64,000 nt of DNA from Arcobacter sp. Its GTDB lineage: Bacteria > Campylobacterota > Campylobacteria > Campylobacterales > Arcobacteraceae. A program made the translations under genes and the position numbers. The notes under the pieces were generated by a model that had not been told where the DNA came from, searched no databases, and worked only from the letters and a program-made list of their open reading frames with translations. Positions 1 through 64,000 of this stretch are shown piece after piece. The DNA lies in contig PKUJ01000006.1 of the NCBI GenBank assembly GCA_002869565.1, positions 5,270-69,269 on the forward strand, written 5' to 3'. Numbering within the stretch: the stretch's first letter is position 1; the number at the start of each line of letters is the position of its first letter.

Positions 1-1
1 T

Positions 2-205
<204 letters not shown>

Positions 206-301
206 TTGAACAATTAGTTTCAGAAGATAAAGAAAGTACATAATCTATTTTTATAAATTTATCGCTATAATCCGTGAAATTTTACTTTTAGGGATTTTTT
301 T

Positions 302-1147
302 ATGAAAAAGAGATATTTATTAGAATATGTATACATTTTTTTAGGAACATTATCTTTATCTTTTGGAACAGTAACCCTTTTATCTCCAAATGAGATTATC
401 ACAGGTGGTGGAATTGGTATTGCTTTACTTATTAACTATATCTTACCTTCTCTTACTTTAGGTACTTTAATTGCTTTAGTTAGTGCTCCATTTATTATCT
501 TAGGATATATTTATTTTGGTAAAAAATATACCTATAAAACTTTTTTTGCCATGATTCTACTTTCTCTTACAACAGATTTTTTTAGAGAAGTTTTACATTT
601 AAAACCTTTAGTTGATGATATACTTCTTGGAACTATTTTTGGTGGTATTTTTATAGGTTTAGGTGTTGGATTTATTATGAAAGGGCGTTCTTCTACTGGA
701 AGTACTTCTGTTGTAGGTGAGCTTGTAGCTATGAAAACTAAATTTAAAGTATCTGAGGTTTTACTCTCTATTGATGCTTTTATTTTATTTAGTTCAATCT
801 TTGTATATGGAGATATGAAAAAATCACTTTATAGTATGTTAGGTGTTTATGTTACTTCGAAAGTTATAGATATGGTATTAATAGGAAGACCTTCTAAAAA
901 AGTCGTTAATATTGTTTCAAATAAAACTGAAGATTTAGCTATGCATATAAGAGAAAAAATAGAAGAACATGGAGCAATTTTAAGTGGTCTTGGATTACAT
1001 AAAGGCCAAGAAAAAACAATAATTTATCTTGCTGTTGAAGTAAGTAAGATACAACATTTAAGAGCAATCATTGCAAAATATGATCCGGAAGCTTTTATAA
1101 TAATCACTGAGGCTTCAGAAATTTTAGGAAGAGGAATAAAAATATAA
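302..1147 (+). CDS. YitT family membrane protein (YitT_membrane + DUF2179)
   Basis: 281 residues. The first two thirds carry about five hydrophobic helices, with the family's glycine-rich ITGGGIGIALL segment near residue 33 and a second conserved GRSSTGSTSVV loop near residue 128. The last ~80 residues form a soluble DUF2179 domain. YitT proteins are inner-membrane proteins of unknown transport or sensing role, and the length is normal for the family. A TATAAT at 266-271 and a weak AGGGA Shine-Dalgarno before ATG 302 support its own promoter and this start. It converges with the next gene, seven bases away. Confidence 0.85.
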   Translation: MKKRYLLEYVYIFLGTLSLSFGTVTLLSPNEIITGGGIGIALLINYILPSLTLGTLIALVSAPFIILGYIYFGKKYTYKTFFAMILLSLTTDFFREVLHLKPLVDDILLGTIFGGIFIGLGVGFIMKGRSSTGSTSVVGELVAMKTKFKVSEVLLSIDAFILFSSIFVYGDMKKSLYSMLGVYVTSKVIDMVLIGRPSKKVVNIVSNKTEDLAMHIREKIEEHGAILSGLGLHKGQEKTIIYLAVEVSKIQHLRAIIAKYDPEAFIIITEASEILGRGIKI

Positions 1148-1154
1148 ATTTATA

Positions 1155-1736
1155 TTAATTTTTAAGTTTTTTAAGTTCTTCAATAATTTTTAATTCTTCT
1201 GAATTTTTCGCTGTTGTATTATCTTTTTTACTGAAAAGATAACTTTTTAGTATATCGTTTAAGATATCTTCAGTTTCATCAAATTTAGATAAAAAAGCAA
1301 ATTGTTCTTTTTGATAATTTTCATCAATAGCCATTTGCTCATTATCTGTGTTCAAAATTGTTTGACCTATTGAAACTGTTTTCATTGAAGAAATCATCTC
1401 TTTAACTTCATTATACATTTTTAATATTTTTTCGATATTATTTTTAGAAACACCATTTTCTTTTATTTCATCTTTTATTCTATTTAATAAATCTTCAAAT
1501 TTTTTAATTTCTTCTTCTGAAATGCCTTTTCTTAAAAGTGAAAAAACAGTAGTAGATAATTGCTCAAATAAATTATTTATTGATTCTTCAGATTTTTCTT
1601 TCTGCGTAGGTTCACTATTGTCTTGCTTTTCTCTTAACATATTAGAAAAATTAATATTACTATCTTTTTCTTCTTTTCTTTTGTTGTTTTCTAATATATT
1701 TGAGCTTGTTTGCGATAGTTCATTTATTATATTCAT
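1155..1736 (-). CDS. Hypothetical polar, helix-rich protein
   Basis: 193 residues, very rich in Glu, Lys, Asn, Ser and Gln, with no signal peptide, membrane segment or Cys. Long stretches look alpha-helical, and coiled coil is likely in the middle and at the C-terminus. The start is supported by GGAG eight bases upstream of the ATG. I do not recognise a family. The composition resembles small cytosolic adaptor or chaperone-like proteins, but that is only an impression. It is convergent with the YitT gene and forms the left border of the accessory region. The 79-residue + strand ORF overlapping it is a shadow. Confidence 0.6.
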   Translation of the reverse strand: MNIINELSQTSSNILENNKRKEEKDSNINFSNMLREKQDNSEPTQKEKSEESINNLFEQLSTTVFSLLRKGISEEEIKKFEDLLNRIKDEIKENGVSKNNIEKILKMYNEVKEMISSMKTVSIGQTILNTDNEQMAIDENYQKEQFAFLSKFDETEDILNDILKSYLFSKKDNTTAKNSEELKIIEELKKLKN

Positions 1737-1886
1737 AGAAATTCTCCATAAAAAGATTTAAAATTGTAGCACTTTTTTAATAAGACAAAAATAGGGCACG
1801 GATAAGGATAAGCTAGAATTTTCTCTTTCATTGTCAATCCTTCTTACTGCTTTATCAGATTGACACAGAATTTCTAACACTCCCGA

Positions 1887-2081
1887 TTTAATAGAACAAT
1901 ACAAGAGCAGTTTGTCAATTATAACGAAAATCTATTATTTATAGATCTTAAATTATTTAATGAAAAAATGACTGATTGGTTGATTGATTACAATACTAAA
2001 ATTCCACATCATTCACTTCAAATGAAATCTCCTGTACAATATCTTTTAAATACTAATCCTCAGTCATATGTTATGGACTAA
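1887..2081 (+). pseudogene. IS481-type transposase remnant (C-terminal integrase end)
   Basis: The frame reads FNRTIQEQFV, then WLIDYNTKIPHHSLQMKSP and ends ...YVMD with TAA at 2079-2081. This is the last part of an rve-type (DDE) integrase domain as found in IS481-family transposases; the RT-x-QEQF, YN-x-x-x-PHHSL and SPVQYL elements are visible. About 65 residues remain. The 5' end stops abruptly at a different sequence ending in CACTCCC, so the gene is truncated. The matching right-end sequence of the element follows at 2091-2137. Confidence 0.75.
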
Positions 2082-2090
2082 TACATTTTT

Positions 2091-2137
2091 TTGTAGTTTT
2101 AATGCTTTTTGGTTATGATTCATTTTAGCTTGCTTAA
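2091..2137 (+). repeat. Right terminal region of the IS481-type element (copy A)
   Basis: The sequence around GGTTATGATTCATTTTAGCT just after the transposase stop recurs in inverted orientation at 3340-3388. Over about 48 bases the two copies differ at only a handful of positions, and 23 bases (CTTTTTGGTTATGATTCATTTTA) are identical. I read both as the same outer end of one insertion sequence, lying on each side of the Rhs-derived segment. Confidence 0.65.
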
Positions 2138-2159
2138 GTTAGAGCTCAGGTAATAATGA

Positions 2160-2735
2160 TCAAGTTTTTGGAGTGGTTTTGCTTCTTCTGCTTTTAGTGT
2201 TGGAAATAAAGGTTTTGGTGGTAAACCAATTAGAACAGTTATAATGGGAATTGTAGGTGGTACTGTTTCTGTGATTGCTGGTGGTAAGTTTGCTAATGGT
2301 GCTGCTTCTGGGGCATTTGTACATTTGTTTAATGCGGAGTGGAGAGCAAGTGTAAGTGTCTCAGGAGGTGCAGGGGTAGGAGGTACTATTGAAAAAGGAC
2401 TAACTTTAGCCCATGATAGTAATCAGCCTTGGTATAAAGGTTGGTCTTTCGGTTATTTCAAAACTAATGGGGTAGGCGTATACACAAATGTAGAAATTTC
2501 GACAGAAATTAGTGTTGGCGATTCAGATATTAATCATGTTGATTCTTTAAATGGTACTAGTGTTACAACAAGGGTTTCATTTGGAACAGTATTAGATGTT
2601 GCTTATGAAATAGTAATTATATTACGTACTTATTCTTTAGGAGTTAGTACACCAACTCCAGTGCCTTTTGAAACACATGTATATAAAACAGAAACAGAAG
2701 TAACTTGCTTGTTCGGAGGTAAGAAAGAAATATGA
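2160..2735 (+). pseudogene. Rhs/YD-type polymorphic toxin C-terminal fragment
   Basis: The frame is open from 2160, right after TAA TAA TGA, so the N-terminal part of the protein is missing; the ATG at 2244 is internal to the homologous part. The segment VGNKGFGGK ... GGTVSVIAGGKFANGAASG followed by AFVHLFNAEW is the hydrophobic tail that closes Rhs-type or hemagglutinin-type toxin cores. Behind it come ~130 residues of glycine/serine/threonine-rich variable tip (SVSGGAGVGGTIEKG ...), as expected for an exchangeable toxin tip. It ends ATGA-overlapped with the next reading frame, the usual toxin-immunity spacing. I treat it as an orphan tip module. Whether the 163-residue ORF from 2244 is expressed cannot be told. 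Confidence 0.6.
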
Positions 2736-3213
2736 AATTATTTTTTGAAAGTATATATTATTTGCCAGATGAGATAGATTTTTTAATTGATATTCACTTG
2801 ATAGTAATAGCTATAAGTATACTTTTAATATTTTATTTCAAAAAGAAAATACTTGAGAATATTGAAATGTTTATTTTTACTCTCATAATAGTTTGAAAAA
2901 TGGAACATATAAAATTGTTGAAGGAGAAGTGAGTAATTTAAAACCTATGCCTAAAAATGGACATATAAGAGAAGAATTCAGTGTGAAAAATATACACTTC
3001 TCAGCTATTTCACTTAAGGATAATAAATATACTATGTTTTTTAATATGACAAAGTATTATGGTTCTCCAATTCAAAAAAATGGTCAAAAAGTTAAAATAT
3101 ATTATTTGGAATCAAAACCTGAAAAATTATGTTTTCCTCTATTGCCTAGGTGTATAGAATTTGGAGATGAAACAGTAAATAAAATTATCAAATTATGGGT
3201 TGATACAAATTAG
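2732..3213 (+). pseudogene. Small membrane protein gene split by a frameshift, possible immunity partner
   Basis: Two frames together look like one gene. 2732-2896 encodes 54 residues with one membrane helix (HLIVIAISILLIFYF). The second frame, open from 2866 and listed from a TTG at 2893, encodes FYSHNSLKNGTYKIVEGEV and then PMPKNGH and NIHFSAIS. This matches a recurring small-protein pattern (membrane helix, then xYKIVEGxVxNxxPMPxxGH) often found as one polypeptide beside toxin tips. A single +1/-1 change in the A/T-rich stretch near 2860-2880 would join them. The alternative is two translationally coupled genes with TTGA overlap. An immunity role is inferred only from position behind the Rhs tip. 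Confidence 0.5.
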
Positions 3214-3295
3214 GGGGCAGACCCGAATGGCACTTACTTAAGCAAAAAAAGATAAAAAGTATTGCAAATTGACAGGAAAATAAATAGAGATAAAA

Positions 3296-3352
3296 AAACT
3301 TGCTATAGATAAAGAATCGTGTTGAAGCGAAAAACTAATCTAAAGCAAGTTT
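3296..3352. repeat. Long inverted repeat (hairpin) beside IS end B
   Basis: AAACTTGCTATAGAT at 3296-3310 pairs with ATCTAAAGCAAGTTT at 3338-3352 with one mismatch, leaving a 27-base loop. It overlaps the outer edge of the second IS end. It lacks the GTTRRRY/RYYYAAC boxes, so it is not an attC site. Confidence 0.5.
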
Positions 3353-3388
3353 AAAATGAATCATAACCAAAAAGTATTGAAATTACAA
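3340..3388 (-). repeat. Right terminal region of the IS481-type element (copy B, inverted)
   Basis: Inverted partner of 2091-2137. Its outer side faces the Rhs fragment and its inner side runs directly into the broken end of intI at about 3395. Only about 50 bases of the element remain here, so the deletion that removed most of intI probably used this IS end as one boundary. Confidence 0.6.
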
Positions 3389-3394
3389 GAAAAA

Positions 3395-3511
3395 TCAATT
3401 GCGAAAAAGTATATATCGTTTAGCCCAATGAACATAAGTCTTTTCTGTGCTTATACTATAGTGTTTAAATCTAATTTTATCTTGCATAATATCCAATAAT
3501 TTTTTACCCAT
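3395..3511 (-). pseudogene. intI: Integron integrase, N-terminal remnant
   Basis: From an ATG at 3511, preceded by a good GGAGGTG Shine-Dalgarno, 38 residues are readable: MGKKLLDIMQDKIRFKHYS, then TEKTYVHWAKRYILF. This is the conserved start of IntI-type tyrosine recombinases (xLLDxxRDxIRxKHYSxRTExxYVxWIKRFIxFH). A normal IntI is about 320 residues; the catalytic R-H-R-Y domain and the IntI-specific insert are gone, and the frame ends at a TGA beside an IS end. The upstream start in the ORF track (MYVYYDN...) lies in the intI leader and is not used. The array is therefore no longer mobile by its own integrase. Confidence 0.85.
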
Positions 3512-3754
3512 AATGCACCTCCAAATAAACTTAACAAAATGCATGTTTATCACGATATTGTCATAATATACATACATTATGTACTATTATCATCTAAATA
3601 TCGACAATAAACATACATAAAAATTATAGCAAATGATTAAAATTTATTTAAAAAATATAATAAATTGCAATATTTTTATAATTAAACGTTTAAAAAGACC
3701 TTATTTAAGGTGTTTGTCGCTGTTTTAATATACGGCATTTTTTATGTATGTTAT

Positions 3755-3785
3755 TTGTTAATTTTCAGGCTATCTTGTATATAAT
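3755..3785 (+). promoter_or_regulatory. Candidate cassette promoter (Pc)
   Basis: TTGTTA at 3755-3760 and TATAAT at 3780-3785 with a 19-base spacer lie just before the attI core and point into the cassette array. The spacer is longer than ideal. Only position and the good -10 box support it. Confidence 0.35.
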
Positions 3786-3794
3786 GTATGTTCA

Positions 3795-3808
3795 ATAATT
3801 AGTTAGGT
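3795..3808 (+). other. attI recombination core
   Basis: GTTAGGT at 3802-3808 fits GTTRRRY and is the first junction of the cassette array, between the intI leader and cassette 1. Insertion occurs after the G, so cassette 1 starts at 3803. Its first bases complement the R'' box of attC1, which confirms the junction. Confidence 0.75.
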
Positions 3809-3815
3809 ATATAAA

Positions 3816-4202
3816 ATGTCAGATAAAAATATTTCTCCTGTTGATTGGTACGTCGGTGCATACTTAATGAGATTCATTGAATTAAATGACGATAATAATT
3901 TTGATGAGGAAGAAAGATTTACAGCTTGGGAAAACACAGTAATTGTAAAAGCTAAAAGCCTTGACGAAGCCTATGATAAAATTGAAAAGATTGGTCAATC
4001 AGAAAGTGAACCTTACAAAGGTGGTGAAGAAGGTGTACCTGTACAATGGGTGTATGAAGGTATTACAGAATTACTTCCAATCTACGAAGATTTGGAAGAT
4101 GGAGCTGAAATCATGTGGAGAGAGCATAATCCAAAAAAGTTGAAAAACTTAAAAAAGTATGTGAAACAAAAACAAGATTTCAAAGAGATCTCCCGTACCT
4201 AA
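3816..4202 (+). CDS. Cassette 1: DUF4288-like protein
   Basis: 128 residues with an acidic middle and no signal peptide. WYVGAYLMRFIE at the start, WENTVIVKAKSLDEAYDKIEKIG in the middle and VPVQWVYEGITELLPIYEDLEDGAEI later follow the DUF4288 pattern, a small domain of unknown function that often travels with mobile genes. The ATG lies only eight bases after the attI core and has no clear Shine-Dalgarno, as is common for first cassettes. The stop codon TAA sits inside the R'' box of attC1. Overlapping + strand ORF 3961-4143 is a shadow. Confidence 0.75.
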   Translation: MSDKNISPVDWYVGAYLMRFIELNDDNNFDEEERFTAWENTVIVKAKSLDEAYDKIEKIGQSESEPYKGGEEGVPVQWVYEGITELLPIYEDLEDGAEIMWREHNPKKLKNLKKYVKQKQDFKEISRT

Positions 4203-4265
4203 CAAGTACGAGGAGCGCAATAGTTTCCCCTACGGCGAAACTATTGCTCACGACGAACGTTAAAG
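4197..4265 (+). other. attC site 1
   Basis: 69 bp from R'' ACCTAAC to R' GTTAAAG. The inner arms GAGCGCAATAGTTT and AAACTATTGCTC pair around CCCCTACGGCG, with unpaired bases as expected of extrahelical bases. Confidence 0.9.
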
Positions 4266-4272
4266 GGCTAGC

Positions 4273-4686
4273 ATGAATAAGATTATTGCCACACTGGTAT
4301 TGTGTTTACTAACGAAAGTTACTTCAGCTAGCGACTTCGTAGGAAAGTGGCAAGTAACTAAGGTCGATATGCCAGAAACCTACTATGGAGAGATTAAATA
4401 TCCGAAGTACTTCGAGATAAACGAAAATGAAGGAAAGGTATCTGGTTACTATAAAGATCAATTTGACTTTGAGTGCCAATTTTTACTGTCAGAATTGGTA
4501 AACGGCGGGAATGAATTGCTGCTAATGAATTGCGGTACAACCAAGTCGGAACAAGCATGGGCTCCTTTACATAAAGTAAAATATATCAGCGGAGAGCTAG
4601 TCGGTTCCGTAGTAACTTACGGTCAAGTATTTGTGTGGCATGCATCTCTGGTCGAAAGCCTGCCTTTAACAAGGCCGTCAAATTGA
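4273..4686 (+). CDS. Cassette 2: secreted protein of unknown function
   Basis: 137 residues. Residues 1-19 form a Sec signal peptide (MNKIIATLVLCLLTKVTSAS), with likely cleavage after SA-S. The mature part begins FVGKWQVTKVD, a lipocalin-like beta-strand opening, and has Cys residues near 76 and 95 that could form a disulfide in the periplasm. I do not recognise the family. Base composition is well above the local A+T level, and together with the GC-rich attC this points to origin in another genus. The start follows AAAGGG that belongs to the attC1/cassette junction. Confidence 0.6.
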   Translation: MNKIIATLVLCLLTKVTSASDFVGKWQVTKVDMPETYYGEIKYPKYFEINENEGKVSGYYKDQFDFECQFLLSELVNGGNELLLMNCGTTKSEQAWAPLHKVKYISGELVGSVVTYGQVFVWHASLVESLPLTRPSN

Positions 4687-4732
4687 CCGCTTTACGCTGC
4701 GCTTCAAGCGGCAATTTACGGCGGCGTTAAAG
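4664..4732 (+). other. attC site 2
   Basis: 69 bp from R'' CTTTAAC to R' GTTAAAG, with arms GACCGCTT / AAGCGGC and a GC-rich stem. The last codons of cassette 2 overlap its left half. The sequence type is unlike the other sites in this array. Confidence 0.9.
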
Positions 4733-4744
4733 GAAGAGTAACTT

Positions 4745-5074
4745 ATGATATTAAAATATACAGATTATTTTACAAGTAAATATAGGTATGGAACTCTATA
4801 TCCCAAAGGAATACCTCATGGTGCAAATATTCATAATAAATTAGAAAAAAGCGATGATTGGAAATTGAAAAGTAGAGAAAATCATATTGCAGAAAAAAAT
4901 GATAATAGAATGGATAGAAACTATGGCTTTAGTGATAGCTATACATACAAAGATACAAATAAAAGTGTATCAGTTCATTGTGATAGGTCAGCAACAGGTA
5001 AAACACTAATTTGGACATTTAATTTAGATAATATAGAAAATCAAGAAGAATTTGAATTGTTATTAAAAATATAA
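4745..5074 (+). CDS. Cassette 3: small protein of unknown function
   Basis: 109 residues, charged, Tyr/Lys/Asn/Asp-rich, with no signal peptide or membrane segment. ATG 4745 is preceded by a good AAGGAAG Shine-Dalgarno 12 bases upstream. The N-terminal half (YFTSKYRYGTLYPKGIPHGA) is basic and the C-terminal end acidic. I do not recognise a family. The stop codon lies in the R'' box of attC3, so the ORF fits the cassette exactly, which supports it as the real gene. Confidence 0.6.
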   Translation: MILKYTDYFTSKYRYGTLYPKGIPHGANIHNKLEKSDDWKLKSRENHIAEKNDNRMDRNYGFSDSYTYKDTNKSVSVHCDRSATGKTLIWTFNLDNIENQEEFELLLKI

Positions 5075-5137
5075 CAAATCATTGGAGAGAAATATTTGAC
5101 CCTGCGGCTCAAATATTTCTCAACTCAACCGTTAGTC
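5069..5137 (+). other. attC site 3
   Basis: 69 bp from ATATAAC to GTTAGTC. The arms GAGAAATATTTGA and TCAAATATTTCTC form a near-perfect stem around CCCTGCGGC. It is almost identical to attC4. Its R'' does not complement the start of cassette 3 (TTAAAG), unlike the other cassettes. Confidence 0.9.
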
Positions 5138-5154
5138 TACAATAGGAGATTTAA

Positions 5155-6501
5155 TTGTCAAGATATTTACTTACAAATTCAAAAATGTATGATATTGACC
5201 AAAATAAGAGAACTTATAATAAATTTTTAGAGTTTAAAAAAAGCTTTTTTGAAAATGGTGTATCATTTTTTGATGAAAGTATCCAGTTGTTTGATGATGA
5301 TGAAGTTTTCAATGAATTTGAAAAAAGAATAATTACCAACTACGATGCTTCTAAAAATGATAGTTTAGATAAATATCAAAAACAATTAAAAAATTGTAGC
5401 AAAAAGATGAGGCATTTTTTTGCCAATATAATATGGCTATACAATTATCCAATTCACAGTCAAACTAAAAAACCAAAAACTAAGACGGATGAAATACGAA
5501 CTTATTTAGACGAATACTATACCGATAAATTAAATAATATAAATATAGATTATGAAGGCATTGCTTCATGGGGAATGTTATCTCATCAAAAATATGAAAA
5601 TATTAATTTAATATACTTTTTTACAAAACAATATGTTAAAACAAAAGATGATCCAAATAAAATCCTTAACAATATAAACTTATATGAATTAATGAGCAAT
5701 CTTTCTAATGAAAAATTTAAAAACATATCAGCTTTAGCCTCTAGACATATTCTAAATTATTTATTCAATCCTGATGAGTATGAACCAATCGTAGATACCG
5801 GATGTAAAGAAAAAATTGCTAATCATTTTAATAAAAATTTTAATAATCAATCTTTGGATAGTGTATTACTTGAAATAAGAAAAGAAGGTTTTGGATTTAA
5901 TGAAAGTTTATATGATGTTGTTTGCGGAGAACAATCTTTAAATCAAAATAACAACGCTAAAGTTAAAGAAATTGATATATCTGAAGATAAAGAATTTAAT
6001 TTGAGTCTAACCTCTAATTATTTTGATAAAAATGAATATTTCAAAAGAGAAGAAACAAAAATTGAAAATGGAAAAAATGCTGAATTACTTGTATATGAAT
6101 CAATCAAAGATAATGTAAATATAAAAGTTTTAGGCAGAGAAATCAATAAACTATTTGATAAGAATATAATTACAGAAATACATTCTCAAATTGACAAATT
6201 AATCCACTATTCAAAAAACTTTAATGCATTTGCACCATTTGATTTACTCTCCACAAGAGGAGAAGAAATCATCTATATTGAAGTTAAAAGTACAACCAAT
6301 AGTGATATTTATTTTTCTAACAATGAAATTAAATTCGCATACAATCATATAGACAACTATCAAGTAAAAGTTGTAAAAAATGAAATAATTTATGATTTGG
6401 ATATTTCTGATTTAATTATTGATATTTATAATAGCATAAAAAATAATAATCAAAAATGGTCGTTTGAAACTATTAAGTTTAGAGTGGACTTTAATGGTTA
6501 A
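5155..6501 (+). CDS. Cassette 4: DUF3883-type (PD-(D/E)xK-like) protein
   Basis: 448 residues, long for a cassette. The first ~280 residues are polar, helix-rich and unrecognised. The last ~150 (KNAELLVYESI, later FAPFDLLSTRGEE and IYIEVKSTT) match the DUF3883 domain; D-x(n)-E-x-K in that order is the PD-(D/E)xK nuclease-like arrangement. DUF3883 is found in restriction-like and anti-phage proteins, so a defence role is plausible but inferred. The start is a TTG eight bases behind AGGAG; no in-frame ATG lies closer to it. The 3' end reaches attC4. Confidence 0.65.
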   Translation: MSRYLLTNSKMYDIDQNKRTYNKFLEFKKSFFENGVSFFDESIQLFDDDEVFNEFEKRIITNYDASKNDSLDKYQKQLKNCSKKMRHFFANIIWLYNYPIHSQTKKPKTKTDEIRTYLDEYYTDKLNNINIDYEGIASWGMLSHQKYENINLIYFFTKQYVKTKDDPNKILNNINLYELMSNLSNEKFKNISALASRHILNYLFNPDEYEPIVDTGCKEKIANHFNKNFNNQSLDSVLLEIRKEGFGFNESLYDVVCGEQSLNQNNNAKVKEIDISEDKEFNLSLTSNYFDKNEYFKREETKIENGKNAELLVYESIKDNVNIKVLGREINKLFDKNIITEIHSQIDKLIHYSKNFNAFAPFDLLSTRGEEIIYIEVKSTTNSDIYFSNNEIKFAYNHIDNYQVKVVKNEIIYDLDISDLIIDIYNSIKNNNQKWSFETIKFRVDFNG

Positions 6502-6504
6502 AAA

Positions 6505-6573
6505 GACTAACAAAACATTGGAGAGAAATATTTGACCCTGCGGCTCAAATATTTCTCAACTCAAACGTTAGTG
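6505..6573 (+). other. attC site 4
   Basis: 69 bp from GACTAAC to GTTAGTG. It differs from attC3 at about two positions over the ~58 inner bases. R'' is complementary to the first bases of cassette 4. Confidence 0.92.
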
Positions 6574-6586
6574 TAGAAGGAAACAT

Positions 6587-7435
6587 ATGAGTGAAAATAC
6601 AAATAATCCTGAAGAAAATGAGCTTCCAGAAAGTGGAAAAGTTGCAAAAATATCTCGTGGAGCATTATCTGTAATTGGCGGAGCTGTTCCATTCGCTGGC
6701 GGTGTATTTTCAGCAATAGCAGGAGCTTGGTCAGAAGGAGAACAAGAAAAAGTAAATGGATTTTTTCAGCATTGGATTCAAATGCTGAAAGATGAGTTAA
6801 AAGAAAAAGAAGAAACTATAATAGAGATTATGGCTCGTATTGATTTACAAGACGAAGCAATAGCAGAAAGAGTGGAAAGTAAAGAGTATCAATCTTTAGT
6901 GAAAAAAACTTTTAGAGAATGGTCTGGTGCTGAGAGTGATGATAAAAGAGTTTATATTCGAAATATACTTTCTAATGCTGCTTCAACAAAAGTCTCTAGT
7001 GATGATGTAGTACGAATGTATATTGATTGGATTAATTTATATTCAGACATGCATTTTCAAGTGATTTCAGCAATATACAACAGTGATGGAATTACTCGTG
7101 GTGAAATTTGGAGTAAGATTGGAAAAACAGTTGTTCGAGAAGATTCTGCTGATGCAGATTTATATAAACTTTTAATAAGAGATTTAAGTATGGGAAGCAT
7201 AATAAGACAATATAGAGAAACTGACTATAATGGTAATTTTATTGCTAAACCTGCTCAACGTCGTTCAAAAGGAAGTGGAAAAAAAGTTGTTTCTGCTTTT
7301 GATATGGAAGAAGGTTATGTATTAACTGGATTAGGTAAACAGTTTGTTCATTATGCCATGACAGAATTACCACTAAAGATAGAGTTTACTATGGACACTG
7401 ATGAAGACACTAACAAGAACGAGGAGACGCAATAA
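6587..7435 (+). CDS. Cassette 5: protein with glycine-rich hydrophobic segment, unknown function
   Basis: 282 residues. Residues ~24-48 (GALSVIGGAVPFAGGVFSAIAG) form a small-residue hydrophobic stretch that could insert in membranes. A charged helical region follows (EREQEK ... KDELKEKEETIIEIMARI), then a domain with a winged-helix feel (ITRGEIWSKIG ... YVLTGLGKQFVHYAM). I do not recognise the family. The layout, a possible pore segment plus a folded domain on a mobile cassette, is compatible with an abortive-infection effector, but that is speculation. ATG 6587 has GAAGGA upstream; the stop lies inside attC5. Confidence 0.6.
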   Translation: MSENTNNPEENELPESGKVAKISRGALSVIGGAVPFAGGVFSAIAGAWSEGEQEKVNGFFQHWIQMLKDELKEKEETIIEIMARIDLQDEAIAERVESKEYQSLVKKTFREWSGAESDDKRVYIRNILSNAASTKVSSDDVVRMYIDWINLYSDMHFQVISAIYNSDGITRGEIWSKIGKTVVREDSADADLYKLLIRDLSMGSIIRQYRETDYNGNFIAKPAQRRSKGSGKKVVSAFDMEEGYVLTGLGKQFVHYAMTELPLKIEFTMDTDEDTNKNEETQ

Positions 7436-7478
7436 TTTACCCTAGCGGGAAAATTATCGCTCACGACAAACGTTAGGC
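7408..7478 (+). other. attC site 5
   Basis: 71 bp from CACTAAC to GTTAGGC, with arms CGCAATAATTT / AAATTATCGC. It is closely related in sequence to attC1, and R'' is complementary to the start of cassette 5. Confidence 0.92.
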
Positions 7479-7503
7479 GACAAAATTAATATGCGGATAA
7501 AAA

Positions 7504-8277
7504 ATGGATTATTTGAGTATAAATAAAGAAGCATGGGATAAAAGAACCAAGGTACATATTGAATCGGAGTTCTATGATGTCGCATCATTTAAGAATGGTA
7601 GATGTTCGCTAAATCCAATCGAACTAAAACAAGTAGGAAATGTTCAAGGAAAATCTCTTTTGCACCTACAGTGTCATTTTGGTCAAGATACCTTGTCTTG
7701 GGCTCGCTTAGGTGCAGAGGTCACAGGTGTAGATTTATCTTTTAATGCAATTAAGCAAGCTAATTTACTGAAGCAGGCTTTGGATTTAAGAGCGGATTTT
7801 ATTGAAAGTGATGTTATTCAATTTGGTCATAAAAATAATCAACAATTCGATATCGTATTTACTTCATACGGTGTGTTGTGTTGGCTACCCAACTTAGTTG
7901 ATTGGGCACAGACTATTGCCAAGTCACTAAAAGTTGGCGGGGAGTTTCACCTAGTCGAGTTCCATACGTTTAATGACTTGCTATCTGGCTACTCGTATTT
8001 TCCAAATAGCGGGCCTGACGTTGAAGAGGAAGGCACTTATACAAAAAACTGCGATGGTACAAAATCAACTATGGTTACCTGGTCTCATCCGATAAGTGAG
8101 GTTATAAACGCCTTAATCGACGCAGGTTTAAAGATTGAGTCTTTCTCTGAGCATCCATATAGCCCATATAACTGTTTTGATGGTTTGGAGTCAGTACCAA
8201 ACCTGGGATACCAAATGTTGTATAAAGGTCAACAGATTCCGTTGGTATATTCAATCAAAGCGCGAAAAGTCGCCTAA
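7504..8277 (+). CDS. Cassette 6: class I SAM-dependent methyltransferase
   Basis: 257 residues. SLLHLQCHFGQDTLSWARLG (motif I region, near residue 52) and GAEVTGVDLS (motif II) give the Rossmann SAM-binding fold; FDIVFTSYGVLCWLPNL is motif IV/V. This is the cytosolic methyltransferase_11/25 type with an unknown acceptor. Related proteins are common in marine Gammaproteobacteria and Bacteroidota. Codon use is less A+T-biased than in neighbouring genes, consistent with transfer on the cassette. The ATG has only a weak upstream ribosome-binding sequence. The stop lies in the decayed R'' box GCCTAAT. Confidence 0.8.
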   Translation: MDYLSINKEAWDKRTKVHIESEFYDVASFKNGRCSLNPIELKQVGNVQGKSLLHLQCHFGQDTLSWARLGAEVTGVDLSFNAIKQANLLKQALDLRADFIESDVIQFGHKNNQQFDIVFTSYGVLCWLPNLVDWAQTIAKSLKVGGEFHLVEFHTFNDLLSGYSYFPNSGPDVEEEGTYTKNCDGTKSTMVTWSHPISEVINALIDAGLKIESFSEHPYSPYNCFDGLESVPNLGYQMLYKGQQIPLVYSIKARKVA

Positions 8278-8315
8278 TAAGCGCAATCCCGCGGGATATA
8301 GGGGTCAGGTGATAA
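8272..8315 (+). other. attC site 6, decayed or truncated
   Basis: GCCTAAT at 8272-8278 complements the first bases of cassette 6 except that the invariant AAC has become AAT. AAGCGCAATCCCGCGGG follows, but no R' box (GTTRRRY) with a matching arm appears in the next 200 bases. The array ends here. Confidence 0.6.
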
Positions 8316-8508
8316 CAATAACCCTATAAACTACCTCTTTTATAATCTTATTCACACCGGTTGTGATATTCCTATAATATTAGCAATTATATACTGTAAA
8401 TATCCTTGTTTATATATTTTAATTATATTTTTATTTCTTTGCTCTTTATTAGCCTTTAGAGGTCAAGAGTTAGCAAAAATTTTCCTATTTTCTTAATTAA
8501 TTTCTGAA

Positions 8509-9432
8509 TCAATGATTAGAAATTGAATAGTATTTTTGTTCATATTTAGGATAAAGATTAATAATACTTCTTTCATACTCTTCTTCAAACATTGAGAATT
8601 CTTTTATATTATTTGGAACAGGTTTGCTTAGTATTTCAAATATATCCAGACCATTTTTTACACCATTTATTAAACTATTTTCTAGAAATTCTAAATAAGC
8701 TATATTTTCTTTTATTGGTTCTTTTGATTTTGATGCTTTTCCATGTCCTGGAACTAAAATAGAGTAGTTGATTTTTTTTAGTTTTTTTAAGGAGGATATC
8801 CATTTTTTGATATTTGCATGGGGTGTGGCGAGGGCTCTTTTATTAAAGATTAAATCAGAAGTATAGAGAATATTTGTTTTTCTATCAAATAGTACAATGT
8901 CACTTGAAGTGTGCCCATCAAAGTATAATACATCTAACTTATATCCATCCAAATCAATAGTTTTTGTGTTTAATATTACATTTGGAGCTTCCATTTTTGT
9001 GCCTTGCATAGCTTTTTGCACAATATTAACTAGGTTCATAATATATAAATCACCATTTTGTGAAATTTCATTTTGAGTAAATTTACTTGCATAAATTTTG
9101 TTATCTTTAAAAGCGTTGTTTCCTAAAAAATGATCAGGATGATGGTGTGTATTTATCACATATTTTATTGGTTTGTTTGTGATTTTTTTAATAGCTTCTT
9201 TTAATTGTTCTGCATACTCTTTTGAACTTCCTGTATCTATTAATATCACGCTATTTTTTGTAATAATAAAAGCTGTATTTGCAATATTTCCACCATTTTT
9301 TTCAGAAAAGTATTCCTCTTTTCCATAAAAATAGTAACTATTATCTGATAGTTTTATAGGTTTTAATTTATAATCAAAACTGTTTGCAAACAGTAAATTA
9401 ATAGATAGGACTATAAAAAATAGATTTTTCAT
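8509..9432 (-). CDS. Quinoprotein-relay metallo-beta-lactamase-fold hydrolase
   Basis: 307 residues with an N-terminal signal peptide (MKNLFFIVLSINLLFANS). Residues ~96-105 carry the zinc motif HHHPDH; DTGS, DGHTSSD and VPGHG supply the later metal ligands of the fold. The type matches the quinoprotein relay system zinc metallohydrolase found with PQQ alcohol dehydrogenases, a periplasmic protein of unproven reaction. It is the last gene of a four-gene - strand operon behind the SoxYZ-like carrier (two-base gap), so the operator at 11521 should control it. Confidence 0.85.
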   Translation of the reverse strand: MKNLFFIVLSINLLFANSFDYKLKPIKLSDNSYYFYGKEEYFSEKNGGNIANTAFIITKNSVILIDTGSSKEYAEQLKEAIKKITNKPIKYVINTHHHPDHFLGNNAFKDNKIYASKFTQNEISQNGDLYIMNLVNIVQKAMQGTKMEAPNVILNTKTIDLDGYKLDVLYFDGHTSSDIVLFDRKTNILYTSDLIFNKRALATPHANIKKWISSLKKLKKINYSILVPGHGKASKSKEPIKENIAYLEFLENSLINGVKNGLDIFEILSKPVPNNIKEFSMFEEEYERSIINLYPKYEQKYYSISNH

Positions 9433-9434
9433 TG

Positions 9435-10175
9435 TTATTTTGTATTCCCAATAAATTCATTTCCATCATTGTCATAAAATTCAATAGAATATTTTTTTGA
9501 CTTATCTTTTGTTTCAAATATAAATCTTGGATTTTCACTAATAGCAGAATAAGTTTCTATTGTGCCTAGGATTTTTTTCTCTTGTTTAATTATGATTTTA
9601 TTTATAAAGAATTCACTATTTCCAAAAACTAAACCTGTTTCCATTGGATGGAAAATAGAGGCTTTTAATCTAGAACCATCTTCTTTATCATACTGGCTTG
9701 TTTTAATTTTTCCTAAAAGTTTTGAAAAATCAGTGTTACTTGCTGCAACACTTGAAACTGCACAACCTCCGCCAAAGCTTTTTATATTTTCACTTCCCAC
9801 ATGCCAAAGATTATTTTCATCAAGAACTAAAGCCCTAAGTGGAGTCTCTTGGGCTACTTTCATATTTAAAGAGATAATAGGTAATAAATCATTTAATTTC
9901 ATATCGACAAGTTTAGGTATAGGATTTAAATCCGCAAATATAATCATTCTTTTTGCAGATTTAATTTTTTTAGCATCTACAAAAATAGGTACTTGTGTTG
10001 GATTATCCGCAAATTTTGGAACTTTTATAGTGATATTTTTATCATCAAATATATATTTTTGATTTTGAATTATCTCTTTCATAATATCATCAAATGTAGG
10101 GGATACTACAGGGTTGTTAGCATATAAATTTTGTATAAATATAATCGCTAAAATCAAGTTAAATAGATATTTCAT
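9435..10175 (-). CDS. Quinoprotein dehydrogenase-associated SoxYZ-like carrier
   Basis: 246 residues with a signal peptide (MKYLFNLILAIIFIQNLYA). The first ~150 residues resemble SoxY and end in the FGGGCAVSSVAA segment, the Gly-Gly-Cys arm that carries intermediates in SoxY. The remainder (MKTGLVF-like METGLVFGN ... YSIEFYDNDGNEF) resembles SoxZ. Such fusions accompany PQQ-dehydrogenase relay genes; the carried group is not known. It sits 11 bases behind the binding-protein gene. The 166-residue + strand ORF inside it is a shadow. Confidence 0.85.
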   Translation of the reverse strand: MKYLFNLILAIIFIQNLYANNPVVSPTFDDIMKEIIQNQKYIFDDKNITIKVPKFADNPTQVPIFVDAKKIKSAKRMIIFADLNPIPKLVDMKLNDLLPIISLNMKVAQETPLRALVLDENNLWHVGSENIKSFGGGCAVSSVAASNTDFSKLLGKIKTSQYDKEDGSRLKASIFHPMETGLVFGNSEFFINKIIIKQEKKILGTIETYSAISENPRFIFETKDKSKKYSIEFYDNDGNEFIGNTK

Positions 10176-10186
10176 AATAAATTCTC

Positions 10187-11056
10187 CTATTGGGTTTTTG
10201 ATAAAGGTGCTAAATAGCTAACTCCATATTTCTCAAAAATCTTTTTTATTTCACCATTTCTATAAGCTTTTTCTATAACTCCATCTACATGATAACTTAA
10301 GGCTCTATAACTACTTCCTACAGCAGTTGCTAAATCCCACTGTGATTTCATTTGTGGAATATTTTTTGTAAGCTGATATTTGTCTTTATTGTTTTTATAA
10401 TCTAATAGATATTCGAGTTGTGATTTTAATCCTGCAATTGCATCAATTTTTCCACTTTTAAAATCATCAATTGCTTTTTTGAAGTTTACATAATGTTTTA
10501 TATTTCTTCTTAGTAAACCTCTAGCAAATCCACTTAAATGTAAATCTGGAAGAGTATCAATTTCTACTCCAATAGTATTGTATGCAAATATACCTAGGGT
10601 ATTAAATTCTGGAATAGCTTTTTTATTTAAAGCTATTATCCATTTTTCACTTTGATAAGGTCCTTTAATAGTAACCATCTCCGTATCTAATTCACCAGTT
10701 GAAATATCTGTTGTTCTCATATAATCATAATCATATGGAACTCTAAACATCAAATCAGCTTTTGTTTTGTGAATTAAATTTCCCTTCCAGATATTGTTTC
10801 TTAAATCATCAGCTAGGCTTTCATCTGAACCTGTAAAGTACCACTTTGGCTTTACATTTAAAGATTTAGCTACTTTTTTACCAAGTTCAATATCAATACC
10901 TTTTGCTTCACCTTTTTCTATAAAAGAGTAGGGTGGAAAATTTGCATATACAGCTATGATGATTTCCTTACTATCTTTTATATCTTCTATACTCCTCGCA
11001 TAAGAAAAAGTTGACAGTAGTAATATTACTATTGATGATTTAAGAAGAAAATTCAT
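10187..11056 (-). CDS. Quinoprotein dehydrogenase-associated periplasmic binding protein
   Basis: 289 residues. Signal peptide MNFLLKSSIVILLLSTFSYA, then a family-3-like solute-binding fold (IIAVYANFPPYSFIEKGEAKGIDIELGKK). The DLMFRVPYDYDYMRTTD stretch is typical of the putative ABC transporter substrate-binding subfamily found next to PQQ dehydrogenases. No matching permease follows in this operon, so it may work as part of the periplasmic redox relay instead of in transport. It is the second gene of the operon, two bases behind the cytochrome gene. Confidence 0.85.
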   Translation of the reverse strand: MNFLLKSSIVILLLSTFSYARSIEDIKDSKEIIIAVYANFPPYSFIEKGEAKGIDIELGKKVAKSLNVKPKWYFTGSDESLADDLRNNIWKGNLIHKTKADLMFRVPYDYDYMRTTDISTGELDTEMVTIKGPYQSEKWIIALNKKAIPEFNTLGIFAYNTIGVEIDTLPDLHLSGFARGLLRRNIKHYVNFKKAIDDFKSGKIDAIAGLKSQLEYLLDYKNNKDKYQLTKNIPQMKSQWDLATAVGSSYRALSYHVDGVIEKAYRNGEIKKIFEKYGVSYLAPLSKTQ

Positions 11057-11058
11057 TT

Positions 11059-11475
11059 TTAGTCTTTTGGTAAAGTTATTAAATATGCTCTAATTGCCCA
11101 CATAGCTTCTTGGTTTAAAACTCCTTCAAATGGTGGCATATAAACGTTACCATTTCTAACTGCTCCACCTCTAATTCTTTCCATATACCACTCGTCACCA
11201 TCAATATTATCTTCTAAATATCTTAAATCAGGAGCAATACCTCCAGAAACAGCACCTAGGCCATGACATCTTGCACAGTTTTCACTATATGCATGTTCAC
11301 CAATTTCAATAGCAGTTTTATTTCCTTTATAAGGATTCTCTTCTAGCCATTCTTTTCCCAAATTTTCTAAACCTTTAGTATCAACTGGTTGTGGTGTTAC
11401 ACTCCCATGACCAAATGCTAATGCTGCTGTTGACACTAATATTGCCAGACCTAGTTTTTGAATTTTATTCATCAT
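11059..11475 (-). CDS. pedF: Cytochrome c-550, PedF type
   Basis: 138 residues with a signal peptide (MMNKIQKLGLAILVSTAALAFG). One heme-binding CARCH motif lies near residue 71 and a probable axial Met is in VYMPPFEG. The family is the periplasmic cytochrome c-550 that takes electrons from PQQ alcohol dehydrogenases (PedF/ExaB role). First gene of the relay operon pedF - binding protein - SoxYZ - hydrolase. A GCTATA direct-repeat operator and a TATAAT lie immediately upstream, divergent from a second copy serving the ABC operon. Confidence 0.88.
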   Translation of the reverse strand: MMNKIQKLGLAILVSTAALAFGHGSVTPQPVDTKGLENLGKEWLEENPYKGNKTAIEIGEHAYSENCARCHGLGAVSGGIAPDLRYLEDNIDGDEWYMERIRGGAVRNGNVYMPPFEGVLNQEAMWAIRAYLITLPKD

Positions 11476-11505
11476 TTTTCCTTCTTGTTTTTTTTGGATA
11501 GTGGA

Positions 11506-11537
11506 ATTATAGACAGATTTTATAGCCTGATTATAGC
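11506..11537 (-). promoter_or_regulatory. PQQ-regulon operator and promoter of the relay operon
   Basis: On the - strand, GCTATAATCAGGCTATA (11537-11521), then nine bases, then TATAAT (11511-11506). It has the same layout as five other promoters of the island, and no separate -35 box is visible. Confidence 0.85.
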
Positions 11538-11558
11538 AAGGTAATTTTTTTCTATAGT

Positions 11559-11590
11559 GCTATAATTGGGCTATACAAATTAAATACAAT
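11559..11590 (+). promoter_or_regulatory. PQQ-regulon operator and promoter of the NitT/TauT-type ABC operon
   Basis: GCTATAATTGGGCTATA at 11559-11575, nine bases, then TACAAT at 11585-11590. It is divergent from the relay-operon site 21 bases away. Confidence 0.85.
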
Positions 11591-11617
11591 AAAAGAAGAA
11601 AATAAAAAAGGTTTAAT

Positions 11618-12577
11618 ATGAAGCACAAATTAATATTAGTTTTTTTGCTATTTAGTATGGAACTATATGCAAAAGATAAACTAAAAATTGGTGTATTAGC
11701 TTATGGAACAGTCAACTGGGAATTAAATGTTTTAAAGCATAACAATCTAGATAAAAAAAATGGTTTTGACTTAGAAATTGTAAAACTTGCATCAAAAAAT
11801 GCTTCTTCAGTTGCACTGCAAGCAAATTCAGTTGATATTATTGTTACAGATTGGATTTGGGTAAATAATCAAAGGGCAAGTGGAAAAGATTTTACCTTTT
11901 ACCCATACTCAAAAGCTACTGGTACTATATATGTGGATTCAAAAAGTGCTATTAGAAATTTGATGGATTTAAAAGATAAAAATCTTGGAATTGCTGGTGG
12001 ACCATATAATAAGACTTGGCTACTTTTAAGAGCTTATAGTAAAAATAAATATAATCAAGATTTAAATGATATTGTAAATCCTATATATGCCTCAGCACCT
12101 ATTATTTATAAAAAAATGTTAAGTAACTCTTTTGCTGCAACAATAAATTTTTGGCATTTTAACGCAAAACTTAAAGCAAAAGGTAAAAAGGCTCTACTTG
12201 AAATTGACGAGGTATTAAATTTTCTTGGAGTTTCAAATGATATCTCTTTTGTAGGTTGGACTTTTAATAGAAAAAAGGCTTTAAAAAATGAAAAATTGAT
12301 TAATTCATTTTTGAAAGCTAGTAAAGAGAGCAAAGATTTACTTCTAAATAGTGATGCAGAATGGGAAAGAATAAAACCTATAATGGGGTTAAATGAGGCA
12401 AATTCTTTTAATTCCCTAGTTAACGGATATCGCAATGGAATAATAAAAGATTTTAATCAAAAAAATATTGATGATTCTAAAAAAATATTTAAAATATTGA
12501 AAGATGAAGGCGGCCCAAAATTCGTAGGTAGTGCTGATAAATTATATGAAAAAACTTTTTGGAAAATGAAAAAGTAG
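11618..12577 (+). CDS. ABC transporter substrate-binding protein (NitT/TauT-like)
   Basis: 319 residues with a signal peptide (MKHKLILVFLLFSMELYA). LKIGVLAYGTVNWELNVL, then LQANSVDIIVTDWIWV, LGIAGGPYNKTW and NFWHFNAKLKAKG follow the NMT1/SsuA-like periplasmic binding fold. The substrate is unknown; a classical sulfonate or nitrate signature is not evident. It is expressed from the PQQ-regulon promoter at 11559 and followed by its permease nine bases on, so it probably imports something needed by, or made in, the quinoprotein pathway. Confidence 0.8.
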   Translation: MKHKLILVFLLFSMELYAKDKLKIGVLAYGTVNWELNVLKHNNLDKKNGFDLEIVKLASKNASSVALQANSVDIIVTDWIWVNNQRASGKDFTFYPYSKATGTIYVDSKSAIRNLMDLKDKNLGIAGGPYNKTWLLLRAYSKNKYNQDLNDIVNPIYASAPIIYKKMLSNSFAATINFWHFNAKLKAKGKKALLEIDEVLNFLGVSNDISFVGWTFNRKKALKNEKLINSFLKASKESKDLLLNSDAEWERIKPIMGLNEANSFNSLVNGYRNGIIKDFNQKNIDDSKKIFKILKDEGGPKFVGSADKLYEKTFWKMKK

Positions 12578-12586
12578 ATTAGAAGT

Positions 12587-13321
12587 ATGAAAAATCAAAC
12601 AAAACTCTTATCTTTCCTTTTTTTTGTCATAATTTGGCAGGCTCTTTCTATATTTATAAATTCTGAGCTTTTCCCTTCAGTTATAAATATAATTATTAGT
12701 CTTGCAAAACATATAATTGATGGTGAACTTTTACCTCATTTATTAATTACATTATATAGGGTTTTTGTAGCATTTTTTATTACTATGTTTATAGGCCTTA
12801 TTTTTGGAATGATAATGGGATTAAGTAGAAGATTTAATGATATGTTTGATTTCTTACTTATAGTGGGGCTGAATATTCCAGCTCTTGTTACCATAATTAT
12901 TTGTTATATTTGGTTTGGACTTACAGATCTATCTGCAATTTTAGCTGTAATAATAAATAAAATACCAGTTGTTATTGTAAATATACGTGAAGGTGCAAGA
13001 GCTATTGAAAAGAAATATATAGATTTAGCAAAAGTATATAAAGTTCCAAAAGAGGATCTTATCAAAAAAATATATTTGCCTCAAATGTATCCATATATAT
13101 TAGCCACAACTAGGCTTGTATTATCTTTGATTTGGAAAATTGTTTTAGTAGTGGAGCTTCTAGGGCGTAGTGATGGAGTAGGTTTTCAAATATCAGTTTA
13201 CTTCCAATTTTTTGATATTACATCTATATTTGCATATTCACTTGCTTTTATTTTAGTTATTTTGTTAATAGAAAGTATTTTATTAAGACCTTTTGAAAAA
13301 AGGATTGAAAGATGGAAATAA
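12587..13321 (+). CDS. ABC transporter permease (NitT/TauT-like)
   Basis: 244 residues with about six membrane helices. The EAA-loop region REGARAIEKKYIDLAKVY ... IYLPQMYPYI matches BPD_transp_1 permeases of the SsuC/TauC kind. It sits between the binding protein and the ATPase, whose likely start codon is one base after its stop (TAAGATG). It forms the inner-membrane channel of the importer. Confidence 0.85.
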   Translation: MKNQTKLLSFLFFVIIWQALSIFINSELFPSVINIIISLAKHIIDGELLPHLLITLYRVFVAFFITMFIGLIFGMIMGLSRRFNDMFDFLLIVGLNIPALVTIIICYIWFGLTDLSAILAVIINKIPVVIVNIREGARAIEKKYIDLAKVYKVPKEDLIKKIYLPQMYPYILATTRLVLSLIWKIVLVVELLGRSDGVGFQISVYFQFFDITSIFAYSLAFILVILLIESILLRPFEKRIERWK

Positions 13322-13322
13322 G

Positions 13323-14021
13323 ATGTTAAATATAAATATAAAAAAGAAATTTTTTAAAGAAGAACTTATTTTAAAAGATATTGATATTACTTTAAAAAAA
13401 GGCGAATTCTTATCAATAATTGGACCATCAGGATGTGGGAAAACCACTCTTTTAAATACTATAGCATCATTAGATGATGATTATTTAGGAGCTTTAGAAG
13501 GTGATTTCTCTAATATCTCTTTTATGTTTCAAGACCATAGATTAATTCCATGGTTAAGTGTAAAAGAAAATCTATTATTAGTTTCAAAAACAAAAGATAT
13601 GAAAGAGATTGAAAATCTAATGAAATTAATAGGTTTAGAAAATATTTTAGAAGAGTTCCCTAATAAATTATCAGGTGGAATGGCAAGAAGAGTATCTTTA
13701 ATACGAGCTTTTATAAATAGACCAAAACTAATACTTCTTGATGAACCTTTCATCTCTTTAGATTATCCAACTTCTATGAGTCTACAAAAAGATTTTCTCT
13801 CTTTTTGTAGAGAGTTTAATCCCACAGTTATTTTGGTAACTCATGATATAAGTGAAGCAATATATTTATCAAATAGAATATTGTTTTTTAGTAAAAAACC
13901 GACGTCTGAGATATATAAATATGAGAATATAAATAGACAAGAGTTTAATCAAAAAAAGATTGATGATATTAAAAATCAAATTTTAGAAGAATATCCAAAA
14001 ATATTAGAAGGAATAGTGTGA
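13323..14021 (+). CDS. ABC transporter ATP-binding protein (NitT/TauT-like)
   Basis: About 232 residues from ATG 13323. The track starts at 13293 inside the permease gene, but MLNINIKKKF directly after the permease stop with GGAAATAAG upstream is the more natural start. Walker A GPSGCGKTT, signature LSGGMARR, Walker B LILLDEPF and switch His in THD are all intact. It energises the importer. Its stop TGA overlaps the ATG of the DUF411 gene. Confidence 0.85.
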   Translation: MLNINIKKKFFKEELILKDIDITLKKGEFLSIIGPSGCGKTTLLNTIASLDDDYLGALEGDFSNISFMFQDHRLIPWLSVKENLLLVSKTKDMKEIENLMKLIGLENILEEFPNKLSGGMARRVSLIRAFINRPKLILLDEPFISLDYPTSMSLQKDFLSFCREFNPTVILVTHDISEAIYLSNRILFFSKKPTSEIYKYENINRQEFNQKKIDDIKNQILEEYPKILEGIV

Positions 14022-14416
14022 TGAAATATGTTATATTGATAGCTTTGCTATCAACATTGTATGCAAAGAATGAGAAAATACAAATTTTCCAACCTCTATC
14101 AAGTTCTTGTCCTCAGTCTTGGCTTGATGATATAAAAAAAGAGGTAGATGAGGTAAATATTGTATCTTTAATGAGTGTAAAAAATTTAAAAAGAGAAATT
14201 GGTGTACCAAAAGAGATTCAATCTTGTAATACTTCTATTATCGATGATTATATTTTTGAAGGGAATGTTCCCGTAAAAGCTATTAATGATTTTTTTAAAA
14301 ATATTCCCAAAAAAGCAATTGGATTATCTCTCCCTGCTTATGAAAATAAAAAAGTTGTTAAAAAAGTTTTTGTGATTTTTGAAGATAAAAGTTTTAAAGA
14401 GTTTGGAAAATACTAA
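14021..14416 (+). CDS. DUF411-like periplasmic protein
   Basis: 131 residues from ATG 14021, which overlaps the ATPase stop as ATGA-type TGATG; a GTG one codon earlier is possible. Signal peptide MKYVILIALLSTLYA. LKREIGVPKEIQSCNTSIIDDY, IFEGNVP and AIGLSLPAY follow the DUF411 pattern (…LGVP…SCHTA…GYVxEGHVP…). The usual first CxxC is replaced by SSSCPQSW, and the His of SCHT is Asn here, so metal binding may be changed. DUF411 proteins are linked to copper or other metal handling, so its place in this ABC operon hints at a metal or metal-chelate substrate. Confidence 0.7.
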   Translation: MKYVILIALLSTLYAKNEKIQIFQPLSSSCPQSWLDDIKKEVDEVNIVSLMSVKNLKREIGVPKEIQSCNTSIIDDYIFEGNVPVKAINDFFKNIPKKAIGLSLPAYENKKVVKKVFVIFEDKSFKEFGKY

Positions 14417-14426
14417 TCCAAACTCT
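14398..14426. terminator. Hairpin between convergent genes
   Basis: AGAGTTTGGA (14398-14407) and TCCAAACTCT (14417-14426) form a perfect 10-bp stem across the ends of the DUF411 and MarR genes. There is only a weak T-rich tail on either side. Confidence 0.5.
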
Positions 14427-14874
14427 AATTTGACAAATTATTAATGATTTTTTCTAAAATTTTTTGAGTTCTTATTTCATCTTCAGTATTTATATCTTTA
14501 TAAACAATATTATTCATTTTCTTAGAAATTTCTTCAAAAATAGGTTTTAATAATTTCCCTTTTTCTGTTAATTGAACGAAAGTTACTCTAGAATCTATAT
14601 CTGATTTCTCTTTTTGTAAAAAGCCTAGTCTAACAAGTTTATCTACTAATGTAGTAACTGTAGGCTTAGTTTTACGTATAAAATCAGCAATTTCTCTCAT
14701 TGTAACTTTTTCTTTTTTATATAATAATACAAAGATACTTCCATGTGAGGGAACGATATCTTTTATATTGTTTTTCTCTAACTCTGAAATAATTAGTTTA
14801 TTTGTTAAATCACTTATTTTACTTATTAGAGCTACTAAATTTTTGTTTATATTAATATTTTGGTCTGTTTTCAT
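14425..14874 (-). CDS. MarR-family transcriptional regulator
   Basis: 149 residues from ATG 14874. The core has the MarR winged helix: PSHGSIFVLLYKKEKVTMREIADFI, KPTVTTLVDKLVRLGFLQKE (recognition helix) and SDIDSRVTFVQLTEKG (wing). The track's TTG at 14895 lies upstream of the -10 box (14881-14886), so transcription should begin about at ATG 14874 and the mRNA may be leaderless. Its promoter shares a 14-base block with that of the SnoaL-like gene behind it, suggesting autoregulation and control of that gene. Confidence 0.85.
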   Translation of the reverse strand: MKTDQNININKNLVALISKISDLTNKLIISELEKNNIKDIVPSHGSIFVLLYKKEKVTMREIADFIRKTKPTVTTLVDKLVRLGFLQKEKSDIDSRVTFVQLTEKGKLLKPIFEEISKKMNNIVYKDINTEDEIRTQKILEKIINNLSN

Positions 14875-14880
14875 AGTAGA

Positions 14881-14909
14881 ATTATAGTTTGACAACTAAC
14901 TAATGTCAA
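14881..14909 (-). promoter_or_regulatory. MarR promoter with built-in operator
   Basis: - strand TTGACA (14909-14904), 17-base spacer TTAGTTAGTTGTCAAAC, TATAAT (14886-14881): a consensus housekeeping promoter. The block TTGACATTAGTTAG is identical in the promoter at 15851-15879. Confidence 0.75.
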
Positions 14910-14953
14910 TATGTTTAGAAGTATATGTAGTAAAAAAACTACATATACACTTT

Positions 14954-15802
14954 TTAAAACTTGCCATTTGTATTTTGCCATTTAGATTTTACAGGGATTT
15001 CTTCTATTGTATCCCAGTGTTCAACTATTTTTTTATTTTCAATTCTAAATAAATCATAGAAACTCACCTTTTTATTCATAAATTTACCTTCACTAACTGA
15101 TAAAACAAAATTTCCTTCACCTAATATCATGTGATTCTTTTCATATATCATCGGCATACCAGCTTTTGCTAATGAGTCTAAAGCTTCACTTAGGCCACTA
15201 AGTCCATCTTTTATATTTGGGTTATGTTGTAAATATTTTTTAGTTGAAATATATTTTATGATTTTACTTGAGTCTTTTGCAAATAATATATCATTTATGA
15301 AGTTTGAAACTAATTCTTTATTAGAATCTGTTTTATGAATATCTATAATTTTAGTATCTCCATCAAACTGCGTTCTTCCGCTTGCTGAATTTTTTGATAT
15401 TTCTTGTAAGTTATCCCAATGTTCTACAATTTTTCCATCTTCAAATCTAAAAATATCAAAACCTACTTTAGGTCCGAAAAAATTGTACTTTGTATGTGTA
15501 AATATATAATCTCCATCTTTAAAAGTTCTAAGAACTTCAACTTTTGCACTATCTTTTGGAAGTTTACTAAGTATTTCTCCGAAACCTTCTAGTCCATCTT
15601 TAACTGCTAAATTATGTTGAATATATCTATTTTCATTTATATATTCTACTGGTTTTGTATTTTTATTCTCTATAGAATTTAATAATGATATAACCTTTTC
15701 TTTGTTTGACATTATCTTATCTCCTTTTTTTATATTTAAATTATTTGCATGTGCACTAAAACATAGTGCAATAATTAACAGTGTTCCTAGTTTTCTTTTC
15801 AT
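14954..15802 (-). CDS. Secreted protein with two SnoaL/NTF2-like domains
   Basis: 282 residues. Signal peptide MKRKLGTLLIIALCFSAHA, then two tandem copies of a SnoaL-like cone fold. Each has Y-x-QHN-x-x-x-KDGLxG, a FDIFR/YDLFR strand and the closing GKIVEHWD / KKIVEHWD motif. Such proteins are small-molecule binding or isomerase-like folds with diverse roles; the ligand is unknown. ATG 15802 has AAAGGAT upstream and a 42-base leader from the predicted start point. A second possible start (MSNKEKV) would give the cytosolic form. Confidence 0.8.
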   Translation of the reverse strand: MKRKLGTLLIIALCFSAHANNLNIKKGDKIMSNKEKVISLLNSIENKNTKPVEYINENRYIQHNLAVKDGLEGFGEILSKLPKDSAKVEVLRTFKDGDYIFTHTKYNFFGPKVGFDIFRFEDGKIVEHWDNLQEISKNSASGRTQFDGDTKIIDIHKTDSNKELVSNFINDILFAKDSSKIIKYISTKKYLQHNPNIKDGLSGLSEALDSLAKAGMPMIYEKNHMILGEGNFVLSVSEGKFMNKKVSFYDLFRIENKKIVEHWDTIEEIPVKSKWQNTNGKF

Positions 15803-15824
15803 TTTTATCCTTTGATTGATTATA

Positions 15825-15838
15825 GTTAGATATCAAAC
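15825..15838. promoter_or_regulatory. Second MarR-type half-palindrome
   Basis: GTTAGATATCAAAC resembles the perfect palindrome TTAGATATCTAA 20 bases upstream in the same leader. It lies just downstream of the predicted transcription start, a good place for a repressor. Confidence 0.45.
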
Positions 15839-15850
15839 TAAATATGTAGA

Positions 15851-15879
15851 ATTATAATTAGATATCTAACTAATGTCAA
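15851..15879 (-). promoter_or_regulatory. Promoter of the SnoaL-like gene with MarR-type operator
   Basis: - strand TTGACA (15879-15874), 17 bases, TATAAT (15856-15851). The spacer contains the perfect palindrome TTAGATATCTAA (15858-15869) and shares TTGACATTAGTTAG with the marR promoter. Confidence 0.75.
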
Positions 15880-15931
15880 GGATTTATCTATTTTTTTGAA
15901 AAATTTCTAGGGAAATGCCTATTTTATGGAT

Positions 15932-16393
15932 TTATTCTATGCTATCTATAATGAGAGTTTTTAAGGTTTCGTTAATTTCCTCTGCAATTTTATCACCAAA
16001 TTTGAATGTTTTATAATATTTAAATGAAATGAATGTTGTATTTTTATTTTGACTATAAATAGAAATTGCTAAAGGACAATAGTTTATATTGAGGAAATTT
16101 TCACTCACCATTTTAAATGTAAAACTACTTTTACAAATACCTATATTAATCCCTTTTTCTAAAGAAGTTTTTCTTTCTAATAGTTTTGCAACAGTATTTG
16201 TACTTTTGGCCATATCAAGTTCATATACAATTGTAAAACCATTAAAAGTTAGTTCATCTTTTAGATTTAATAAACTATTTTCAAAACTTGTATTACTAAC
16301 TTTTACTATAAAAAGATTTTTATTTCTTTCTATTTGATATTCCGCATTTGAAAATGAAAAAATTCCTAGAAATAAAAAAAATAGTTTTTTCAT
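15932..16393 (-). CDS. DUF302 domain protein, secreted
   Basis: 153 residues with a signal peptide (MKKLFFLFLGIFSFSNA). FENSLLNLKDELTFNGFTIVYELDM followed by INIGICKSSFTFKMV and YCPLAISIYSQ match DUF302, a small alpha/beta domain of unknown role that often appears beside sulfur, heme or PQQ periplasmic genes. Its ATG overlaps the stop of the binding-protein gene (16390) by four bases, so the two are co-transcribed from the operator at 17579. Confidence 0.8.
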   Translation of the reverse strand: MKKLFFLFLGIFSFSNAEYQIERNKNLFIVKVSNTSFENSLLNLKDELTFNGFTIVYELDMAKSTNTVAKLLERKTSLEKGINIGICKSSFTFKMVSENFLNINYCPLAISIYSQNKNTTFISFKYYKTFKFGDKIAEEINETLKTLIIDSIE

Positions 16394-17538
16394 TGTTTAC
16401 AGTTCATTTCAAATGGTGCAATACCTAAGGTATCTAAATCAGTAATTGGATGTAAAAAACCAACTTGAGGAGAAGTAGATATTAAAGCCCTTGGTTGTAC
16501 TAAAGATATAGGCATTCTAAGTTGTCCATTATATTCTCTAAAAGATAACTTTCTTCCCATGTAAGCTCCTAATTCAAACTCTTTTGAATGGATATAATCT
16601 AAATTTGTTTTTAAATTTGAACTTTGGGTACGGGTAATTGCATTTATAATAGTTCTAACTGCTAACCAATTTGAAAAATCTTTTTCTTGCATCCATCTTG
16701 AAGCAAATTTTTCAAATCTACTTTGCATTTGAGCTGCTCCCCATTGTTCAATTACTTTATGCCAAATAAGAGGTTTCAATCCTTGTGTCCCTGCGATTGG
16801 CCTTGGAAGCCAAGTATTAAAATACATAAACTCTCCAAAATCTCCATAATAATCACTAAGAAGTATTAAATCATAATCATCTGCTTGGGTAAATACTGGA
16901 AATTCTGAATTTGCTTTTCTTCTTATATCACTATTATTTTCCCAAGTTTTTTCTTTGACAATTTTTGCACCAAATTTTTTAATAGCTCTTTTTATATCTT
17001 GTGTTATTTGTTTGTCTTTTTCATTTTTACCATTTACTAAAAATATATCTTTAAAGTTTCTTTTTATCAAAAATTGAACTAATCCATCATAAAGCATAGC
17101 GTTACTTGCACTTGTATGAAGTAAGTTTTTTTGACAATAATTTTTTCTCAAATCCGTATTTTGGCTACTGGCATTTATTAGTAAAGCTTTTTTTGAAAGA
17201 GGGTGTTGTAAAATTTTTTTCAATAAATCATCTTCTACATTTAATATCACAAAGCTATTATTTTCAACTATAAAATCTTCGAAACTTTTTTTTAATTCAT
17301 CTTCATCATAAGAGATTTTAGTAATTAATTTAAAGTTTTGATTTAAAAATTTAGCACTTTTATTACTATCTTTTATGGCTATTTCTGCCCCTTGTAATCC
17401 TAAATCTTTAGGTTCTTCTATAACATTTGATAAGACTGGTGGTTTTTTGATTTTTTGCTCTAGGTATAAAATATTTACATTTAAAGTTTGAGCACTAATA
17501 GTGGAAATAAGTAGTATTAATAGTATTGAAAATCTCAT
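16390..17538 (-). CDS. Substrate-binding protein of the PQQ alcohol-dehydrogenase ABC system
   Basis: 382 residues. Signal peptide MRFSILLILLISTISA, then a branched-chain-amino-acid-type periplasmic binding fold. EPKDLGLQGAEIAIKDSNK and the closing PQVGFLHPITDLDTLGIAP are characteristic of the family named for the PQQ-dependent alcohol dehydrogenase system. It is the likely partner of the ATPase and permease at 22069-23577. In Pseudomonas putida the equivalent ABC system (PedA1A2BC) is needed for growth at low lanthanide concentration, so lanthanide-linked uptake is a reasonable inference here. Confidence 0.82.
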   Translation of the reverse strand: MRFSILLILLISTISAQTLNVNILYLEQKIKKPPVLSNVIEEPKDLGLQGAEIAIKDSNKSAKFLNQNFKLITKISYDEDELKKSFEDFIVENNSFVILNVEDDLLKKILQHPLSKKALLINASSQNTDLRKNYCQKNLLHTSASNAMLYDGLVQFLIKRNFKDIFLVNGKNEKDKQITQDIKRAIKKFGAKIVKEKTWENNSDIRRKANSEFPVFTQADDYDLILLSDYYGDFGEFMYFNTWLPRPIAGTQGLKPLIWHKVIEQWGAAQMQSRFEKFASRWMQEKDFSNWLAVRTIINAITRTQSSNLKTNLDYIHSKEFELGAYMGRKLSFREYNGQLRMPISLVQPRALISTSPQVGFLHPITDLDTLGIAPFEMNCKQ

Positions 17539-17563
17539 AAAAATCCTTTTATATATTTTTATA

Positions 17564-17595
17564 AGTATATTAAAGTTTTATAGCTTGAATTTAGC
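17564..17595 (-). promoter_or_regulatory. PQQ-regulon operator and promoter of the binding protein-DUF302 operon
   Basis: - strand GCTAAATTCAAGCTATA (17595-17579), nine bases, TATACT (17569-17564). The operator is identical to the one before the beta-propeller gene. Confidence 0.85.
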
Positions 17596-17641
17596 GTAGC
17601 AATATAAGAATATAGATTTAAATGAATTTTATTTTAAGAAG

Positions 17642-17669
17642 AAATAAGAGGAAAATTTTCCTCTTATTT
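17642..17669 (-). terminator. Terminator of proVWX
   Basis: AAATAAGAGGAAAA and TTTTCCTCTTATTT form a perfect 14-bp stem directly after the proX stop, with a T-rich run on the - strand. Confidence 0.75.
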
Positions 17670-17671
17670 TA

Positions 17672-18646
17672 TTATTTAGCAGTTTTTGCTTCTTTAATCC
17701 AATCATCAACTTTTGCAGCATTTTTCTTTAACCACATTTGAGTATGTTTTTGAATATCTTTCTCTTTATTTTGGCCATTTGCCATAAGCATATTTTGTCC
17801 AGATACATCATTTACATCTAGTTTCATAATGTTAAATAATTTTGCGATATCTTTGTGTTTTTTAAGACCATTTGCATTAGCTGTAATTTTTTGTGAATTA
17901 ACAGCAAAACCGTAGTCAGCTCCATTTGAAAGTTTTGTAGAACTTTGGTTTGGATTTGCAGAGTGAGTTACTTGTAAAAATACTACATCTTTTCCAGGAA
18001 CTAATTTTCCACTTACCCAATATGGAGTCCATGTATAATATAAAATTGGTTTACCTGTTTTATAGTTTGCCATTGTATCAGCGATAAGTGCTGAATACTC
18101 ACCTTGATTATGCTCAATAGTATCTCTTAACTTAAATGCATCTAATTGATGTTCAATAACTTTTTCACATCCCCAACCAGCATTACATCCTGTTAAGTCA
18201 GCTTTCCCATCATTATCAATGTCAAATAGTTTTGCAATCTTTGGATCTTTTAAATCATTAATATACTTTATATTATACTTTTCAGCAGTTTTTTTATCTA
18301 TTAAGTAACCTTGGGCACAGCCTGAGATATATTCAGAAGATACTGAAAACTTATCTTCTCCTAATGCTTTAATTTTTCCTTCATGTAATGGATCCCAACT
18401 TGCTGCCATAAAATATACATCATCACTTTTTGCATTATTAGCAATTGTTTGATATGCAATATCATAACTTACATCATTTGTAATTTCAACTTCATGTCCC
18501 ATCTTTTTTAAGATTTCTGCAACAATATTCATTTGAAAACTTTCTTCAGCAATACTTGTTTTTACTGCTGTAACCTTTGCCCCAAATAGACTTGATGCAA
18601 CAACTAATGATGCTAAACCACTTATTAATATTTTTTTACTAATCAT
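17672..18646 (-). CDS. proX: Glycine betaine/proline-type substrate-binding protein
   Basis: 324 residues with a signal peptide ([23 protein letters not shown]). The OpuAC fold is visible: [19 protein letters not shown], then YIWTPYWV-type [13 protein letters not shown] and Trp residues that in ProX make the aromatic cage for quaternary amines. [10 protein letters not shown] is a typical ProX loop. It is the third gene of the proVWX operon, overlapping proW by four bases. Ligands are probably betaines or choline. It lies inside the PQQ island but lacks the shared operator. Confidence 0.85.
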
Positions 18647-19671
18647 TTTTTTCCTTTGCTTGTTAGTTTATATAAGAAACCAATTGGCCCTTTTTGGAAC
18701 CATCTAGTTTTATCATTTTTATCTTTTTGTCCCATTGATTGAGTTAATCTATCTAGAATTACAGCTAGTAATACAATTCCTAAACCACCAACTGCTGCAA
18801 GTCCAATATCTAATCTTCCTATTCCTCTTAGTACCATTTGTCCTAAACCGCCAACAGCAATCATAGAAGCAATAACTACCATAGAAAGTGCAAGCATAAG
18901 CGTTTGATTTACTCCTGCCATAATTGTAGGCATAGCAACTGGGATTTGAACTTTCCAAAGCATTTGTTTAGAACTTGCTCCAAAAGACCTTGAAGCTTCT
19001 ATTAAATCCTCTGGTACTTGTCTAATACCTAAGTTTGTAAGTCTAATAAGTGGCGGCAATGCAAAGATAATAGTTACAATAACACCAGGTACATTACCAA
19101 TACCAAATAACATTACAATAGGAATTAAGTAAACAAATGCGGGGGTTGTTTGCATTGCATCAAGAATTGGCCTTAATATTTTATCAACTGTATCACTTCT
19201 AGCACTCCAAATACCTAGAGGAAGTCCTATAATTATTGAGAATAACACAGCGGTGATAACTAAAGAAAGAGTAATCATAGACTCTTCCCATGCGCCAATA
19301 AATCCTATAATTAAGAATGAAATAAAAGTTCCAAGAGCGAGTTTTTTTGTTGAAAACTGTAAAGCCATTAAAACAAAAAATAGAATCAGCACGTACGGAT
19401 TTAAAAATAGTAAAAAACTTTCAATTGCTTTTAATACTATATCAATAGGAGCTTTGGCTGCTAAAAAAACCTCTCTAAAGTTTAATACTAACCAGTCAAT
19501 TCCTTGATTTGTCCAATCATCAAATGGAATAATTGCATCTTCAAATGGGTTTAAAATATCAAATTCTTTTACTTCTTCTATCGGTGCAGTAGCTGCTTCA
19601 TCTGTCCAATTAACTGATGATTCTTTATTTTCTTGTGATGTTGAAGCATTTCCCCATGGATCATTACTCAT
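18643..19671 (-). CDS. proW: Glycine betaine/proline ABC permease
   Basis: 342 residues. A polar N-terminal ~60 residues is followed by about six membrane helices. The permease loop [21 protein letters not shown] and [18 protein letters not shown] match ProW. The N-terminal extension and length are typical of ProW proteins. Its start overlaps the end of proV by eight bases, so translation is coupled. ORFs 18749-18958, 19253-19507 and 19617-19823 are shadows. Confidence 0.87.
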
Positions 19672-20878
19672 TGTCTACTCCTTCATCAAATACTTTTAAA
19701 AGTCTACTTTTTGATATAGTTCCTTTATACTTTCCCTCATCATCAACTACAGGAATTGGATATTTATACTCTGCAACTTCAGCTATAAAATCTGAAATTT
19801 GTCTATTTTCATTTATGGTTTGATTACACCAAATTGCATCATAAATTGTTCCTCCAGCTTTTTTCTGTTCTTTTAATGACTCTAAAGTTAGTATTCCAAG
19901 GTATTTTCCACTTTTTTCAACGAAATATGCATAATCTTCATCAAAATCAGCAATATATTGTAATGCAGAATTTACTCCTGTACTCTCTTTATTTATAATA
20001 GTAGGTTTAACTTTTTTTGCAATATGAGATGCTGATAATACAGAAGTTACATCAACTCCTTTAAAGAAAGATTTCACATAATCATTTGCTGGATTATTTA
20101 TAATTTCTTCAGGAGTTCCTAGTTGTACAATTTCTCCACCTTCCATAATTGCAATTCTATCACCAATTCTAATTGCTTCATCTAAATCATGTGAGATAAA
20201 TACAATGGTTCTTTTCTCTTTTTCTTGAAGTACTAGTAGTTCATCTTGCATTTCTGTACGAATTAATGGATCAAGTGCTGAAAAAGCTTCATCCATAAGC
20301 ATGATATCGGGGTCATTTGCTAAAGCACGTGCCAGTCCAACTCTTTGTTGCATACCACCACTCAGTTCATCAGGATAAGATTGGGCATGATGTTCTAGAC
20401 CAACTTGTTCTAGTGCTTTTTGTGCAGATTCATATCTTTTAGATTTTTGTACACCACTTAATTCTAAGCCAAATGATACATTATCTATAATATTCATGTG
20501 TGGCATTAAAGCAAAAGATTGAAATACCATGGAAATTTTTTTTCTTCTAATATCAATAAGTTCTTGGTCACTTAAATTAGTAACATCAATATCATCAATA
20601 AATATTTGTCCTGAAGTTGGTTCTATTAGTCTATTTAGAAGTCTTACAAGTGTGGATTTTCCAGAACCTGATAGTCCCATGATTACAAATATCTCTCCTT
20701 CATTGATTTCAAAACTTGCATCTTGTACACCAATAGTCATACCAGTAGATTTAAAAATATCTTCTTTACTTTGACCTTGACTTAACATTTTTAAAGCTTT
20801 TTTTGGTTCTTCACCAAATACTTTAAAAACATTTTTAACGATAAGTTTTTTATTTAAAATATCTATTTTTTCCTCCAA
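19664..20878 (-). CDS. proV: Glycine betaine/proline ABC ATPase with CBS domains
   Basis: 404 residues. Walker [10 protein letters not shown], signature LSGGMQQR, Walker [14 protein letters not shown], then a C-terminal CBS pair (~280-400) that in OpuA senses ionic strength. [18 protein letters not shown] at the N-terminus is ProV-typical. The start is unusual: the listed TTG is immediately followed by GGAGGAAAA, which looks like the Shine-Dalgarno itself, so the true start may be a non-AUG codon (ATA/ATT) a few codons in. A 14-bp perfect inverted repeat lies upstream at 20911-20942. Confidence 0.87.
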
Positions 20879-20910
20879 GTATTATAATTAGCTACATTTA
20901 TTATTACATA

Positions 20911-20942
20911 AAAGTCTTATATTAAGATTAATATAAGACTTT
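20911..20942. promoter_or_regulatory. Perfect 14-bp inverted repeat upstream of proVWX
   Basis: AAAGTCTTATATTA, loop AGAT, TAATATAAGACTTT. It lies between the divergent proV and beta-propeller genes, so it is not a terminator for either. A dimeric regulator site is the simplest reading. Confidence 0.55.
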
Positions 20943-21038
20943 ATAATGTGTAATATTTACGTATTTTATGTTTATAAAGTACACATAATATGTAAAAAAT
21001 ATACAAAAAAAAGATTTAATTTTTAATAGTTGAGTTTT

Positions 21039-21070
21039 GCTAAATTCAAGCTATAAACTTCTATTACAAT
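21039..21070 (+). promoter_or_regulatory. PQQ-regulon operator and promoter of the beta-propeller/ABC operon
   Basis: GCTAAATTCAAGCTATA at 21039-21055, nine bases, TACAAT at 21065-21070, 30 bases before the ATG. Confidence 0.85.
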
Positions 21071-21099
21071 TTAGAAATTTTAAACTTAAGGGGAATGAT

Positions 21100-22059
21100 A
21101 TGAAAAAATTAATTTTATCTACGGTTTTAATAACAAGTTGTTTATTAGCTGACACTATTTATGTATCAAATGAGAAAGATAATACTATTTCGGTAATTGA
21201 TTCAAATAAAAATAAAGTAATAGATACTATAGAAGTTGGTCAAAGACCAAGAGGTATTCTTCTTAATAAGGATAATACGAAACTTTATATTTGTGCAAGT
21301 GATGATGACACTGTTCAAGTAATGGATATTAAAACAAAAAAAATCTTATATAATTTACCCTCTGGTGAAGACCCAGAACAATTTGCTTTACATCCTAATG
21401 GAAAAGAACTTTATATTTCAAATGAAGATGATGCAATTGTAACAGTTGTTGATACAGTAAATAAAACTGTAGTTGCTCAAATTGAAGTTGGTGTTGAGCC
21501 AGAAGGTATGGCAGTAAGCCCTGATGGAACAGTTGCTATAAATACAACAGAAACTTCAAATTTTCTACATTGGATTGATACTAAAACAAAAAAGATAATT
21601 CATAATACTTTAGTAGATCAAAGACCAAGACATATTGAGTTTACGAAAAGTGGTGATAAAGTATGGGCTTCAAGTGAAATTGGTGGTACTGTTATGGTTG
21701 TTGATTCTAAAACAAAAAAGAGTATTGCAAAAATTAATTTCAAAATTCCTGGAATATTTAAAGATTTAATTCAACCAGTTGGAATAAAACTCACAAGTGA
21801 TGGGAAATATGCTTTTGTAGCTTTAGGCCCTGCAAATCACGTAGCGGTAATAGATGCTAAAACATTTAAAGTAATAAAATATTTACTTGTAGGTAAAAGA
21901 GTTTGGCAGTTAGAATTTGCGCATAATGAAAAGAAACTTTATACAACAAATGGTGTTAGTGGGGATGTATCAATAATTGATGTTGATTCATTAAAAGTAG
22001 AAAAAAGTATCCAAGTTGGACGTTATCCTTGGGGACTCGCAGTTATCCCTAGTAAATAA
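21100..22059 (+). CDS. PQQ-associated YVTN-type beta-propeller protein
   Basis: 319 residues from ATG 21100; the track's start at 21037 precedes the -10 box and cannot be used. AAGGGGA is a good Shine-Dalgarno. Signal peptide MKKLILSTVLITSCLLA. Seven propeller blades are marked by recurring IYVSNEKDNTISVID, VEVGxxPxG and SPDG elements. The type is the beta-propeller protein associated with PQQ-dependent catabolism (PedA2 position). It is likely periplasmic and works with the ABC proteins encoded nine bases downstream. Confidence 0.85.
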   Translation: MKKLILSTVLITSCLLADTIYVSNEKDNTISVIDSNKNKVIDTIEVGQRPRGILLNKDNTKLYICASDDDTVQVMDIKTKKILYNLPSGEDPEQFALHPNGKELYISNEDDAIVTVVDTVNKTVVAQIEVGVEPEGMAVSPDGTVAINTTETSNFLHWIDTKTKKIIHNTLVDQRPRHIEFTKSGDKVWASSEIGGTVMVVDSKTKKSIAKINFKIPGIFKDLIQPVGIKLTSDGKYAFVALGPANHVAVIDAKTFKVIKYLLVGKRVWQLEFAHNEKKLYTTNGVSGDVSIIDVDSLKVEKSIQVGRYPWGLAVIPSK

Positions 22060-22068
22060 AGAGATAAT

Positions 22069-22791
22069 ATGAGTAAAAATATATTAAATTTTAAAAACAT
22101 AGATTTCTCATATGGAAAAAAAGAGGTATTAAAAAATATCTCTTTTTCTATTGAAGAGGGAAGTTTTTTTGTTTTATTAGGGCTTAATGGAGCTGGAAAA
22201 TCAACAATTTTTTCACTGATAACTAGATTATTGAATTTACAAAAAGGTGAGATTATTATTAATAGCCATTCTATAAAAGATTATTCAAAAGCTTTAAAAG
22301 ATATTGGAATTGTTTTCCAAGAACCAAGCTTGGATTTGGATTTAACGGTTAAACAAAATTTATATTTTTATGGTTCATTAAAAGGGCTATCATTTAAAGA
22401 GACTATGAAATCAATAGAATCAGAGATAACAAAACTAGAATTAGAAGATATTTTAAATACAGAAGTTAGAAATTTAAATGGTGGACATAGAAGAAGAGTT
22501 GAGATATTAAGAGCTTTAATAAATAAGCCCAAACTTTTATTACTTGATGAAGCTACTGTTGGCATTGATTTAAAAAGTAGATTTGATATTTTAGATTATG
22601 TTAGAGAATTGGTAAAAAGAGAGGATTTAAGTGTTTTATGGATTACTCATCTGTTTGATGAAGTAAACGAAGATGATGATATTGCATTTATAAAGTCTGG
22701 CGAAATTATAGAAAATGGAATAGTTAAAGAAGTGATGAGTAAATATGATAAAGAAAATTTAGTTGATACCTTCAACTATCTAGTTAGGTAG
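22069..22791 (+). CDS. ABC ATPase of the PQQ alcohol-dehydrogenase system
   Basis: 240 residues with Walker A GLNGAGKST, Q-loop FQEPSLDLDLT, an altered signature LNGGHRRRV, Walker B LLLLDEATVGID and switch His in THL. The LNGGHRRR form and ATVGID are characteristic of the ATPases linked to PQQ-dependent alcohol oxidation (PedA1/LutE kind). With the permease next to it and the binding protein at 16390 it forms a type-2 ABC system, for which lanthanide-dependent growth roles are described in Pseudomonas and methylotrophs. Confidence 0.85.
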   Translation: MSKNILNFKNIDFSYGKKEVLKNISFSIEEGSFFVLLGLNGAGKSTIFSLITRLLNLQKGEIIINSHSIKDYSKALKDIGIVFQEPSLDLDLTVKQNLYFYGSLKGLSFKETMKSIESEITKLELEDILNTEVRNLNGGHRRRVEILRALINKPKLLLLDEATVGIDLKSRFDILDYVRELVKREDLSVLWITHLFDEVNEDDDIAFIKSGEIIENGIVKEVMSKYDKENLVDTFNYLVR

Positions 22792-22815
22792 AAAATCAAT
22801 ATTTATATAAATTGT

Positions 22816-23577
22816 ATGAAAGGAATCATTTACAAAGAGTTAATAAGATTTGTAAAACAAAAAAGTAGATTTTTTTCTGCACTTGTGAGACCTCTATTAT
22901 GGCTATTTATATTTTCAGTTGGATTTAAAGCTGCTTTGGGATTAGCTATTATTCCTCCTTATGAAACATATATTACTTATGAAACCTATATTGTTCCGGG
23001 ACTTGTGGGAATGGTTTTACTATTTAATGGAATGCAAAGTTCTCTTACTATGATATTTGATAGGGAAATGGGAAGTATGAAAATTCTTTTAACCTCATAT
23101 ATTAATAGAAACTATTTACTCTTTTGTAAGATGTTTGCTACATCTATTGTATCTTCTATTCAAGCTTTAACTTTTTTGATTATTGCTAGACTTTATGGGG
23201 TAGATATTTCTTATTTGGCAATTTTTTTAACAATACCAGTGATAATGGTATCATCAATAATTTTAAACGCTTTTGCACTTTTTATATCATCTGTTATAAA
23301 ACAATTAGAAAACTTTGCAACGGTTATTAACTTTGTAATTTTCCCAATGTTTTTCTTAAGTTCAGCACTTTATCCTCTTTGGAAGATAAAAGATTCTTCA
23401 ATACTTTTATTTAATATTTCTTCATATAATCCATTTACATATATAGTAGAATCAATTAGGTTCTCTTTGTACCAAAAATTTGAATTTGAGTTGTTTTTTG
23501 TCTTGGCAGTTTCTTTCGTAGTTAGCCTATTTATGGCCTTTATAGGTTTTAAATCTAAAAAAGTAAACCGTAGCTAA
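22816..23577 (+). CDS. ABC-2 type permease of the PQQ alcohol-dehydrogenase system
   Basis: 253 residues with six membrane helices. VRPLLWLFIFSVGFK, then YETYIVPGLVGM and SYNPFTYIVESIR follow the ABC-2 membrane family, PedC/LutF subtype. It starts 24 bases after the ATPase. Its last codons overlap the operator for the dehydrogenase promoter (23573-23589), so the regulator site is partly coding. Confidence 0.85.
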   Translation: MKGIIYKELIRFVKQKSRFFSALVRPLLWLFIFSVGFKAALGLAIIPPYETYITYETYIVPGLVGMVLLFNGMQSSLTMIFDREMGSMKILLTSYINRNYLLFCKMFATSIVSSIQALTFLIIARLYGVDISYLAIFLTIPVIMVSSIILNAFALFISSVIKQLENFATVINFVIFPMFFLSSALYPLWKIKDSSILLFNISSYNPFTYIVESIRFSLYQKFEFELFFVLAVSFVVSLFMAFIGFKSKKVNRS

Positions 23578-23604
23578 ACTCAGGCTATATTTGTCTTGTA
23601 TACT
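23573..23604 (+). promoter_or_regulatory. PQQ-regulon operator and promoter of the dehydrogenase-pqq operon
   Basis: GCTAAACTCAGGCTATA at 23573-23589, overlapping the preceding stop codon, nine bases, TATACT at 23599-23604. Confidence 0.85.
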
Positions 23605-23655
23605 TTCGGTAAGACAAATTTTCGGTTTGCTCTAAACAATAATTAAGGGGAAAAG

Positions 23656-25446
23656 ATGATTAGAAATAAACTACTAACTAGCGCAGTGGCCGTTACACTA
23701 TCTGCACTAATTAGCGGGTGCGTTACTTCAAACAGCACAGTAAATAATAGCCTGAATGAGGTTACAAAACCATCATATGCACCAGTTACTTACAAAGAAA
23801 TTCTAAATGATGAGAAATCTACGAATGATGTTCTTACCTATGGTATGGGACAAAAAGGTCAAAGATTTTCACCTTTAGATCAAGTTAATAAGGAAACTGT
23901 AAAAGATTTAGTTCCTGTATGGAATTTTTCTTTTGGTGGAGAGAAACAAAGAGGACAAGAGTCGCAACCAATTGTTAAAGATGGTGTTATGTATGTAACT
24001 GCATCTTATTCTAGAATTTTTGCAATTGAAATAGCTACAGGTGAAGAGTTATGGCAATATGATGCAAAACTTCCAGATGCAATTTTACCTTGTTGTGATG
24101 TTATCAATAGAGGTGCTGCAATATTTGATGATTTAATAATATTTGGAACATTAGACGCAAAACTTGTTGCTCTTAACAGAAAAACAGGAAAAGTTGTATG
24201 GAAAAAAAGAGTAGCTAAGTATAAAGATGGTTATTCAATAACTGCTGCACCTATGATTGTAAAAGGTATGGTAGTTACTGGTGTTGCTGGTGGTGAGTTT
24301 GGTATTGTTGGTAAAGTAGAAGCTAGAGATGCAAAAACTGGAGAAGTAATCTGGACTAGACCAACAGTTGAAGGTCATATGGGTTACTTAAATGGTAAAG
24401 AAAATGGTATTTCTGGTGGAGAAGCTGGTAAAACTTGGCCAGGTGATTTATGGAAATCTGGTGGAGCTGCAACTTGGCTTGGTGGAACTTATGACCCAGA
24501 AACAGATTTAATTTTTATGGGAACTGGAAATCCTGCTCCTTGGAATTCACATTTAAGACCAGGGGATAACTTATTCTCTTCTTCAAGATTAGCAATTAAT
24601 CCTGATACAGGGAAAATTGTATGGCATTTTCAAACAACTCCACATGATGGATGGGATTTTGATGGTGTAAATGAGTTAGTATCATTTGACTATGAAAAAG
24701 ATGGCAAAACTGTAAAAGCTGCAGGAACTGCTGATAGAAATGGTTTCTTTTATGTATTAAATAGAGAAAATGGTAAGTTTATTACAGCTAATCCTTTTGT
24801 TTCAAATATTACTTGGGCAACTGGGATTGATAAAAATGGTAGACCAATGTATACAGCAGATGGAAGACCAGGTAATCCAGGAACTGAAAGTAAAGGTAAA
24901 TCTGTATTTTCTGTACCTTCATTCTTAGGTAGAAAAAACTGGATGCCAATTTCGTATTCTAAAAATACAAAAATGTTCTATGTTCCTTCAAATGAGTGGG
25001 GAATGGATATTTGGAATCAACCAGTTTCATATAAAAAAGGTGCTGCATATTTAGGTGCTGGATTTACTATTAAACCAATTTTTGAAGATCATATTGGTTC
25101 TTTAAAAGCAATTGATCCATTAACTGGAAAAATCAAATGGAATTACAAAAACCCTGCACCATTATGGGCAGGAATTTTATCTACTGCTGGTGGACTTGTA
25201 TTTACAGGAACTCCTGAAGGTAAATTCTTAGCATTTGATGATGAGACTGGGAAAATCTTATATAAATTCAATGTAGGATCTGGAATTGTTTCTTCTCCAA
25301 TTACGTGGGAAGATAATGGTGAACAATATGTTGCTGTAGTATCTGGTTGGGGTGGAGCTGTTCCTTTATGGGGTGGTCAAGTTGCTAAAAAGATTAAAAA
25401 TATCAACCAAGGTGGAACGGTCCACGTATTTAAATTACATAGATAG
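23656..25446 (+). CDS. PQQ-dependent alcohol dehydrogenase, lipoprotein, lanthanide-type active site
   Basis: 596 residues. Lipobox ALISGC places a lipidated Cys at residue 22, so the enzyme should be membrane-anchored in the periplasm; most relatives are soluble. The eight-bladed quinoprotein fold is clear: the vicinal disulfide C146-C147 (LPCCDV), GTGNPAPWN for the metal-binding Asn, and [10 protein letters not shown]. In the last, D334 is the catalytic base and D336, two residues on, is the additional Asp that marks lanthanide-dependent enzymes (XoxF, PedH); calcium enzymes have Ala or Ser there. The substrate is probably a short alcohol. No own cytochrome gene follows, so PedF-type cytochrome is the likely acceptor. 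The pqq genes follow in the same operon. Confidence 0.9.
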
Positions 25447-25490
25447 TAATTATAAAAAAGTTAAAAATTCTTGAAAAGGAGGATAATCAT

Positions 25491-25565
25491 ATGAAATGGG
25501 AAACACCAATGTTCGTTGATAATAGATTTGGATTTGAAGTTACAATGTATATTTGTCACGTATAA
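25491..25565 (+). CDS. pqqA: PQQ precursor peptide PqqA
   Basis: 24 residues, too short for the ORF track. MKWETPMFVDNRFGFEVTMY contains the E-x-x-x-Y pair (E16, Y20) that PqqE cross-links and that becomes PQQ. A strong AAAGGAGG Shine-Dalgarno precedes it by nine bases, 45 bases after the dehydrogenase stop. A terminator hairpin behind it would favour excess peptide message over the enzymes. Confidence 0.95.
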   Translation: MKWETPMFVDNRFGFEVTMYICHV

Positions 25566-25597
25566 ATCTAGATTTTAGATTTTAAGATTTAAGTTAT

Positions 25598-25628
25598 AGA
25601 GTCAGATTTATCTGGCTCTATTTTTTTA
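25598..25628 (+). terminator. Attenuating terminator between pqqA and pqqB
   Basis: AGAGTCAGA, loop TTTA, TCTGGCTCT (one G-U pair), followed by ATTTTTTT. It is a complete intrinsic terminator inside the operon. Confidence 0.8.
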
Positions 25629-25674
25629 CTTGAGTTTATATTGATAGATTCAATTAAAAAAGGATGGAAAGATT

Positions 25675-26589
25675 ATGAAAATTCAAGTTTTAGGTTCAAG
25701 TGCTGGAGGAGGACTTCCTCAGTTTAACTGTAACTGTGATAATTGTCGAGGTTACAGAGAAGGTAAAAAAACTATTAAAAGAAGAACTCAGTCATCTATT
25801 ACAATAAGTGAAGATGGTGAAAATTGGGTTTTATTTAATACTTCACCTGATATTTTAGAACAAATTCATAATTCACCTTTTTTGCATCCAACAAAAAAAA
25901 GAGAAACAAAGATAAAAGCTATTGTTTTTATTGATGCTCAAATTGATCATACAACTGGTTTACTAATGTTAAGAGAAGGCTGCCCTCACGAAGTATATTG
26001 TACAAAAGAGGTAAATGAAGAACTTAATACCTCTTTCCCATTATTTAAAATGCTACAGCATTGGGATGGTGGTGGAACAAATTATCATGAGATAGTTCCA
26101 AATAATACAAAATTTGAAATTCCTATAATGCCAAATTATGAATTTTATGCACATCCACTTATTTCAAATGCTCCACCATATTCTAAATATAGAGACAAAC
26201 CTAGAGCTGGAGATAATATTGGTGTTGTTGTTGTAAATAAACAAACAGGAAAAAGACTTTTTTATCTTCCAGGACTTGGAGTTTTAGAAGAACATATTAT
26301 AAAAGAGATGGCAAAGGCTGATATTTTGTTATTAGAGGGAACTTTATGGACAAATGATGAGATGATTAAAGGGAATTTTTCTAAAAAACTTGGAACAGAA
26401 ATGGGACATGTTCCATTAAGTGGAGAAAATGGTCTAATAAAAGTTTTAGATAGTTTAGAAAAACCTAGAAAAATATTAATACATATCAATAATACAAATC
26501 CAATTTTAGATGAGAGTACTGATGAATATAAAGAGTTAATATCTCATGGGATTGAAGTATCTTATGATGGTATGAGTATAGAAATTTAA
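25675..26589 (+). CDS. pqqB: PQQ biosynthesis protein PqqB
   Basis: 304 residues, the usual length. [20 protein letters not shown] at the start, with its Cys zinc knuckle, and [16 protein letters not shown] are hallmark PqqB motifs. The metallo-beta-lactamase-like fold is used as an iron-dependent tyrosine hydroxylase acting on the cross-linked precursor fragment in the cytosol. Start ATG 25675 follows AAAGGATGG. It precedes pqqC by 22 bases. Confidence 0.95.
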
Positions 26590-26611
26590 ATTTAAAAAAA
26601 GGGGAAGAATT

Positions 26612-27367
26612 ATGACTAAAAGAATGGATATATTACTGACAAAAGAAGAGTTTGAAGCAAAACTTAGAGGTATGGGAGAGATGTATCATATTCATCACCC
26701 TTTTCATGTAAGAATGTATGAAGGTACTTGCACTAAAGAAGAGATTCAAGGTTGGGTTGCAAATAGATTCTACTATCAAACTGCTATTCCTATTAAAGAT
26801 GCGGCAATTATGTCAAATAATCCACCACTTGAGGATAGAAGAAAATGGATAGATAGAATTATTGATCATGATAGTGTTGGTGGAGGAATTGAAGCTTGGT
26901 TGGAACTTGGTGAAGCTGTTGGACTTGATAAAGAAGATTTAATTTCACATAAATATGTTTTACCGGCAGTAAAATTTGCAGTTGATGCATATATAAATTT
27001 TGCTAAACAATCTCCTTGGAAAGAGTCAGCAATGTCATCTCTCACAGAGATGTTTGCACCTCAAATTCATCAACAAAGACTTGATACTTGGCCAAAAAAT
27101 TATCCATGGATTGAGCAAAATGGATTAAGATATTTTCAAAAAAGATTAAGTGAAGCAAGACGTGATGTACAACATGGTTTAGCTATGACATTAGAAGAGT
27201 TTGATACTATAGAGTTACAAAATAGAGCCTGTGAAATATTACAATTTAAATTAGATATTTTATGGACTATGTGTGATGCTTTATACTTAGCATACGAATT
27301 AAAAAGACCACCATACTTTAATATAAAGGATTGCAATGCAACTAGAAAAATCACTTGCAGTGAATGA
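26612..27367 (+). CDS. pqqC: Pyrroloquinoline-quinone synthase PqqC
   Basis: 251 residues. [14 protein letters not shown], then [18 protein letters not shown] and IDHDSV ... [14 protein letters not shown] are PqqC (TenA-like helical) motifs with the catalytic His and Tyr residues present. It carries out the last ring closure and oxidation with molecular oxygen. Its 3' end overlaps pqqD by 32 bases in another frame. AAGGGGAAG precedes the ATG. Confidence 0.95.
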
Positions 27368-27605
27368 ACATTTTCAATTGCAATTTGAAGAAGCACAAGA
27401 GTGTTTCGTATTATTATATCCTGAAGGTATGGTTCAATTAAACCAAAGTGCTGGCGAGATAATGAATCTTTGTGATGGGAAAAACTCTTGTTTAGATATT
27501 GCTAAATTATTAGAAGAAAAATTTAATATGCCTGATTTAAAAAAAGATGTTGAAGCATTTTTACTTGAAGCAATGGAAAGAAAGTGGGTGGTTTATGGAA
27601 ACTGA
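27336..27605 (+). CDS. pqqD: PQQ peptide chaperone PqqD
   Basis: 89 residues. [27 protein letters not shown] and [18 protein letters not shown] match the PqqD RiPP-recognition fold that presents PqqA to PqqE. It starts inside the end of pqqC, with AAAGGA just before it, and its last codons overlap the pqqE start, so the three are translated together. Confidence 0.93.
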
Positions 27606-28698
27606 AATTAAGCCTCCACTTTGGCTTCTTTTGGAACTAACTCATAAGTGTCCTTTAGAGTGTTCTTATTGTTATAATCAATTAGATTTTGCAGGAACTA
27701 AAGATGCAATGAGTAAAGATGATTGGTTTAAAGTTATGGAAGAAGCAAGGGCAATGGGAGCAGTGCAACTTGGTATTTCTGGTGGAGAGCCTTTATTAAA
27801 TAAAGATATTGTAGAAATTGTAAAAAAAGCTAGTGATTTAAAATTTTATACAAATTTAATTACATCTGGAGTTGGTGGAGAACCTGGTATTTTAAAAAAA
27901 TTAAAAGATGCAGGATTAAAGACAATTCAACTTGGTATTCAATCTCATGATGAAAATACAATGACTCTTATTACAAATAATAAAACTGCTTTTAGAGATA
28001 AAATTGCATTTGCTAAAGAGGTAAAAGAGTTAGGTATGCAACTTATTGTAAATACTTGTATTACTAGACAAAATATTCATCAAGTTGGTGAGATAATTGA
28101 ATTTGCAGATAGTTTAGATGCAAACTATTTAGAAGTAGCAAATATTCAATATTATGGATGGGCCTTAGAAAATATAAATGCCTTACTTCCAACCCAAGAA
28201 CAATTAGATGAAGCAAAAAGAGTAACAGATTATTATCGAGAGAAAAGAAAAGATATGAAAGTATTTTTTGTAGTTCCTGATTATTTTGCAACAAGACCAA
28301 AAGCTTGTATGAATGGTTGGGGAAGTACCTTTTTAACTATAAATCCTGATGGAGTAGCACTTCCATGTAATACTGCAAATACTTTACCTTTAGATTTTCC
28401 AAATGTTAAAGATTCTTCTATAAAAGAGATATGGTATGACTCACATGCCTTTAATTATTTTAGGGGTGATAAATGGATGAAGCCAACTTGTCGTACTTGT
28501 GATGAAAAAGAGAAAGATTTTGGTGGATGTAGATGCCAAGCATTTGCTTTGACAAAAGATATGCATGAAGCTGATCCTGTTTGTGATAAATCAAGTTATC
28601 ACAATGTAGTAATTAAAAAAGTTGAAACAGCTTTAAAATCTTCAAATGAACCTATTTATAGAAATAAACAAAATTCGCTTTTATTTATAAATAAATAG
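27595..28698 (+). CDS. pqqE: Radical SAM enzyme PqqE
   Basis: 367 residues from ATG 27595. The earlier ATG in the track (27547) lies in pqqD, and [16 protein letters not shown] is the family's real beginning. The radical-SAM cluster is CPLECSYC; the C-terminal SPASM Cys set (CMNGWGS, CNTAN, CRTCDEKEKDFGGCRCQ) is complete. It forms the Glu-Tyr carbon-carbon bond in PqqA with PqqD's help. It is the last pqq gene; a terminator follows at 28702. Confidence 0.95.
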   Translation: METEIKPPLWLLLELTHKCPLECSYCYNQLDFAGTKDAMSKDDWFKVMEEARAMGAVQLGISGGEPLLNKDIVEIVKKASDLKFYTNLITSGVGGEPGILKKLKDAGLKTIQLGIQSHDENTMTLITNNKTAFRDKIAFAKEVKELGMQLIVNTCITRQNIHQVGEIIEFADSLDANYLEVANIQYYGWALENINALLPTQEQLDEAKRVTDYYREKRKDMKVFFVVPDYFATRPKACMNGWGSTFLTINPDGVALPCNTANTLPLDFPNVKDSSIKEIWYDSHAFNYFRGDKWMKPTCRTCDEKEKDFGGCRCQAFALTKDMHEADPVCDKSSYHNVVIKKVETALKSSNEPIYRNKQNSLLFINK

Positions 28699-28701
28699 TA
28701 A

Positions 28702-28737
28702 ATAAGCGTAAGATTTTATCTTCCGCTTATGTTATTT
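28702..28737 (+). terminator. Terminator after pqqE
   Basis: ATAAGCGTAAGA / TCTTCCGCTTAT stem with one mismatch and loop TTTTA, followed by GTTATTTT. Confidence 0.7.
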
Positions 28738-28866
28738 TGTATTTAAAAATTGTTACATTTATTGTCTAATTAGTTATTTTTACTAAGATCCTTTTAAATC
28801 TATCTTTAATTTTAATATTAAGTTATATAATACACACAGAAAATAAGCTTATAAAATGAGATATTG

Positions 28867-30489
28867 ATGAAAAATAATATATTTGCAGGTCTAACAGTTG
28901 GAATTATTGCATTACCATTATCAATGGCATTAGCAATAGCCATTGGTGTTCCCCCTCAAAATGGTCTTTACACAGCAATAATAGCAGGTATTGTAGCTTC
29001 TATATTTGGAAGTAGTAAAATAAATATTTCAGGTCCAACAGCAGCTTTTGTTGTAATTTTGATTCCAATAGTGCAAGAGTTTGGACTTTCTGGGCTTCTT
29101 CTTTGTGGTCTTATGTCAGGATTTATTCTTTTATTAATGGGTTTTTTTAAACTTGGAAATTTAATAGAGTTGATTCCTTATCCTGTAACTGTAGGATTTA
29201 CAACTGGTATTGCAGTTGTTATTGCAACTTTTCAAATAAAAGATTTTTTTGGTTTAAATATTGAACATTTTACTGGACATTTTCATCAAAAAGTTTATAC
29301 TTTAATCTCTTCCTTTCCTACATTTAAATTAACTGAATTACTTGTTGGTATTGTAACTTTGTTTATTTTAATTCTTTGGCCAAAAACAAAAAGTAAAATA
29401 CCAGCAGCTTTGATATCTCTGACTATAGTTACTATTGCCGTTTATTTATATAATGATTCTAATCCAAATATGCAAATATCAACTATCTATTCAACATTTG
29501 AGTATCATATTGGAAATATACAAGGCAATGGTATCCCTCCTATTCCATTACAATTTACTATACCTTGGAGTGGCTATTCAATTGATGATATAAATCTTGA
29601 TATGTTTTATAAACTTATTCAACATAGTGTAGCAATTGCAATCTTGGGAGCCTTAGAATCATTACTTTGTGCAGTTATTTCAGATGGTATGACGGGAAAT
29701 AGAACTAATCCAAACAAAGAGTTAATAGGTCAAGGACTTGCAAATATTTTTGTTCCATTTTTTGGAGGAATTCCAGCAACTGCTGCAATTGCTAGAAGTG
29801 TTGTAAATATAAAAAGTGGAGGAACTTCAAAAGTTTCATCAGTTATACACTCAATTTTTATTTTACTATCTATAATATTTCTTGCTCCAATTTTATCATA
29901 CTTACCAATGGCTTCTCTTTCAGCATTGCTTCTTGTTGTAGCTTGGAATATGTCAGAGGTTAAACACTTTGCAAATATTATAAAAGTTGCACCTAAGCAT
30001 GATGTGTATGTTTTACTAACTTGTTTTATTTTGACAGTATTACTTGATATGCAAATAGCAGTTGGTGTGGGGATGGGATTGGCTTCAATTCTATTTATTA
30101 AAAGAACAATTGAGTTATATTCAATTAATTTAGTAAATAATGAACACTCATCTCGACATTTAAATATTCCAGAGCATGTTGCAATATATGATATAAATGG
30201 CCCAATGTTTTTTGGTGCAGCACAAAGTGCACTTAAAACTTTAATGGATACAAAAGATGATATTAAAACAGTTATTTTGAATTTAGAGCATGTTACTATG
30301 ATAGATATGACAGCACTTGTTGCCTTTAAATCTATTATAGATAACTTTGATAGAAATAATAAAACTCTGATAATAACAGGTGTAAATAATAGAATTTCTA
30401 AAAAATTTGAAAGATTTGGAATAAAATTTAATGATGATAAATTAATAATGAAAAAAGATATTAACAGTATATTGGATGAATTAGAATAA
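28867..30489 (+). CDS. SulP-family anion transporter with STAS domain
   Basis: 540 residues from ATG 28867 (a TTG one codon earlier is listed). About eleven helices start with GLTVGIIALPLSMALAIAIG and SKINISGPTAAFVVIL, the SLC26/SulP signature. The C-terminal ~110 residues form a STAS domain (NLEHVTMIDMTALVAF). It is an inner-membrane importer of sulfate, bicarbonate or organic anions; the substrate cannot be read. A TATAAT at 28826-28831 gives its own promoter. It lacks the GCTATA operator, so its tie to the PQQ genes is only positional. Confidence 0.85.
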   Translation: MKNNIFAGLTVGIIALPLSMALAIAIGVPPQNGLYTAIIAGIVASIFGSSKINISGPTAAFVVILIPIVQEFGLSGLLLCGLMSGFILLLMGFFKLGNLIELIPYPVTVGFTTGIAVVIATFQIKDFFGLNIEHFTGHFHQKVYTLISSFPTFKLTELLVGIVTLFILILWPKTKSKIPAALISLTIVTIAVYLYNDSNPNMQISTIYSTFEYHIGNIQGNGIPPIPLQFTIPWSGYSIDDINLDMFYKLIQHSVAIAILGALESLLCAVISDGMTGNRTNPNKELIGQGLANIFVPFFGGIPATAAIARSVVNIKSGGTSKVSSVIHSIFILLSIIFLAPILSYLPMASLSALLLVVAWNMSEVKHFANIIKVAPKHDVYVLLTCFILTVLLDMQIAVGVGMGLASILFIKRTIELYSINLVNNEHSSRHLNIPEHVAIYDINGPMFFGAAQSALKTLMDTKDDIKTVILNLEHVTMIDMTALVAFKSIIDNFDRNNKTLIITGVNNRISKKFERFGIKFNDDKLIMKKDINSILDELE

Positions 30490-30505
30490 ATATTAAGAAT
30501 TTATT

Positions 30506-31165
30506 CTAATTTGGCCTTTCTACCATGTATCCAATTCCACGAATATTTATAATAAAGTCTTCTTTTAGTACTTTTTTTACTCGATTTACTTCCGCTCTTA
30601 TTGTAGCATTATCTATGTAGTCATCATTCCAAACATAATCTCTAAACATATCATAATTACAAACTAAACTTCTATTTGCTGCAAGTAAATCTATGATTTG
30701 GATTTGTCTTTTTGGTAGTATTTGAGGTTCATTGTTAAACAGTAAAATCATATTTTTAGAGTCATAACTATAAGATTTTGATAATCTTTTGTGTTCTTGA
30801 GGTACTTGTCTTGTTTGTAAAATTTTATTAATTCTTAGTGTTAACTCTTTTAAGTGAAAAGGCTTTTTCAAATAATCATGACAACCTATATCAAAAGCTC
30901 TAGTAATATCTTCTATATCAATTAGTGCTGAAATAAATATTGTAGGTACCATTCTTTTTTGTTTATGTAAATCTTCTAAAATAGATATACCATCTTGATC
31001 TGGTACATTTATATCAAATACTAAAAGATCAAATTGTTCATTTGCCAATTTTTCTACGCAGCCATTTCCATCCATTGTAGAAACTACTGCATGTCCTGTT
31101 GATTCAAGATATTGAGTTATTGCTTTATTTAACATAATATCATCTTCTAAAAGTAATATTTTCAT
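30506..31165 (-). CDS. OmpR-family response regulator, candidate PQQ-regulon activator
   Basis: 219 residues. The receiver has LLLEDD, phospho-acceptor D51 in LLVFDINVPDQDG and the conserved Lys in YLKKPFHLKEL. The C-terminal winged helix ends NATIRAEVNRVKKVL ... IINIRGIGYMVE. The ATG overlaps the kinase stop by four bases, so the two are a pair. OmpR/PhoB-type regulators bind direct repeats of about 11 bp just upstream of the -10 box. That is exactly the layout of the seven GCTATA operators in this island, which makes this protein the best candidate for the activator (inference). Confidence 0.88.
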   Translation of the reverse strand: MKILLLEDDIMLNKAITQYLESTGHAVVSTMDGNGCVEKLANEQFDLLVFDINVPDQDGISILEDLHKQKRMVPTIFISALIDIEDITRAFDIGCHDYLKKPFHLKELTLRINKILQTRQVPQEHKRLSKSYSYDSKNMILLFNNEPQILPKRQIQIIDLLAANRSLVCNYDMFRDYVWNDDYIDNATIRAEVNRVKKVLKEDFIINIRGIGYMVERPN

Positions 31166-33057
31166 TTACATCCTTTAAACGAATAAGAAAAACTTGTCTC
31201 TTCTAAATTAGATTTTACATCTATAAGAACATTTTCTTCTTCACAAATTCTTTTGACTAAATTTAATCCTAGTCCAAACCCATCTTTTGAATGTTCTTCT
31301 CTATAATATTCATCAAATATTTTTTCAGGGTTTTGTATTTTTCTAGAATGACTAGTAACTATAAATTTCACACACTCATTATTTTGAATAATATCAACTT
31401 TTATAGGATCTCCTTTAAAAGTATATTTTATAGCATTTGTAATTGAATTATCAATAATTCTTTGTAGTTTTGTTTCACTGAAATCTACTAAGATTTTTTT
31501 ACTATTGGTTTTAAATAAAAATTTTGAATTTGTCATAGTTATTGCTACACTCTCGAAAAAATCTACTCTATTTCTTACAAAATCTATCAAATCAATGGTG
31601 TAAACTTTATATTCAACTTGGTCTTTTTTTACTAAGTAACTCAAATCATCATAGATTGAGAAGATATTTTTAACCGCAACTTCAATATTTTCTAAATAAG
31701 TACTCTTTCCATATTCCATTTCATGTAAATCAATATTACTAACAATAACGGAAAGGGGAGTATTTGTTTCATGAACAGAGTGTCTTAAAAATAGTTTTTG
31801 GTTTTTTAAAAGGTGTTCAGAATAGGCTATTTGTTTTTCTAAAGCCTTTGCTTGTTCATTTTGATCTTTTGCACTTTGCTGAATTAGACTAGTCAAGGCT
31901 TGAATGCTTCTTGAATAGGCAAGATCTTGGCTACTTACCATATTATTTGATGGTGCCTGTTGTATATTTAAATCAGGGTTTTCTGATAAACCAACTACTG
32001 TAATTGTTTCATTTGTTAATTCATTTTTATTATCTGCATGAAAAAATTCTGCATAAGTAAAAAATCCAGAAGTTGTAGCAACTGATGCAAAAGGCTCAAT
32101 TTCAATTCTTGTTAAACTTTGCATATATCTACGTCGTGCCATACAAGAGTAAATAAAAAAGGTTTCAGCAGGTTTTGATTCAATATTTTCAAGATATTCA
32201 AAAGGAGTATTAATTATTCGTTCTGCATCAGCAAATCCAATTTTTACTTTATCTCCTTGATATAACCCTCCTGCACAACCTAAACTTCCATCTGGGTATT
32301 TAGTAACTGTTGCTCTTGCTATTGATATACCATTTCTTTCAACCATTAGTGGAAACTCTGTAAAAGTTGCTAAATTTCCACTACCTAAATATTTTTTATA
32401 AAAATCTATTGCTCTCATTCCTGAAATTTCATAGATTCTATTACCCTCTATTCTATCAATTGTATGTTCTATTCCTATTGGAGACCAACCATGTTTTATG
32501 TCATTTTGAACTTGAAGTATATCTGAGTTTAAGGATATAGCAACTGCACCATGATCGATAATTTCTGTTCCTGAAGAGATAAATGTTCTTAAAAATTTCC
32601 CATTATCTCCTGCCATTCCTCCTGCAACCATAATTGAACTATTAAAAGAGTTTATTCCTGCAAGATATTTTTCTCCATTAGTATATGTACTATCTGTGAA
32701 TGTTATAATTAATTTTGTATTTGGGGTAACTATATCTTGTGCTATTTCATAACCATTTTTAAAAGAATCTCCATGGTTTTTTATAGATGTTTTAACTGTT
32801 GTATTCTCAAAAGTAGATATAGCTATTATTGTTTTAAGTGTAGAAACTTTTGTATTTTTTATTTCACCATCAGTAGTGGTTCCTATACAAATAGCATGTG
32901 GTAAATTTCTAGATAAAGTATCAATGATAAATTGTAAAGTGCTTTCATCATTACCACAAAAAACTTGTATCAAAATATTTTTTTGTCTTTTAAAAAAAGC
33001 GTAATCAATTTCATCTTTAAATAGATTGTTTTGAAAAGTATAGTTGTATGTTCTCAT
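31162..33057 (-). CDS. FIST-domain sensor histidine kinase
   Basis: 631 residues with no membrane helix, so cytosolic. Residues ~1-200 are FIST_N (CIGTTTDGEI, VAGGMAGDN) and ~210-370 FIST_C (YEISGMRAIDFYKKYLG ... FIYSCMARRRY). A short coiled linker, the H-box VHETNTPLSV (H429) and an HATPase domain (N-box DNSITNAIKYT, G-box DGFGLGLNLVKRI) follow. FIST domains bind small ligands, probably amino-acid-like. FIST kinases near PQQ alcohol dehydrogenases are known in other bacteria, so the kinase may sense a substrate or product of alcohol oxidation. It is divergent from the aldehyde dehydrogenase gene. Confidence 0.88.
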   Translation of the reverse strand: MRTYNYTFQNNLFKDEIDYAFFKRQKNILIQVFCGNDESTLQFIIDTLSRNLPHAICIGTTTDGEIKNTKVSTLKTIIAISTFENTTVKTSIKNHGDSFKNGYEIAQDIVTPNTKLIITFTDSTYTNGEKYLAGINSFNSSIMVAGGMAGDNGKFLRTFISSGTEIIDHGAVAISLNSDILQVQNDIKHGWSPIGIEHTIDRIEGNRIYEISGMRAIDFYKKYLGSGNLATFTEFPLMVERNGISIARATVTKYPDGSLGCAGGLYQGDKVKIGFADAERIINTPFEYLENIESKPAETFFIYSCMARRRYMQSLTRIEIEPFASVATTSGFFTYAEFFHADNKNELTNETITVVGLSENPDLNIQQAPSNNMVSSQDLAYSRSIQALTSLIQQSAKDQNEQAKALEKQIAYSEHLLKNQKLFLRHSVHETNTPLSVIVSNIDLHEMEYGKSTYLENIEVAVKNIFSIYDDLSYLVKKDQVEYKVYTIDLIDFVRNRVDFFESVAITMTNSKFLFKTNSKKILVDFSETKLQRIIDNSITNAIKYTFKGDPIKVDIIQNNECVKFIVTSHSRKIQNPEKIFDEYYREEHSKDGFGLGLNLVKRICEEENVLIDVKSNLEETSFSYSFKGCK

Positions 33058-33170
33058 GATGTAATTGTAACATAAAATAAAATATTTTTTATAAAAAATT
33101 AATTAAATTTCAAATGCTATTTTATTGCTATGTATACCTAAATAGCGTCATTTTGGCACTATTCATTTTC

Positions 33171-33225
33171 GCTATATTCAAGCTATATTATTGGCTATAT
33201 TCAGGCTATAATATTAATGTAAACT
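33171..33225 (+). promoter_or_regulatory. Tandem PQQ-regulon operators and promoter of the aldehyde dehydrogenase
   Basis: GCTATATTCAAGCTATA at 33171-33187 and GCTATATTCAGGCTATA at 33194-33210, 23 bases apart start to start (about two helical turns). Nine bases and TAAACT at 33220-33225 follow. It is the only double site seen. Confidence 0.87.
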
Positions 33226-33301
33226 TTCATTACAGAAAAAATCTGATACAAAATATTTGTTCAGATTAATTCAACAAAAACTAATTATAAAAGGAAAAAA
33301 A

Positions 33302-34798
33302 ATGGCATACGCTAAACCAACTTTCAAACCTCAGTACGAAAACTTTATCGGTGGAGAATGGGTCGCTCCAACAAGTGGAGAATATTTTGATAATCTATCA
33401 CCAGTAGATGGTGAAATTTTAACAAGAATTCCAAGATCAAATGAAGCAGATGTTGATGCAGCAGTAGCAGCAGCAATGACAGCTTTTGAATCTTTCAAAC
33501 ATACTTCTATAATAGAAAGAAGTACTATGTTAAATAAAGTTGCAGATGCAATTGAAGCTAACTTAGAACAATTAGCAGTAGCTGAAACTTTAGATAATGG
33601 TAAAGCAGTAAGAGAAACTTTAGCTGCTGATATTCCTTTAGTTGTTGATCATTTTAGATATTTTGCTTCAGTTATTAGAGCTGAAACAGGTACAGTTGCT
33701 GATTTAGATGAAACTACTGTATCTCAAGAAGTTTACGAGCCATTAGGTGTTGTAGCTCAAATTATCCCTTGGAATTTCCCATTATTAATGGCTGCATGGA
33801 AAATAGCTCCTGCTTTAGCTGCTGGTAACTGTGTAGTTTTAAAACCAGCAAGTGCTACTCCAATGGCAATTTTAATTTTAATGGAAATCATCCAAGATGT
33901 TCTTCCAAAAGGTATTGTTAATATTATTAACGGTGCAGGTGGAAAAATTGGTAAACATTTATCAACTCATCCAGATGTTAAAAAAGTTGGATTTACAGGT
34001 GAAACTACAACTGGTCAGTTAATTATGCAATATGCAACTGAAAATATTATTCCTTCTACATTAGAACTTGGTGGAAAATCACCAAATATTTTCATGGAAT
34101 CAATCATGGATGCTGATGATGAGTTCTTTGATAAAGCAATTGAAGGTCTTGTACTATTTGCATTTAACTCAGGAGAAGTTTGTACTTGTCCATCAAGAGC
34201 ATTAATTCAAGAATCAATTTATGAGCCATTTATGGCAAGAGTTTTAGAGAGAGTTAAAGCTATTAAATTAGGAGATCCATTAGATCCAACTTGTATGATG
34301 GGAGCTCAATGTTCAACTTCTCAAAAAGAGAAAATTATGGAATACATCAAAATTGGTAAAGAAGAAGGTGCTGAGTGTTTAATTGGTGGAGATGAATACG
34401 TAAGTGAAACTCATCCAAATGGTAACTACATCCAACCAACACTATTTAAAGGTCACAACAAAATGAGAATCTTCCAAGAAGAAATTTTTGGACCAGTACT
34501 TGCTGTTACAACTTTTAAAGATGAAGAAGAAGCTTTAGCAATCGCTAACGATACAATTTATGGATTAGGTTCAGGTATTTGGTCAAGAGATGCACACCAA
34601 TTACATAAATTTGCAAGAGGAATTGAAGCAGGTAGAGTATGGGTTAACTGTTACCATATGTACCCATCTCATGCATCATTCGGTGGATATAAAAAATCAG
34701 GTATCGGTAGAGAAACTCACATGATGATGCTAAACTCTTATAGACATACAAAAAATATCTTAACTTCTTACTCTAAAAATGCACTAGGTTTTTACTAG
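33302..34798 (+). CDS. NAD-dependent aldehyde dehydrogenase (ExaC/AldB-like)
   Basis: 498 residues from ATG 33302 with AAAGGAAAAA upstream; the track's start at 33257 would lie too close to the promoter. Catalytic features are intact: LELGGKSPN with the general base Glu, nucleophile Cys in NSGEVCTCPSR, and the NAD-binding IPWNFPLLMAAWK and GFTGET. Cytosolic oxidation of the aldehyde produced by the periplasmic PQQ enzyme is the natural role, supported by the shared operator. A DUF779 gene, the usual companion of this subfamily, follows. Confidence 0.9.
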   Translation: MAYAKPTFKPQYENFIGGEWVAPTSGEYFDNLSPVDGEILTRIPRSNEADVDAAVAAAMTAFESFKHTSIIERSTMLNKVADAIEANLEQLAVAETLDNGKAVRETLAADIPLVVDHFRYFASVIRAETGTVADLDETTVSQEVYEPLGVVAQIIPWNFPLLMAAWKIAPALAAGNCVVLKPASATPMAILILMEIIQDVLPKGIVNIINGAGGKIGKHLSTHPDVKKVGFTGETTTGQLIMQYATENIIPSTLELGGKSPNIFMESIMDADDEFFDKAIEGLVLFAFNSGEVCTCPSRALIQESIYEPFMARVLERVKAIKLGDPLDPTCMMGAQCSTSQKEKIMEYIKIGKEEGAECLIGGDEYVSETHPNGNYIQPTLFKGHNKMRIFQEEIFGPVLAVTTFKDEEEALAIANDTIYGLGSGIWSRDAHQLHKFARGIEAGRVWVNCYHMYPSHASFGGYKKSGIGRETHMMMLNSYRHTKNILTSYSKNALGFY

Positions 34799-34824
34799 GC
34801 CTTTAGTTTAAACAAAAATATTTT

Positions 34825-34860
34825 AAAATGCATAGAAGTATTTCTTCTATGCATTTTTTT
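34825..34860 (+). terminator. Terminator after the aldehyde dehydrogenase gene
   Basis: AAAATGCATAGAAG / CTTCTATGCATTTT stem with loop TATTT and a run of T. It is strong and complete. Confidence 0.88.
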
Positions 34861-34893
34861 TGATGTAAAAATGAAATTTAGATAAATTTGGTC

Positions 34894-34918
34894 CCTTATA
34901 AATGGGACATTTATAAGG
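34894..34918 (+). promoter_or_regulatory. Inverted repeat covering the DUF779 ribosome-binding site
   Basis: CCTTATAAAT, loop GGGAC, ATTTATAAGG. The right arm contains the AAGGA Shine-Dalgarno. An overlapping alternative stem GTCCC/GGGAC (34891-34908) cannot form at the same time. Confidence 0.5.
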
Positions 34919-34925
34919 ATAATTT

Positions 34926-35297
34926 ATGGCAACTGAAAGATTAGCTGTAACTCCTGCAGCAGCAGAAGTTATAGAAAAATTAAAAGAAGAAAATGGTGAA
35001 TTAGTATTTAACCAAAGTGGTGGTTGTTGTGATGGAACTGCTCCTATGTGTTATGCCAAAAGTGATTTTTATGTACCTTCTAGAAATATAAGGATGGGCG
35101 AAATTTGTGGTTGTGAATTTTTTATTGATAAAGACCAATTTGAATATTTTAAACATTCACATTTAACTATTGATGTAAAAGAAGAAAAAGCTGCTTTTGG
35201 AAACTCTTTTTCTCTTGAAATAGATTTAGGTTATCAGTTTATCTCAAAATCTAGAATTTTTACAGATGAAGAGTATAAGAATTTAGATGATGTTTAA
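34926..35297 (+). CDS. DUF779 family protein
   Basis: 123 residues. NQSGGCCDGTAPMCY, with its CC pair, and GEICGCEFFIDKDQFEYFKHS are the DUF779 hallmarks. Genes of this family almost always follow aldehyde dehydrogenases such as ExaC; a small Cys-rich cytosolic accessory role is assumed but not proven. It is separated from the dehydrogenase by a strong terminator, and its message may be folded over the start region. Its 3' end overlaps the opposing methyltransferase gene by four bases. Confidence 0.85.
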   Translation: MATERLAVTPAAAEVIEKLKEENGELVFNQSGGCCDGTAPMCYAKSDFYVPSRNIRMGEICGCEFFIDKDQFEYFKHSHLTIDVKEEKAAFGNSFSLEIDLGYQFISKSRIFTDEEYKNLDDV

Positions 35298-36319
35298 GAT
35301 GTTTTCTTTACATGTAACATTTTAAATCTATCTCCCATTCCTGTTGGTTCAAGTAGAGTCTTGATCTTTTGAGACTCTCTTAAATATGTATTTTCATCGC
35401 TATTAGCTTTTAAAATTTCAAGTAAATCAATAATTCCAAAATCCACAAGCGCTAACATTTGAGTTTTAAAAGTTATATCTTCTATTTTATAAGTTTTAAA
35501 ACAATCTACAATATGATTGAAATAGACATCATAAGTAATATCTGCTTTTGTAAAATATTCTTTTAAATCTACAGCTTCCTCAAATATGGGAAAGACCTCA
35601 TGTTTTGTATAAATCCTAGTTGAAAAGTCATTTCTTGGAACTCTATCTCCATAATCGAAAGTTATAAATTCAAATTTCTTAATATTTGTACAAATATTTT
35701 CTATAAAATCTTCATATCCAATACCAACTTCACCTTTTGTAATTTTATATTTTTTACAATGTTCAATCAATTTTTTGTCATTACAATCTTCAAATTTTAT
35801 TTTATGGTCTTTTACATAAGCCATTTGGAATATATTATCATTTGTTGTATATACTAATTCACAAGCAAAAGCATCAAAAATTTCATTTGCAATTATAAAA
35901 GCGTGGGGCAATTTTACTTCAGAAATATCATTGTAATGTTTTATTTTAACTGCATCTGCAAAACATTCTTGTAAATATTTTGTTTGTTTCTCTTGTAAGT
36001 TTTCAAATCTTTCAACAATTGCAAAATTTAGTGTATCAAGCAGTTTTGGATTTAGGGTATATATAAATTGAATAATATCAGCAAGTAAATACCCATGATG
36101 TGCTCCAACTTCAACAATAGTCGTGTCTTTTGGAAGATTTCCTTCCTTGATAGAATCAACAACTCTTTTTCCAATACTACCTCCAAAAAAAGAAGAGGTT
36201 GATACAGAAGTATAAAAATCACCTTCTTTTCCTATCTCTTTATATTTTGAATAGTATCCATCTTTACTATATAACCATGCATTGAAATAATCACTAAATT
36301 TTTGTTTTTTTGTATTCAT
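35294..36319 (-). CDS. MidA/NDUFAF7-like SAM-dependent methyltransferase
   Basis: 341 residues. YKEIGKEGDFYTSVS, VVDSIKEGNLP..TTIVEVGAHHGYLLADII (SAM motif I) and later ANEIFDAFA and FDYGDR mark the DUF185/MidA family of protein arginine methyltransferases. The mitochondrial relative methylates a complex I subunit; the bacterial target is unknown. It is a monocistronic gene convergent with DUF779. Cytosolic, with no signal peptide. Confidence 0.8.
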   Translation of the reverse strand: MNTKKQKFSDYFNAWLYSKDGYYSKYKEIGKEGDFYTSVSTSSFFGGSIGKRVVDSIKEGNLPKDTTIVEVGAHHGYLLADIIQFIYTLNPKLLDTLNFAIVERFENLQEKQTKYLQECFADAVKIKHYNDISEVKLPHAFIIANEIFDAFACELVYTTNDNIFQMAYVKDHKIKFEDCNDKKLIEHCKKYKITKGEVGIGYEDFIENICTNIKKFEFITFDYGDRVPRNDFSTRIYTKHEVFPIFEEAVDLKEYFTKADITYDVYFNHIVDCFKTYKIEDITFKTQMLALVDFGIIDLLEILKANSDENTYLRESQKIKTLLEPTGMGDRFKMLHVKKTS

Positions 36320-36361
36320 TTTGAAAGTTTATCTAAAAAAAGATTATGAAGTTAAATATAT

Positions 36362-36397
36362 AAATAAAAATGTAAAGAGGAGTTTCCTCCTCTTTAC
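36362..36397 (-). terminator. Terminator of the OmpA-like gene
   Basis: GTAAAGAGGAG / CTCCTCTTTAC, a perfect 11-bp stem with a four-base loop, followed on the - strand by ATTTTTATTT. Confidence 0.85.
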
Positions 36398-36400
36398 AGA

Positions 36401-37147
36401 CTATTGTACACAGGCATCTACAATAGCATTTTGATCAGCATATAAATAGATTTCAACTCTTCTATTTAAAGCCATGTTCGTAGGGTTATCATTGGGTGCT
36501 ACTGGTTTATTGAAAGAACATCCTTTTGAGAATATTTGATTTTTAATACCAGAATTGTAAATTGTATTACCTACATTGGTTGCTCTTTGTTCAGATAGTT
36601 TTTGATTGTATTCATATGAACCTCTACTATCAGTATATCCAACAACTTGAACTACTGTATTTGGATAACTTTTTAAAACATCTGAAATTTTAGCAATCTT
36701 TCTTGAAGCCTCTTGTGTTGGAGTAGCAGAATTAGTTTCAAAAACCATACTGTCTCTTAACATAATTTTTACGAATTTATCAGTATTTGAAACAATTAAA
36801 TCATTGCTTGGATTTGAAGCTGCATTAGGGTTATTATTAACATTTGTATCTAATGTATCAGCAACTTCTTTTGCCTGTTGATCCATTGAATAACCAATTC
36901 CACCACCGATAGCTGCACCAACAGCACCACCAATTAAAACTCTTTTTCCTTTATTACTCCCTTTTGTTGTTCCACCTATAACGGCACCTAGTATTCCACC
37001 AATAAGCGCACCTGTTTGAGTTTTTGTCATTCCTGTATTGTTTGTTGTATTAGGTTGAGGAGAATTTCCTTGATTTGTACATCCAACTAACATCGCAAGG
37101 ATTATTGAACTTATTGCAAATTGTTTAAAAAATATTATCTTTTTCAT
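36401..37147 (-). CDS. OmpA-like lipoprotein with glycine zipper
   Basis: 248 residues. Lipobox SIILAMLVGC places the lipid-modified Cys near residue 23. A low-complexity Asn/Thr stretch, a glycine-zipper segment (GALIGGILGAVIGGTTKG ... GAAIGGGIGY, ~50-85) and a C-terminal OmpA peptidoglycan-binding domain (VVGYTDSRGSYEYNQKLSE, RRVEIYL) follow. This is the YiaD/YfiB-type outer-membrane lipoprotein that ties the membrane to the wall. A solitary gene with its own terminator. Confidence 0.87.
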   Translation of the reverse strand: MKKIIFFKQFAISSIILAMLVGCTNQGNSPQPNTTNNTGMTKTQTGALIGGILGAVIGGTTKGSNKGKRVLIGGAVGAAIGGGIGYSMDQQAKEVADTLDTNVNNNPNAASNPSNDLIVSNTDKFVKIMLRDSMVFETNSATPTQEASRKIAKISDVLKSYPNTVVQVVGYTDSRGSYEYNQKLSEQRATNVGNTIYNSGIKNQIFSKGCSFNKPVAPNDNPTNMALNRRVEIYLYADQNAIVDACVQ

Positions 37148-37287
37148 ATATCTATTCCTTTTTTTTATGTAGTATATTATAACACTTATTGGTGAATTAA
37201 TTGTGAAATTTATTAACTACTTTTTGTAACTAGAATGTAAATCATTTTAGATATAATAACAAATAATAAAAATAATAAGGAGAGCCC

Positions 37288-38742
37288 ATGGATAAAAGAA
37301 CAAAAATTTTAGCAACATTAGGACCAGCAAGTAATAGTGTAGAGATGATAGAAGGGCTTATTAAAGCTGGTGCAAATATGTTTAGACTTAATTTTTCACA
37401 TGGTACGCATGAGTATCATTCAGATACATTAAAAAATATTAGAACGGCTATGGATAATCTGAATGTAACAATTGCAGTTTTGCAAGATATTTCAGGTCCA
37501 AAAGTTAGAATTGGTGAAGTAAAAGAACCTTTTGAACTTTTTAGAGGAGACCAAATTACATTTTTAAAAAATGAAATTATTGGATATAAAGAGGGTGATA
37601 AAAGATATGTTGTTTCAACAAATTATCCTGAATTACTTGATAAAGTAAAAGAAGGTGAATATATTTATCTTTATGATGGAACAATTAGAGCAAAAGTTAT
37701 TGAAACTGGAGATGAGGTTAAAGCCCTTATTGAAAATCACGGTGTATTATCATCTAAAAAAGGAATAAATTTCCCAAATACAGTAATTGATATTGATGTA
37801 ATTACAAAAAAAGATGAAAGAGATATTGCTTGGGGTGTTAAACATAAAGTCGATTATTTTGCAATTTCTTTTGTACAAAATAAAAAAGATATGGAACATG
37901 CAAGAGAACTTTTAGGTGATTATAAAGGTAAACTAATTGCAAAAATTGAAAAATTTGATGCGGTTGAAAATATAGATGAAATTATGGAAGCTAGTGATGG
38001 TATTATGGTAGCTAGAGGTGATCTTGGAATAGAAGTTCCTTATTATGAAGTTCCAACAATTCAAAAAAGACTTATTAAAAAAGCAAATGAAGCTTGTAAG
38101 CCAGTTATTACAGCAACTCAGATGCTTTTATCAATGACTGAAAATGAAAGAGCAACTAGAGCAGAAATTTCAGATGTGGCAAATGCAGTTTTAGATGGGA
38201 CTGATGTTGTTATGTTAAGTGAAGAGAGTGCAGTTGGGATTGACCCAATTAATGTAGTTAATACTATGAGTAATATTATTGCAAAAACTGAAGAAATTTA
38301 TCCTTTTGATAAGCATGAAAAATTATCTTACCACGATGAATTTGACGTTATTCAAGGTACTGCAACAAAACTTGCTGATGATTTAGGAGCAAAAGGAATT
38401 ATTGCACTTACTAGTTCAGGTCTATCTGCTATGAAAATATCAAGATATAGACCAAAAACACCAATATATATTTTTACTCACTCAAGAAGAGTTTTAAATC
38501 CTCTTTGTGCAAACTGGGGTGTTGTTGCCGTTTCTAAAATAAAAGAAGCGGGTGCATCAAAAATGATACAAACAATGTTAAAAAGCTTAGATGACAGAGG
38601 ATATTTAGATAGAAATGGAACTTATGTTGCCACTATTGGTTATCCTGTAGGTATGCCAGGAAGTACAAATACTATTAAAATTTTAACTCCAGCTGAGATG
38701 GATTATTATTTAAATTTACCTTCAAAAAAGAAAGTTGATTAA
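37288..38742 (+). CDS. pyk: Pyruvate kinase
   Basis: 484 residues. MDKRTKILATLGPASN, NMFRLNFSHGTHE, KIEKFDAVENIDEI, DGIMVARGDLGIEVP and TATQMLLSMTENERATRAE are all pyruvate kinase hallmarks. It converts phosphoenolpyruvate and ADP to pyruvate and ATP. The length and domain order (A/B barrel, C-terminal allosteric domain) are normal. ATG 37288 follows AAGGAGAG. A terminator follows at 38756. Confidence 0.95.
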   Translation: MDKRTKILATLGPASNSVEMIEGLIKAGANMFRLNFSHGTHEYHSDTLKNIRTAMDNLNVTIAVLQDISGPKVRIGEVKEPFELFRGDQITFLKNEIIGYKEGDKRYVVSTNYPELLDKVKEGEYIYLYDGTIRAKVIETGDEVKALIENHGVLSSKKGINFPNTVIDIDVITKKDERDIAWGVKHKVDYFAISFVQNKKDMEHARELLGDYKGKLIAKIEKFDAVENIDEIMEASDGIMVARGDLGIEVPYYEVPTIQKRLIKKANEACKPVITATQMLLSMTENERATRAEISDVANAVLDGTDVVMLSEESAVGIDPINVVNTMSNIIAKTEEIYPFDKHEKLSYHDEFDVIQGTATKLADDLGAKGIIALTSSGLSAMKISRYRPKTPIYIFTHSRRVLNPLCANWGVVAVSKIKEAGASKMIQTMLKSLDDRGYLDRNGTYVATIGYPVGMPGSTNTIKILTPAEMDYYLNLPSKKKVD

Positions 38743-38755
38743 TCAAAATATAGTG

Positions 38756-38787
38756 CAAAGTCTTTTTAAAAAGGCTTTGTATTTTTC
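38756..38787 (+). terminator. Terminator after pyk
   Basis: CAAAGTCTTTTT / AAAAAGGCTTTG (one G-U pair) followed by TATTTTTC. Confidence 0.75.
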
Positions 38788-38795
38788 TAAAAAAT

Positions 38796-40763
38796 TTACG
38801 ATAAAGGGAGTTCTATTTTAAATAAAGCTCCTAGATATTCTTTGTCTTTATACTGAAAAGTATTATTTTTAACTTGTATATCTCCTTTTAAACTATTCTC
38901 AATAATATTTTTCGTCATATATAATCCTATTCCAGTTCCTTGAGCTTTGAATTTTGTTGTGAAGTATGGTTCAAAAATACGATCAATAATATCATTTTTT
39001 ATTCCACCCGCATTATCAAAAATTTCAATAATAAAAATATTTTCTTTTTTATATGTTTTTATAAAAATAAGTTTTGGATCATTTTTGTCAATTAAAGCAT
39101 CTTTTGCATTGTTCATTATATTTAAAATGACTTGAACAAGTTCATTTTCATAAGTATTGAGTTTTACATCTTCTATATCTATTATTAACTCAATATAATG
39201 ATTTTTTATATTTGCAGATATTAAACTCAAGACTTGATTTATTGTATTATTCAACTCAAATTCATTTTTAACTTTTTTTTGTGAATAAAAATTTCTAAAA
39301 TCATCAATTGTTTTAGATAATATTGAAGTACTTTTTACAATATTTTGTAAATCAGCATCTACTTGTTTGTCATCTATTAGATTCATCTCTTTCTGAACTC
39401 TAATTCCACTAGCTAGTGTACTGATTGCTGATAATGGTTGTCTCCATTGGTGAGCAATATTTCCAAGCATCTCTCCCATTGCTGCAAGTTTTGATTGTTG
39501 ATTTAATATGATATCTTTTTCTCTTATATCAGATACTTGTTCTTTAACTTTTTTTTCTAATTCATCATTTAAATTTTTCAGTCTTATGTTTGCTTCTTCT
39601 AATCTTTGAGAATAAAATTTAAAGAGTTTTTTTATTCTTTTAGATAAGAGTATTATCAATATGATGATAATAAAAGATACTAGAGCAGAAACTTTTATTA
39701 TAGTTTTAATATCATCTTCTAAAGTTATCTTTAATTCCATGCGTTTTTGTTTAATTTGTTGATTTAACTTATCCGTATAAAGTCCTGTTCCTATAACCCA
39801 ATCTAAAATAGGGATATATTTTATATAAGAGATTTTTTTTGAAGGATTAATATCTTTAAATAGTTCTTCTGATTGAGTATATTCGATAAATGCATTATTA
39901 GATTTTTTTGCTTTTGTGATAATATCTTCCACATTTTTTTTTATTTTTTTATCAAGTTTTTCAAGTGGAACATCTAATATTTTTTTATTTTTATGAACTA
40001 ATGCTGTTCCTTTTGAATTCATAATAAATATATAACTATTATCATTGTATTCTAAGGTATTTACAAAATTTAGATTTTCATTAACAATAGTTGTTCTCAA
40101 GTCTTCTAAATAAATAGCTGTTCCAATATATAGATTAAGTGGTTCAAATTTTTTGATGTATCCAATTTTTTTACTTTGGATATTGCTATTTGGTTTGTTC
40201 CAATACCATTCGTGATAACCTTCATTATCTTTATCTAAAACTTTCATAAAACTATCATATAAATTCATCCCTTTTTTATCTACAATGTGTCTGATATCTT
40301 TTCCTACTAAATTAGGATTTGCAGGCATAGAAATAGCTGTGCCACTTGAGATGTCTTGAATAAAAAAGTATCCTGTTTTATTATCAAAAAAACGAATATT
40401 TCTCATGCTTTCATCAATGACTTTATAAAGTTCATTTTTTGATAAGTGTTTATTATTTTGATAAATGTTTTCTAATATGGCATAACCTATAGTAATTTTA
40501 TCTTTTACTTCTTTTTTTGATTCTAGTAGTTGATTAATGTAATTATTGCTTAAAAGTAAAGATATATATTTTATCCGTTCTTCAATTTTTCCTTTTAGAT
40601 TACTTATATGATTTTTTTCAATATTTACTATTTCTAAATTATGTGCTTTATGTTTAGAAGAAATGAATATATTTGTTAGAATAAAGGAGGTGAGTATAAC
40701 TCCAATAATTGGAAGTAATATAATCCATTTGATAATTTTTGATTCAGCTACGAAATTTTTCAT
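38796..40763 (-). CDS. Sensor histidine kinase with tandem Cache domains
   Basis: 655 residues. A membrane helix at ~12-33, then two related extracytoplasmic Cache modules (NKTGYFFIQDISSG ... KKIGYIKKFEPLNLYIGTAIY and KISYIKYIPILDWVIGTGLY), a second helix at ~355-375, a coiled linker, the H-box NIAHQWRQPLSAIS and an HATPase domain (GTGIGLYMTK). The periplasmic part probably senses a small organic acid or amino acid. No response regulator gene is adjacent. The overall plan equals that of the kinase at 43289. Confidence 0.87.
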   Translation of the reverse strand: MKNFVAESKIIKWIILLPIIGVILTSFILTNIFISSKHKAHNLEIVNIEKNHISNLKGKIEERIKYISLLLSNNYINQLLESKKEVKDKITIGYAILENIYQNNKHLSKNELYKVIDESMRNIRFFDNKTGYFFIQDISSGTAISMPANPNLVGKDIRHIVDKKGMNLYDSFMKVLDKDNEGYHEWYWNKPNSNIQSKKIGYIKKFEPLNLYIGTAIYLEDLRTTIVNENLNFVNTLEYNDNSYIFIMNSKGTALVHKNKKILDVPLEKLDKKIKKNVEDIITKAKKSNNAFIEYTQSEELFKDINPSKKISYIKYIPILDWVIGTGLYTDKLNQQIKQKRMELKITLEDDIKTIIKVSALVSFIIIILIILLSKRIKKLFKFYSQRLEEANIRLKNLNDELEKKVKEQVSDIREKDIILNQQSKLAAMGEMLGNIAHQWRQPLSAISTLASGIRVQKEMNLIDDKQVDADLQNIVKSTSILSKTIDDFRNFYSQKKVKNEFELNNTINQVLSLISANIKNHYIELIIDIEDVKLNTYENELVQVILNIMNNAKDALIDKNDPKLIFIKTYKKENIFIIEIFDNAGGIKNDIIDRIFEPYFTTKFKAQGTGIGLYMTKNIIENSLKGDIQVKNNTFQYKDKEYLGALFKIELPLS

Positions 40764-40841
40764 AATAGATTAGCTTATCATAGTTTCTGAAAATTTAGGA
40801 TAGTGATATTAATTAATTTAGTTAGTTAAATTATTATTTAA

Positions 40842-42020
40842 CTAACTGATTTTAGAGTATAAATCTAAAAGTTCTATTTGTTCTTCTAAATCAAAAATTT
40901 TAAGTTCTATAGATTTTATTTTTTGAGAATTTAAAAGAGTATCTATATCACTTTGTGTTTTTAATTCTGCTTCTTTTTCTTCTGTAATAATAGTTAATAA
41001 TGAATTGTAAAGTTCATAATCATCTTTTGCAATTTTCTTTTTTTTATTAATCATTTCTACTTTTGCCATTTTTGTTTTATAAAAATTTTCTTCTTCTAAA
41101 ATTTTATTTTTTAAATCAAGTTTTGCTTTTAAATAAGTGATTTTTTGTGTTTCAATATCATTAAAAGTTCTTACATCTAAAGGCATTGTCAGTGATAATC
41201 CATAACTATAGACATTTTCGTTATTAACTGAATCTTTTTCTACATCATGGTATTGAGTATGACTTCCATTTGCATTTAATGTAGGAAGATATTTTGCGAT
41301 TGTCATATCTGCAAGATAATCTTTTTGTTGTATATCTGCTTTTGCTTTTTCTAGTGTTACGTTATTTTTTAAAAAATTATCTTTATTTGTCATGCTTAGA
41401 ATTGGTAAGTCAAAACTTTCATATTCACCACTTGCAATATTTGAAAAATTATTGTTTAATTCTTTTTTATTATATTCTAATTCTACAATGCTATTTTTTA
41501 TTTTATTTGCATCCAAAATGGCATTGTCTAAATATGAAGTGTCTAAAAAGCCATTTAATACTTGTTCTTTTTTTCTTATAATATCAATATTTGCATTTTT
41601 TAAAAGGAGTTCATTTTTTTTTATACTTAAGTCTATTAGATGAAGATTAAAAAGCATTGTAGTTGCATTTTTTATCAATTCTTTCTTTTGAATTTCAATG
41701 TCTAATTTATTATATTTATAATTTGCATTTGCATATTTTATTGCACTAAAAATCCCCCCACTTTTAAAAATAGGTTGATTAATAGTTATTGCACTTTTTG
41801 TAGTATCGTCTTGATCTGTATAACTTTTAGTATAGGATAGATTAATTGGATTAATCCAATCTTTTTTTAACTTACTACTATTTTCTTCATTTTGTTTTTC
41901 ACTATAGTTAAAAAGATTCAATCTATCTTCTGAAAGAATTTTTTTATCTTCAGCCCCTAAAAATAAGGGGATAAAGAAAAGTGATATTAAAAAAAAATTA
42001 GCTGATTTTTGAAAGAGCAT
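40842..42020 (-). CDS. TolC-like outer-membrane efflux protein
   Basis: 392 residues with a signal peptide (MLFQKSANFFLISLFFIPLFLGA). Long alpha-helical repeats and KSAITINQPIFKSGGIFSAIKYA ... YGLSLTMPLDVRTFNDIE fit the OEP/TolC family, slightly short for it. It begins inside the end of argD (23-base overlap) and is thus translationally coupled to an arginine-biosynthesis gene, an odd pair. No inner-membrane pump or adaptor gene lies near. The + strand ORFs at 41294-41643 are shadows. Confidence 0.75.
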   Translation of the reverse strand: MLFQKSANFFLISLFFIPLFLGAEDKKILSEDRLNLFNYSEKQNEENSSKLKKDWINPINLSYTKSYTDQDDTTKSAITINQPIFKSGGIFSAIKYANANYKYNKLDIEIQKKELIKNATTMLFNLHLIDLSIKKNELLLKNANIDIIRKKEQVLNGFLDTSYLDNAILDANKIKNSIVELEYNKKELNNNFSNIASGEYESFDLPILSMTNKDNFLKNNVTLEKAKADIQQKDYLADMTIAKYLPTLNANGSHTQYHDVEKDSVNNENVYSYGLSLTMPLDVRTFNDIETQKITYLKAKLDLKNKILEEENFYKTKMAKVEMINKKKKIAKDDYELYNSLLTIITEEKEAELKTQSDIDTLLNSQKIKSIELKIFDLEEQIELLDLYSKIS

Positions 42021-43182
42021 TTTCTAACCTTTTGAATCCTTCATTAATTTCTTCTTTTGAAATTGTTAATGGAGGAAGAAATCTTATGGTATTTTTTCCT
42101 GCTTTTAGAACTAAAACACCTTCTTTAAATGCTGCGGGAATAATTTTTGAAAATGTATCTATATCTTTAACTCGAAGACCTTTCATAAGTCCTATTCCAA
42201 CTTTTTCAGTAAATAAATTTTTATTGTTTTCGAAGAGTTCAGTTAGTTTTTTTTCAAAATATATTATAGTTTCATCAAGCTTTCCACTATTTTTATAATC
42301 ATCTAAAATATCAAGCACTTTATTTGCTGCTGCTGTACTAAGATAATTCCCTCCAAAAGTTGAACCATGATCTCCTGGCTCAAATATATCTTTAATTGTT
42401 GTAAGTACTGCTCCAATTGGAACACCCCCACCCAATCCTTTAGCCATAGTAATAATATCAGGTTTGATTTCATAAAGATTAGAAGCCAAAAACTCTCCTG
42501 TTCTATATGCTCCAGTTTGAACTTCATCAATAATTAATAGAATTCCTTGTTCTTTTAAGAATTTTGCTAATTCTTGAATATCTTCTTTCTTAAATGGTTG
42601 AACACCACCTTCCCCTTGAACAATCTCAATCATAACTGCAACTGTTTCATTATCAATAGAGTTATAAATGTCATCAATTTTATTATCGTAAGAAAAACCT
42701 TCTGGATATGGTGCAAAGTTAGCAGAATGCATTGAACTTTGTCCAGTTGCTTTTACTGTGGTAATTGTTCTTCCATGAAATGAATGCTCTAATGTAATTA
42801 CTTTATATCTTTTGTTGTCAAATCTAGTTTCACCATATTTTCTTGCAATTTTAATAGCACCTTCATTTGCTTCTGCTCCACTATTTGCAAAGAATGTTGC
42901 AACATCCATTTCTGAAAGTTTTGCAATTTTTTCTCCAAGTTTAGCTTGAGGTTCAATTCCATAGAGGTTTGAAATATGAGTAATATTACTTACTTGTTTA
43001 TAAATAGCATCTGCTAAGTCTTTATTCCCATGACCTACAGATACCACTCCAATACCTGAGGTGAAATCTATATAATCTTTATCAGTTTCATCAAAAAGTG
43101 TGGCATTAATACCTTTTTTAAAATTAACATAATTTCTTGGATATGTGTGTAAAACGTACTGTTTGTCTAATTGTTCTAACAT
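41998..43182 (-). CDS. argD: Acetylornithine aminotransferase
   Basis: 394 residues. Class III aminotransferase with YIDFTSGIGVVSVGHG, FFANSGAEANEGAIKIARK, LIIDEVQTGAYRTG and the PLP-lysine motif ITMAKGLGGGVPIGA. It makes N-acetylornithine in arginine synthesis and may also act on succinyldiaminopimelate. Its 3' end overlaps the TolC-like gene. It is followed upstream by a 106-base gap to the second Cache kinase. Confidence 0.92.
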   Translation of the reverse strand: MLEQLDKQYVLHTYPRNYVNFKKGINATLFDETDKDYIDFTSGIGVVSVGHGNKDLADAIYKQVSNITHISNLYGIEPQAKLGEKIAKLSEMDVATFFANSGAEANEGAIKIARKYGETRFDNKRYKVITLEHSFHGRTITTVKATGQSSMHSANFAPYPEGFSYDNKIDDIYNSIDNETVAVMIEIVQGEGGVQPFKKEDIQELAKFLKEQGILLIIDEVQTGAYRTGEFLASNLYEIKPDIITMAKGLGGGVPIGAVLTTIKDIFEPGDHGSTFGGNYLSTAAANKVLDILDDYKNSGKLDETIIYFEKKLTELFENNKNLFTEKVGIGLMKGLRVKDIDTFSKIIPAAFKEGVLVLKAGKNTIRFLPPLTISKEEINEGFKRLENALSKIS

Positions 43183-43288
43183 ATAATTTTCCTATTTTTA
43201 ATTGTTGAAATTATAGCTTATTTTCTTAAACAAAATATTAATAGCTTTGAGAATTAAAATGGGTAAAGAATATATAAAATATTAATAA

Positions 43289-45589
43289 TTATAGAGTGAT
43301 AGTAAATTTGGCACCTTTACATTTGATATCTTTATAAAAATAAGTATAATTTTCAACTCTTAATTTGCCATAAAGTGAGTTTTTAACTATATCTTGGCTC
43401 ATGTATAATCCGACACCTGTTCCTTGGCTTTGGTGTTTTGTAGTGAAATATGGTTCAAATATTCTATCTATTATATTTTCAGGTATTCCTTGGGCACTAT
43501 CATATATTTCTATATAGGAAAGATTATTTTTTTGATAGGTTTTTATAAAAATAAGTTTTTGCTCTGGTTGAATTGAAAGAATTGCATCTTTAGAATTGTT
43601 TAAAATATTCATTAATACTTGAATAAGTTCATTTTCAAAAGATTTAATTTTAAAATCTTTTATATCTTGAACGAGTTCAATCTCTTTTGTTTCAAATTGT
43701 GAACTAATCAAATTAAGAGTTTTACTTATAGTATTAGAGATATTAAATTCTTTTATAACTTTATTCTTTTGGTCAAAGAATCCTCTAAAATCTTCTATGG
43801 TGTTAGATAAATATTGTGCTGAATCATTTATTCTATCCATGGTCTCATAAAATTTATCTTCATCAAATAAATTCATCTCTTTTTGTAGTTTTGCTCCTGT
43901 TGCTGTTACTGAGATTACAGATAGAGGTTGTCTCCATTGATGTGCAATATTACCAATCATTTCACCCATGGCAGCCAATTTACTTTGTTGATAAAGCAAT
44001 TGTTCTTTATCTTTTTTCTCAATTTCTAAATTTTTACTTTCAGTTACATCTTGAATTGTACCAATTATGATATTTTTTTCTTTATCAAGTCTCCCCCTGC
44101 ATTCTAGCCACCTTATTTCATTATCAGGTTTATAAATTCTAAACATAGTTCTATTTTGTTTATTCTCAATCATACACTCTTCTAAAAAAAGTTCAAATTC
44201 TATAAGATCTTCTTCAAGAATGATATTCCTCATATATTCAGGAGACAAGGTAATACTTTTTTCTTCTATTCCAAATATATGTAAAACTTCTTCCGACCAT
44301 TCGGCTATATTTGTAGATGGAATTAATTTCCAACTTCCTATTTTTGCTACTTTTTGAGCTTCAAGAAGAGTCTCTTTCTGTTCAATATTTTCTATGATTT
44401 GTGCTTCTAAATTCTTTTTATATTCAACTAATCTATGAGTAATCATTCTTGAAATATAAAAAGATAATAGTACAAAAAATAGTGTAAGAATTAAACTGAT
44501 GACAATAATTTGTTTAATAGATTCATTCATAGAATTTGTTAATAGAACTTTTCTTTCTGCAATTTGTTGATTAAGATTATCAAGATAAAATCCCGTACCT
44601 ATTATCCAATTCCAATCTTTGAAAAACTTAACATATGAAATTTTTGTTCTATTTTTTTCTTCTTCTTCAGGTTTAAATTTTATAATATAAGGAATAAAAC
44701 CTTCTTGTTCTTTTTTTGCAAAATTTATTATATCTTTAATATAAAAATGACCATTAATATCTTGTTCTTTTATTCTATTTTTACCTATAAATTCTTTTTT
44801 AAAACTTGAAAGAGTTTTTCCTTTTTCATCAAATATAAAAATATACCCAGATTTGTTAAAACGCATTTTTCTTATTCTTTTTAGTAATCTTTGCTTTATT
44901 TCATTTTCAAAATCTTCAATATATTCCCCCGTTCCAATGGCGAAATTAAAAGGTTCAAAATATTTATAAAAACTTGTTTTTTTATATGATTTATCTCTAT
45001 TAGAACCTTTGTACCAGTAGTAAGTATCAAATCTCTCAGTTTTATCTTTTATTGTTTGAACAATAGTTTTTACAAACTGATAACCTTTTGCATCTTTAAA
45101 TTCTAATTTGTTTTTATTCTCTAGCTCTTTATTTAAAGGTTGAAGTAGCCCAACTCCTTGTGCACTATCTATAAAAAAATAACCTCTTCCTTTATTATAG
45201 ATAATACTTCCTAGTGCATTTTTTATTGTTTTAAATATATGTTCTTCGCTGTGTTTAAGTCCATTGTCAAATTTAGATTCTTCAGTATATATATTTGTTG
45301 CAATTTTATGTGCTTCATATACTCTATCTTTTATCATTTCTTTTAGTGCTTCTTCTGCTTGTGCTTTTTCTTCTTTTATTTCTTCATAAACTCTTTCAAC
45401 TTCATTTTTAATTCTCTTTTTGTTGTCATCAAAATAAGTTTTTTCAACAAGTTGTATCTCTTTTTTAAAGCTGAGATTTTTTTCGTAAATAAAAGTTTCA
45501 GTAATAAAAAATGCAAAGATAATAACAAATATAATTGGTCCAAATTTAATTATATTAATTATGAGTTTTTCATCTTTAAGCATTCTCAC
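43289..45589 (-). CDS. Sensor histidine kinase with tandem Cache and PAS domains
   Basis: 766 residues. Helix at ~10-30, double Cache periplasmic region (GRGYFFIDSAQGVGLLQP ... YKYFEPFNFAIGTGEY and TKISYVKFFKDWNWIIGTGFY), helix ~360-380, one PAS domain (~410-515: WSEEVLHIFG, MFRIYKPDNEIRWLECRG), the H-box NIAHQWRQPLSVIS and an HATPase domain (GTGVGLYMSQ). It is a close relative of the kinase at 38796 plus a PAS insertion, pointing to duplication. The ligand is unknown and no regulator gene is adjacent. Confidence 0.87.
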   Translation of the reverse strand: MRMLKDEKLIINIIKFGPIIFVIIFAFFITETFIYEKNLSFKKEIQLVEKTYFDDNKKRIKNEVERVYEEIKEEKAQAEEALKEMIKDRVYEAHKIATNIYTEESKFDNGLKHSEEHIFKTIKNALGSIIYNKGRGYFFIDSAQGVGLLQPLNKELENKNKLEFKDAKGYQFVKTIVQTIKDKTERFDTYYWYKGSNRDKSYKKTSFYKYFEPFNFAIGTGEYIEDFENEIKQRLLKRIRKMRFNKSGYIFIFDEKGKTLSSFKKEFIGKNRIKEQDINGHFYIKDIINFAKKEQEGFIPYIIKFKPEEEEKNRTKISYVKFFKDWNWIIGTGFYLDNLNQQIAERKVLLTNSMNESIKQIIVISLILTLFFVLLSFYISRMITHRLVEYKKNLEAQIIENIEQKETLLEAQKVAKIGSWKLIPSTNIAEWSEEVLHIFGIEEKSITLSPEYMRNIILEEDLIEFELFLEECMIENKQNRTMFRIYKPDNEIRWLECRGRLDKEKNIIIGTIQDVTESKNLEIEKKDKEQLLYQQSKLAAMGEMIGNIAHQWRQPLSVISVTATGAKLQKEMNLFDEDKFYETMDRINDSAQYLSNTIEDFRGFFDQKNKVIKEFNISNTISKTLNLISSQFETKEIELVQDIKDFKIKSFENELIQVLMNILNNSKDAILSIQPEQKLIFIKTYQKNNLSYIEIYDSAQGIPENIIDRIFEPYFTTKHQSQGTGVGLYMSQDIVKNSLYGKLRVENYTYFYKDIKCKGAKFTITL

Positions 45590-45764
45590 ACAAGTCCCTT
45601 AGAATTAGCAAAATTATCAGTTAGGCCTTATTATAGTCAAAAACTAATTAAAAATAACAAATTTGTAATTTTAAATATTTAATATTAATTATTTATAGTA
45701 CTTTAAGATATTAACAATTAATCTCATTTTTGCTAAAATCTGAAACTAAAATAAAAGGAAAAAA

Positions 45765-46646
45765 ATGCAGCATCTAATTACTACCGCAGACTTTACTAAA
45801 GAAGAAATTCTTAAAGTTTTTGATGACGCTAGAATATTTTTAGATATGGAATCTAGCGAGGTATTAAAGGGTAAAATTATTGTTAATCTATTTTTTGAAA
45901 ATTCAACAAGGACAAGAGGTGCCTTTGAAATGGCAGCAAAAAGACTTGGTGCACAAGTAATTTCTTTAGATGTTGGAAACTCTTCAACAAAAAAAGGTGA
46001 AACTATTTTTGATACTGTTACAAATATTAATGCAATGAGACCAGATGCAATTGTTATTAGACATTCTGATTGTAATTTTCATAAAACTTTAATAGATTAT
46101 GTTGATTGTCCAATTATCAATGCAGGTGCTGGAAAAAATGCACATCCAACTCAGGCTCTATTAGACCTATTTACAATAACTGAGCATTTTGATGGAGAAA
46201 CAGAAGGTAAAAAAGTTGCAATTATTGGAGATATAAAAAGTTCAAGAGTTGCAGGTTCAAATAAAAAACTTCTTCCAAGATTTGGTATGGAAGTATGTTT
46301 TGTAGCTCCTGATTGTTTTAAATCAGAAGATACAGAGTATAAACAGTATGATAATATTTCTGAAGTAATTGATGAAGTTGATGTTGTAATGAGTTTAAGA
46401 ACTCAATTAGAACGTCATAATGAAATGTATTTTTCTTCACTTCATGAGTATGCAAAAGATTACTGTATCACAAGTGAAACTTTTGGAGATAGAGATATTC
46501 TTTTATTACATCCAGGACCTGTAAATAGAAATGTTGATATTTCTGATGAAATGTTAGTTGACCCAAGAAATAAGATTTTAGAGCAAGTTAGAAATGGTGT
46601 TGCAGTAAGAATGGCAGTTCTTAAAAAACTAGTATGTGATCAATAG
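45765..46646 (+). CDS. pyrB: Aspartate carbamoyltransferase catalytic subunit
   Basis: 293 residues. FFENSTRTRGAFEMAAKRLGA is the carbamoyl-phosphate loop; INAGAGKNAHPTQALLDLFT and LLHPGPVNRNVDI complete the active site. It catalyses the first committed step of pyrimidine synthesis. AAAGGAAAAA precedes the ATG. No regulatory pyrI follows. pabB starts ten bases after its stop, so the two may be one transcript. Confidence 0.95.
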   Translation: MQHLITTADFTKEEILKVFDDARIFLDMESSEVLKGKIIVNLFFENSTRTRGAFEMAAKRLGAQVISLDVGNSSTKKGETIFDTVTNINAMRPDAIVIRHSDCNFHKTLIDYVDCPIINAGAGKNAHPTQALLDLFTITEHFDGETEGKKVAIIGDIKSSRVAGSNKKLLPRFGMEVCFVAPDCFKSEDTEYKQYDNISEVIDEVDVVMSLRTQLERHNEMYFSSLHEYAKDYCITSETFGDRDILLLHPGPVNRNVDISDEMLVDPRNKILEQVRNGVAVRMAVLKKLVCDQ

Positions 46647-46655
46647 TTTTAAAAT

Positions 46656-47609
46656 TTGAATGAACAATTAAAAAAAATATTAAATAAATATGGCTCTCTT
46701 AAAGAGCCATTTTTTTTCTGTGTATCTTATGATCTGAGTAAGTTTTATGTAAAAGCATTAAAAGATCTACCAAAAGAGATTAGCTTTGAAATAAATGATA
46801 AAGTATCTTCAAAAATCACTAAAAAACAAAAAATAGAAAAATATCCCATATCTTATGAAGAGTATAAAATAAAGTTTGATTTTATTCAAGAACAAATTAA
46901 GTCTGGTAATTCCTATCTTTTAAACCTAACCTCTAAAACGCAAATTGACCCAGAATTAACTCTTGATGAAATTTATGAAAATGCCAATGCCAAATTTAAA
47001 TTAAAATTTTTTGATGAATTCGTTTGTTTTTCTCCTGAAAAATTTATAGAAATAAAAAAGAACAAAATCTTTACTTATCCTATGAAAGGTACAATAGATT
47101 CTAAAATACCAAATGCTGAAGCTAAAATCTTAGGAGATATTAAAGAGATGGCAGAGCATACTATGGTGGTAGATTTACTTAGAAATGATTTAGGAATTGT
47201 TTCAAATAAAATAAGAGTAGATAAATTTAGATATATCGATAAAATCAATGCAGGGGACAAAAAACTTTTACAAGTGAGTTCCAAAATATCTGGACATTTG
47301 AATGATGACTGGCATGGTAAAATTGGTGATATATTAACTTCTATTCTTCCTGCTGGTTCTATTACAGGAACACCAAAGAAAAAAACAGTTCAAATCCTAA
47401 AAGAGATTGAGGGATTCAATCGAGATTATTATACAGGGGTATTTGGTGTTTATGATGGCAAATCTTTGGATTCTAGTGTAATGATAAGATTTATAGAAAA
47501 AGACTCAAATGGAAACTTCTACTATAAAAGTGGTGGTGGAATAACCTGTGATTCAAATGCTGCTTCAGAATATGAAGAACTTATAGACAAAATTTACCTA
47601 CCTTTCTAA
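46656..47609 (+). CDS. pabB: Aminodeoxychorismate synthase component I
   Basis: 317 residues, with a short N-terminus compared with full PabB. The chorismate-binding core is clear: GNSYLLNLTSKT, YPMKGTIDSKIP, EHTMVVDLLRNDLG, SILPAGSITGTPKKKTV and YYTGVFGVYDG. It makes 4-amino-4-deoxychorismate for folate. The start is a TTG (no in-frame ATG nearby). The matching lyase gene pabC lies at 48842, separated by the ATP-grasp gene. Confidence 0.88.
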   Translation: MNEQLKKILNKYGSLKEPFFFCVSYDLSKFYVKALKDLPKEISFEINDKVSSKITKKQKIEKYPISYEEYKIKFDFIQEQIKSGNSYLLNLTSKTQIDPELTLDEIYENANAKFKLKFFDEFVCFSPEKFIEIKKNKIFTYPMKGTIDSKIPNAEAKILGDIKEMAEHTMVVDLLRNDLGIVSNKIRVDKFRYIDKINAGDKKLLQVSSKISGHLNDDWHGKIGDILTSILPAGSITGTPKKKTVQILKEIEGFNRDYYTGVFGVYDGKSLDSSVMIRFIEKDSNGNFYYKSGGGITCDSNAASEYEELIDKIYLPF

Positions 47610-47703
47610 TATCACAAATTTTCCTTATTTAAAATATATACTTGTAATCATAATGTACTCATAAATCCATATAATTTTTCAAAATATAAAGTTGAGGAAA
47701 ATG

Positions 47704-48747
47704 ATGAAAAATAGAGTTTTTATTATTGAATATGCTAAAGGAAGTGATAAAGGTTTTGATGGTTTTAGACCTGATAGTAAGCCAATTTTAGAGGCAATAG
47801 AAGAAGTAACAGATTATAAGACAGAAATCGTTTTTTATAGACCAAATAGAAAATATGATTTATTAGAGTATTTAAAAGAAAAAGCTGTAGCGGTTATTAG
47901 TAGAATTAACCCAGGCAATTTAAAAGAGGCTGATGAATATTTTCAATTTCTAAAAGCTTTAGGAAATGCAGGTATAGAAATTCATACTCATCCCGATGTT
48001 ATGATTAATTTAGATTTCAAAGATATTTTAGCTAAATTAAAAGGTACAAAACTTGGTGATGATGAAACTTATTTTTATCATACCTATACAGATTTCGCTA
48101 CAAGGTTTCCAGCTGATTTAGATGTCCATGGTATTAGAGTTTTAAAAACTAATTATGGGTCAACAGGTGAGGGGGTTTATTTAGTATCAAAGAAAGAGGA
48201 TGGATCTATTTTTTCTGTTGAAGCTGTAAATAATGAAAAATACTATTACGATGATATAAATGAATTTTTACATAAATTTGAGCCTAATTTTGATGAAACT
48301 GTATCGGAGTATGCTGCATATTTTCAAGGTAAGACTGGTTTTGTTGGATGTAGGTATCTTGAAAGAATTACAGAGGGAGAAATTAGAGTTTTACTTGTAA
48401 ATGATAAAGCTATCTCCGTTGTACATAAGAAGCCACAAGAGGGTGAATTTTCTGCAACATTATTCTCTGGTGCAAAATACAAATATGAATCTCCTGATGA
48501 GCCCAAATGGAAGGTTGTAGTTGATTTAACGATGAAAGGATTAAAAGATATTAAGAAATTTCTAAATGGTCAAAACTATCCACTTCTTTGGACTATGGAT
48601 TATATCCTTGATTATAATGAGGATGGAAGTGATAAATATGTATTATCTGAAATTAACTGTTCTTGTGTTGGAATTACTACAGAACTTCAATATGCAAAAG
48701 ATGTAGCAGAAGTTTTTATCCCAAAAAAAAAGAAAAAGAAAAAATAG
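47704..48747 (+). CDS. Cj0069-type ATP-grasp-like protein
   Basis: 347 residues from the ATG at 47704; 47701 and a TTG at 47692 are alternatives, but GAGGA at 47694-47698 is best spaced for 47704. NRVFIIEYAKGSDKGFDGFR, VLKTNYGSTGEGVYLV and GCRYLERITEGEIRVLLVNDKAI look like an ATP-grasp glutathione-synthetase-like fold. The family is typical of Campylobacterota (Cj0069 in Campylobacter jejuni), with unknown substrate. It ends in a poly-lysine tail (PKKKKKKK). The - strand ORF within it is a shadow. Confidence 0.8.
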   Translation: MKNRVFIIEYAKGSDKGFDGFRPDSKPILEAIEEVTDYKTEIVFYRPNRKYDLLEYLKEKAVAVISRINPGNLKEADEYFQFLKALGNAGIEIHTHPDVMINLDFKDILAKLKGTKLGDDETYFYHTYTDFATRFPADLDVHGIRVLKTNYGSTGEGVYLVSKKEDGSIFSVEAVNNEKYYYDDINEFLHKFEPNFDETVSEYAAYFQGKTGFVGCRYLERITEGEIRVLLVNDKAISVVHKKPQEGEFSATLFSGAKYKYESPDEPKWKVVVDLTMKGLKDIKKFLNGQNYPLLWTMDYILDYNEDGSDKYVLSEINCSCVGITTELQYAKDVAEVFIPKKKKKKK

Positions 48748-48841
48748 TTTATATATTTGATTAAAATTTATAAGTTAACAATTGTCCTAAAACTTTTTTT
48801 GCTATTATTATAAAAAGAAAAATTCAGGAATATATAAATAG

Positions 48842-49405
48842 ATGCAATATTTTGAAACTATAAAATGTGATGATTATGAGGTTTTTAATTTAGACTATCA
48901 TAATAGAAGAATTGCTAATACAATTGGACTTAATTTAAATCTTCAGGAGTATATTTATGCTCCTTCAAATGAACTTCTTCGTTGTAAAGTTATATATAAT
49001 GAAGAAGGTATAGAAAATGTTGAATATTTTAAATATAAAAAAAGAGAAATAAAATCATTTAAACTAGTTTTTGATGATGTAATAGATTATTCAAAAAAAT
49101 ATTTAGATAGAACACTTTTAGATGATTTATACAAGCAAAGAGAAAATGCTGATGAGATTATTATTATAAAAAATGGGATTGTAAGTGATACTTCAATTGC
49201 AAATATTGTAATATTTGATGGAAATAATTGGATAACTTCTACTTCGCCGCTTCTTTTTGGAACAACAAGAGCTAGGTTACTTGATGATAAAGCTATTTTT
49301 GAAAAAGATATAACAGTTGAGATGTTAAAAAAGGCAGAAAAAATTGCTCTTATGAATGCAATGATTGATTTTAATATTATTGAAGATTATTCGTTCTTTT
49401 TATAA
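48842..49405 (+). CDS. pabC: Aminodeoxychorismate lyase-like class IV aminotransferase
   Basis: 187 residues, shorter than usual. TIKCDDYEVFNLDYHNRRI, NADEIIIIKNGIVSDTSIANIV and FGTTRARLL follow class IV PLP enzymes in order. In folate synthesis it releases pyruvate to give 4-aminobenzoate from the product of pabB. It lies 94 bases behind the ATP-grasp gene. Its last 19 bases overlap the opposing LapG-like gene. Confidence 0.82.
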   Translation: MQYFETIKCDDYEVFNLDYHNRRIANTIGLNLNLQEYIYAPSNELLRCKVIYNEEGIENVEYFKYKKREIKSFKLVFDDVIDYSKKYLDRTLLDDLYKQRENADEIIIIKNGIVSDTSIANIVIFDGNNWITSTSPLLFGTTRARLLDDKAIFEKDITVEMLKKAEKIALMNAMIDFNIIEDYSFFL

Positions 49406-50028
49406 ACTCTATCTAATAGTAGTTGCCATTTATCCACTTTACCCCAGTTGATACGAACTTTTTTATAAATCTTTTTGTTTTTTAGAAGATAAGCTTCTTC
49501 TTCATTAAATATAAATTGTGGTTTTAGTTTTTTTCTAATATCAAAAGGAACAACTTTAAAACTAAGATTATCAAGAACTAAAGGCATGGCTTTTTTATTT
49601 TCAAGATAAAGAAGAATCATATGATAATTTGTTGCTCCTTTAACTTTTACAACACTTAAAAATAGTTTCTCTTTTGGAACACCAGTTTCAAGTAGTGTAA
49701 AGTACTTTGCTATTGCATAATCTTCACAATCTCCTCTTCCATTTATCAAAAATTCTTTTGGGGTTGACCAATGATCATCAACATTGTATTTTGTTGCATC
49801 ATTGATAGGTAATATTTTATTATAAAAAGCATTTACATAGGAAAGTTTTTTTAGAATTTTAAAATCTTTCACTTTCTTTTTTAGTTCTAAATATTTTACC
49901 AGTCTTATAGTAATTGCTTTTTCATTTGTAGAAGATTTTATAGTTTTCAAGTCATTATTACTTAGTGTGATACTTTTAGAATGAAGTAATGTTATTGACA
50001 GAAATATAAGTAAAAATAATTGTTGCAT
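49387..50028 (-). CDS. Transglutaminase-like cysteine proteinase (LapG-like)
   Basis: 213 residues with a signal peptide (MQQLFLLIFLSITLLHS). GRGDCEDYAIAKYFTLLETGVP carries the catalytic Cys; ATNYHMILLY the His and LVLDNLSFKVVP the Asp of the BTLCP family. LapG cleaves surface adhesins in the periplasm to release biofilm. The target adhesin and a LapD partner are not in this window. The - strand gene is convergent with pabC. Confidence 0.83.
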   Translation of the reverse strand: MQQLFLLIFLSITLLHSKSITLSNNDLKTIKSSTNEKAITIRLVKYLELKKKVKDFKILKKLSYVNAFYNKILPINDATKYNVDDHWSTPKEFLINGRGDCEDYAIAKYFTLLETGVPKEKLFLSVVKVKGATNYHMILLYLENKKAMPLVLDNLSFKVVPFDIRKKLKPQFIFNEEEAYLLKNKKIYKKVRINWGKVDKWQLLLDRVYKKNE

Positions 50029-50068
50029 TAGATATAATACTGAACTTAAATTGAACTTAGGATTAAAA

Positions 50069-50506
50069 ATGATTAATAATATTATAGAGAATACGGAATA
50101 TAAAGATTTAGTAAGTTCTCAAATTAAAGATACAATAAGTTTTTTATTAGAACAGAATCAAGAGTTTGCTATTACTGCAAATATAGATGCAGTAAAATTT
50201 AACCCTGAATTACCTAGTGCAACTTTTGAACAGCTTTCAAAATTTTCACTTTTTATTTTAGCTAATTATACATACTCAACTATAAAACTTGATGATGACA
50301 GTATCTATTTTGAAGCAGGTTTTGGAAGTGAAAATTTTGGGTCAACTGTAAAAGTTCCTTTTTTTGCTATTTTTCAGATAGTTGTAGAAGAATCAATTCT
50401 TTTCGTAAACTCAGTTGCAACAGTTGACAAATTTAATAAAGATGCAAAAGAAAAATCTTTTAATGTTTTTAAAAATAATCCAAACAATAAAGATTTGTTA
50501 AAATAA
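50069..50506 (+). CDS. Hypothetical cytosolic protein
   Basis: 145 residues from ATG 50069; the upstream TTG is less likely. The order FAITANIDAVKFNPELP ... SIYFEAGFG ... GSTVKVPFFAIFQIVVEESILFVNSVA faintly resembles the beta-barrel of SspB-like ClpXP adaptors (VxVP followed by an I/V-rich strand), but I cannot confirm it. It precedes the azlCD pair by 12 bases and may share their transcript. Confidence 0.5.
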   Translation: MINNIIENTEYKDLVSSQIKDTISFLLEQNQEFAITANIDAVKFNPELPSATFEQLSKFSLFILANYTYSTIKLDDDSIYFEAGFGSENFGSTVKVPFFAIFQIVVEESILFVNSVATVDKFNKDAKEKSFNVFKNNPNNKDLLK

Positions 50507-50518
50507 AGATTCTGTAAT

Positions 50519-51208
50519 TTGAAATATGAACGTGAATTAAAAGCAGCCTTTAAAATCTCTATCCCTGTAATGATGGGTTATGGAGTTTTAGGTTTCGCAT
50601 TTGGACTACTTTTAGTCTCCTTTGATTATTCTTGGTATTTAGCTCCCTTAATGTCTCTATTTATTTATGCAGGTGCATTACAATTTGTGGCAATTAATTT
50701 TTTTAATGTAAAAGCTGGATTAATAGATATTGTAATAGCATCTTGGTTTGTTAATTTAAGACAATCCTTTTATGGACTCTCTTTGCTTAAAAGATTTAAA
50801 AATACTGGTAAATTAAAAGCTTATTTGATATTTGGTTTGACCGATGAAACGTATGCTTTATTAACAACTATAAAAGATGATGGGCAATTAAAAAAGAGAT
50901 GGTATTACTTTTTTTTAACAGCTTTAAATCAAAGTTATTGGTTTATTGGCTCAACTTTAGGTGCAATTGTAGGTTCTAATATAAAGTTTAATACCGCTGG
51001 ATTAGAGTTCTCTTTAACGGCACTATTTGTAGTTCTTTGTATAGAACAATATAAAAATTTAAAAAATATTACCCCTTTTATAATAGGAATCATTGCTGCT
51101 TTATTTACACTTATTTTTGTGCCAAGTGATAAAATGCTTATTGTTGCAATTGGACTTGCAATTGTTCTTTTGTTTTTTTTTAGAAGAAAGTTAGAAGATG
51201 ATGAGTAA
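50519..51208 (+). CDS. azlC: AzlC family branched-chain amino acid exporter subunit
   Basis: 229 residues, about eight short membrane helices. AFKISIPVMMGYGVLGFAFG and FIYAGALQFVAINFF are AzlC signatures, and VNLRQSFYGLSLL follows. It forms a two-part exporter with AzlD. The start is a TTG at 50519; the first in-frame ATG would remove the conserved N-terminus. The gene overlaps azlD by 11 bases. Confidence 0.88.
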   Translation: MKYERELKAAFKISIPVMMGYGVLGFAFGLLLVSFDYSWYLAPLMSLFIYAGALQFVAINFFNVKAGLIDIVIASWFVNLRQSFYGLSLLKRFKNTGKLKAYLIFGLTDETYALLTTIKDDGQLKKRWYYFFLTALNQSYWFIGSTLGAIVGSNIKFNTAGLEFSLTALFVVLCIEQYKNLKNITPFIIGIIAALFTLIFVPSDKMLIVAIGLAIVLLFFFRRKLEDDE

Positions 51209-51521
51209 TTATGAAATTTATATAGCAATTGCTATTATGACTTTAGTGAATCTTTTCACTAGAGTTTTTCCTTTTCTATTTTTTAGAAAAAATGATTTGC
51301 CTAAATCATTAGAATTTATAGAAAAGTTTTTTCCACCAATTATTATGACAATTTTAATTATATATACAGTAAAGGATGTTGATTTTGGGATTTTCCCTTA
51401 TGGCTTAAAAGAAATGGGAGCTATACTTTTTACTGGAATTTTACATATTAGTTTAAAAAACTATTTAGTTTCTATATTCTTAGGAACAATTTTTTATATG
51501 GCACTTGTTCAATATTTATAA
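51198..51521 (+). CDS. azlD: AzlD family small exporter subunit
   Basis: 107 residues with four membrane helices. NLFTRVFPFLFF, LPKSLEFIEKFFPPIIMTILIIY fit AzlD. Two ATGs are adjacent (51198 and 51201). It is the small partner of AzlC for export of branched-chain or other neutral amino acids. Confidence 0.87.
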   Translation: MMSNYEIYIAIAIMTLVNLFTRVFPFLFFRKNDLPKSLEFIEKFFPPIIMTILIIYTVKDVDFGIFPYGLKEMGAILFTGILHISLKNYLVSIFLGTIFYMALVQYL

Positions 51522-51621
51522 AAAATGATGTAGCTATTAGATTTTTGATAATGATATTGTGTAATTATAAAAATAAATTGATGATAAAAGTTTGAAAATA
51601 CTTTAATTCTGAGTATATATA

Positions 51622-51641
51622 AAAGAGCTAAAAAGCTCTTT
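51622..51641. terminator. Weak bidirectional hairpin between azlD and fabH
   Basis: AAAGAGCT / AGCTCTTT stem with a four-base loop. The T-tracts on both sides are interrupted. Confidence 0.45.
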
Positions 51642-51646
51642 ATTAG

Positions 51647-52645
51647 TTATTTAATAGGTGAAAATGGGAATAAAGCACTTCCCCAAGTTAATCCGCCACC
51701 AAATGCGTCAAATAAAATTGTGTCACCAGCTTTGATTTTCCCCTGTTCGTATGCATAATTCATTGCCATTGGAATAGAAGCGGCTGAAGTGTTACCATAT
51801 TTATCTACAGTTACAACTGTCTGCTCTTCGTTAAAACCTAAGGCATCACCAACTGCTTTAATAATTCTCATATTTGCTTGATGAGGAATAAAATGGTTAA
51901 TATCTTCATTTGTCAAATTATGTTTTTCCATCATAACTTTAACATCAGCAGTTAAAGTTCTAACAGCTAATTTGAAAGTTTCATTACCTTTCATTTTAAT
52001 ACAAGCCATTTTTTGATCAAGTACTTCTTGTGAACATGGATGTTTACTTCCTCCACCTGGAGTTTTAATTAAATCATCATAGTTACCATCACTTGAACAA
52101 TTTACATCAACAATAGCTTCACTTTTATCATCTGTTGCAGATAGTATTGCCGCACCTGCACCATCTCCAAAAATAAAACAAGTTCCTCTATCTGTATAAT
52201 CTAAAATAGAAGTATAAGTTTCTGCACCAACAATTAGTACATTTTTTTTCATACCTGATTCAATAAAAGCTTTAGCAATTGATGTTGCATAAACAAAACC
52301 TGTACAAGCTGCACTAATATCAAAAGCTTGAACTGGAGGTAAATCTAATTTTGAAGCTATAAGACATGCTGTTGAAGGCATACAAAGATAATCAGGCGTT
52401 ACCGTAGCACAGATAACTAAATCAATATCATCTTTTGATATACCAGCTCTTTCAATCGCTTGTTCAGCTGCTTTTGCTCCTAAGTCTGATGATGCTTCGT
52501 TTTCTTCAGATATCCGTCTTTCTTTAATACCTGTTCTTTTTGTAATCCATTCATCAGTTGTATCAATAATTTTTTCAAAATCAAAATTAGTCATAATTTT
52601 AGGAGGGATGTAAGCTCCAATAGATCTAAATGCCGCATAAGCCAT
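51647..52645 (-). CDS. fabH: Beta-ketoacyl-ACP synthase III
   Basis: 332 residues. DTTDEWITKRTGIKERR, the active-site Cys in DISAACTGFVYA, HQANMRI (His) and KYGNTSAASIP (Asn) complete the FabH triad. It starts fatty acid synthesis from acetyl-CoA and malonyl-ACP. It lies 25 bases behind plsX in a - strand lipid/ribosome operon. Length is normal. Confidence 0.95.
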   Translation of the reverse strand: MAYAAFRSIGAYIPPKIMTNFDFEKIIDTTDEWITKRTGIKERRISEENEASSDLGAKAAEQAIERAGISKDDIDLVICATVTPDYLCMPSTACLIASKLDLPPVQAFDISAACTGFVYATSIAKAFIESGMKKNVLIVGAETYTSILDYTDRGTCFIFGDGAGAAILSATDDKSEAIVDVNCSSDGNYDDLIKTPGGGSKHPCSQEVLDQKMACIKMKGNETFKLAVRTLTADVKVMMEKHNLTNEDINHFIPHQANMRIIKAVGDALGFNEEQTVVTVDKYGNTSAASIPMAMNYAYEQGKIKAGDTILFDAFGGGLTWGSALFPFSPIK

Positions 52646-52670
52646 TATTTTTCCTTAAAAAACAATACAA

Positions 52671-53663
52671 TTAAGAGTTGTATCTATTTAATCTTTCTTC
52701 GATATCTATATTTAAACTTGAACTTGCAGCATTAATAGCTTGATAAATTGCATTTTGAATTGCTTTATGATTTGATTTTCCATGGGCAATAATAACTGGT
52801 GCTTTTACTCCTAATAATGGAGCTCCACCATATTCTGCATAATCAACTTTTACTTTTAGGTTCTTAAATACTTTTCTCATTAAAACTGCACCTGCAATTG
52901 AAATAAGAGATCTTTTTAGATTTTTTTTAATTATTTTACCAATTGTATCTGCCACACCTTCAGCAGTTTTTAGTAAAATATTACCAATAAATCCATCACA
53001 AACAACAACATCTACAGTTCCTTTAAAGATATCACTACCTTCAACATTACCCGCAAAATTTGGAATTTTTGAAATTAATTCAAAAGCTTCTTTTGTAACT
53101 TCATTACCTTTACTTTCTTCTTCACCATTACTTAATAGGCCTACTAGAGGTTCATCAAGTTGTAATACATCTTCTGCATAAACTTGTCCCATAACAGCAA
53201 ATTCAAAAAGGTTTTTTGCATCACAATCAACATTAGCACCAACATCGAGAACTAAAGTGTTTTGGTTCTCACTTGTAGGCATTAAAGTTGCAATAGCAGG
53301 TCTACTTACGCCTTTGATTCTTCCAATTCTAAGTGTTGCTAAAGACATTGATGCTCCAGAGTGACCAGCAGAAACTACAGCATTTGCTTGTCCTTCTTTT
53401 ACTAGTTCTATAGCTTTATAAATTGTTGATTCTTTTCTTTTAAGTGCATCGGTGGCAGAGTCAGACATACTAATTACATCATTAGTATGTAAAATCTCTA
53501 TTCGATCTTTTAAGTATGAAGGAATTAGAGGTTCTAATTCGGTTCTATTTCCTACTGCAATTGCAGTGAAGTGATAATTGTGTTTTAGAGCTGCAATTAG
53601 CCCATCCATGATAGGTTTAGGACCGAAGTCCCCACCCATCGCATCAATTGCTATTTTAAGCAT
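52671..53663 (-). CDS. plsX: Phosphate acyltransferase PlsX
   Basis: 330 residues. [18 protein letters not shown] at the start, [12 protein letters not shown]-like [16 protein letters not shown] and [17 protein letters not shown] are PlsX motifs. It converts acyl-ACP to acyl phosphate for phospholipid synthesis. The rpmF stop overlaps its ATG (TAATG), giving the widely conserved rpmF-plsX-fabH order. Confidence 0.95.
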
Positions 53664-53815
53664 TATGCTTTATATTCGCCAGTATTTGGGTTAACCATAT
53701 GAGGCATCTTCCAAGTTCCGTCACTATCTTTTACTGGTTTTTTTAAAGTAATTTTATAGTGAGTTCTTCTTTTAGCTGCTCTAGTATGAGATACTCTTCT
53801 CTTAGGTACTGCCAT
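53663..53815 (-). CDS. rpmF: 50S ribosomal protein L32
   Basis: 50 residues, below the ORF track's cut-off. [20 protein letters not shown] followed by [14 protein letters not shown] is bL32; no Cys pair is present, so this is the zinc-free form. AAGGAG precedes the ATG on the - strand. It lies 13 bases behind the YceD-like gene, its usual upstream neighbour. Confidence 0.95.
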
Positions 53816-53828
53816 GTCTTCTCCTTAA

Positions 53829-54209
53829 TTAATATTCTTGTTCGACAAATCCAATATCTGCACATTTTGCACAAATATGGTAGTCACTACATATAGATGA
53901 TATTTCACTTTGAATAATTTCATCAAAATCGATTATATTATCTTCTATTTCTATAACTAAATCATCTGATTCAGAAGATTCAGCTTTATAAATACCATCA
54001 CTTAATAAAAAGTTTAACTTTTCATCTAATGCAACAGTATCGTCTTCACCGCATCTAGAACACAAAATTGGAGTGTTTCCAATTAATGCCCCGTCGATTT
54101 TGACTAAAGATGGCGATATTTTACAAAAAGTACCTTCAATTTTAACTGAATTGTAATCAGCATGGAACTCTTTTGGAGTAAATGGTACTTTTCTAAACTC
54201 TATTTTCAT
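53829..54209 (-). CDS. YceD/DUF177 family protein
   Basis: 126 residues, acidic. ILCSRCGEDDTVALDEKLNFLLS is the DUF177 core with a Cys pair, and DEIIQSEISSICSDYHICAKC ends it; CxxC pairs suggest zinc binding. The family sits in front of rpmF almost everywhere and is linked to 23S rRNA handling. It is 19 bases behind ndk. Confidence 0.82.
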   Translation of the reverse strand: MKIEFRKVPFTPKEFHADYNSVKIEGTFCKISPSLVKIDGALIGNTPILCSRCGEDDTVALDEKLNFLLSDGIYKAESSESDDLVIEIEDNIIDFDEIIQSEISSICSDYHICAKCADIGFVEQEY

Positions 54210-54228
54210 ATGAAAATTTAGCTAATTC

Positions 54229-54642
54229 TTAACAAATTTCTTTTGAAGCAAAGAAAAAGTTAATTTCAATTGCTGCATTTTCTAAAGAATCTGAACCGTG
54301 TACTGCATTTGCGTCAATTGACTCAGCAAAATCAGCTCTAATTGTACCAGCAGCAGCTTCTTTAGGGTTTGTTGCCCCCATTAAATCTCTGTTAGTACTC
54401 ATTGCATTTTCACCTTCTAGAACTGTAACTACAACAGGTCCAGAGATCATGAATTCAACTAATTCACCAAAGAAAGGTCTTTCTGAATGCACAGCATAAA
54501 ATGCTTCAGCATCAGCTTTACTTAATTGGATTTTTTTAGTTGCAGCTATTCTAAGTCCTGCTGATTCAAATCTGTCTAAGATTTTACCAACAACATTTTT
54601 TGCAACTGCATCTGGTTTGATGATTGATAACGTTTGTTCCAT
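54229..54642 (-). CDS. ndk: Nucleoside diphosphate kinase
   Basis: 137 residues, standard length. [51 protein letters not shown] and the phospho-His in [12 protein letters not shown] are present. It balances nucleoside triphosphates. First gene of the ndk-yceD-rpmF-plsX-fabH run; the strong hairpin at 54694 separates it from ferredoxin. Confidence 0.96.
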
Positions 54643-54693
54643 AGGTATTTTCCTCTTTTTTTTTTAAGTCGCGGATTATACCTAAAAAATAAA

Positions 54694-54727
54694 AAAAAGG
54701 CAAGTAGTAATTTACTACTTGCCTTTT
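54694..54727 (-). terminator. Terminator of the ferredoxin gene
   Basis: AAAAGGCAAGTAGTAA / TTTACTACTTGCCTTTTT is a near-perfect stem, followed on the - strand by a run of eight T. Confidence 0.88.
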
Positions 54728-54755
54728 TAAGTATAAGTTAACTAATAATCAAATA

Positions 54756-55013
54756 TTAATCTTCTACTACTGGTTGTCCGTCTACCGCACCTTCAGTTGT
54801 TGGGTTATCCCATACAATACAACCTTCAGTTGGACATGCTTCAGCACATGCTGGCTCATCATTATCACCAACACATTCAGTACATGTTTCTGGATTTACA
54901 TAATAAATATCCTCACCTGTAGGGTTCTCATCATTATCTACAATAGATTCTGTTGGACACTCGTCTAAACATGCATCACAATTAATACAAATATCAGTAA
55001 TTTTAACTGCCAT
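54756..55013 (-). CDS. 2[4Fe-4S] ferredoxin (YfhL type)
   Basis: 85 residues. The first cluster motif is CINCDACLDECP; the second, CTECVGDNDEPACAEACP, has the eight-residue insertion between the second and third Cys typical of the YfhL/Alvin ferredoxins. Highly acidic, cytosolic electron carrier of low potential. It is a single-gene transcript with strong terminator and AGGAG upstream. Confidence 0.9.
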   Translation of the reverse strand: MAVKITDICINCDACLDECPTESIVDNDENPTGEDIYYVNPETCTECVGDNDEPACAEACPTEGCIVWDNPTTEGAVDGQPVVED

Positions 55014-55289
55014 TACAACTCCTTGTTAAATTTAAGAAACTTTAGCACACAAAAAATAAATATATCTTTAAATAGCTTGTTTTAATTACTTACATAAATA
55101 GGATGTGTAGAATAAGTATAATTACAGTTATTATGAAGAATTTTGAGTTATTTATTAAATAAGGATAATTTTTTTCCTAAAATAAAACTTATCTTAAATT
55201 TAGAATCTTATATATATAACACTATTTTTTTTAAATAATTTATACTATAATTACTTCACGAAAACTTAATTATATTAAAAGGAAATTAC

Positions 55290-55886
55290 ATGTTAGTAAC
55301 AAAAAAAGCTCCGGATTTCACAGCAACAGCTGTACTTGCAGATGGTCAAATCGTTGAAGATTTTAATTTATACGATAATATTGGTGAAAAAGGTGCGGTT
55401 TTATTTTTCTACCCATTAGATTTTACTTTTGTTTGTCCATCAGAAATTATTGCATTCTCAAAAAGAATTGAAGAGTTTGAATCAAGAGGAGTTTCTGTAA
55501 TTGGTGTTTCTGTTGATTCTCAATTTTCTCACTTTGCGTGGAGAGAGACTGATGTTAATAATGGTGGAATTGGAAGAATTAAATATCCACTAGTTGCTGA
55601 CCTTTCTAAACAAATTTCAAAAGATTATGATGTATTATTTGGTGAAGCAGTTGCACTAAGAGGTTCTTTTTTAATTGACAAAGATGGAACAGTAAGACAC
55701 TCAGTAATCAATGACTTACCATTAGGAAGAAATATTGATGAAATGATCAGAATGGTAGATACAATGTTATTTACAAACGAGCATGGTGAAGTTTGTCCTG
55801 CGGGTTGGGCAAAAGGTGATGAAGGTATGAAAGCTTCAACTGAAGGAGTTGCTGAATACTTAGGTAAACATGAGGGTGATTTATAA
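55290..55886 (+). CDS. 2-Cys peroxiredoxin (AhpC/Tsa)
   Basis: 198 residues. Peroxidatic Cys in DFTFVCPSE (~residue 48), resolving Cys in GEVCPAGW (~169), and LRGSFLIDKDGTVRH. It reduces peroxides using a thioredoxin-type partner. TATAAT at 55246-55251 and AAAGGAAA before the ATG support the start. The 276 bases upstream are A/T-rich and hold no other gene. The - strand ORF over its end is a shadow. Confidence 0.93.
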   Translation: MLVTKKAPDFTATAVLADGQIVEDFNLYDNIGEKGAVLFFYPLDFTFVCPSEIIAFSKRIEEFESRGVSVIGVSVDSQFSHFAWRETDVNNGGIGRIKYPLVADLSKQISKDYDVLFGEAVALRGSFLIDKDGTVRHSVINDLPLGRNIDEMIRMVDTMLFTNEHGEVCPAGWAKGDEGMKASTEGVAEYLGKHEGDL

Positions 55887-55910
55887 TCACTATTATATAA
55901 ATATTTTATA

Positions 55911-55941
55911 AAAAAGGTGTCAACTTTTGGCACCTTTTTTT
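55911..55941 (+). terminator. Terminator after the peroxiredoxin gene
   Basis: AAAAAGGTGTCA / TGGCACCTTTTTT stem with loop ACTTT and a T-tract. Confidence 0.85.
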
Positions 55942-56070
55942 ATGCAAAAAATATAATTAATTGACAAATTCTAAAATAAAGACTAAAATTACACCACTTA
56001 AATAAATTTCTAAATAAAAACTACGAAAACTACATAACTTATATGTAAATCAAAAAAGGCAAACATACTC

Positions 56071-57414
56071 ATGGAAGAGTCAAAACCTCAAACTAAACCT
56101 AGAACTCCCAAGAATTCAAATGGTAATACTAGAAAAGCTAGAACGCATGTACCTGTTGAAGGTTATAAAATAGAGCAATTAATAGAACTTCCTTTAGAAG
56201 AACTTTTAAAAATAGCAAAAGAACTTGAAGTTGAAAATCCTCAAGAATTAAAACGACAAGATTTGATGTTTAACATTTTAAAATCACAAATTGATCAAGG
56301 TGGGTTTATTTTATTCACCGGTATTTTAGAAATAAAAGATGGTGGATTTGGATTTTTAAGAGCAATTGACGGAAATTTTTCTGATACTTCAAATGATTCA
56401 TATGTTTCAGCAACGCAGATTAGAAAATTTGCACTAAGAACGGGTGATATTGTAAGTGGACAAGTTAGACCTCCAAACAAAGATAGTGAAAAATATAATG
56501 CACTTTTAAAAATTGAAGCAATCAATTACTTACCAATCAATGAATCAAAAAATAGACCACTATTTGATAACTTAACTCCTTTATATTCTACTAATAGATT
56601 TACTTTTGAGTATGACCAAAATAGAATGACAGGTAGAATGTTGGATCTTTTTGCTCCTATGGGTAAAGGTCAAAGAGGTTTAATAGTAGCTCAACCAAAA
56701 ACTGGTAAAACAGAGTTATTAAAAGAGTTAGCACATGGTATTTCAAGAAACCATCCCGAAGCACATTTAATGGTTTTACTAATTGATGAAAGACCTGAAG
56801 AAGTTACAGATATGCAAAGAAGTGTAAAAGGAGAAGTTTATTCTTCTACTTTTGATTTGCCTGCGCATAATCACGTAAGAGTTGCAGAAATCGTAATTGA
56901 AAAAGCAAAAAGACTTGTAGAAATGAAAAAAGATGTTGTAATTTTACTTGATTCTATTACAAGATTAGCAAGAGCATACAATACAGTAACACCATCTTCT
57001 GGAAAAGTACTTTCAGGTGGAGTTGATGCAAATGCACTACACAAACCAAAAAGATTTTTTGGAGCGGCAAGAAATATAGAAGAGGGTGGTTCTTTAACTA
57101 TCATCTCAACAGCACTTATTGAAACTGGTTCAAAAATGGACGAAGTAATTTTTGAAGAGTTCAAAGGTACAGGAAACTCAGAAGTTGTATTAAGTAGAAA
57201 TGCAGCAAATAGAAGAATCTACCCAGCACTTGATATTATCAAATCAGGAACAAGAAAAGAAGAACTACTTCTAAGCCCAGAAATATTACAAAAAACTTGG
57301 ATACTAAGAAATGCAATGGCTTCAATGGATGAAGTAGAAGCATTGAAATTCTTATATTCTAAGATGCAAAAAACAAAGAATAATGAAGAGTTTTTCGCAG
57401 GTATGAACGAATAG
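56071..57414 (+). CDS. rho: Transcription termination factor Rho
   Basis: 447 residues. A charged N-terminal ~35 residues, then the Rho N-domain, the OB-fold RNA site ([12 protein letters not shown]) and the ATPase: Walker [13 protein letters not shown], Walker [18 protein letters not shown]-loop [20 protein letters not shown]. It is a hexameric RNA helicase of normal length. The stop TAG lies in the first bases of a ~140-bp repeat that recurs after hipA. Confidence 0.96.
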
Positions 57415-57551
57415 CTTTATAAATTTGTCTCTTTTTCAAAATTTCTGCGTTAGCGTAGAAATTTTGTTCGTCATGTACTTATTGTACATTCCTCAAAAAA
57501 TTTCTCCACTGCCTTGAACTTTTAAAAAATAGCCAATTTTCTAAAGCTATT
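57411..57551 (+). repeat. Intergenic repeat, copy 1 (after rho)
   Basis: It begins ATAGCTTTATAAATTTGT and ends CAATTTTCTAAAGCTATT, so the ends are inverted copies of each other. The last 46 bases (57506-57551) are identical to 59175-59220. The middle contains its own hairpin (AAAATTTCT / AGAAATTTT). It may fold as a large terminator of rho or be a small mobile repeat. Confidence 0.75.
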
Positions 57552-57689
57552 ATAGTAAAAATCAATTTTCTAAATCCCTTTTTAAACTATTAGGTTGAAA
57601 TATTTTTCTCCTACTTAAATAAGAAGTATAATTCCTATTTAAGTTTAAAATAGTTATTATAGGAAATATACTTCATATAAAGGGATATT

Positions 57690-57935
57690 TTGAATTTAAA
57701 AGATTTAGGTCAAAAAATAAAAGAATTACGAAAAAGTAAAAATATTTCACAAGCTCAATTAGAAGAGTATTCAAATATTACAAAAAGAACTATCTCTAAA
57801 ATAGAAAATGGATTTATAGAAGAAGTGGGAATAAAAAAGGTAGAGACTATACTTGATTTATTGGGTTATGAGTTTAATATTCGATTAAAAGATAGACCAA
57901 AAACTTTGGAAGAGTTGCAAGATGAAAGAAAATAA
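57690..57935 (+). CDS. hipB: HipB-like antitoxin (XRE family)
   Basis: 81 residues. Helix-turn-helix SQAQLEEYSNITKRTISKIENG and a C-terminal GYEFNIRLKDRPKTLEEL tail. It starts with TTG behind AAAGGG; no ATG is available in frame. It overlaps hipA by 14 bases. It represses the operon and neutralises the HipA kinase. Confidence 0.88.
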   Translation: MNLKDLGQKIKELRKSKNISQAQLEEYSNITKRTISKIENGFIEEVGIKKVETILDLLGYEFNIRLKDRPKTLEELQDERK

Positions 57936-59076
57936 TTTAAAAGTATTTATCAATAAAAATAGTTGTGGTAACTTATATAAAGAAGAAAACAAATTTGTCT
58001 TCAATTATAAAAATGATGCCCAAGAGATATTATCTCTAACCATGCCTATACGAGCTGAATCTTGGAGTTCAAAAAAACTACATCCGATATTTCAAATGAA
58101 TTTACCAGAGGGTGCACTAAAAGATGTAATCAGAAATCATTTTGCAAAAATAAAAACTATGGATGATATGGGTTTTTTAGAATTAATTGGTCCATATGTT
58201 CTTGGAAGAGTTAAATATAATGAAATTTTGGAAGATAATAAGATTTTACGATTAGATGAAATCTTAGAGAATAATAGTGAAAATTTATTTGAAGAGTTAC
58301 TTGAAAAGTTTGCAATCACATCTGGTGTTTCAGGAGTACAACCCAAACTACTTTTAACTGCACAAAACAAAACAACAATGAAGTTTGAACACTATATCGT
58401 GAAATCTTGGACAAATGAATATCCTCAATTGGCAATCAATGAATACTTTTGCATGAGAGCTATTCAAAATGCAAATTTACAAACAGAGGAATTTTATCTG
58501 TCAGAAGATTTATCAATGTTTGTATGTAAGAGATTTGATGTAAATGAAGATAATAGTTATTTGGGTTTTGAAGATATGTGTGTATTAACAGCTAGAGGTA
58601 CAGAAGAAAAATATGATGGTTCTTATGAAGAGATTGTAAAAGTTATAAAAGATGTGATACCTATAGAAAATAGAAAAGATACATTGAAAACATTTTTTAA
58701 AGCACTTATTATGAATCATCTATTGCAAAATGGAGATGGACATTTAAAAAATTATGGGATACTTTATAATAAAGATTTTACTGATTCAAATTTTGCACCT
58801 ATTTATGATGTGATTACAACTACTGTTTACATAAAAAAAGATATACCAGCACTCAGATTATCAGATGGTAAGTTGTGGTGGAAAAATAAAACATATAAAA
58901 ACTTTGCAAAAAACTCTTGTATGATAAACAATAAAGAGTATGAAGAAATATTATCTGAATGTAAAGAAGCCATTATTAAAACAAAAATAGAAATAGATGG
59001 TTTTAGTACTAATAAAGAAGAAGTGAGGTTATTTTTGGAGGAGTTGAAAGAGATATGGCTAGAAGAAATAAAATAG
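57922..59076 (+). CDS. hipA: HipA-like toxin kinase
   Basis: 384 residues. N-terminal PEGALKDVIRNHF and the Couple_hipA region, TSGVSGVQPKLLL (Gly-rich, with the regulatory Ser-like position), VKSWTNEYPQLAINEYFCM, catalytic loop MNHLLQNGDGHLKNYGILY and metal-binding APIYDV. HipA kinases phosphorylate glutamyl- or tryptophanyl-tRNA synthetase and stop growth. It is framed by the repeats at 57411 and 59073; the stop TAG is in the second copy. The - strand ORF is a shadow. Confidence 0.9.
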   Translation: MKENNLKVFINKNSCGNLYKEENKFVFNYKNDAQEILSLTMPIRAESWSSKKLHPIFQMNLPEGALKDVIRNHFAKIKTMDDMGFLELIGPYVLGRVKYNEILEDNKILRLDEILENNSENLFEELLEKFAITSGVSGVQPKLLLTAQNKTTMKFEHYIVKSWTNEYPQLAINEYFCMRAIQNANLQTEEFYLSEDLSMFVCKRFDVNEDNSYLGFEDMCVLTARGTEEKYDGSYEEIVKVIKDVIPIENRKDTLKTFFKALIMNHLLQNGDGHLKNYGILYNKDFTDSNFAPIYDVITTTVYIKKDIPALRLSDGKLWWKNKTYKNFAKNSCMINNKEYEEILSECKEAIIKTKIEIDGFSTNKEEVRLFLEELKEIWLEEIK

Positions 59077-59220
59077 CTCTATAAATTTGTTTCTCACGTA
59101 CTTTAGTTACGCACGAAATTTGCCTTTTGACTTTTTGTCAAAAGTTTTCTCCTGTTTCCCTACACAAAATTACCCCACTGCCTTGAACTTTTAAAAAATA
59201 GCCAATTTTCTAAAGCTATT
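59073..59220 (+). repeat. Intergenic repeat, copy 2 (after hipA)
   Basis: It begins ATAGCTCTATAAATTTGT and shares 46 identical bases with copy 1 at its end. The middle differs and has another hairpin (TTTTGAC / GTCAAAA). Confidence 0.75.
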
Positions 59221-59297
59221 TAATTAAGAACATTTTATTATTAATAATAAAAGTTTGTAACTGATATAATTATTTATTATTTAAAGAGGTTTATATT

Positions 59298-59474
59298 ATG
59301 TGTGAAAATATCTATGTTGAAAAAGACGAAAGATTAATTGTAGGTTTTATTAACTCACATGGAGAGTTAGAATATACAGAATATGAAGCAAAAGATGGTG
59401 GAGTATTTGAACTTGATGAGTCAAAAGAATATACCAAAGAAGAATTAGAAGAGTTTCTTCTTGAAAATGTATAA
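59298..59474 (+). CDS. Small acidic protein upstream of the type IV restriction enzyme
   Basis: 58 residues, below the track's limit. MCENIYVEKDERLIVGFINS then GELEYTEYEAKDGGVFELDE and KEELEEFLLENV. AAAGAGG lies before the ATG, and the stop is eight bases before the helicase start, so it is in the same operon. It is strongly acidic and could mimic DNA or regulate the nuclease; there is no recognised family. Confidence 0.65.
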   Translation: MCENIYVEKDERLIVGFINSHGELEYTEYEAKDGGVFELDESKEYTKEELEEFLLENV

Positions 59475-59482
59475 GTAATTAT

Positions 59483-62400
59483 ATGATAACAGGTGTATAT
59501 GAACAATTAATAAATAATTTAATCTCAAAAAAACTTAATAGTATAAAAGAAGAAGAATTTTATATAAAAACTTTAAAGATTGAGAAAAATGAAGCTTCAC
59601 TTATTTTAACTCAGTACTTATCCAAAATTATACATTTTTCTCTAAATTCAATTAGTGGTGAAGATTCAATAGAAAATCAAATTCAGTTGATAAATAAAAT
59701 TATATATTTACTTAAAAATGAAATTGAAAAACAAGATTTTACAGAAAACATTTTGGATATTAATACTTCTTTATTAACTGCAATACTTCCAAAAATTGAC
59801 AGTAATATAGTTGATTTTGAAAAACATTTAAAAGAAATAACTCCTTATACAGGATTAACTCAAAGTGAATTATTTACAGGGAGCAATACTGGAATTTCCT
59901 TAGAAAGTGAATTAAGAAAGGAAATACTATCTTCTAATGAAATATATTTTTTAGTTTCCTTTATTAAATGGGCGGGAATAAGAATCTTTGAAAAAGAGTT
60001 ACGAGAATTTACATCGCAAGGTAAAAAACTAAAGATAATCACAACTTCATACATGGGTGCAACAGATTTAAAAGCAGTTGAATTTTTATCCAGTTTGCCA
60101 AATACAGAAGTTAAGGTTTCATATAATACGGCAAATGAAAGGTTACATGCTAAATCATATCTCTTTTTTAGAGACACAGGATTTCATACTGGATATATTG
60201 GTTCTTCTAATATCTCAAAAAGTGCATTAACAAGTGGATTGGAATGGAACTTAAAAGTAACGACTTCTGAAATTTCTCATGTTATAGATAAATTCAAAAA
60301 AACTTTTGATACATATTGGGAAGATAAAGAATTTGAAACATTTACTAAAGCAGATAGAACTAAATTACATCAAGCACTTAAAAGTAGTGGAATAAAAGAT
60401 AAAAATATTGCTAGTACTTATTTTGAGCTAAAACCTTTTCATTATCAAGAGGAAATCTTAGCGCAATTGGAAGCTCAAAGAGAGATACATAATAGATTTA
60501 GAAATTTAATAGTTGCTGCAACTGGAACTGGAAAAACAGTTATAAGTGCATTTGACTATAAAAGATTTAAAAGTAAAAATATTAAAGCTAGATTACTTTT
60601 TGTAGCTCATAGAAAAGAGATATTAAAACAAGCATTAGCAACTTTTCGAGGAGTTTTAAGAGATAACAATTTTGGTGAACTTTGGGTTGATGGAGAAACT
60701 GCAATATCAAATGAACACCTTTTTGTTTCTGTCCAAACTTTACAAAATAATATTGGTAATTTAAGTTTATCAAAAGAGTATTATGATTTTATTATTATTG
60801 ATGAAGTTCATCATATCGCTGCAAATAGTTATAGACCTATATTAGAAAAATTTAATCCTAAAATTTTATTGGGATTAACAGCAACTCCTGAGAGAATGGA
60901 TAATGAAAATATTTTATCGGATTTTTGTGATGTAATTGCATCTGAAATCAGACTTCCAGAGGCATTAAATAGGAAACTACTTTGCCCTTTTCAATATTTT
61001 GGAATAAGTGATAGTATAGATTTAAAAAATATTAAATGGCAAAATGGAAAGTATTCACAAACTGAATTGACAGAAGCTTACAATAAAGGAAATAGAGTTG
61101 GTGAAATTATTTCAAAATGTGAAGAATATTTAACAAATATTAATGAAGTTATAGCTCTGGGTTTTTGTGTATCAAAAGAACATGCAAAATTTATGAGTGA
61201 AAAATTTAATGAAGTGGGGTTAAAATCTAATTATTTAGTTAGTGGAGATACCTCTAGAGAAATAAGAGATAATATAAAAAGAAGTTTATTATCAAAAGAG
61301 ATTAACTATCTGTTTGTTGTAGATATTTTTAATGAAGGAGTTGATATTCCTCAAATTGACACAATTTTATTTTTAAGACCAACTGAGAGTTTAACTGTCT
61401 TCTTACAACAATTGGGACGGGGATTAAGATTTTCAGATAACAAAGAGTGCTTAACAGTTTTAGATTTTGTTGGTAATGCAAGAGATGAATATGATTTTGA
61501 AGGTAAATTTAGAAGTATAATTGGAAAAACGAATAATTCTGTTAAAGAAGAGATAGAAAATGAATTTCCACATTTACCATTAGGTTGTTCAATAATATTA
61601 GAAAAGAAAGCTAAAGAACATATATTAAGTAATATTAAAAAAGCTACTATTTTAGGTAAAAACAAGTTAATAAACAAAATTATAAATTATAGAAATCATA
61701 CTCATTTACCTCTAAATATTAGTAACTTTTTGCAAATTAATCATATAGAGCCAGAAGTTATATATAAAAGAAGTAGTTTCTCTTCTTTATGCTTTGAGGC
61801 TGGAGTAATTAAAGATTATGATGACATAAATGAAATTGAGTTTACACGAACAATATTAAAAAAGTGGTTACTATCGAATTCATTAAGTTATTTTGAGTTT
61901 ATAAAAGAATTGATAGAGAATAATTTTGACTTATCAAGTTTAGAATCTGAAAATCAAAAATTAATGTTAATGATGTTTTATTATGATTTTTGGCAAAAAC
62001 CAAATTTATTCAATAATTTAGAAGAATCAATAAAAGAAATTTCACTCAATGAAATATTAATTAAAGAAATGAAAGAGATTATTGAAATTTTAATTGATAA
62101 AATAAATTACATAGAGAAAGATATAGTACTTCCATATAATGTTCCTATTAAACTTCATTCGAGATATACAAGAGAACAAATATTATCTGCATTTGGATTA
62201 AATACACTTACTAAGCAATATAGCAGTAGAGAAGGTGTATTAAATATAAAAGAAAAAAATACAGAACTGTTATTTGTTACATTAGAAAAAACAGAAGATA
62301 AATATTCTCCTACAACTATGTATGATGATTATGCAATTAGTGAAAAGCTTTTTCATTGGCAATCCCAAAACTCAACGAAACCTGATTCTCCTAAAGGAAA

Positions 62401-62617
62401 ATCATATATAAATCATGAAAAAGAAGGTAAAAATATAATCTTATTTGTAAGAGAATCTAATCATGACAAAAACAAGAATACAATGACATATATTTGTTTA
62501 GGAAAAGTCTTTTATAAATCACATTATGGAAGTCAGCCAATGAGTATAACTTGGGAATTAGAAGAAGAAATACCACCTTTTTTATGGTCAAGTATTGCAA
62601 AAATGGCAGTTGGGTAA
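59483..62617 (+). CDS. SauUSI-like type IV restriction enzyme (PLD nuclease + helicase + DUF3427)
   Basis: 1044 residues. Residues ~100-270 are a phospholipase-D-type nuclease (NERLHAKSYLFFRD ... GSSNISKSAL). The SF2 helicase follows with Walker A AATGTGKTV (~343), DEVHH (~438), TATPERMD and QQLGRGLRFS (~640). The C-terminus (TREQILSAFG, MYDDYAISEKLFHWQSQN) is DUF3427, the suspected modified-base reader. The same order defines SauUSI of Staphylococcus aureus (about 950 residues), which cuts 5-methylcytosine DNA. Cleavage of modified phage or foreign DNA is therefore the likely role. The extra ~100 residues are N-terminal. Confidence 0.87.
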   Translation: MITGVYEQLINNLISKKLNSIKEEEFYIKTLKIEKNEASLILTQYLSKIIHFSLNSISGEDSIENQIQLINKIIYLLKNEIEKQDFTENILDINTSLLTAILPKIDSNIVDFEKHLKEITPYTGLTQSELFTGSNTGISLESELRKEILSSNEIYFLVSFIKWAGIRIFEKELREFTSQGKKLKIITTSYMGATDLKAVEFLSSLPNTEVKVSYNTANERLHAKSYLFFRDTGFHTGYIGSSNISKSALTSGLEWNLKVTTSEISHVIDKFKKTFDTYWEDKEFETFTKADRTKLHQALKSSGIKDKNIASTYFELKPFHYQEEILAQLEAQREIHNRFRNLIVAATGTGKTVISAFDYKRFKSKNIKARLLFVAHRKEILKQALATFRGVLRDNNFGELWVDGETAISNEHLFVSVQTLQNNIGNLSLSKEYYDFIIIDEVHHIAANSYRPILEKFNPKILLGLTATPERMDNENILSDFCDVIASEIRLPEALNRKLLCPFQYFGISDSIDLKNIKWQNGKYSQTELTEAYNKGNRVGEIISKCEEYLTNINEVIALGFCVSKEHAKFMSEKFNEVGLKSNYLVSGDTSREIRDNIKRSLLSKEINYLFVVDIFNEGVDIPQIDTILFLRPTESLTVFLQQLGRGLRFSDNKECLTVLDFVGNARDEYDFEGKFRSIIGKTNNSVKEEIENEFPHLPLGCSIILEKKAKEHILSNIKKATILGKNKLINKIINYRNHTHLPLNISNFLQINHIEPEVIYKRSSFSSLCFEAGVIKDYDDINEIEFTRTILKKWLLSNSLSYFEFIKELIENNFDLSSLESENQKLMLMMFYYDFWQKPNLFNNLEESIKEISLNEILIKEMKEIIEILIDKINYIEKDIVLPYNVPIKLHSRYTREQILSAFGLNTLTKQYSSREGVLNIKEKNTELLFVTLEKTEDKYSPTTMYDDYAISEKLFHWQSQNSTKPDSPKGKSYINHEKEGKNIILFVRESNHDKNKNTMTYICLGKVFYKSHYGSQPMSITWELEEEIPPFLWSSIAKMAVG

Positions 62618-62840
62618 ATATAAAAAGTATTTGAAACAGTAAGAAATTAAATGTCTTTATTTTAAAATCCCAACATCTACAGAAGCCGAGCGTTTATTTT
62701 TCTCTTTTTTAGACAGGATTGATAACTGTCTGAATGTTTAAAAGTTGCATGCTGGAGTGAAACGACTAAATTTCAGAATGGACAAAATGCAAGTTTTAAT
62801 AAATGAGTTTTATCAATCAAAAAAGATAAAAATAATAAGC

Positions 62841-62932
62841 GAGGGTACCCGAAGGGCTTCGAAGCCGTTGGTGGCTTTTTGTTTTACTTTTTGCCACAAA
62901 AAAGTGAAGAAGCGGAGACCTTTAGGTCTTCA
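62841..62932. repeat. Hairpin-rich intergenic repeat
   Basis: The 367 bases between the restriction enzyme and the next gene hold no convincing gene. This part (GTACCCGAAGGGCTTCGAAG, then GTGGCTTTTTGTTTTACTTTTTGCCAC and GAGACCTTTAGGTCTT) is a string of short inverted repeats of the kind that recurs in many genomes and gives false ORFs. Upstream, AGACAG/CTGTCT (62711-62731) is a further weak hairpin. Confidence 0.5.
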
Positions 62933-62985
62933 AGAGAGAGAAAAAAAAACTATTTTGAAAATAAATAATTTGTTATAATACTCCC

Positions 62986-63564
62986 ATGCACAAAAAATTA
63001 CAAAAATACATAGAATCATACGATTTATTACAAAATACAAATATTTACGAACTAAAACCAAATGGCGGAATGATAGTTTTAATCAATCTTGATAAAAGAT
63101 GTGAAGTTCTTATTCAGGATGAACTTTTTATTTTGGATAGTTTTCAAGCTATGTTAATCAATGCTTATGAAGAATCTATAACTATACAATCAAATGAAAA
63201 GATTAATCTTGTAGCTGTTAGATTTAAAGGGGCGGGGGCTTCTTTTTTTTATGAGGAGTTTATGGATGAGCTTATGCATCATGCTAAAGAACCTGTTTAT
63301 TTGCAAAAAGATATTTTGAATACTTTTGATAATGTTGAAAAAGAGTTGGATGCTTATTTTCAAAATCGATTTAAGCCTAGTAAATCTCAGTTTGGTGTTA
63401 TGCGAATAATAGAATTGGTTGAAGAAAATTCTGGTGATTATGATATGGAAGAGGTGTTGAGAATAGCAAATGTACCTAGGAAAATCTTTGATAAGGTTTT
63501 TAGATGGCATGTTGGTTTGGCATTGAAAAATTATGCAAGTATTCGAAAAGAGATATTGCAATAG
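62986..63564 (+). CDS. AraC-like regulator, cupin-type sensor with short HTH
   Basis: 192 residues. The N-terminal ~110 resemble the DUF6597/AraC sensor fold (PNGGMIVLINLDKRCEVL, INLVAVRFKGAGASFFY); the end (MRIIELVEENSGDYDMEEVLRIANVPRKIF) looks like the first AraC helix-turn-helix only. A full AraC domain would need ~50 more residues, so the protein is short or truncated. No cofactor is evident. It is convergent with the last gene; stops are adjacent. Confidence 0.6.
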   Translation: MHKKLQKYIESYDLLQNTNIYELKPNGGMIVLINLDKRCEVLIQDELFILDSFQAMLINAYEESITIQSNEKINLVAVRFKGAGASFFYEEFMDELMHHAKEPVYLQKDILNTFDNVEKELDAYFQNRFKPSKSQFGVMRIIELVEENSGDYDMEEVLRIANVPRKIFDKVFRWHVGLALKNYASIRKEILQ

Positions 63565-64000
63565 TTATTTAAAAACTTTTTCATACTGCTCAACTCTAAA
63601 ATCAAAGCTTGTGTAGCTTGGATATTCTTTTTTCATCTTTTTATAATATTCATTTGCTCCTATACTTCTATTTGCTGCATTTGATGGGGAAGTTAGGCTT
63701 ATGGTTTTGATGGTTCTATTATTATAAGTAAATTGATGTTTTTTGGGTAGTTTATCTGAAACTATTTCTAGGTTTATATTTTGTTTTTTTAGAATTTGTC
63801 TAAAAAAATATTCTGGGGAGTTTTTGCATAATCCTCCTGTGAAAATTATAGTTTGGATATTTTTATACTCTTTTAGATAGTCCAAAATATCCCTTAAAAC
63901 TACATCTTTCATACCAATATCACTTGCATCTATTTTTTCTCTTTTGCAAGACTCTACAATATCGCAAATACCTATTTTATGTTTTAGTAAAAACTCTTTT
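63565..64000 (-). CDS. Uracil-DNA glycosylase family protein, 3' part (continues past the window)
   Basis: The frame is open to the window end; the track's ATG at 63912 is internal. The readable 145 residues include LLKHKIGICDIVESC, IIFTGGLCKNSPEYFF and SLTSPSNAANRSIG, which resemble the closing motif of G/U-mismatch or uracil-DNA glycosylases (…PSPS-A…). It probably removes uracil or mispaired bases. The catalytic N-terminal part lies beyond 64000, so the subfamily cannot be named. Confidence 0.65.
   Translation of the reverse strand, partial: KEFLLKHKIGICDIVESCKREKIDASDIGMKDVVLRDILDYLKEYKNIQTIIFTGGLCKNSPEYFFRQILKKQNINLEIVSDKLPKKHQFTYNNRTIKTISLTSPSNAANRSIGANEYYKKMKKEYPSYTSFDFRVEQYEKVFK

Follow-up and report, generated by a model that had tools for sequence, protein, structure and literature searches.

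PQQ-dependent alcohol dehydrogenases fall into types that can be told apart by the residue two positions after the catalytic aspartate (+2): among the characterized enzymes, Asp marks the lanthanide type, whereas Ser or Thr marks the calcium ethanol dehydrogenases (PMC5487730, PMC11845868). The metal of PedH loaded with Pr3+ is held by Glu199, Asn281, Asp323, and Asp325, and Ca2+ can reportedly occupy the enzyme when lanthanide is absent (PMC11845868), so that lanthanide dependence may not be absolute. P. aeruginosa is without a rare-earth dehydrogenase (PMC12997753). PQQ itself is bound by PqqT with a Kd of 50 nM (PMC12124388), and structure 9B1V represents PqqT with PQQ and Gd3+ (PMC12828617). 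In a full-text search of the open-licence literature, neither PedH nor any other lanthanide enzyme was found to be reported for Arcobacter or other Campylobacterota, an earlier listing in a survey being possible.

Here, we analyzed a 64-kb stretch of DNA (the window) from a genome that is, among named relatives, closest to Arcobacter sp. SZUA-449. By its genus and family codes, the genome groups with the Arcobacteraceae, in agreement with the original prediction of a Campylobacterota-like host. We read its PQQ dehydrogenase, with a probability of roughly 0.85, as a PedH-type lanthanide-dependent alcohol dehydrogenase of the Arcobacteraceae, being exported, lipid-tethered, and working together with a ped/pqq cluster.

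The PedH-type dehydrogenase and its predicted metal site

The sole PQQ dehydrogenase of this genome and its relevant parts are located as follows:

23656-25446, plus strand: pedH, PedH-type PQQ alcohol dehydrogenase, ATG start, 596 aa (assigned by TIGR03075, PedH structure 6zcw, tree, and model)
23656-23721, plus strand: lipoprotein signal peptide, 22 aa, predicted lipidation site Cys22 (based on pattern and conservation)
24655-24663, plus strand: codons of D334-F335-D336, with the predicted catalytic base (D334) and the additional Asp ligand of the metal (D336)

The whole protein matched TIGR03075 (methanol/ethanol PQQ dehydrogenases) with 793 bits at a cut-off of 480, and comparison with solved relatives gave 913 bits for P. 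putida PedH, 678 for ExaA, and ~363 for XoxF. Its initial annotation as a PQQ dehydrogenase is thus no chance motif match, and the protein is not a XoxF. The lanthanide methanol dehydrogenases of the latter kind share the extra Asp and the fold with it; however, they are methanol-specialized, form a separate clade, and are only ~36% identical. Aligned with the crystallized PedH of P. putida KT2440 (6ZCW, 6ZCV), 380 of 552 residues are identical (69%, to 6zcw), a 12-letter motif is common to both, and E214, N292, D334, and D336 coincide with PedH E199, N281, D323, and D325, so that four of four metal ligands are conserved. The motif HDGWDFDG begins at residue 330, which places its Asp residues at 334 and 336, exactly where the original prediction had seen them within DGWDFDG; vicinal cysteines are present as C146-C147.

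The +2 residue, Asp336, differs from the Ser/Thr of the PedE/ExaA type. Throughout the gathered loci, many of which are near-copies, all 113 PedH-like sequences have Asp at this position and all 35 PedE-like ones have Ser, and the active-site residues are invariant across the PedH clade. As judged from these alignments, the window protein is an ortholog of P. putida PedH and a new member of this known family, and D336 is an inherited trait of the entire clade rather than a peculiarity of this protein. A predicted structure (mean pLDDT 78.9, pTM 0.84) retrieved PedH first in a fold search, followed by ExaA and XoxF; the model contains neither metal nor PQQ, and its metal loop (331-340) is of low confidence (pLDDT ~57). 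The enzyme is predicted to be lanthanide-dependent, a reading already proposed from the second Asp and now supported by the orthology to PedH, by the PedH structure with this Asp on the metal, and by neighboring genes of the PedH system.

Predicted lipid anchoring

Pattern-based prediction identified the lipobox LISGC ending in Cys22, confirming the lipobox ALISGC named at the outset. Cys22 with a preceding lipobox recurs in 12 of the 27 Campylobacterota PedH rows of our tree, in several lineages and down to ~70% identity, while none of the 78 PedH loci outside the phylum carries it. Following Cys22, a linker of ~20 residues rich in Ser, Thr, and Asn leads to the conserved domain, which starts at residue 44. 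In respect to these features, the window PedH is predicted to be lipid-anchored on Cys22, with the anchor varying within the family. Close relatives at 85% identity are without the lipobox, and the A. caeni group and Poseidonibacter have SASA or SAQA instead of the Cys. Since this distribution requires at least four changes on the tree, anchoring appears to have been gained or lost repeatedly.

A soluble periplasmic PedH, with a type I signal peptide that resembles a lipobox by chance, is the strongest of the rival explanations, although we regard it as unlikely. To our knowledge, all XoxF, PedH, and ExaF enzymes studied so far are soluble, and the SASA/SAQA sequences of the relatives point in the same direction. 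Recurrence of the Cys22 lipobox in 12 rows of several lineages, its confinement to this phylum, and the linker up to residue 44 argue against it. The occurrence of lipid-anchored as well as soluble forms within one family would make the value of anchoring testable.

Phylogenetic placement

The tree was calculated from 60 sequences with the signal region and one long-branch outgroup row (L107) left out; a further row (L103) was left out of the alignment. All 27 Campylobacterota PedH rows form a single clade (support 100/99), and the gammaproteobacterial PedH clade is its sister (99/98 for the union). The calcium-type enzymes of the Arcobacteraceae constitute their own clade (100/100) among PedE, and the branch joining all PedH rows is weak (52/70). 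A tree of this kind with PedH, PedE, and XoxF relatives had been proposed as a check, and in it the window protein is found among the PedH rows, apart from PedE/ExaA. A single Campylobacterota clade having gammaproteobacterial PedH as its sister suggests that pedH entered the phylum once, probably through a transfer in which Gammaproteobacteria took part, with the direction being inferred.

This placement bears on the possibility that the window enzyme is a calcium-dependent PedE/ExaA-type ethanol dehydrogenase with an incidental +2 Asp, making the marker misleading. Such a reading draws on the fact that the marker was derived by correlation among a small number of characterized enzymes and that PedH can take up Ca2+. 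PedE/ExaA enzymes share fold and subfamily with the Arcobacteraceae members (~52-58% identity); however, the true PedE-type genes of the family fall into the separate clade with Ser at +2, while the window protein belongs to the PedH clade. Together with the gene content of the PedE-only genomes described below, from which the PedA1 that accompanies PedH is absent, this leaves the calcium reading little chance.

Gene content of the ped cluster

Based on profile matches and gene order, pedH is part of a cluster of ~25 kb, and the whole ped system is contained within the window. Its members outside of PQQ supply are:

8509-9432, minus strand: quinoprotein relay system zinc metallohydrolase (TIGR04558, 370.9 bits, cut-off 300)
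9435-10175, minus strand: quinoprotein-associated SoxYZ-like carrier (TIGR04557, 155 bits, cut-off 140)
10187-11056, minus strand: pedG, MoxJ/PedG-like periplasmic protein (weak TIGR03871 plus SBP_bac_3; adjoins pedF)
11059-11475, minus strand: pedF, cytochrome c550, putative electron acceptor (TIGR04494, 201.9 bits, cut-off 122)
16390-17538, minus strand: pedA1, periplasmic binding protein of the putative lanthanide importer (TIGR03863, 417.8 bits, cut-off 413.6)
21037-22059, plus strand: pedA2, beta-propeller protein (TIGR03866, 502.8 bits)
22069-22791, plus strand: pedB, ATPase of the PedA1A2BC importer (TIGR03864 as best family, 284.6 bits, slightly below the cut-off of 302; adjoins pedC)
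22816-23577, plus strand: pedC, permease of the PedA1A2BC importer (TIGR03861, 332.8 bits, cut-off 241)
30506-33057, minus strand: response regulator and FIST-domain sensor kinase (Pfam FIST; neighbors conserved in relatives)
33257-34798, plus strand: ExaC-like aldehyde dehydrogenase (NF050026, 832 bits, below the cut-off of 900)

All examined genes of the cluster are open, and the ped/pqq gene order recurs in relatives down to ~70% PedH identity. PedF, PedG, the SoxYZ-like protein, and PedA1A2BC are partners in common with the PedH system of P. putida KT2440. In contrast to the latter, the window enzyme has a predicted lipid anchor and a genome without a PedE partner, pqqABCDE follows directly downstream, a PqqT-type importer belongs to the cluster, and a FIST-domain kinase is found nearby instead of PedS2/PedR2. 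Both in PedH and in PedE genomes, this kinase and its response regulator retain their place beside the pqq/ped genes; the pair may sense alcohol here instead of PedS2/PedR2 and is a possible regulator of the cluster.

Further observations concern genes of other kinds. A proVWX-like glycine betaine transporter (17672-20878) lies between pedA1 and pedA2; as it was not found at the matching site in three relatives (L015, L057, L151), the transporter seems to have been inserted into the ped cluster. At 59483-62617, a PLD-helicase-DUF3427 protein scores 735 bits against type IV methyl-directed restriction enzymes and is directly preceded by a HipA-like gene (57922-59076). Rfam and tRNA scans of the 64-kb window gave no matches.

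Synthesis and probable recapture of PQQ

Five PQQ synthesis genes are located downstream of pedH, and genes of a PqqT-type importer belong to the cluster as well:

11618-12577, plus strand: PqqT-like protein, putative PQQ-binding component of an ABC importer (profile match to PqqT 9b1u, 5e-90; model TM 0.92 to 9ooz)
12587-13321, plus strand: permease of the PqqT-type importer (BPD_transp_1; order conserved in relatives)
13293-14021, plus strand: ATPase of the PqqT-type importer (ABC_tran; order conserved in relatives)
25491-25565, plus strand: pqqA, 24-aa PQQ precursor peptide MKWETPMFVDNRFGFEVTMYICHV (TIGR02107, 39.4 bits, cut-off 20; frame checked)
25675-26589, plus strand: pqqB (TIGR02108, 376.5 bits)
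26612-27367, plus strand: pqqC (TIGR02111, 335.5 bits)
27336-27605, plus strand: pqqD (TIGR03859, 97.3 bits)
27547-28698, plus strand: pqqE (TIGR02109, 472 bits)

Successive reading frames overlap from pqqC through pqqD to pqqE, which suggests that their translation is coupled. Elsewhere in the family, a second, diverged pqqC (~59%) and a pqqE-like gene (66-68%) occur near the ped cluster of A. caeni and of an Aliarcobacter genome (L016 17864-21773; L018 8033-10782), and one more genome (G410) also has a second pqqC.

General libraries labeled the importer at 11618-14021 weakly as sulfonate- or NMT1-like, and an NMT1/SsuA-like second lanthanide importer was considered for it; this assignment was rejected, as the binding protein matches PqqT. 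Its profile retrieved PqqT structures with an E-value of 5e-90, the next match following at 6e-7, and its model (pLDDT 91) found PqqT with PQQ first, with a TM of 0.92 to 9OOZ and, along its length, an identity of 31%. Both the profile and the fold match to this PQQ binder indicate that 11618-14021 probably encodes a PQQ importer. Compared with PqqT of Methylorubrum extorquens (9B1U, 9B1V, 9OOZ), with which it shares the fold at 31% identity, the window protein is encoded near pedH along with its own permease and ATPase. A DUF411 protein follows these genes (11618-14416 together).

Several Gammaproteobacteria and Alphaproteobacteria likewise encode homologs at a distance of up to ~13 kb from pedH (G400, G465, G468, G402, G470, G469, G471, G477, G478, and G401). 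Considering genomes that had not been picked for this trait, 3 of 11 have a PqqT-type homolog within 13 kb of pedH (binomial p ~2e-5, for a 26-kb target in ~5 Mb).

Distribution within the Arcobacteraceae

Matches were obtained in 12 of 397 Campylobacterota genomes, two of them weak. Within the Arcobacteraceae, 31 of 104 genomes encode a PQQ dehydrogenase, 24 of the PedH type only, four of the PedE type only, and three of both. PedH-type genes are consequently found in 27 genomes, one of which (G413) was assigned by a fragment of 83% identity without the motif, and 24 of them, the window's included, have no calcium-type partner. Arcobacter caeni RW17-10 is a named strain of this group.

The gene pqqC is present in exactly the 31 PQQ-dehydrogenase genomes. 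Among the 27 PedH genomes, PedA1 is encoded by 23, the remainder being fragmented or incomplete assemblies, and the PqqT-type protein by 26; PedA1 is absent from the four PedE-only genomes, and the PqqT-type protein from the 77 other Arcobacteraceae, hence from every PedE-only genome. In these counts, each genome is taken as independent despite kinship, and the joint transfer of a single cluster would yield them too. The PedE-only clusters (L145-L148) have retained pqqBCDE and pedF and, for the most part, the SoxYZ-like genes, yet pedA1, pedA2, and the PqqT-type importer are missing, and pedG was not detected, which suggests a co-occurrence beyond mere linkage. Homologs of pedBC are kept in two of these four clusters, though PedA1 is absent, raising the question of the role of pedBC without a lanthanide-binding subunit.

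That the cluster was recently acquired and is unused and nonfunctional in its host, as its patchy presence in 31 of 104 family genomes and the gammaproteobacterial nearest kin outside the phylum (suggestive of transfer) might indicate, is highly improbable in view of open reading frames in the cluster genes examined, invariant active-site residues across the clade, a gene order conserved to ~70% PedH identity, and the strict association of pqqC with the PQQ-dehydrogenase genomes.

Proposed function

Our explanation as a PedH-type lanthanide-dependent enzyme is directly based on orthology, conserved metal ligands, gene content, and occurrence across genomes, from which we infer metal dependence, substrates, lipidation, membrane location, electron path, transport specificity, and all chemistry. 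The dehydrogenase would be exported and tethered to a membrane by a lipid on Cys22 via the linker of ~20 residues. A light lanthanide on E214, N292, D334, and D336 would polarize the PQQ quinone, with D334 acting as base on the alcohol and PQQ becoming reduced. Electrons would pass to the cytochrome PedF and further to the respiratory chain, and the aldehyde may be oxidized further either by PedH itself or by the cytoplasmic ExaC-like dehydrogenase. PedA1A2BC would import the lanthanide, PqqABCDE would synthesize PQQ, and the PqqT-type importer would recapture it. In a genome without a calcium-type PedE partner, this alcohol route should depend wholly on lanthanide.

With a confidence somewhat above even, we consider the locus to represent lanthanide-only, lipid-anchored alcohol oxidation in the Arcobacteraceae that unites lanthanide import as well as PQQ synthesis and recapture in one cluster, which would give Campylobacterota their first described rare-earth-dependent metabolism and lanthanide dehydrogenases their first lipoprotein form. 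If confirmed, such a lipid-anchored and lanthanide-only PedH would be a variant of note within its family. The co-occurrence of PedH, PedA1, and the PqqT-type protein, absent beside PedE alone, provides a genomic test for separating lanthanide-use genes from general PQQ-enzyme genes. If our reading is true, rare-earth enzymes extend to a phylum known mainly for sulfur oxidizers and animal- or water-associated bacteria, and lanthanide supply would be decisive for such Arcobacteraceae on alcohols. As most of the PedH-encoding Arcobacteraceae are without a calcium backup, they would then be simple models for the lanthanide-dependent growth of non-methylotrophs.

Follow-up and report, generated by a model that had tools for sequence, protein, structure and literature searches.

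Regulatory systems associated with quinoprotein alcohol oxidation have been described in Pseudomonas. NosP-NahK (PA1975-PA1976) and PP_2663-PedS1, each combining a FIST protein with a soluble histidine kinase, are encoded beside the exa/ped PQQ cluster (PMC12997753). NosP binds haem and senses NO (PMC12570481); no natural FIST ligand beyond haem and NO in this protein was found established in the literature. The FIST protein of NosP-NahK is separate from its kinase, a hybrid kinase acting via HptB/RsmA on biofilm dispersal. PQQ-dependent ethanol oxidation is regulated by ErbR/AgmR, EraSR and PedS2-PedR2; these regulators, some of them two-component systems, act on exaA/ped-type operons, and the review makes no mention of a FIST domain in them (PMC12997753).

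The Arcobacter kinase-regulator pair considered here shares with NosP-NahK its FIST component, soluble kinase and position beside PQQ alcohol-oxidation genes, and with the second group the control, here predicted, of such operons. However, its FIST domain is fused to a simple kinase, the adjacent regulator is of the OmpR type (LuxR type in the case of AgmR), the sensors are different, PedS2 being responsive to rare-earth elements (PMC12997753), and a predicted operator is located at the oxidation genes. The pair very probably switches on a small, widely conserved alcohol/aldehyde oxidation gene set in Arcobacter-like bacteria. A literature search turned up no publication on the pair.

Gene island and kinase-regulator pair

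The pair belongs to Arcobacter sp. (contig PKUJ01000006.1 of GCA_002869565.1; genome of 3.49 Mb) and lies in a stretch of 64,000 nucleotides analysed as a whole, called the window below (Table 1). The surrounding island (8.5-36.3 kb of the window) is a ped/exa-type quinoprotein cluster comprising genes for a PQQ alcohol dehydrogenase, cytochrome c, a SoxYZ-like carrier, a zinc metallohydrolase, PQQ-associated ABC parts, pqqB/C/E, a 24-codon pqqA and an ExaC-like aldehyde dehydrogenase (ALDH). The cluster type is indicated by matches to TIGR03075, TIGR04557, TIGR04558, TIGR03863 and TIGR03866, the ExaC model being matched below its cut-off. The short pqqA (MKWETPMFVDNRFGFEVTMYICHV; 25491-25565, plus strand) precedes pqqB, and the interval between pqqC and pqqE (27367-27547) leaves no room for a separate pqqD.

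The kinase matches FIST_N (3e-37, 128.7 bits) and FIST_C (1e-18, 68.2 bits) of Pfam. It retains the phospho-acceptor His429, located in HETNTPL, and has no predicted membrane segment (highest 19-residue hydropathy 0.95). The regulator exceeds the Pfam cut-offs for both Response_reg (84.6 bits) and Trans_reg_C (35.9 bits) and possesses the acidic pair D8/D9, phospho-Asp D51 and K101. The two genes, divergent from the ALDH gene, overlap by 4 bp (ATGA) and are therefore probably translationally coupled. Kinase orthologues occur in 56 relatives (47-76% identity), and the regulator orthologues adjoining them are 57-93% identical.

The arrangement differs from that of NosP, a stand-alone FIST protein with a separate kinase. 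The NahK/ErcS model NF041832 scores 41.5 bits (cut-off 400), and the kinase has no receiver domain. It stands outside the NahK/ErcS family and very probably acts through its own OmpR-type regulator.

The original prediction regarded this as the only two-component pair within the island, and so it appears: no further response regulator was detected among the window ORFs scanned with Pfam, and the dCache histidine kinases of the window lie outside the island. These two (38796-40763 and 43289-45589) flank outer-membrane efflux and aminotransferase genes; no response regulator was found near them in the window. A second FIST kinase (L056:3195-5105, contig C16), 34% identical to the first, has neither the operator nor an obvious adjacent response regulator.

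Table 1. Genes, codons and operators of the predicted FIST kinase regulon (window positions unless a locus or contig is named)
Feature	Position	Strand	Remarks
FIST-domain sensor histidine kinase	31162..33057	-	631 aa, soluble; Pfam FIST_N, FIST_C, HisKA, HATPase_c
OmpR/PhoB-type response regulator	30506..31165	-	219 aa; Pfam Response_reg, Trans_reg_C
Codon of FIST Cys305	32143..32145	-	invariant; aligned to aldehyde-reactive Cys326 of human FBXO22
Codon of FIST Glu337	32047..32049	-	invariant; aligned to FBXO22 Glu362
Aldehyde dehydrogenase (ALDH)	33299..34798	+	top NCBIfam match acetaldehyde dehydrogenase ExaC, 832 bits (cut-off 900)
DUF779 protein	34926..35297	+	immediately 3' of ALDH; arrangement conserved
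Operator 1, ALDH promoter	33171..33187	+	motif match
Operator 2, ALDH promoter, promoter-proximal	33194..33210	+	-10 TAAACT at 33220-33225
Operator, PQQ alcohol dehydrogenase (23656-25446)	23573..23589	+	motif and -10; conserved in relatives
Operator, beta-propeller/ABC-2 operon (start codon 21100)	21039..21055	+	motif and -10; conserved
Operator, PQQ-associated substrate-binding protein operon (16390-17538)	17579..17595	-	motif and -10; conserved
Operator, cytochrome c/SBP3/SoxYZ-like/MBL operon (8509-11475)	11521..11537	-	motif and -10; conserved
Operator, NMT1-type ABC importer operon (from 11618)	11559..11575	+	motif and -10; conserved
FAD/NAD pyridine-nucleotide oxidoreductase	L136:996-2195 (C25:83998-85191)		outside island; seventh perfect genome operator
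Cytosolic FIST-MCP chemoreceptor	L197:1399-3384 (C21:199700-201682)		operator at C21:199642

Predicted operator and promoter geometry

In PhoB-type class-II activation, head-to-tail half-sites with an 11-bp period replace the -35 element at a fixed distance from the -10. The operator predicted at six island promoters, GCTAwAnTCAnGCTATA, is composed of two half-sites 11 bp apart, and its -10 invariably lies 26 nt downstream. It thus resembles the pho box in head-to-tail layout, 11-bp period and fixed -10 distance, and differs from it in half-site sequence (GCTAwA), signal and targets. The earlier suggestion that the layout suits an OmpR-class regulator agrees with this spacing, since regulators of the OmpR/PhoB class bind direct-repeat half-sites with a period of 10-11 bp; binding itself is a prediction here. 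The ALDH promoter, divergent from the pair, indeed carries the sole doubled operator of the six, as had been noted; its dimer sites are 23 bp apart, the 11-bp spacing being kept within each dimer.

The window contains seven motif matches against a mean of 0.11 expected from a first-order Markov simulation (100 runs, maximum 2). A pattern search of the entire 3.49 Mb genome revealed exactly seven mismatch-free places where a -10 (TANNNT) follows the motif at +26, six in the island and one elsewhere; the reversed control pattern gave no match across the same genome. In 83 of 88 aligned operators, mostly from relatives and collected with a pattern that excluded the -10, the -10 begins at an offset of 26 nt from the first G, and any other offset occurs in at most 17 cases. 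Successive half-sites in this set are mostly spaced by 11 bp (178 cases), a spacing of 12 bp being rare (nine).

These promoters have a good -10 and no -35, and the operator sits over the -35 region. Since a protein bound there can also block RNA polymerase, the pair could instead repress the operons, the signal releasing repression. Repression would tolerate variable placement, whereas contact-dependent class-II activation requires a fixed geometry such as the 26-nt one at some 80 promoters; repression is thus improbable, and the geometry argues with good confidence for activation.

Association of the operator with the pair

The comparison set comprised 150 genomes, namely this genome and its relatives. 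A kinase orthologue, full-length or nearly so (partial in G032 and G056), occurs in 57 of them, usually with the regulator adjoining. Motif and kinase are found together in 45 genomes, the kinase alone in 12, the motif alone in two and neither in 91 (Fisher p=1.4e-24 overall and 1.6e-14 inside the family, values that overstate significance, the relatives being non-independent). Each motif-only genome has a single match; these sites (G022 and G084) were rejected as operators, both lying inside coding frames. In most kinase-only genomes tested, degenerate 11-bp GCTA arrays precede ALDH, and one genome from another family (G097) has the kinase and no exact motif, retaining the 26-nt geometry.

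The operator is absent from all five ALDH promoters examined in pair-less genomes. Conversely, the ALDH operator is kept where the gene no longer adjoins the pair (L147, L154) and where ALDH and the pair lie on separate contigs (G018, G036). Against the proposed control of ALDH, the gene is unlinked and operator-free in the outgroup genomes G109 and G139, and G130 shows no operator. At ALDH of the pair-less G087 and G080 (L169, L170), an apparent decayed half-site (ATGCTATG) stands before TATAAT.

The proposed pair-operator link is thus strongly supported, as the motif tracks the kinase, is missing at the pair-less ALDH genes examined and follows unlinked ALDH. Gain and loss over several genera make linkage or common ancestry alone an unlikely cause of the co-occurrence, judged from genome comparison. 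Binding of the motif by another regulator, with the pair co-occurring through linkage, would have a possible agent in the MarR gene within the island (14425), which was rejected because only one other island examined contains it; with the ALDH motif kept away from the pair and not found at pair-less ALDH, this explanation is very improbable. The regulator of the pair is by far the best candidate, and it very likely binds the operator.

Composition of the predicted regulon

The kinase is present in each of the 24 genomes that carry the PQQ dehydrogenase, and 33 of the 57 kinase genomes lack this enzyme; in those of the latter examined, the operator precedes ALDH. ALDH thus looks like the ancestral, core target, to which the quinoprotein genes were apparently added later. 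The original prediction of a master switch of quinoprotein alcohol oxidation is therefore too narrow: its pair-operator link and, by inference, the sensing of a cytosolic product are retained, and the restriction to quinoproteins is not. The six island targets recur in other genera. Beyond the island, the regulon also takes in the genes of an FAD/NAD oxidoreductase and a FIST chemoreceptor, joined in some relatives by eutB.

The operator of the FAD/NAD oxidoreductase, perhaps an NDH-2-like enzyme, is present in 11 of 13 PQQ-positive vs none of eight PQQ-negative kinase genomes (up to 4 mismatches counted). That of the FIST-MCP chemoreceptor occurs in 10 of 11 PQQ-positive vs none of five PQQ-negative genomes of the family (up to 3 mismatches, -10 in place); in the eleventh PQQ-positive genome (G082), the FIST-MCP gene sits in the PQQ cluster itself, flanked by the beta-propeller and ABC-2 genes. 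Ethanolamine ammonia-lyase (eutB), which produces acetaldehyde and not ethanol, belongs to the regulon in three lineages. Its operator is exact in G058 (L138:1035-2435) and has 2-3 mismatches, with the -10 at +26, in G029, G055 and G089, that is, in four of the 12 kinase genomes having eutB; it is absent in the eight others, including this genome.

Repeats of three to four half-sites also stand before a gene for a small cytochrome c-like protein in G058 (L137:2490-3297) and G065 (L139:1827-2597), their spacing to the -10 being less clear. A TolC-like OEP gene of this genome (contig C2), preceded by a one-mismatch site, was rejected as a regulon member, the site not being conserved in 16 relatives.

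FIST domain and its possible ligand

The structural model of the FIST domain (mean pLDDT 84) is most similar to human FBXO22 (Z 20-21), followed by chorismatases and cyanuric acid hydrolases (Z 11-13), which FBXO22 itself was reported to resemble in fold (PMC11185555). A search of solved structures with the single FIST sequence returned only kinases, and one with the orthologue profile nothing relevant. A scan of genome contigs yielded mostly distant loci and served to sample FIST diversity. A profile built from diverse FIST domains gave a weak FBXO22 match (E 0.8), used only because the fold comparison backs it; it places Cys305 and Glu337 opposite Cys326 and Glu362. The aldehyde-binding site of FBXO22 comprises Cys326, on which aldehydes form a hemithioacetal, and Glu362, which is required; unlike the bacterial domain, the FIST domain of FBXO22 is the substrate-recognition domain of an E3 ubiquitin ligase, and the aldehyde adducts described derive from synthetic degrader compounds (PMC11208438, PMC13316043). 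The Cys, Arg and Glu residues are invariant across all FIST proteins aligned, including stand-alone NosP-like ones, and thus do not single out an aldehyde sensor. No assignment of an aldehyde as ligand of a bacterial FIST domain was found in the literature.

In line with the original suggestion, what the FIST domain senses is probably a cytosolic product and not the alcohol itself. With two FIST proteins in an aldehyde-centred regulon and eutB among the targets, an aldehyde is the simplest common signal, to which about an even chance is given. Hemithioacetal formation at Cys305, suggested by the alignment with FBXO22, is more doubtful. PQQ is an unlikely ligand, since 33 kinase genomes lack the quinoprotein dehydrogenase.

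The same pair and regulon could respond to another ligand, such as an alcohol, acetate or other acyl product, or redox/NADH state. Few FIST ligands are known, and cytochrome c and the FAD/NAD oxidoreductase in the regulon are compatible with redox sensing; however, ALDH is the target in those examined of the quinoprotein-less kinase genomes, and eutB, the source of acetaldehyde, was recruited in three lineages, which leaves this alternative rather unlikely. It is less probable still that the domain binds haem and senses NO as in NosP, alcohol oxidation being one output among others. NosP FIST proteins do bind haem and control kinases (PMC12570481), and nosP-nahK adjoins the PQQ cluster in Pseudomonas (PMC12997753), but the Arcobacter kinase is no NahK/ErcS orthologue, and the targets examined included no gene for NO detoxification or denitrification.

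Proposed mechanism and significance

What the computational analysis shows is the operator together with its promoter geometry and targets, as well as the way it tracks the pair. The best overall explanation, which appears moderately probable, is a two-component switch responding to a cytosolic signal, an aldehyde being favoured, with class-II activation of aldehyde/alcohol oxidation. The FIST domain would sense a cytosolic pathway signal, for which a short aldehyde, for example acetaldehyde, is the most likely candidate, and it may do so through a reversible hemithioacetal at the invariant Cys305 beside Glu337. The kinase would then transfer phosphate to Asp51 of the OmpR-type regulator, dimers of which would bind in head-to-tail orientation to a pair of GCTAwA half-sites with an 11-bp period, covering positions from about -38 to -21. 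Positioned over the -35 region, they would recruit polymerase to promoters having a good -10 and no -35. The ALDH promoter, often with two or more dimer sites, would be the ancestral core target, to which genomes with the PQQ dehydrogenase would have added its operons, the FAD/NAD oxidoreductase and the FIST chemoreceptor.

A wider and quite tentative proposal is that FIST is a covalent aldehyde-receptor domain, whose invariant Cys and Glu could form reversible hemithioacetals with short aldehydes, and that Arcobacteraceae-like bacteria use this chemistry twice, in the kinase and in the co-regulated FIST chemoreceptor. If true, the aldehyde adducts that compounds induce in human FBXO22 would take advantage of an ancient, natural feature of FIST domains.

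The pair represents a variant two-component system whose predicted regulon is new and well delimited. Comparative genomics links a FIST kinase with a defined operator and with a regulon that is metabolically coherent, which opens the ligand of the kinase to a search with few candidates. For Campylobacterota, it would provide a control of quinoprotein alcohol oxidation unlike the regulators known in Pseudomonas from the literature found.
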